Shown: piece after piece, positions 1 through 14,330 of the stretch
How positions within the stretch are numbered: the first letter of the stretch is position 1
Layout: every line of letters starts with the position of its first letter
Assembly: GCA_002693605.1 (NCBI GenBank)
Contig: NZQO01000161.1
Coordinates: forward strand, 1 to 14,330
Origin: Flavobacteriaceae bacterium
Lineage (GTDB): Bacteria > Bacteroidota > Bacteroidia > Flavobacteriales > Flavobacteriaceae
Length of the DNA stretch: 14,330 nt
Reading direction: 5' to 3'
The notes under the pieces: model-generated
What the model saw: only the letters and a program-made list of their open reading frames with translations
What the model was told of the DNA's origin: nothing
Databases searched by the model: none
Program-made: the position numbers and the translations under genes

Positions 1-678
1 GCGGCGGCCGCCATTCCGATGGCGGCGATCCTGCTGGCCCGGCTGACCCATGCGCCAGACCTTCAGATTGCGGGCGAAATGTTCGTCAATCCGAACCCGA
101 CGCAGCTGTGGCCGTCGATGCTGGATGATCGCGCTCTTGGTGCCTGCGAAGCGGCCGAGACGTTTCTGGAGCTTTTCGGTCATTCACATCGGGGGTTGGA
201 TTTCTTCTTTCACAACGGATTGCAAATTGATGCGCACGGCAACATCAACCTACACTTCACTGGTGGCACGTTTCATGATCCGAAAATGCGCGGGCCGGGG
301 GCTGCCAATATCTCTTATGCGGGCCAGTCTAAACGTTTCTATATCTGCCCAACGGTTCACACGCGGCGCAATTTTGTTGAACGGGTGGATTTCATCACAT
401 CGCCTGGCTATTTGGATGGCCCCCAAAGCTATGCCGCAGCAGGATTGACGGGCGGGCCGCACCTATGTGTGTCGCCTTTGGCGGTGCTTGATTTCGACCC
501 ATCCACGTTGAGGATGCGGATCCGGTCCGTGCATCCGCACAGTTCCGTCGCAGAGGTCGTGGAAAACACGGGCTTCGACCTTGGGGCGGGGTCCGATACG
601 CCGATCACGATCCCCCCGACCCAGCAGGAATTGTCCCTGTTACGGCAGAGGGTCGATCCAAAGGGTTACCTGCGCTGA
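1..678 (+). CDS. Class I CoA-transferase beta subunit (glutaconate CoA-transferase B / IpdB-like), 5' end outside window
   Basis: The frame is open from base 1, so the true start lies upstream and about 225 codons are visible. The segment around QIDAHGNINLHF, followed by KMRGPGAANI and then TVHTRRNFVERVDFITSPGYL, is the typical core of glutaconate/3-oxoadipate-type CoA-transferase subunit B and of the IpdB family. It ends with the usual IRSVHPHSSVAEVVENTGF stretch. Members pair with an alpha subunit and move CoA between carboxylic acids; IpdAB relatives instead hydrolyse a ring of a steroid-derived CoA ester. The alpha subunit is expected just upstream, outside the window. A Glu in AGEM (bases 76-78) aligns by eye with the catalytic Glu of true CoA-transferases, which would favour transferase over IpdB-type hydrolase activity; this needs an alignment. 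Acyl-CoA genes follow 47 bp downstream on the same strand. The family is secure, the substrate unknown. Confidence 0.82.
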   Translation, partial: AAAAIPMAAILLARLTHAPDLQIAGEMFVNPNPTQLWPSMLDDRALGACEAAETFLELFGHSHRGLDFFFHNGLQIDAHGNINLHFTGGTFHDPKMRGPGAANISYAGQSKRFYICPTVHTRRNFVERVDFITSPGYLDGPQSYAAAGLTGGPHLCVSPLAVLDFDPSTLRMRIRSVHPHSSVAEVVENTGFDLGAGSDTPITIPPTQQELSLLRQRVDPKGYLR

Positions 679-725
679 CACCAGCGTTTGCCACACCTTC
701 CAACACTTCTCACAGGAGCTTGCCC

Positions 726-1538
726 ATGCTGGCCAAGGGGACATTCGACCAGAAACGCATATTCATCACTGGCGCCGGGACAGGGATTGGCCGGGGCTTT
801 GCCTTGCGCGCAGCCGAGCTTGGCGGGATCCCGATCCTTGCCGGTCGCCGCGAGGCCCTGTTGCAGGAAGTGGCGGATGAAATCGCACAGGCAGGCGGCC
901 GCGCCGTTGTATGCCCGCTGGATATTCGCGATGCCGAAATGGTGGCCGAACAGATGGACAAGGTCATCGCCGACGAAGGCGGGATTGATGTGTTGATCAA
1001 CAATGCCGCCGGCAATTTCGTCGCCAGGGCTGAGGAAATCTCTCCCAACGGATGGAACGCCATCGTGAACATCGTGCTGAACGGCACGGCCTATTGTACG
1101 CTCAAAGCGGGCAAACACATGGTCGAGCGGGGCAGCGGCAAGGTCCTGTCGATATCTGCGGCCTATGCATGGTTCGGGGGGCCAGGTTCTGCCCCGTCAG
1201 CTGCGGCCAAGGCGGGGGTAATCGCCTTGTCACAAACCCTTGCGGTGGAATGGGGTGATCGGAACGTGCAGGTGAACTGCCTTTGCCCCGGCTTCATCGA
1301 CACCGAGCAATCGCGCACCGCCCTTTGGCCAACCGAAAAGGGACGGCAACGCATCCTGGACACCATTCCGTCCGGTCGGTTCGAAACGGTCGAAGAGACC
1401 GTGGAAATCGGCCTGTTCCTTTGCAGTCCCATGGCCAACTACATCAGCGGTGAGGTGCTCGTTGCCGATGGGGCGCAATGGTTGAACAAGGGGGTCTTCG
1501 ATCTGCCAGCCCCCGGCAAACGCTATCAGAAAGTCTGA
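726..1538 (+). CDS. SDR oxidoreductase of the 2,4-dienoyl-CoA reductase type
   Basis: A 270-residue classical-length SDR with a Rossmann fold. The NAD(P) motif TGAGTGIG is at 15-22, NNAAG at 92-96 and the PGFIDT segment at 188-193. The usual YxxxK tyrosine is Ser158 (SAPSAAAKAG), with Lys162 kept. This is the pattern of mitochondrial 2,4-dienoyl-CoA reductase, where the active Tyr lies 15 residues before the Lys; here Tyr147 has exactly that spacing. The C-terminal stretches IPSGRFETVEE, FLCSPMANYISGEV and ADGAQWLNKGVF also resemble that enzyme. It probably reduces a dienoyl-CoA with NADPH in the cytoplasm; the cofactor is inferred from the family. ATG 726 is preferred over TTG 720 because AGGAG at 714-718 lies 7 bp before it. 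It sits between CoA-transferase and acyl-CoA dehydrogenase genes in an apparent operon. Confidence 0.86.
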   Translation: MLAKGTFDQKRIFITGAGTGIGRGFALRAAELGGIPILAGRREALLQEVADEIAQAGGRAVVCPLDIRDAEMVAEQMDKVIADEGGIDVLINNAAGNFVARAEEISPNGWNAIVNIVLNGTAYCTLKAGKHMVERGSGKVLSISAAYAWFGGPGSAPSAAAKAGVIALSQTLAVEWGDRNVQVNCLCPGFIDTEQSRTALWPTEKGRQRILDTIPSGRFETVEETVEIGLFLCSPMANYISGEVLVADGAQWLNKGVFDLPAPGKRYQKV

Positions 1539-1571
1539 CAGTCATACAAAGGACTCTACGAGGTTTACCAC

Positions 1572-2747
1572 ATGCTGAATGCAGTAGAAAAATACGGGCT
1601 GCGCCCCGAACAACTTCAGATCTGGGAGTCAGCGCACGATTTTTGCCGCGCAGAGATCGTTCCACGTGCCGCTCAGGTCGACGAAGACGATGAATTCCCC
1701 GAAGACATTTTCGCCGCCCTTGGCCGCGAAGGATATCTGGGCATGGGCATACCAGAAGAATACGGCGGTGCTGCACTTGACCTGACATCGATCTGTACTG
1801 TCATCGAAGAAATCGCATGGGCCAGCGGCGGTATCGCTGCATCCGTTCTGGCGCATATCGGTCTGTCGACCAATGTTTTGATTGACGGCGGCAGCAAAGC
1901 ACAGAAAGAGCGCTACTTGCCCGGTTTGGCCAGTGGCGAAACAATCGGCGCATTTGGCCTAACCGAACCGTCGGGCGGTTCGGATGCCGGGGCTCCAAAA
2001 ACCAAGGCCCATTGGGACGGAGAGCATTGGATTTTGAACGGCAGCAAGATGTTCAACACCAATGGGACCGTGGCAAAGACCTATGTCGCCACAGCGCGGA
2101 CAGAAAACGGAGTCTCCTCCTTCATTCTGGAACGCGGCATGGAGGGTTTCACCAATGGGCAGCCGGACAGGAAAATGGGCTGCAAAGGATCACCGACATG
2201 TACGTTGTACTTTGACAATGTAAAACTGAAACCCGAGGCATTGATTGGCGAAGAAGGAAAAGGGTTCCGGTTCTTCGCCAGTACTCTAGACAAGGGCCGA
2301 TTGACAGTTGCCGCGACCTGTATCGGTCTGGCGCGCGCGGCTTTTGAGGCATCTGTGACATATGCCCAGGAACGATTGCAATTTGGCAAACCGATCGGCG
2401 CTTACCAAGGAATTTCCTTTCAAATTGCCGAGATGGCCGCCGAAATCGAGGCCGCCCGTGCCATGGTCATGAACGCGGCCCGAATGTTCGATATGGGAAA
2501 ATCCGTCAAGATCGAAGCCTCTATGGCCAAGTATTTCGCTGCTGAAATCGGTTTGAAATGCTGTGATCGCGCCGTCGAAATCCACGGTGGCCACGGCTAC
2601 CTTCGGGACTTCCCGGTAGAGCGGTACCTGCGCGACGTCAAAATGTACCAGATCGGTGAAGGCACCAGCCAGATCCAGAGGCTTGTAATCGCGCGCGAGA
2701 TTCTTGGTGGCGACATCGTGAAAATGGGAGGTTGGAATCGTGGATGA
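1572..2747 (+). CDS. Acyl-CoA dehydrogenase, FAD-dependent
   Basis: 391 residues, the normal length for a soluble acyl-CoA dehydrogenase. The N-terminal helical domain covers about 1-125, the flavin-contact motif [12 protein letters not shown] is at 129-140 and the middle beta domain runs to about 235. The C-terminal helical domain carries [15 protein letters not shown] (266-280), the [19 protein letters not shown] segment (337-355) and [12 protein letters not shown] (359-370). Glu363 in that last motif is the expected catalytic base, as in short- and medium-chain enzymes. It would oxidise an acyl-CoA to the 2-enoyl-CoA and pass electrons to ETF. GAGGT at 1560-1564 lies 7 bp before the ATG. 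The gene starts 33 bp after the SDR and overlaps the next gene by 8 bp, so translation is probably coupled. Chain length or ring specificity cannot be inferred. Confidence 0.93.
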
Positions 2748-3525
2748 CGAGAAGTTTCTTATTTCCTGCGATAATGGAATCGCCACGCTGACATTTAATT
2801 GGCCGAAAGAGGTCAATTCACTGGGTAAGGACTTCACCCGTGGATGTTTGGCAGCGTTGGACGAAATAGATGAAATGCCGGATCTTCGAGTCTTGATCCT
2901 AACGGGATCAGGCTCTGTCTTTTGCGGCGGCGGAAATTTGTTTGAAATTATGGGCCCTGATCCGCAACCCATTGAGCAGGATTTAGCATTGTTGCAAGGG
3001 TATAATAAGGTAGTCGATCGCCTATATCATTTTCGAGTCCCGGTCATTGCAGCTGTGAATGGCCCCGCAATTGGCGGGGGTGTTGGAATTGCAATGGCAT
3101 GTGATTTCGCGATTGCGTCTGACACTGCGCGATATGATCTGTTTTTTGGGTTGCTTGGATTGGCCGCAAGTGATGTCGGCGTTTCTTGGTTACTCACGCA
3201 ACACTTGGGACCGGCCCGCGCCAATTATTACACTTACACCGCCGCATCGATCAAAGCGGACGAGTGCGAAAGATTGGGACTATTTGCCAAAGTGGTCCCC
3301 AAAGAGAACTTAATGAGCCATGTTCGCGGGGCCGCAGAAAGGATCGTGTTGTCCTATTCACCACTTTCCGCATCTGCGACCAAAATCGCTATGCGAAACG
3401 CCGTCAATACCAGCTTGCACGGTGCACTGGCCTATGATCCGTTCATGCAGACAGTGGCTTTTCAATCGCCAGACCATAAAACGCGCATCCACGCGTATCA
3501 AAAGAAGATTAGAAATGGCACATAG
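2740..3525 (+). CDS. Crotonase-family protein (enoyl-CoA hydratase/isomerase superfamily), Asp-type active site
   Basis: 261 residues with a crotonase fold. The first oxyanion-hole segment is around [10 protein letters not shown] (61-70) and the second is [14 protein letters not shown] (109-122). The two catalytic Glu residues of rat enoyl-CoA hydratase are absent: the first position is Gly in GGGVGIAM and the second is Phe in YDLFFGLLG. Instead Asp145 in [12 protein letters not shown] resembles the Asp of dienoyl-CoA isomerases (AADVGTLQ type), so isomerase or specialised hydratase/hydrolase activity is more likely than plain hydration. The start is GTG, supported by GGGAGG at 2726-2731, 8 bp upstream, and the gene overlaps the end of the dehydrogenase gene. 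Its base composition looks more AT-rich than the two genes before it, which may mean a separate origin. It is the last gene of the operon, with a terminator 30 bp downstream. Confidence 0.88.
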
Positions 3526-3554
3526 TTAGCCGATGTTCACAATAAAATGGGTTG

Positions 3555-3585
3555 CTCTGTTCGCTATTGGCGAGCGGAGTTTTTT
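3555..3585 (+). terminator. Rho-independent terminator of the acyl-CoA operon
   Basis: Arms CTCTGTTCGC (3555-3564) and GCGAGCGGAG (3570-3579) pair over ten positions, two of them G-U wobbles, around a 5-nt loop. TTTTTT follows directly at 3580-3585. It begins 30 bp after the crotonase stop codon and ends 7 bp before the IS6 element, so the insertion lies outside the transcription unit. Confidence 0.8.
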
Positions 3586-3602
3586 GCGGTTAGGGTCAGG
3601 AC

Positions 3603-3617
3603 GGCATTGCCAAGTTG
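3603..3617 (+). repeat. Left terminal inverted repeat core of first IS6 element
   Basis: GGCATTGCCAAGTTG is perfectly inverted at 4375-4389. The bases outside it (3593-3602) match the other end only imperfectly. Confidence 0.8.
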
Positions 3618-3650
3618 ATTGGGGCATCTGCTGTGGGTAGAGATTGGGGC

Positions 3651-4331
3651 ATGAAGATACCGTCGTCGATGCCGCGCCTGAAGGGCTTTCGTTTTCCCCG
3701 TGAGATCATCGCCTATGCAGTCTGGGCCTACCACCGCTTTGCACTCAGCACGGCGGACGTCGAGGATCTTTTGGCGGAGCGGGGCGTCATCGTCAGCCGC
3801 GAAGCGATCCGCATTTGGGTTAATCGGTTTGGTACGCATTTTGCCGCCTGCATCCGCAGGGATCGGCCGCGTCCGAACGACAAGCGGCATATGGATGAGG
3901 TCGTGGTCCCGATCAACGGCGTGAAGCACTGGCTGTGGCGGGCCGTCGATGGGAGTGGCGACACGCTGGATATCCTGGTTCAGACGCGCCGCAATGCTAA
4001 AGCCGCCAAACGCTTCCTGCCACGGTTGATCGCTCAATTTGGCCTGCCGAGGGTGGTCATCACCGACAAATTGCGCAGCTATACCAAGCCGATCGAGCGC
4101 TTGGCGCCTGGTGCTGACCATCGGGCCCACAAGGGCCTCAACAACCGGATCGAGAACAGTCACAGGCCGACCCGAAGGCGTGAGAAAATCATGGGACGGT
4201 TCAAATCCCCGAGACAGGCGCAGCGTTTCCTTGCCGCCCATGACCAGATCAACATCGTCTTCAAACCACGCCGCTATCGCCTCACCGCCCCATCCTATCG
4301 CCACGCTCGGGCAGATGCATTCGAGCCATGA
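3651..4331 (+). CDS. IS6-family DDE transposase
   Basis: 226 residues from the ATG at 3651; an upstream TTG at 3615 falls inside the terminal repeat and is not a credible start. An N-terminal helix-turn-helix region (about 10-60, around FPREIIAYAVWAYHRF and SREAIRIWVNRFG) is followed by the catalytic core. Asp82 is in HMDEVVVPI, Asp139 in VVITDKLRSY and Glu168 in LNNRIENSHRPTRRREK, giving a complete DDE triad. The 28-residue gap between the second Asp and the Glu is shorter than the 34 of IS26, but fits a common alphaproteobacterial IS6 subgroup (from memory). No frameshift or internal stop is visible, so the enzyme may be active. It catalyses replicative transposition with cointegrate formation. 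Confidence 0.92.
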   Translation: MKIPSSMPRLKGFRFPREIIAYAVWAYHRFALSTADVEDLLAERGVIVSREAIRIWVNRFGTHFAACIRRDRPRPNDKRHMDEVVVPINGVKHWLWRAVDGSGDTLDILVQTRRNAKAAKRFLPRLIAQFGLPRVVITDKLRSYTKPIERLAPGADHRAHKGLNNRIENSHRPTRRREKIMGRFKSPRQAQRFLAAHDQINIVFKPRRYRLTAPSYRHARADAFEP

Positions 4332-4374
4332 AGCCATGAGCCGGAAACCCTCGGGCAGCTCAGCCTCAAACAGA

Positions 4375-4389
4375 CAACTTGGCAATGCC
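4375..4389 (-). repeat. Right terminal inverted repeat core of first IS6 element
   Basis: CAACTTGGCAATGCC is the exact reverse complement of 3603-3617. It continues outward as CGCACGACTGAACCC to about 4404. Confidence 0.8.
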
Positions 4390-4421
4390 CGCACGACTGA
4401 ACCCGTCCAATGCAGTATGCA

Positions 4422-4988
4422 CTATAACTGTTTACCAAACCTTGGCGGACGCCCCGGCCAATCGAGAAAAAGGCGTACCATCATAAAGGTGGCACCGACA
4501 ATGGCCGCCCAAAACAATACGTCACGCTCCTCAAAATCTGGTCTCGAAACGAACAGCCAAGCGGCGCTGCCTGCCAGTGCGGCACCCACCACAAGGGTCA
4601 GCACCCATCCGAGCAGTTTAGCGATCCACCTCCCCTTGGCCAGCCGGTACCAAAGCTTCAGGTAGCAGTCATATTCGGCCCGAGCCGTCTGATCCCCTTG
4701 GCGCGCCATCGGCAACAGAGCATTAGCTTGGGATGCGGAATACTCGACAAGTTCGCGGCTCACGCGTCGACCGAGATAGACGCAGAGAAATCCCACCGTC
4801 CCGATGATTGCGGGACCGATATCCACGTCGGCCCCTGGGAAACTAATAACTAGGAAGGAAAAACTCGCGATTGTTGACGCAGCGTACATTGCGAACATTG
4901 CGAGCACGAAAACCACGCCCATCCAGAATGTAACGCGGCCATTTCTCGCCCTTCTTCGGATCAGATTGAATGTCACAAACTCAGACAT
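4422..4988 (-). CDS. Unrecognised multi-pass membrane protein
   Basis: 188 residues that I cannot assign to a known family. Hydrophobic segments occur at about 20-50 (VTFWMGVVFVLAMFAMYAAS and beyond), 57-73 (IGPAIIGTVGFLCVYLG), 124-146 (LLGWVLTLVVGAALAGSAAW) and 156-174. The middle loop is charged and Tyr-rich (RAEYDCYLKLWYRLAKGRW). A short inner-membrane protein with about four spans and a basic N-terminus is the safest reading. No clear ribosome binding site precedes the ATG. Only 78 bp separate the start from the IS256 remnant, and the stop lies about 18 bp from the first IS6 element, so native promoter and neighbours may be lost. The frame is intact, and strong hydrophobic periodicity supports a real gene, but expression is uncertain. 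Confidence 0.6.
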   Translation of the reverse strand: MSEFVTFNLIRRRARNGRVTFWMGVVFVLAMFAMYAASTIASFSFLVISFPGADVDIGPAIIGTVGFLCVYLGRRVSRELVEYSASQANALLPMARQGDQTARAEYDCYLKLWYRLAKGRWIAKLLGWVLTLVVGAALAGSAAWLFVSRPDFEERDVLFWAAIVGATFMMVRLFLDWPGRPPRFGKQL

Positions 4989-5066
4989 GATTAGATATCA
5001 TGCGCTATCCGCCCCATACAATCAACAGAATGTTCTTGCCACGATCCGAGCCACGTTGGCTTTGGA

Positions 5067-5358
5067 GGTAGTGTCCCGGGGAGTGGTGTAGGAACTGGCG
5101 TCCACCTGCTTCTTCATAGCTGGTGGTGCTCGTTCACTGAGCGGCGATCATGGCCGTCTCCTCTTCATGTTTGCACAGAGCGGTCAGCTTTTCCACCGGC
5201 ATGTAGCGGCGGGAGACGGCCCACTCATCATTTTGCTCCAGCATGAGCGCCCCGACGAGCCGGATGACGGCCTCGCGGTTGGGGAAGATACCGACGACAT
5301 TGGTGCGCCGCTTGATCTCCTTATTGACGCGTTCCAAGGGATTGGTGCTGTGCAACTT
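5067..5358 (-). mobile_element. IS256-family remnant (3' end)
   Basis: Only the downstream end of an IS256-type element is left. It runs from a terminus beginning GGTAGTGTCCCGGG at about 5067 to base 5358, where the second IS6 element starts. It contains the last 74 or so codons of the transposase. The start and catalytic core are missing and no other part occurs on the far side of the IS6 element, so this is a deletion product and not a simple insertion. Confidence 0.75.
5134..5358 (-). pseudogene. IS256-family transposase, C-terminal fragment
   Basis: The fragment reads [31 protein letters not shown] in pieces, followed by [20 protein letters not shown]. This is the conserved C-terminus of Mutator-type (IS256) transposases. 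It includes the LERxNKEIKRR motif that follows the catalytic Glu region. The frame is open to the junction at 5358, and the codon sometimes read as a start there is the Leu of KLHSTNP, so no genuine start exists. The N-terminal and DDE core parts are lost. Non-functional. Confidence 0.88.
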
Positions 5359-5372
5359 GGATCTGTCGCAAA
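5359..5372 (+). repeat. Left terminal inverted repeat of second IS6 element
   Basis: GGATCTGTCGCAAA matches the inverted right end GGTTCTGGTGCAAA (6162-6175) at 11 of 14 positions. Confidence 0.75.
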
Positions 5373-5438
5373 CTTTTCGGTTCCCTCCGGCTGGCTGATC
5401 TGTCAGCGTTCTCAGATGGTTGGCAGGGGGCTTTCGGC

Positions 5439-6122
5439 GTGATCGACTTCAAGGGCGTACACTATCCGAAATCGGTGATCCTGCATGCAGTGTTTTTCTA
5501 TGTCCGCTACGCCGTCTCCTACCGCGACCTCGAGGAGATCCTCGCAGAGCGCGGCATCGGCGTTGACCACGCCACGCTGAACCGCTGGGTGGTGAAGTTC
5601 GCGCCGCTCATTGCCGATCGGGCCCAGGCGAGGAAGCGGCCGACGGCCAAATCCTGGCGAATGGATGAGACCTACATCAAGGTGAAGGGGCGCTGGACCT
5701 ACCTCTACCGTGCGATTGACCGGAATGGCAAAACGCTTGATTTTCAGCTGTCTGAGCGCCGCAATCTTGCGGCTGCGCGGCGCTTCTTCAAGCGAGCGAT
5801 CGCCACGAACGGCCTGCCGGATCGGGTCGTCATCGACAATAGCGGCGCGAACCTGGCTGGTCTGCAGGCGGTCAACGTGATCCAGAAATTCACCGGCGGC
5901 GGTCGCGCAGTCGAGATCCGGCAGGTCAAATATCTGAACAACGTTCTCGAACAGGATCACCGCTTCATCAAGCTGATCACGCGCCCGATGATAGGCTTCA
6001 AGGCCTTCCATTCGGCCGCTGCGACCATCGCCGGAATCGAGCCCGCTCACATGATCCGCAAGAAGCAGATCCCGACCAACGGTGCATCGGCCTCCCAGAC
6101 TTTTGCTGCGCTCGCGGCATAA
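5439..6122 (+). CDS. IS6-family DDE transposase (second type)
   Basis: 227 residues from a GTG with CAGGGGG about 8 bp upstream. The N-terminal DNA-binding part contains [30 protein letters not shown] and [11 protein letters not shown]. The catalytic core holds Asp76 in [12 protein letters not shown], Asp133 in [10 protein letters not shown] and Glu171 in [14 protein letters not shown], so the DDE triad is complete. The C-terminal part, [20 protein letters not shown], is typical of the family. The gene is uninterrupted and probably functional. It fills most of the element, starting 80 bp inside the left end. Confidence 0.93.
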
Positions 6123-6161
6123 TAGTGTTCAGAGGACGGCCTCGCTCAACCTACTTCAGAC

Positions 6162-6175
6162 TTTGCACCAGAACC
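6162..6175 (-). repeat. Right terminal inverted repeat of second IS6 element
   Basis: Read from the minus strand this is GGTTCTGGTGCAAA, close to the standard IS6 terminus. The IS3 remnant begins at the next base. Confidence 0.75.
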
Positions 6176-6340
6176 CCAGTCTGTCCAGGGCGCGGGTTGC
6201 CCGGGAGCTGAGCGCCCTGATCAGGGTATAGGGCAAGCCCGGCTGCATTGTCAGTGATAACAAGACAGAGTTCACCAGTTGGACGATCCTGAAATGGGCC
6301 GACGAGAACGAGGTCCCATGGCACTATATCGATCCAGCTG
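6176..6340 (+). pseudogene. IS3-family orfB transposase internal fragment
   Basis: In the frame of base 6181 the sequence reads LSRARVARELSALIRV, then a TAG at 6229-6231, then GKPGCIVSDNKTEFTS, ILKWADENEVPWHYIDP. This is the rve-type core of IS3 OrfB: the stop replaces the Tyr of the usual VYGKP, and DNKTEF replaces DNGTEF. Similarity stops near 6340, before the PQQNGFIESFNG part carrying the catalytic Glu. Both ends are missing and a stop is present, so it is dead. Its left edge is the second IS6 element. Confidence 0.82.
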
Positions 6341-6589
6341 CCGCTCGATAGTGAACTTCTGAACCTCTTTCATGGTTGCCCTGCCGTCGTTGGCCGAGCA
6401 GCCCAGCTTCCCGTCAGCCAGACCGTCAAGATCATTCTCGATCATGAATTCCTTGCGATAACCGTCCCCAATCGCGACAACGGCTGCCAGTAATCCGCCA
6501 GTGCATTTCCGCCTCCAAAGCAGTGATCCTTGGAAGCCGAGATTACCTCACCTTCTTGATTTCAACCCGCGGTTTCGAAAGGTCCCCGA
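6341..6589. other. Gene-free stretch between IS3 remnant and TRAP operon
   Basis: No recognised gene. The minus strand has a frame open for more than 60 codons (about 6550 down to 6340) that contains DGYRKEFMIENDLDGLADGK and CSANDGRATMKEVQKFTIE. It has composition like real protein but no convincing start or ribosome site, and I cannot name a family. It may be a decayed gene fragment captured with the IS remnants. A short GGTCC/GGACC hairpin overlaps the end of the TRAP operon but has no proper T tract. Confidence 0.3.
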
Positions 6590-7972
6590 TCAAAGGACCG
6601 TACCGGGAAGCCATGTCACGATTACCGGGAATGCCATCAATAGGCAAACGGCGAGAAGCTGTAGCAGAACAAATGGGATAATACCGCGATAGATCGCTCC
6701 CGTCGTAACTCCAGCTGGCGCAACGCCGCGTAGATAGAATAGCGCAAAACCGAATGGTGGAGTTAAAAACGATGTTTGTAACGTCACTCCGACCATGACA
6801 CCGAACCAGATAGGGTCCACGTCCATTTGAAAGATAACCGGCCCGACGATGGGGATCGTGATCAGGACGATTTCGGCGTATTCCAGAAAGAATCCCATTA
6901 CGAACATCAAGATCAGCACAAATGCGATGGCACCAATGCGGCCCCCTGGCAATGAGGTCAAGATACGCTCGACCAGCTCGTCCCCGCCAAAGCCGCGGAA
7001 CACCAGAGAAAATATAGAGGCGCCGATAAAGATCATGAAAATCATGCTCGTGACGATCAGAGCAGAGCGCGTGATTTGTGTCAAAACCGGAAGAGACAGC
7101 CGACCCTTGAAAGCCGCAATCACTAGGGCTCCGGCAGCGCCCACACCAGCCGCCTCGGTGGGGGTAGCAATACCCGAGAGGATCGATCCAAGAACGATGA
7201 GGATCAGACACAAGGCCGGCAGCATGACTATCGCAAGCCGCCAGATCGACGTGCGCGAGCCTACTGTTTGCATCGGCGGGCAGGTACGCGGACAAAAGAT
7301 AGCAAGTAATAGCAGGTAGGCCGCATATATTCCCACCAGCATCAATCCTGGCAGCAACGCGCCCGCAAAGAGGTCAATAATGCTTAGGGGATCAAAGCCG
7401 AAATTGCCCGCTTCCTGCATCGCCTTTAGATATGCGCTTGATAGCTGATCACCAAGGATGATCAACAGGATCGAGGGCGGTATAATTTGCCCGAGTGTGC
7501 CACTGGCACAGATTATGCCGGTCGCCAGTGGTACGCTATACCCATTCCGGATCATCGTGGGCAGAGACAGTAGCCCCATGGTGACTACTGTTGCGCCGAC
7601 GATACCAGTAGAGGCTGCCAACAGCATTCCAACAATCAACACACCAAAACCGAGGCCGCCGTTAACTTGCCTGAATGCCAAACCGATGGCTTCCAACATT
7701 TCTTCAGCTATGCGAGATTTTTCCAGCACCACGCCCATAAACACGAACAACAAGATTGCCACCAGCACCTCATTCGTCATCACGCCGTAGACGCGCGACG
7801 GAAGGAACCCGAGGATTGAGGTATCAAATACGCCCGCCATCGCCCCGATCATGGCAAAACCGAATGCACCGCCCGCCAGCGCGAAAGCGACGGGGTACCC
7901 CAAGAGTACGATGGTGATGACCCCGATAAACATCGTGATACTAAGAATATCGTTGAGGAACAGCTCAGGCAT
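6590..7972 (-). CDS. dctM: TRAP transporter large permease (DctM type)
   Basis: 460 residues, almost wholly hydrophobic, with the dozen or so membrane spans of TRAP large subunits. Landmarks are LLGYPVAFALAGGAFGFAMI (about 22-41), AASTGIVGATVVTMGLLSLP, GTLGQIIPPSILLIILGDQL, GIATPTEAAGVGAAGALVIA and TLQTSFLTPPFGFALFYLRG. The IPPS and TPTEA motifs are diagnostic. The IIPPSILLIILGDQL version belongs to the mannitol/chloroaromatic-type group (COG4664), matching the TakP-like binding protein in the same operon. It moves solute with sodium ions across the inner membrane. The start is ATG 7972 with GGAG 7 bp upstream; longer alternatives would extend far into dctQ. The 8-bp overlap with dctQ implies coupled translation. 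It is the last gene of the operon. Confidence 0.95.
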   Translation of the reverse strand: MPELFLNDILSITMFIGVITIVLLGYPVAFALAGGAFGFAMIGAMAGVFDTSILGFLPSRVYGVMTNEVLVAILLFVFMGVVLEKSRIAEEMLEAIGLAFRQVNGGLGFGVLIVGMLLAASTGIVGATVVTMGLLSLPTMIRNGYSVPLATGIICASGTLGQIIPPSILLIILGDQLSSAYLKAMQEAGNFGFDPLSIIDLFAGALLPGLMLVGIYAAYLLLLAIFCPRTCPPMQTVGSRTSIWRLAIVMLPALCLILIVLGSILSGIATPTEAAGVGAAGALVIAAFKGRLSLPVLTQITRSALIVTSMIFMIFIGASIFSLVFRGFGGDELVERILTSLPGGRIGAIAFVLILMFVMGFFLEYAEIVLITIPIVGPVIFQMDVDPIWFGVMVGVTLQTSFLTPPFGFALFYLRGVAPAGVTTGAIYRGIIPFVLLQLLAVCLLMAFPVIVTWLPGTVL

Positions 7973-8486
7973 CAGGTGTCTCCGGCGAAGTATCGTCACC
8001 GCCGGTTGCCGCGCGATAGGCAAGGCAAATGCCTTGAAGAATTAGCAACGCGCAGGTCACCGGTATCACTGTTTTGAGCAGGAAAACACCTGGCAAGCCT
8101 CCGCTTTGATGCGAACCTTCGAGACGCGACCAAGAATCTGCGACAAAAGGCAAAGAAGTATAAAATATCCAGCCCATAATTGGGATCAGCAGCAGGTAGC
8201 TGCCCAGCACATCGACCCCACGTCGGTAGCGCGGACCGACATGGCCATAAATGACATCGACGCGTACGTGGCCGTGGTGTTTGAGTGTGTAAGCGGCGCC
8301 CAGCATGAAAGCGCAGGCATGACAATAAACGTAAAGTTCCTGCAAAGACGCCCAGCCAAGTCCAAAAACGTAGCGCAGCACCACGACGGCGCAAACGAGT
8401 AGCACCACAGCCAATGTAAGCCACGCCACGATTCTGCCCGACCATTCGACCAGCCATTCGATACCTGTGATGAGGCGCTCAATCAT
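7965..8486 (-). CDS. dctQ: TRAP transporter small permease (DctQ type)
   Basis: 173 residues with four expected spans: about 18-38 (IVAWLTLAVVLLVCAVVVLR), 45-65, 93-113 (YLLLIPIMGWIFYTSLPF) and 135-155 (LLKTVIPVTCALLILQGICLAY). The sequence RYVFGLGWASLQELYVYCHA is the standard DctQ pattern (R-Y-x-F ... W-x-x-E-L), and HHGHVRVDVIY is the conserved segment after the second span. It forms the membrane complex with DctM. ATG 8486 is chosen over the adjacent TTG 8489. The start lies 3 bp after the hydrolase stop codon and the end overlaps dctM by 8 bp, so all these genes should be made from one transcript. Confidence 0.93.
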   Translation of the reverse strand: MIERLITGIEWLVEWSGRIVAWLTLAVVLLVCAVVVLRYVFGLGWASLQELYVYCHACAFMLGAAYTLKHHGHVRVDVIYGHVGPRYRRGVDVLGSYLLLIPIMGWIFYTSLPFVADSWSRLEGSHQSGGLPGVFLLKTVIPVTCALLILQGICLAYRAATGGDDTSPETPDA

Positions 8487-8489
8487 CAA

Positions 8490-9356
8490 TTATGCCTGAC
8501 GTTTTAGGCCGTTATAGAGCGTGGGTCTGCGCTGTTCGTTCAATGGCCACCAGCTGCGCACCTGCCGGACATTATCCAGATTGATCACCGTCGTGATACA
8601 GCATTCACGATCGGGCGCCTGTGCAAGTGTAACGCCCCACGGATCAACTACCATGGAGCGGCCTACAAACCCGATTGGTGCAGTGTCTAATGTGCCGAAC
8701 ATGCCCGATCCGATGACAAAATATTGGTTGTCTGTCGCACGTGCACGCAGCAGAAACTCCCAGTGGTCGGCGCGAGGGGCGAGGAATGCTGTGGGAACCA
8801 CGACGATCTCAGCCCCTTTTAGCGCGTAATTCAAGAATATCTCGGGAAACCGCAGGTCCGAGCATATAGCGACGCCGATCTTGCATTGTTTCGTCTCAGC
8901 CATCACCAACTCGCTACCCGCAGTCACTTTTTCGGACTCGTGAACGTGGGGAATGTCCGGCCGACTGAGTGGATCGAACAAATGCGATTTTCGGTACTTG
9001 ATCTGGATCTTACCCGAGGGGTCAATGACGGGGGCGGTGTTATGTATCGCCCCATCCTGACCCCGCTCATATAATGAGCCGACAATCGTCATGCCGTACT
9101 CGGCAGCCTTTGCAGCTATGCGGTCCGTAGTAGGCCCAGGGATCTCTTCTGCGATCACCTTATAGGTTTCATTGTCACCCAGCCCGGTACCGGTAAATGT
9201 TTCCGGCAACACGACCAGATCCGACCCGCGTCGGCCCGCAACATCGAGAAAATCCAGAATCTTCTGAATGTTCCCCTCCTTGTCGCGGTCGCTCGCGTTG
9301 ATCTGAATGACAGAAACGATCATCTCTCTTTCGGTGGATTGGGCCATCTCATTCAT
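8490..9356 (-). CDS. Carbon-nitrogen hydrolase of the nitrilase superfamily (Nit/omega-amidase-like)
   Basis: 288 residues with the complete Glu-Lys-Cys triad: Glu52 in VVLPETFTG, Lys123 in KYRKSHLFD and Cys165 in GVAICSDLRFPEIF. The segment HWEFLLRARATDNQYFVIGSG is typical of Nit1/Nit2-like amidases, which cleave amides such as 2-oxoglutaramate or deaminated glutathione, and the C-S-D-L-R-F-P-E form favours an amidase over a true nitrilase. It is a cytoplasmic protein with no signal peptide. Its ATG overlaps the stop of the TRAP binding-protein gene (ATGA, 9353-9356), and the permease gene follows 3 bp after its own stop. The enzyme is therefore probably co-produced with the transporter and acts on the imported compound. 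In-frame ATGs at 9347 and 9323 are possible alternative starts. Family certain; substrate inferred only. Confidence 0.9.
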   Translation of the reverse strand: MNEMAQSTEREMIVSVIQINASDRDKEGNIQKILDFLDVAGRRGSDLVVLPETFTGTGLGDNETYKVIAEEIPGPTTDRIAAKAAEYGMTIVGSLYERGQDGAIHNTAPVIDPSGKIQIKYRKSHLFDPLSRPDIPHVHESEKVTAGSELVMAETKQCKIGVAICSDLRFPEIFLNYALKGAEIVVVPTAFLAPRADHWEFLLRARATDNQYFVIGSGMFGTLDTAPIGFVGRSMVVDPWGVTLAQAPDRECCITTVINLDNVRQVRSWWPLNEQRRPTLYNGLKRQA

Positions 9357-10438
9357 TCGAAGTCACCGTAATCGAGCGCTCGGGCTTCTTGATAGGCCAA
9401 CTCAGACAGCTTAGACCATTGCAACGCATCCTTGCGGAATGCGATGATCGAATCCAACACCTTTCGGCTTAGCGGATCTTGATCTGCGATGGCGGTAATC
9501 GTTTCCACCGACAGCTTGCCAAGACCGACGAGTACCTCGTCGTTAAACCTGCGTAATTCAACACCATGTTTTTCCACCAGCGTTGCCAGTGCTTGATTGT
9601 TGCGCGCGACATAGCCGCTAAGCAGCCGCTCGTTCAGCGCAGCTGAACATTGCTGAAGGATCGTTTTCAAATCGTCGTCCAAACTCTCCCACGCCGACAG
9701 GTTCACGAAATTATCCAATACAGTCGTCGGCTCGTGCCAGCCAGGATAGTAGTAATAGCTGGCCGCCTTATAAAGCCCCCCAGCAAGGTCGTTGTAAGGG
9801 CCGACCCAATCCGCCGCATCGATATTACCTGTACTGAGAGCTGTCAGCGCCTCAGATCCCGGTACTAACATGACGTTCGCCCCAGCGGCCTTCATCACTT
9901 CGCCACCCAAACCAGGAATGCGGATTTTAAGGCCCTCGAAATCAGCGAGAGAGTTGATTTCTTTGTTGTACCAGCCCCCCATTTGCACGCCAGTATTGCC
10001 GCCAAGCATGAACTTGCAGTTCATTTCGCTGTAAACCTCATCAGCCAGCGCCTGACCGTCGCCATATCGATACCAAGCGTTCATTTCCTGCGTCGTCATG
10101 CCAAAGGGCATACCGGCTAGAAACTGTGCAGCTGGGACTTTACCCTTCCAGTAATAAGGTGCGCCGTGCCCCATTTCGGCCGAGCCGCCGCTTACGGCAT
10201 CCATTATCTCCAGCGATGGAACCAATTCCCCGGCTCCATAAATTTTTAGAGACAAACGTCCATTAGTTGCCGCGGCAACCTGCTTTGTAAAGTCCTCGAT
10301 TTCACCCCACACGCCGGGCAAACCTTTTGGCCAGAAGCTGAGAAATTTCCATTCCTTACGACCTTGCGAAATAGCCGGCGTTGACAACGCGCCGCCGCCA
10401 ATTGTAGCCGCTCCGGCCAGAAACAGTCTGCGCTTCAT
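9353..10438 (-). CDS. dctP: TRAP transporter substrate-binding protein, TakP/DctP-like
   Basis: 361 residues. The N-terminus MKRRLFLAGAATIGGG followed by STPAISQG has a Tat-type or twin-Arg-like signal peptide with likely cleavage after about residue 25, so the protein acts in the periplasm. The segments GAGELVPSLEIMDAV (68-82), GGNTGVQMGGWYNKEINS (146-163), DAADWVGPYND (208-217) and SYYYYPGWHEP (227-237) closely follow the 2-oxoacid-binding TakP of Rhodobacter sphaeroides, as recalled. Gln152, Arg173, Trp211 and Glu236 lie in the conserved ligand- and cation-site segments of that family. A 2-oxo acid or related carboxylate is thus the likely ligand. ATG 10438 is supported by GGAGGAG at 10445-10451, spaced 6 nt. 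It is the first gene of the operon, and a LysR gene is transcribed divergently 138 bp away. Confidence 0.93.
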   Translation of the reverse strand: MKRRLFLAGAATIGGGALSTPAISQGRKEWKFLSFWPKGLPGVWGEIEDFTKQVAAATNGRLSLKIYGAGELVPSLEIMDAVSGGSAEMGHGAPYYWKGKVPAAQFLAGMPFGMTTQEMNAWYRYGDGQALADEVYSEMNCKFMLGGNTGVQMGGWYNKEINSLADFEGLKIRIPGLGGEVMKAAGANVMLVPGSEALTALSTGNIDAADWVGPYNDLAGGLYKAASYYYYPGWHEPTTVLDNFVNLSAWESLDDDLKTILQQCSAALNERLLSGYVARNNQALATLVEKHGVELRRFNDEVLVGLGKLSVETITAIADQDPLSRKVLDSIIAFRKDALQWSKLSELAYQEARALDYGDFE

Positions 10439-10444
10439 GGTGTT

Positions 10445-10451
10445 CTCCTCC
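10445..10451 (-). promoter_or_regulatory. Strong ribosome binding site of the TRAP operon
   Basis: The minus strand reads GGAGGAG, 6 nt before ATG 10438. This fixes the start and rules out the upstream in-frame codons back to 10513. Confidence 0.85.
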
Positions 10452-10529
10452 AAATCGGGACACGCCCCATCAATCTTTCCACTACGATTGCAAAGAGATC
10501 GAACGCCGTCCAATATCGTTTTTCAATGC

Positions 10530-10552
10530 ATTGATCGCAAAGTGCGATCAAT
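10530..10552. promoter_or_regulatory. Palindromic LysR-type operator between TRAP operon and regulator
   Basis: Arms ATTGATCGCA (10530-10539) and TGCGATCAAT (10543-10552) are perfect inverted repeats around AAG. The inner part fits the LysR consensus T-N11-A (T10535 to A10547). It lies 24 bp before the lysR ATG and about 91 bp before the TRAP start, as expected for a recognition site that serves both self-repression and activation of the divergent operon. A related but imperfect GATTGCAAAGAGATC at 10486-10500, nearer the TRAP genes, could be a weaker activation site. Confidence 0.75.
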
Positions 10553-10576
10553 CGAAAGCGCAAATTGGGATTTATC

Positions 10577-11488
10577 ATGCAGTCTCTTCGGTTGGAGCGG
10601 TTCTTGAAAGTAGCTGACAAGCTAAATTTTCGCGCGGCCGCGCAGGAACTGAATCTGGCGCAGCCCGCTCTTAGTCGTTCGATCGCGGAACTTGAAAATG
10701 ATCTCGGCACGCTGTTGTTCGTCCGAGAAGGGCGCCGCGTATTTCTCACACCGGCAGGAGAGGTTCTACAACGCGAAGGCACGAAAGCACTCCATCAACT
10801 GAACCGCGCCGAAGAACTGACACGCATCGCCGCCGCGGGTGGCGCAGGAAAATTGCGGATCGGTTACGGGGTTTTTGCTTCGTTTGGGCCAATATCCGAG
10901 ATCATTCTTGAGTACAACCGGCTCTATCCGATGTCGTCGGTGCGACTATTTAATCTCTCTACGACCGACCAGTTGACTCAGATCACCGCTGGGCAAATAG
11001 ATCTCGGGTTTGCCTTCTCATTAGCCTGCATACCCCCATGGCAATCGCGTCGCGTATCACATGAGGACTACGTGCTGCTAGCATCTCGCCAACACCCCTT
11101 GGCCCTACGCAAGTCGGTTGCTCTCGCAGAACTGGCCAGCGAGCGGTTCGTTCTCGGGAACAGAGATCGCTGGGGGCCTTACCGCAACATGATTGATGGA
11201 CTATGCTCGCACAAAGGCTTCTTGCCCAATGTGGTGGACGAAGCCGACGACCTACCTATTCTCATGGCTTTGTTATCATCGGGCATCGGTATCGCCTTGC
11301 ACGGCGCGGCAATCCGTCAATCGCTACCACCAGGGATTGTCGCAATCCCCATTGATGACGTGAATGAGACCATCGATATTAGCCTTGTTTGGAACGAAGA
11401 CGCCGATGAGGCAAACCCGTTGATCCGCAATTTCATTGCTGTCGCCGACACTGTGCTCGCAAATGCGTCCCGCGCATTTGATCAATAA
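10577..11488 (+). CDS. LysR-family transcriptional regulator
   Basis: 303 residues. The N-terminal winged helix-turn-helix covers about 1-60: RLERFLKVADKLNFRAAAQE, LNLAQPALSRSIAELENDLG and LFVREGRRVFLTPAGE, the standard LysR signature. The effector-binding domain follows from about 85 (KLRIGYGVFASFGPISEIIL) and includes QITAGQIDLGFAF and LPILMALLSSGIGIALHG. It probably senses the imported compound or a product and controls the divergent TRAP/hydrolase operon, and it likely regulates itself through the palindrome just upstream. ATG 10577 is chosen over TTG 10565: the LysR domain usually begins with few residues before the first helix. GGGA at 10567-10570 is a modest ribosome site. Function as local regulator is inferred from position; the family is certain. 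Confidence 0.94.
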   Translation: MQSLRLERFLKVADKLNFRAAAQELNLAQPALSRSIAELENDLGTLLFVREGRRVFLTPAGEVLQREGTKALHQLNRAEELTRIAAAGGAGKLRIGYGVFASFGPISEIILEYNRLYPMSSVRLFNLSTTDQLTQITAGQIDLGFAFSLACIPPWQSRRVSHEDYVLLASRQHPLALRKSVALAELASERFVLGNRDRWGPYRNMIDGLCSHKGFLPNVVDEADDLPILMALLSSGIGIALHGAAIRQSLPPGIVAIPIDDVNETIDISLVWNEDADEANPLIRNFIAVADTVLANASRAFDQ

Positions 11489-11705
11489 ATGCCAGCGATC
11501 TACTTCTCCTACTCGGCTTTGTTGTTGCTCAACGAAGCGATTCTGGCGACGGTCGTCGCGCAGGGGGATGGTCGCGAACTGCGCCAGATCCGTCTGTTCG
11601 AAGAGACCCGGAAGGCGAGCGGGCGGTATATCGATCAGTAGATCGGAGATCTTACATACCTGTTTCACAACGATCGCCACCTCGGCGTCCACGAGGCTCT
11701 ATTCA
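11489..11705 (+). pseudogene. Unrecognised broken reading frame after lysR
   Basis: Directly after the lysR stop, in the same frame, ATG 11489 opens 50 codons ending RKASGRYIDQ and a TAG at 11639-11641. The frame then continues as IGDLTYLFHNDRHLGVHEALF up to about 11700, with amino-acid composition that looks like one continuous soluble domain. The first part contains SYSALLLLNEAILATVVAQG and ELRQIRLFEETR. I read this as the end of an older gene with a nonsense change (probably CAG to TAG), or as a 50-residue protein. I do not recognise the family. No ribosome site precedes the ATG. It converges on scpB. Confidence 0.4.
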
Positions 11706-12299
11706 CTACGCATCACCCACGCCCGCATCCGCCAATTGCTCGCGATCCGGCAGATCGGCCAGTGTCTCGAGATCGAAGGCCACGAGGAACTGTTCGGTCG
11801 TCACGAACGTATAGGGCGCGCCGCGGCGGGGGGATCGTGGTCCGGTGCCGATGAGCTCTCGCGCGTGCAGCCGGCCGATCAGTTCGCGGTTGATCTCCTT
11901 GCCAAAGATGTCCTTGAGCCCGTCGCGGGTGATTGGCTGGTGATAGGCGATGGCGGCCAGCACGGCGATGTCGAATTCATTCAGATCGACGCGCTGATCG
12001 CCCAGATCCGCCGCCGCGCGGATCGCCGGCGCATAGGCCGGTCGCGTCCGCAACATCCAGGCGTCAGCGACGCAGGCAATTTCATAAGGACGATCGGTCA
12101 ATACCTCCGCCAGATCCCCGATGAGCAGGTCGACCGACACCCCCTGCCCCACCACCCGCGCCAGATCCTCGCGCGGCACCGGCGTGGCGGAGGCAAAGAG
12201 CACCGCTTCGATCCGCCGCAGCCATTCCCGCCAGCGTAGCTCTGACGGCAGATTGGGTAACTCGCGGTCTAGCTCGGGTTCGGGCCTGTCCTTCGCCAT
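11706..12299 (-). CDS. scpB: ScpB-family condensin accessory protein (orphan)
   Basis: 197 residues, close to normal ScpB length. The first winged-helix domain begins IEAVLFASATPVPREDLARV (30-49) and the second holds EFDIAVLAAIAYHQPITRDG (108-127). The C-terminus RRGAPYTFVTTEQFLVAFDL then ETLADLP (158-184) is diagnostic for ScpB. ScpB normally joins the kleisin ScpA and bridges SMC heads in chromosome segregation. Here neither scpA nor smc is nearby. Instead the gene starts 2 bp after the DUF1403 stop, so the two are co-transcribed. It may be a plasmid-specific paralogue that works with host SMC-ScpA, or it may have another DNA-related role. Family secure, role inferred. Confidence 0.92.
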   Translation of the reverse strand: MAKDRPEPELDRELPNLPSELRWREWLRRIEAVLFASATPVPREDLARVVGQGVSVDLLIGDLAEVLTDRPYEIACVADAWMLRTRPAYAPAIRAAADLGDQRVDLNEFDIAVLAAIAYHQPITRDGLKDIFGKEINRELIGRLHARELIGTGPRSPRRGAPYTFVTTEQFLVAFDLETLADLPDREQLADAGVGDA

Positions 12300-12301
12300 C
12301 T

Positions 12302-13192
12302 TTATATCCCGTACAGCCGAAAGCTCTCGCGACCCGTCAGCTCGCGCACCCCGCCGAGATCGACCAACCGATCGCAGAGCCGCCGCGCGGCGCGATCCGG
12401 CAGCGGCAAGGCCCCGGGCGTCACGGCATCACGGGTCAGGAAAATCTCGACCGCCGCCCCGGCCCCCTTGGCCCGAAGCTTGGGCGCCACCGCCTTCAGC
12501 TGCGCCGCCCGACGCGCAAGATCAGTGGCAAGGCGCAGGGCCTCACTGGCCGAGAGGAGTGCCGCGCGGTGACAGGCCAGATGCAGAGCCTCGCCGCTCC
12601 GGCGCAGATCGGCGCGTTTGAGGCCCGCGGCCAAGAGCGGCAGGCAGTGATCCCAACCAAGCGATTGGGCCAGCGCCGCATCGGCGAAGATCAGGCCCGA
12701 GGCCTCCGCCCGTGGCGCGGCGCGCAGGGCCGTCTCCAGCACCATCGCGGCTCGGGCCACCGGCCCCTGCCCCGCGCTGCCTGCGTCGAGCCACGCCGCG
12801 ATCCTCTCGGGCGCGAGCCTGGGCAACGCCCGGTGCAGCGCCCTGATCGACAGAGGCCGCTCCGCCGCCCGCTGCCAGGCCAGATAGGTCTCGCCCGCCG
12901 GGCCGGGCAGATCGCCGGGCCGCAAGAGGTGGAGCGCGTCACGCAGCTCCCCTGCCCTCTCGGACCGGCCGGAGAATGTGACACAGGCCTCCGCCGCCCG
13001 CAGCGCCAACCGGTCCCGCCACAAGGCCTGCGGCACGGCCTCTTGCCCAAAGGCCAGATGCAGCTGGCCCAGCGCCGCGCCCGACAAAAACGCCACATCT
13101 GCAAGGGTTTCCGCCCGCGCGGAGGTGACCCAATCGGGCATCCGGGGTAGGCTTGGCAGGTCGCTGATTGGATCGTGTCGGGCAAATGTCAT
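12302..13192 (-). CDS. DUF1403-family protein of unknown function
   Basis: 296 residues, rich in Ala, Leu and Arg and probably all-helical. The opening LPRMPDWVTSARAETLADVA, FLSGAALGQLHLAF, WRDRLALRAAEACV and LRPGDLPGPAGETYL are the segments by which I recognise DUF1403, a family from alphaproteobacterial plasmids and islands with no established activity. The C-terminal LVDLGGVRELTGRESFRLYG (about 276-295) looks like the end of a winged-helix DNA-binding unit. No membrane segment or signal peptide is seen. It heads a two-gene unit with scpB and diverges from a tyrosine recombinase across a 125-bp gap. There is no clear ribosome site before ATG 13192. Family naming is from memory and should be treated as probable. 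Confidence 0.78.
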   Translation of the reverse strand: MTFARHDPISDLPSLPRMPDWVTSARAETLADVAFLSGAALGQLHLAFGQEAVPQALWRDRLALRAAEACVTFSGRSERAGELRDALHLLRPGDLPGPAGETYLAWQRAAERPLSIRALHRALPRLAPERIAAWLDAGSAGQGPVARAAMVLETALRAAPRAEASGLIFADAALAQSLGWDHCLPLLAAGLKRADLRRSGEALHLACHRAALLSASEALRLATDLARRAAQLKAVAPKLRAKGAGAAVEIFLTRDAVTPGALPLPDRAARRLCDRLVDLGGVRELTGRESFRLYGI

Positions 13193-13270
13193 GCCACAAG
13201 ACTATCCCACGGCGGCGCTTTACGCCACAATATACTGTAGAAACCGCCCCAGCCTGTTGGGCGCCTTCAT

Positions 13271-13304
13271 GTCCAATACATTTGCATTATCGGACGTTAC
13301 GGAC
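13271..13304. promoter_or_regulatory. Cluster of three related half-sites in the divergent promoter region
   Basis: GTCCAATA (13271-13278), TTATCGGAC (13287-13295) and TTACGGAC (13297-13304) share the unit TTA(T)CGGAC, the first copy being inverted and imperfect. They lie 14-47 bp before the recombinase ATG and about 80 bp before the DUF1403 start. An operator or recombinase/accessory binding site is plausible; no function is shown. Confidence 0.4.
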
Positions 13305-13317
13305 TAGGCTCCGCCCC

Positions 13318-14330
13318 ATGTCAGACACAGATGAAAAATCAGGCCCAGACGCCCCGGAAATGACCTCAGCCCAGCCAGAAGAGGCCAGCGGCACCGCCTC
13401 TGGCGAGGCTCTGACACCTCCCTCCTTTGTGGCAGGGTCCGGGGCGCTCGACCGGCTGGTCGACACCGCCCGGGACTATGCCAAGGCCTCGACCGCCGAG
13501 AACACCAACCGGGCCTATGCCGCCGATTGGAAGCATTTCTCGCGCTGGTGCCGGATGAAGGGCATCGAACCACTACCACCCTCGCCCGAGATGATCGGGC
13601 TCTATCTCGCGGATCTGGCCTCGACCCCCCCTGCCCTCTCGGTCAGCACCATCGAGCGGCGTCTCTCGGGCCTTGCCTGGAATTATGCGCAGCGGGGGAT
13701 CACGCTCGATCGCAAGGAGCGGCACATCGCCTCTGTGCTGGCCGGGATCAAGCGTCGGCATGGGCGGCCCCCGGTGCAGAAAGAGGCCATCCTGCCCGAG
13801 GACATTCTCGCGATGGTGGCCACCCTGCCCCATGATCTGCGCGGGCTCCGGGATCGGGCGATGCTGCTTTTGGGCTATGCCGGGGGTCTGCGGCGCTCGG
13901 AGATCGTGAGCCTCGATTGCGGCAAGGATGACACGCCGGATTCGGGCGGCTGGATCGAGATCATGGAGAAGGGCGCGTTGCTCACGCTCAATGCCAAGAC
14001 CGGCTGGCGCGAGGTCGAAATCGGCCGCGGGTCGAGCGAACAGACCTGCCCTGTACACGCCCTCACGCAATGGCTGCATTTTGCCAAGATCGACTTTGGC
14101 CCGGTCTTCGTCAGCACCTCTCGGGATGGCAAACGCGCCCGCGACCGGCGGCTCAGCGACAAGCATGTGGCGCGGCTGATCAAACGGACGGTGCGCGCGG
14201 CGGGTCTGCGGTCTGAGCTGCCCGAGAAAGAGCGGCTGGCGCTCTTTTCCGGGCACTCCCTGCGTGCCGGTCTTGCCAGTTCGGCAGAGGTGGATGAGCG
14301 CTATGTGCAGAAACAGCTGGGCCATGCCTC
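13318..14330 (+). CDS. Tyrosine recombinase / phage-type integrase, 3' end outside window
   Basis: The frame from ATG 13318 stays open to the last base, giving 337 visible residues. After a low-complexity acidic leader (1-40), a SAM-like core-binding domain spans about 43-145 (ARDYAKASTAENTNRAYAAD, SVSTIERRLSGLAWNYAQRG). The catalytic domain has Arg192 in GYAGGLRRSEIVSL, a likely Lys227 in NAKTGWREVEI, His313 and Arg316 in SGHSLRAGLASSAEV, and His336 in QLGHAS. The nucleophilic Tyr would lie just past the edge. It would cut and rejoin DNA at specific sites, either to integrate an element or to resolve plasmid multimers. It diverges from the DUF1403-scpB pair. The visible catalytic residues are all present, so it looks functional. 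Confidence 0.93.
   Translation, partial: MSDTDEKSGPDAPEMTSAQPEEASGTASGEALTPPSFVAGSGALDRLVDTARDYAKASTAENTNRAYAADWKHFSRWCRMKGIEPLPPSPEMIGLYLADLASTPPALSVSTIERRLSGLAWNYAQRGITLDRKERHIASVLAGIKRRHGRPPVQKEAILPEDILAMVATLPHDLRGLRDRAMLLLGYAGGLRRSEIVSLDCGKDDTPDSGGWIEIMEKGALLTLNAKTGWREVEIGRGSSEQTCPVHALTQWLHFAKIDFGPVFVSTSRDGKRARDRRLSDKHVARLIKRTVRAAGLRSELPEKERLALFSGHSLRAGLASSAEVDERYVQKQLGHA

Follow-up and report, generated by a model that had tools for sequence, protein, structure and literature searches.

The genes for an ScpB-like protein, a DUF1403 protein and a tyrosine recombinase (Int) lie side by side at one end of the window, which is the whole 14,330-nucleotide stretch of DNA analysed (Table 1). 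The scpB and DUF1403 genes are on the same strand with a gap of 2 bp, which suggests a common message and hence an operon, and int is divergent from the pair. Open reading frame coordinates and Pfam scores agree with the original prediction on the three genes, the 2-bp gap and the divergent recombinase. The window ends inside int, upstream of the codon for the catalytic tyrosine. The key feature of the locus, absent from the original prediction, is an intergenic 29-bp dyad.

Table 1. Features of the locus in window coordinates (Pfam cut-offs: SMC_ScpB 27.4 bits, DUF1403 31.8 bits, Phage_integrase 27.1 bits)
Feature	Position	Strand	Length	Evidence or remark
ScpB-like protein, plasmid clade	11706..12299	-	197 aa	PF04079, 109.1 bits
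DUF1403 protein	12302..13192	-	296 aa	Pfam, 312.8 bits
Box AAAGCGCCG, right arm of second inverted repeat	13213..13221	-		Near DUF1403 start
Conserved GGGCGGTTT, left arm of second inverted repeat	13241..13249	-		Column conservation, 88 loci
Dyad, putative Int crossover site	13269..13297		29 bp	11-bp arms, 7-bp spacer; minus strand ACGTCCGATAATGCAAATGTATTGGACAT
Tyrosine recombinase (Int)	13318..14328	+		PF00589, 47 bits; 3' end beyond contig

DNA similarity of plasmid records to the window centres on this block. Overall 164 records matched, and 13 of the 15 best matches ran from a point between 11717 and 11787 to position 14330 (75 to 77% identity), which is 18% of the window. The GC content of the block is 67%, versus 55.5% for the remainder. 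The source assembly looks like a mixed bin, its seven other contigs spanning 38 to 60% GC. DUF1403 was found in one of 395 genomes of the assembly's class, namely the source assembly itself, and four genomes from the same family or order gave no ScpB match. The contig is probably a piece of an alphaproteobacterial plasmid that was binned in the wrong place. One metabolic gene of the window was at near-equal distance from the bin's family and Rhodobacterales (best identity 45% and 42%, respectively).

The trio is recurrent on plasmids. Relatives of DUF1403 were detected by tblastn in 634 of 72,556 plasmid records, 453 of them with a single match region spanning 80% or more of the query. None of 50,697 phage records had a relative and the 26 pattern matches in viral contigs included no true one, and a phage origin was rejected on these results. 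The genome scan gave at least 585 matches and at least 531 relatives. The 99 loci compared were that of the window, 18 plasmid loci spread across the rankings and the 80 best of the genome scan (L022-L101), which are the closest among the matches listed and almost all from Rhodobacterales. As L078 duplicates L010, and L029, L030, L031 and L035 are near copies, counts over these loci are not counts of independent events. DUF1403 and ScpB are encoded on one strand at 98 of the 99; the exception is probably L060, where the contig stops within ScpB. A divergent int was present at 87 of the 92 loci with either enough upstream DNA or an int, and missing from L100, L099, L006, L054 and L016. This linkage is far beyond chance, and the expectation that the three families would recur together was confirmed, as was that of an scpB without scpA: scpA lay beside the trio at none of the 99 loci, compared with 20 of 20 chromosomal scpB loci. 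RepA or RepC is encoded at 71 of the 99 loci and at 41 of the 44 that are at least 20 kb long. A further locus, L102, has two DUF1403-ScpB pairs 6 kb apart; as it shows no clear dyad, the idea that it is a natural cointegrate was dropped. An apparent DUF1403-ScpB fusion (P0323) was also discarded, since it resembles a frameshift.

ScpB of the window reaches the gathering score of PF04079, and scores 80 bits against the NCBI equivalog TIGR00281 (cut-off 89.2). Each of 20 host genomes gave one chromosomal-type ScpB match (163 to 174 bits) and one to six plasmid-type matches (104 to 126 bits; 46 in total, leaving out one sub-threshold row), and every one has its own chromosomal scpAB. The proposal that these proteins form a clade apart from chromosomal ScpB held in a tree of 62 rows, made by a quick method. 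A single branch with a support of 100 splits the plasmid set (39, from Rhodobacterales and Hyphomicrobiales), where the window protein is placed, from the chromosomal set (23, mostly from the same hosts; row L138 is a short fragment). Plasmid ScpB belongs to the same Pfam family as the chromosomal ScpB of SMC-ScpAB but, unlike it, has no adjoining scpA, forms a separate clade with many fixed differences and falls below the TIGR00281 cut-off.

DUF1403 (of 8,000 proteins scored, at least 4,611 reach an E value of 0.001 or better) is predicted to consist of a Fic fold and a C-terminal winged helix. Its model matched Fic proteins with a C-terminal winged helix, SO_4266 (3eqx) and M. marinum 7cb8, over 264 to 268 of its 296 residues, including the winged helix. 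Unlike them, DUF1403 lacks the Fic motif, HxFx(D/E)GN(G/K)R, which a loose pattern found in none of 240 DUF1403 proteins, and any match at sequence level: hhalign against Fic proteins was not significant (probability 1.5%), so kinship is suggested by the fold. The winged-helix C-terminus that had been anticipated is apparent in the predicted structure, where residues 230 to 296 match winged-helix chains, although the sequence match to HTH_13 at residues 262 to 296 is below threshold (21.4 against 26.1 bits). DUF1403 occupies the usual place of scpA before scpB, which was the motive for considering it a divergent ScpA or kleisin. This was rejected on hhalign against 20 ScpA (probability < 0.1%; positive control, plasmid against chromosomal ScpB, 99.9) and on the predicted Fic fold.

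The dyad has an 11-7-11 layout (consensus ATGTCCGATAATGCAAACTTATTGGACAT), and in almost every Rhodobacterales locus its start lies some 105 bp upstream of the DUF1403 start codon. In the window its right half is two positions off a perfect palindrome, and it is the sole match at up to three mismatches (none expected). At L014 and L020 both arms have changed together. The strict pattern gave 31 matches in the 20 genomes searched, 17 of which had a match, while a reversed control pattern gave none. By eye, 28 of the 31 are no more than 2 kb from an ScpB match; the others are G397:C14, G401:C19 and G412:C58. A role as chromosomal dif was rejected, as the ScpB adjoining those 28 is of the plasmid type and none of the dyads is on a contig with chromosomal scpB.

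The catalytic set of tyrosine recombinases comprises Arg, Lys, His-x-x-Arg, His and Tyr. These residues are conserved in an alignment of Int relatives, with the tyrosine present in 13 of 15 recombinases (it is cut off in the window and absent from L017). The dyad arms, TCCGATAA, and the 7-bp spacer match the att site of IntA from Rhizobium etli p42a, described in the available text of PMC4928290 as a tyrosine recombinase with a palindromic 8-7-8 site just upstream of its gene (published attA, TCCGATAAGCATTACTTATCGGA). In vivo, IntA gave integration at 2.4x10^-5 and excision at 2.1x10^-6 (same text); it is also known to join p42a and the symbiotic plasmid into a cointegrate. On p42a, 110 bp upstream of the start of int, is a site of attA form with the spacer GCAGTAC, and the GCATTAC spacer was located on p42d in the records examined; the attA and attD letters in that text may therefore have been exchanged. 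A TCCGATAA-N7-TTATCGGA-like site is present just upstream of int in the window, and this placement and plasmid-to-plasmid recombination make up the likeness to IntA and attA. Unlike IntA, Int of the window is adjoined by DUF1403-ScpB, and the two are only 31% identical over 318 columns, too distant for close kinship. The pair is absent beside the R. etli IntA gene and so is dispensable for that cousin.

A second inverted repeat, GGGCGGTTT...AAAGCGCCG, separates the dyad from the DUF1403 start codon. From the end of the dyad to AAAGCGCCG there are 47 bp in 85 of the 88 loci where both were found (45 bp once, 48 bp twice), and the median identity of this intervening stretch is 64%. The search rule returned no dyad for six loci, and five had no box. 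The window was one of the six because of a single changed base, and its spacing is also 47 bp. On its sequence, the second repeat can be read as a candidate operator and accessory site.

Flanks common to different plasmids switch at the dyad. Among 88 loci with 700 bp on both sides (2,568 pairs, compared within the same insertion state only), 16 pairs combined an identity of 98% or more over 100 bp on the Int side with one below 75% on the DUF1403 side; in 14 pairs the contrast was the other way round. In some plasmid pairs 700 bp of identical sequence gave way, within the dyad or directly beside it, to a flank that differs, and L071 and L094 match over 9.9 kb or more on one side and diverge immediately on the other. 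First mismatches fell in or beside the dyad, apart from a small number of isolated ones that lay no more than 46 bp beyond it. Seven Int-side haplotypes each pair with two or more different haplotypes of the DUF1403 side, and the same holds in the opposite direction for seven DUF1403-side haplotypes. In a scan for switches over all pairs, counts were highest at the dyad (16 and 23 pairs, with up to 32 just right of it), and there was a smaller peak (up to eight) at +380 to +440, inside DUF1403. From these natural sequences we infer exchange at the dyad; alternatively, homologous exchange ending in the conserved dyad could produce the switching. The idea of a recombinase acting next to the operon is supported.

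TniABQ transposons insert beside the dyad or carry the trio. Their genes were called with home-made profiles, Pfam names being available for TniA, TniB and TniQ of L003 only; none was matched by profile search in the window, which stops inside int. Class I comprises 19 loci (18 when the repeated one is left out), in which an element of about 3.74 to 3.77 kb with TniA, TniB and TniQ lies between Int and DUF1403; in L003 it is filled by these three tni genes, with no resolvase. End types were assigned for all class I loci but L015. Of 11 intact type A insertions (end ..AAAACGACA), 10 stop at precisely 27 bp from the dyad (L003, L004, L010, L024, L045, L046, L065, L090, L098 and L100) and one, L042, at 51 bp; the 27 bp differ in sequence among loci. 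The type B end (..TCCGACA) is 41 to 55 bp from the dyad (L012, L016, L051, L064, L066 and L087), and L051 has a type A end at 27 bp beside its type B element, which ends at 41. Excluding L051, the five-base duplications match in two of 11 readable cases (L004 and L087).

In class II the whole trio is inside a transposon of about 6.56 kb (6.62 in L089) at nine loci (L011, L039, L044, L077, L082, L083, L084, L089 and L092), the cargo being int, dyad, DUF1403, scpB and tniQBA. The left end, TGTCGCGTTTA, lies immediately beyond int, 1,261 to 1,262 bp before the dyad; the right end, TTGCGACA or ATGCGACA, is 5,265 to 5,329 bp after the dyad. L027 and L033 have the left end alone, and L082, L083 and L084 agree from the dyad to the right transposon end and then diverge. 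By eye, duplications match in two of eight readable cases (L077 and L082). Resolution of cointegrates at the dyad would predict mismatched target duplications; these may reflect re-sorting at the dyad, but would also fit homologous recombination between transposon copies. Transposons related to class II carry a resolvase in that place.

At nine relatives' loci TniA, TniB and TniQ lie between terminal inverted repeats, as in the Tn5053 family, the 'res site hunters' whose TniQ targets plasmid resolution sites and whose known targets are the resolvase sites of Tn1721-like transposons (available text of PMC11406308). In contrast to that family, the elements here target the dyad of a tyrosine recombinase, at a constant distance of 27 bp, or carry the tyrosine module themselves, which suggests that TniABQ transposons both target and carry such a module. 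The proposal of a plasmid or island maintenance unit is supported as regards plasmid carriage and a role in maintenance or resolution; it was too narrow, because the trio is also transposon cargo.

Genome G412 has a 9.08-kb version of class II on four contigs, each of which breaks at one element end, and an identical set of five bases occurs at one of the left ends and one of the right; this element has therefore probably moved. Its left dyad half is altered and about 2.3 kb separate int from DUF1403, which is a point against a constant need for the dyad.

Taken together, recurrence, gene order, the conserved dyad and its match to the IntA att site, flank switching, the 47-bp spacing, and transposon targeting and carriage make it fairly likely that the locus is a site-specific recombination module, resolving cointegrates and multimers, with DUF1403 and ScpB as accessory or regulatory proteins. 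Int would bind both dyad arms, just upstream of its own gene, and recombine across the 7-bp spacer. DUF1403, with a catalytically dead Fic fold and a winged helix, would bind the second inverted repeat 47 bp away, controlling its own operon, and with ScpB from the same message might form an accessory complex deciding when, or in which direction, Int acts. We infer resolution to be the selected function: large repABC plasmids would use the module to undo dimers and cointegrates, and TniABQ transposons, whose copy-and-paste mode of transposition generates cointegrates in need of resolution, would for that reason carry the module or insert next to it. Counted against this are the IntA cousin without the pair, the five loci without Int, the few matching duplications, the switch peak inside DUF1403, the three dyads without ScpB and the altered dyad of G412.

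The closest plan is TnpS/rst/TnpT of Tn4651-type transposons, where the helper is divergent and a site with two inverted-repeat pairs lies between (available text of PMC7157771). By analogy, in gene order and dyad only, the module likely works as a helper-assisted tyrosine resolvase. Unlike that system, it has DUF1403-ScpB in place of TnpT and is associated with TniABQ transposons rather than the Tn3 family, and the trio as a whole belongs to no named family. A tyrosine recombinase and a toxin-antitoxin pair have been described downstream of repABC on rhizobial plasmids, with no mention of ScpB in the available text (PMC10194956). In the open-licence literature searched, no paper was found for 'DUF1403', nor for 'ScpB' and 'repABC' together. 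The trio would appear to be a cut-and-rejoin machine at one fixed site on hundreds of plasmids, and it may account for an exchange of arms between large repABC plasmids in Rhodobacterales and Hyphomicrobiales. DUF1403 and a distinct plasmid lineage of ScpB can now be given a function open to test. The former is an inactive look-alike of an enzyme and the latter a protein that organises chromosomes, and neither is an expected partner in site-specific recombination.

These partners raise the question of whether an SMC-associated protein has been recruited into site-specific recombination. Plasmid ScpB might join host SMC-ScpA; DUF1403-ScpB would then bring condensin to the plasmid, and loop extrusion would sort the sites or align them ahead of recombination by Int. 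It is a true ScpB family with solved relatives, is strongly conserved across two orders (mean column identity 57%, against 45% for DUF1403), and meets a chromosomal scpAB in each of the 20 hosts. Its separate clade and many fixed differences speak against such a partnership, and the composite transposon layout can be explained without condensin, so we regard this as unlikely. Rather improbable in our estimate is condensin-gated recombination, in which ScpB and the dead Fic-fold protein would recruit host SMC-ScpA to the Int site and loop extrusion, not supercoiling or FtsK, would tell sites on the same molecule from sites on two.

It is quite unlikely that DUF1403-ScpB serves solely as a regulator, or that it is a pair with a stability role of its own and neighbours int-att by chance. 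In R. etli IntA does work without such neighbours beside int, the second repeat is just before the DUF1403 start and toxin-antitoxin genes are annotated in at least eight of the 18 plasmid loci, but joint transposon carriage, the 87 of 92 linkage and the fixed 47-bp spacing favour a functional link. That the main role is plasmid fusion, with spread by cointegration, is judged improbable. Flanks shuffled between plasmids, the p42a cointegrates and a contig with two dyad-ScpB sites (G403:C111) are in keeping with fusion; however, IntA works in both directions (available text of PMC4928290), and carriage by TniABQ elements that show no other resolvase points to resolution.

The assembly that contains the window (1-14330) looks like a mixed bin, since the GC content of seven of its other contigs ranges from 38 to 60%, no match to ScpB was found in four kin genomes and, in the class sample of genomes, DUF1403 was absent outside the window's own genome. 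The window contig is probably misplaced in this assembly. Four plasmid records show ≥ 90% identity to some part of the window. Its TRAP transporter, nitrilase-like and LysR genes plausibly constitute a catabolic cassette (table).

Coordinates of cassette genes and orphan dyads (29-bp inferred crossover sites with no ScpB match within 2 kb)
Feature	Sequence	Position
TRAP transporter genes flanking nitrilase-like gene	Window	6590-10513
LysR regulator gene, adjoining TRAP/nitrilase-like genes	Window	10565-11488
Orphan dyad	G397:C14	49711
Orphan dyad	G401:C19	6142
Orphan dyad	G412:C58	27305

A single contig, G403:C111, bears a pair of dyad-ScpB sites (105642 and 239112) that share one orientation; close to each lies a class I TniA with 95% identity to its counterpart in L003, a class I locus. 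At L082 (15193-16176), one of the class II loci, the transposon appears to have split a gene for an HTH_13-like protein, whose HTH_13 score (25.0 bits) is under the cut-off of 26.1. On visual inspection, several other class II insertions have right flanks that run into a similar gene, and this HTH_13-like gene is perhaps the preferred target of the class II transposon.

A 281-kb Pseudosulfitobacter plasmid (L102, 1-12882) carries two tandem DUF1403-ScpB pairs 6 kb apart, and in an Agrobacterium plasmid (L005) an additional ORF (8952-9371) separates DUF1403 from scpB.
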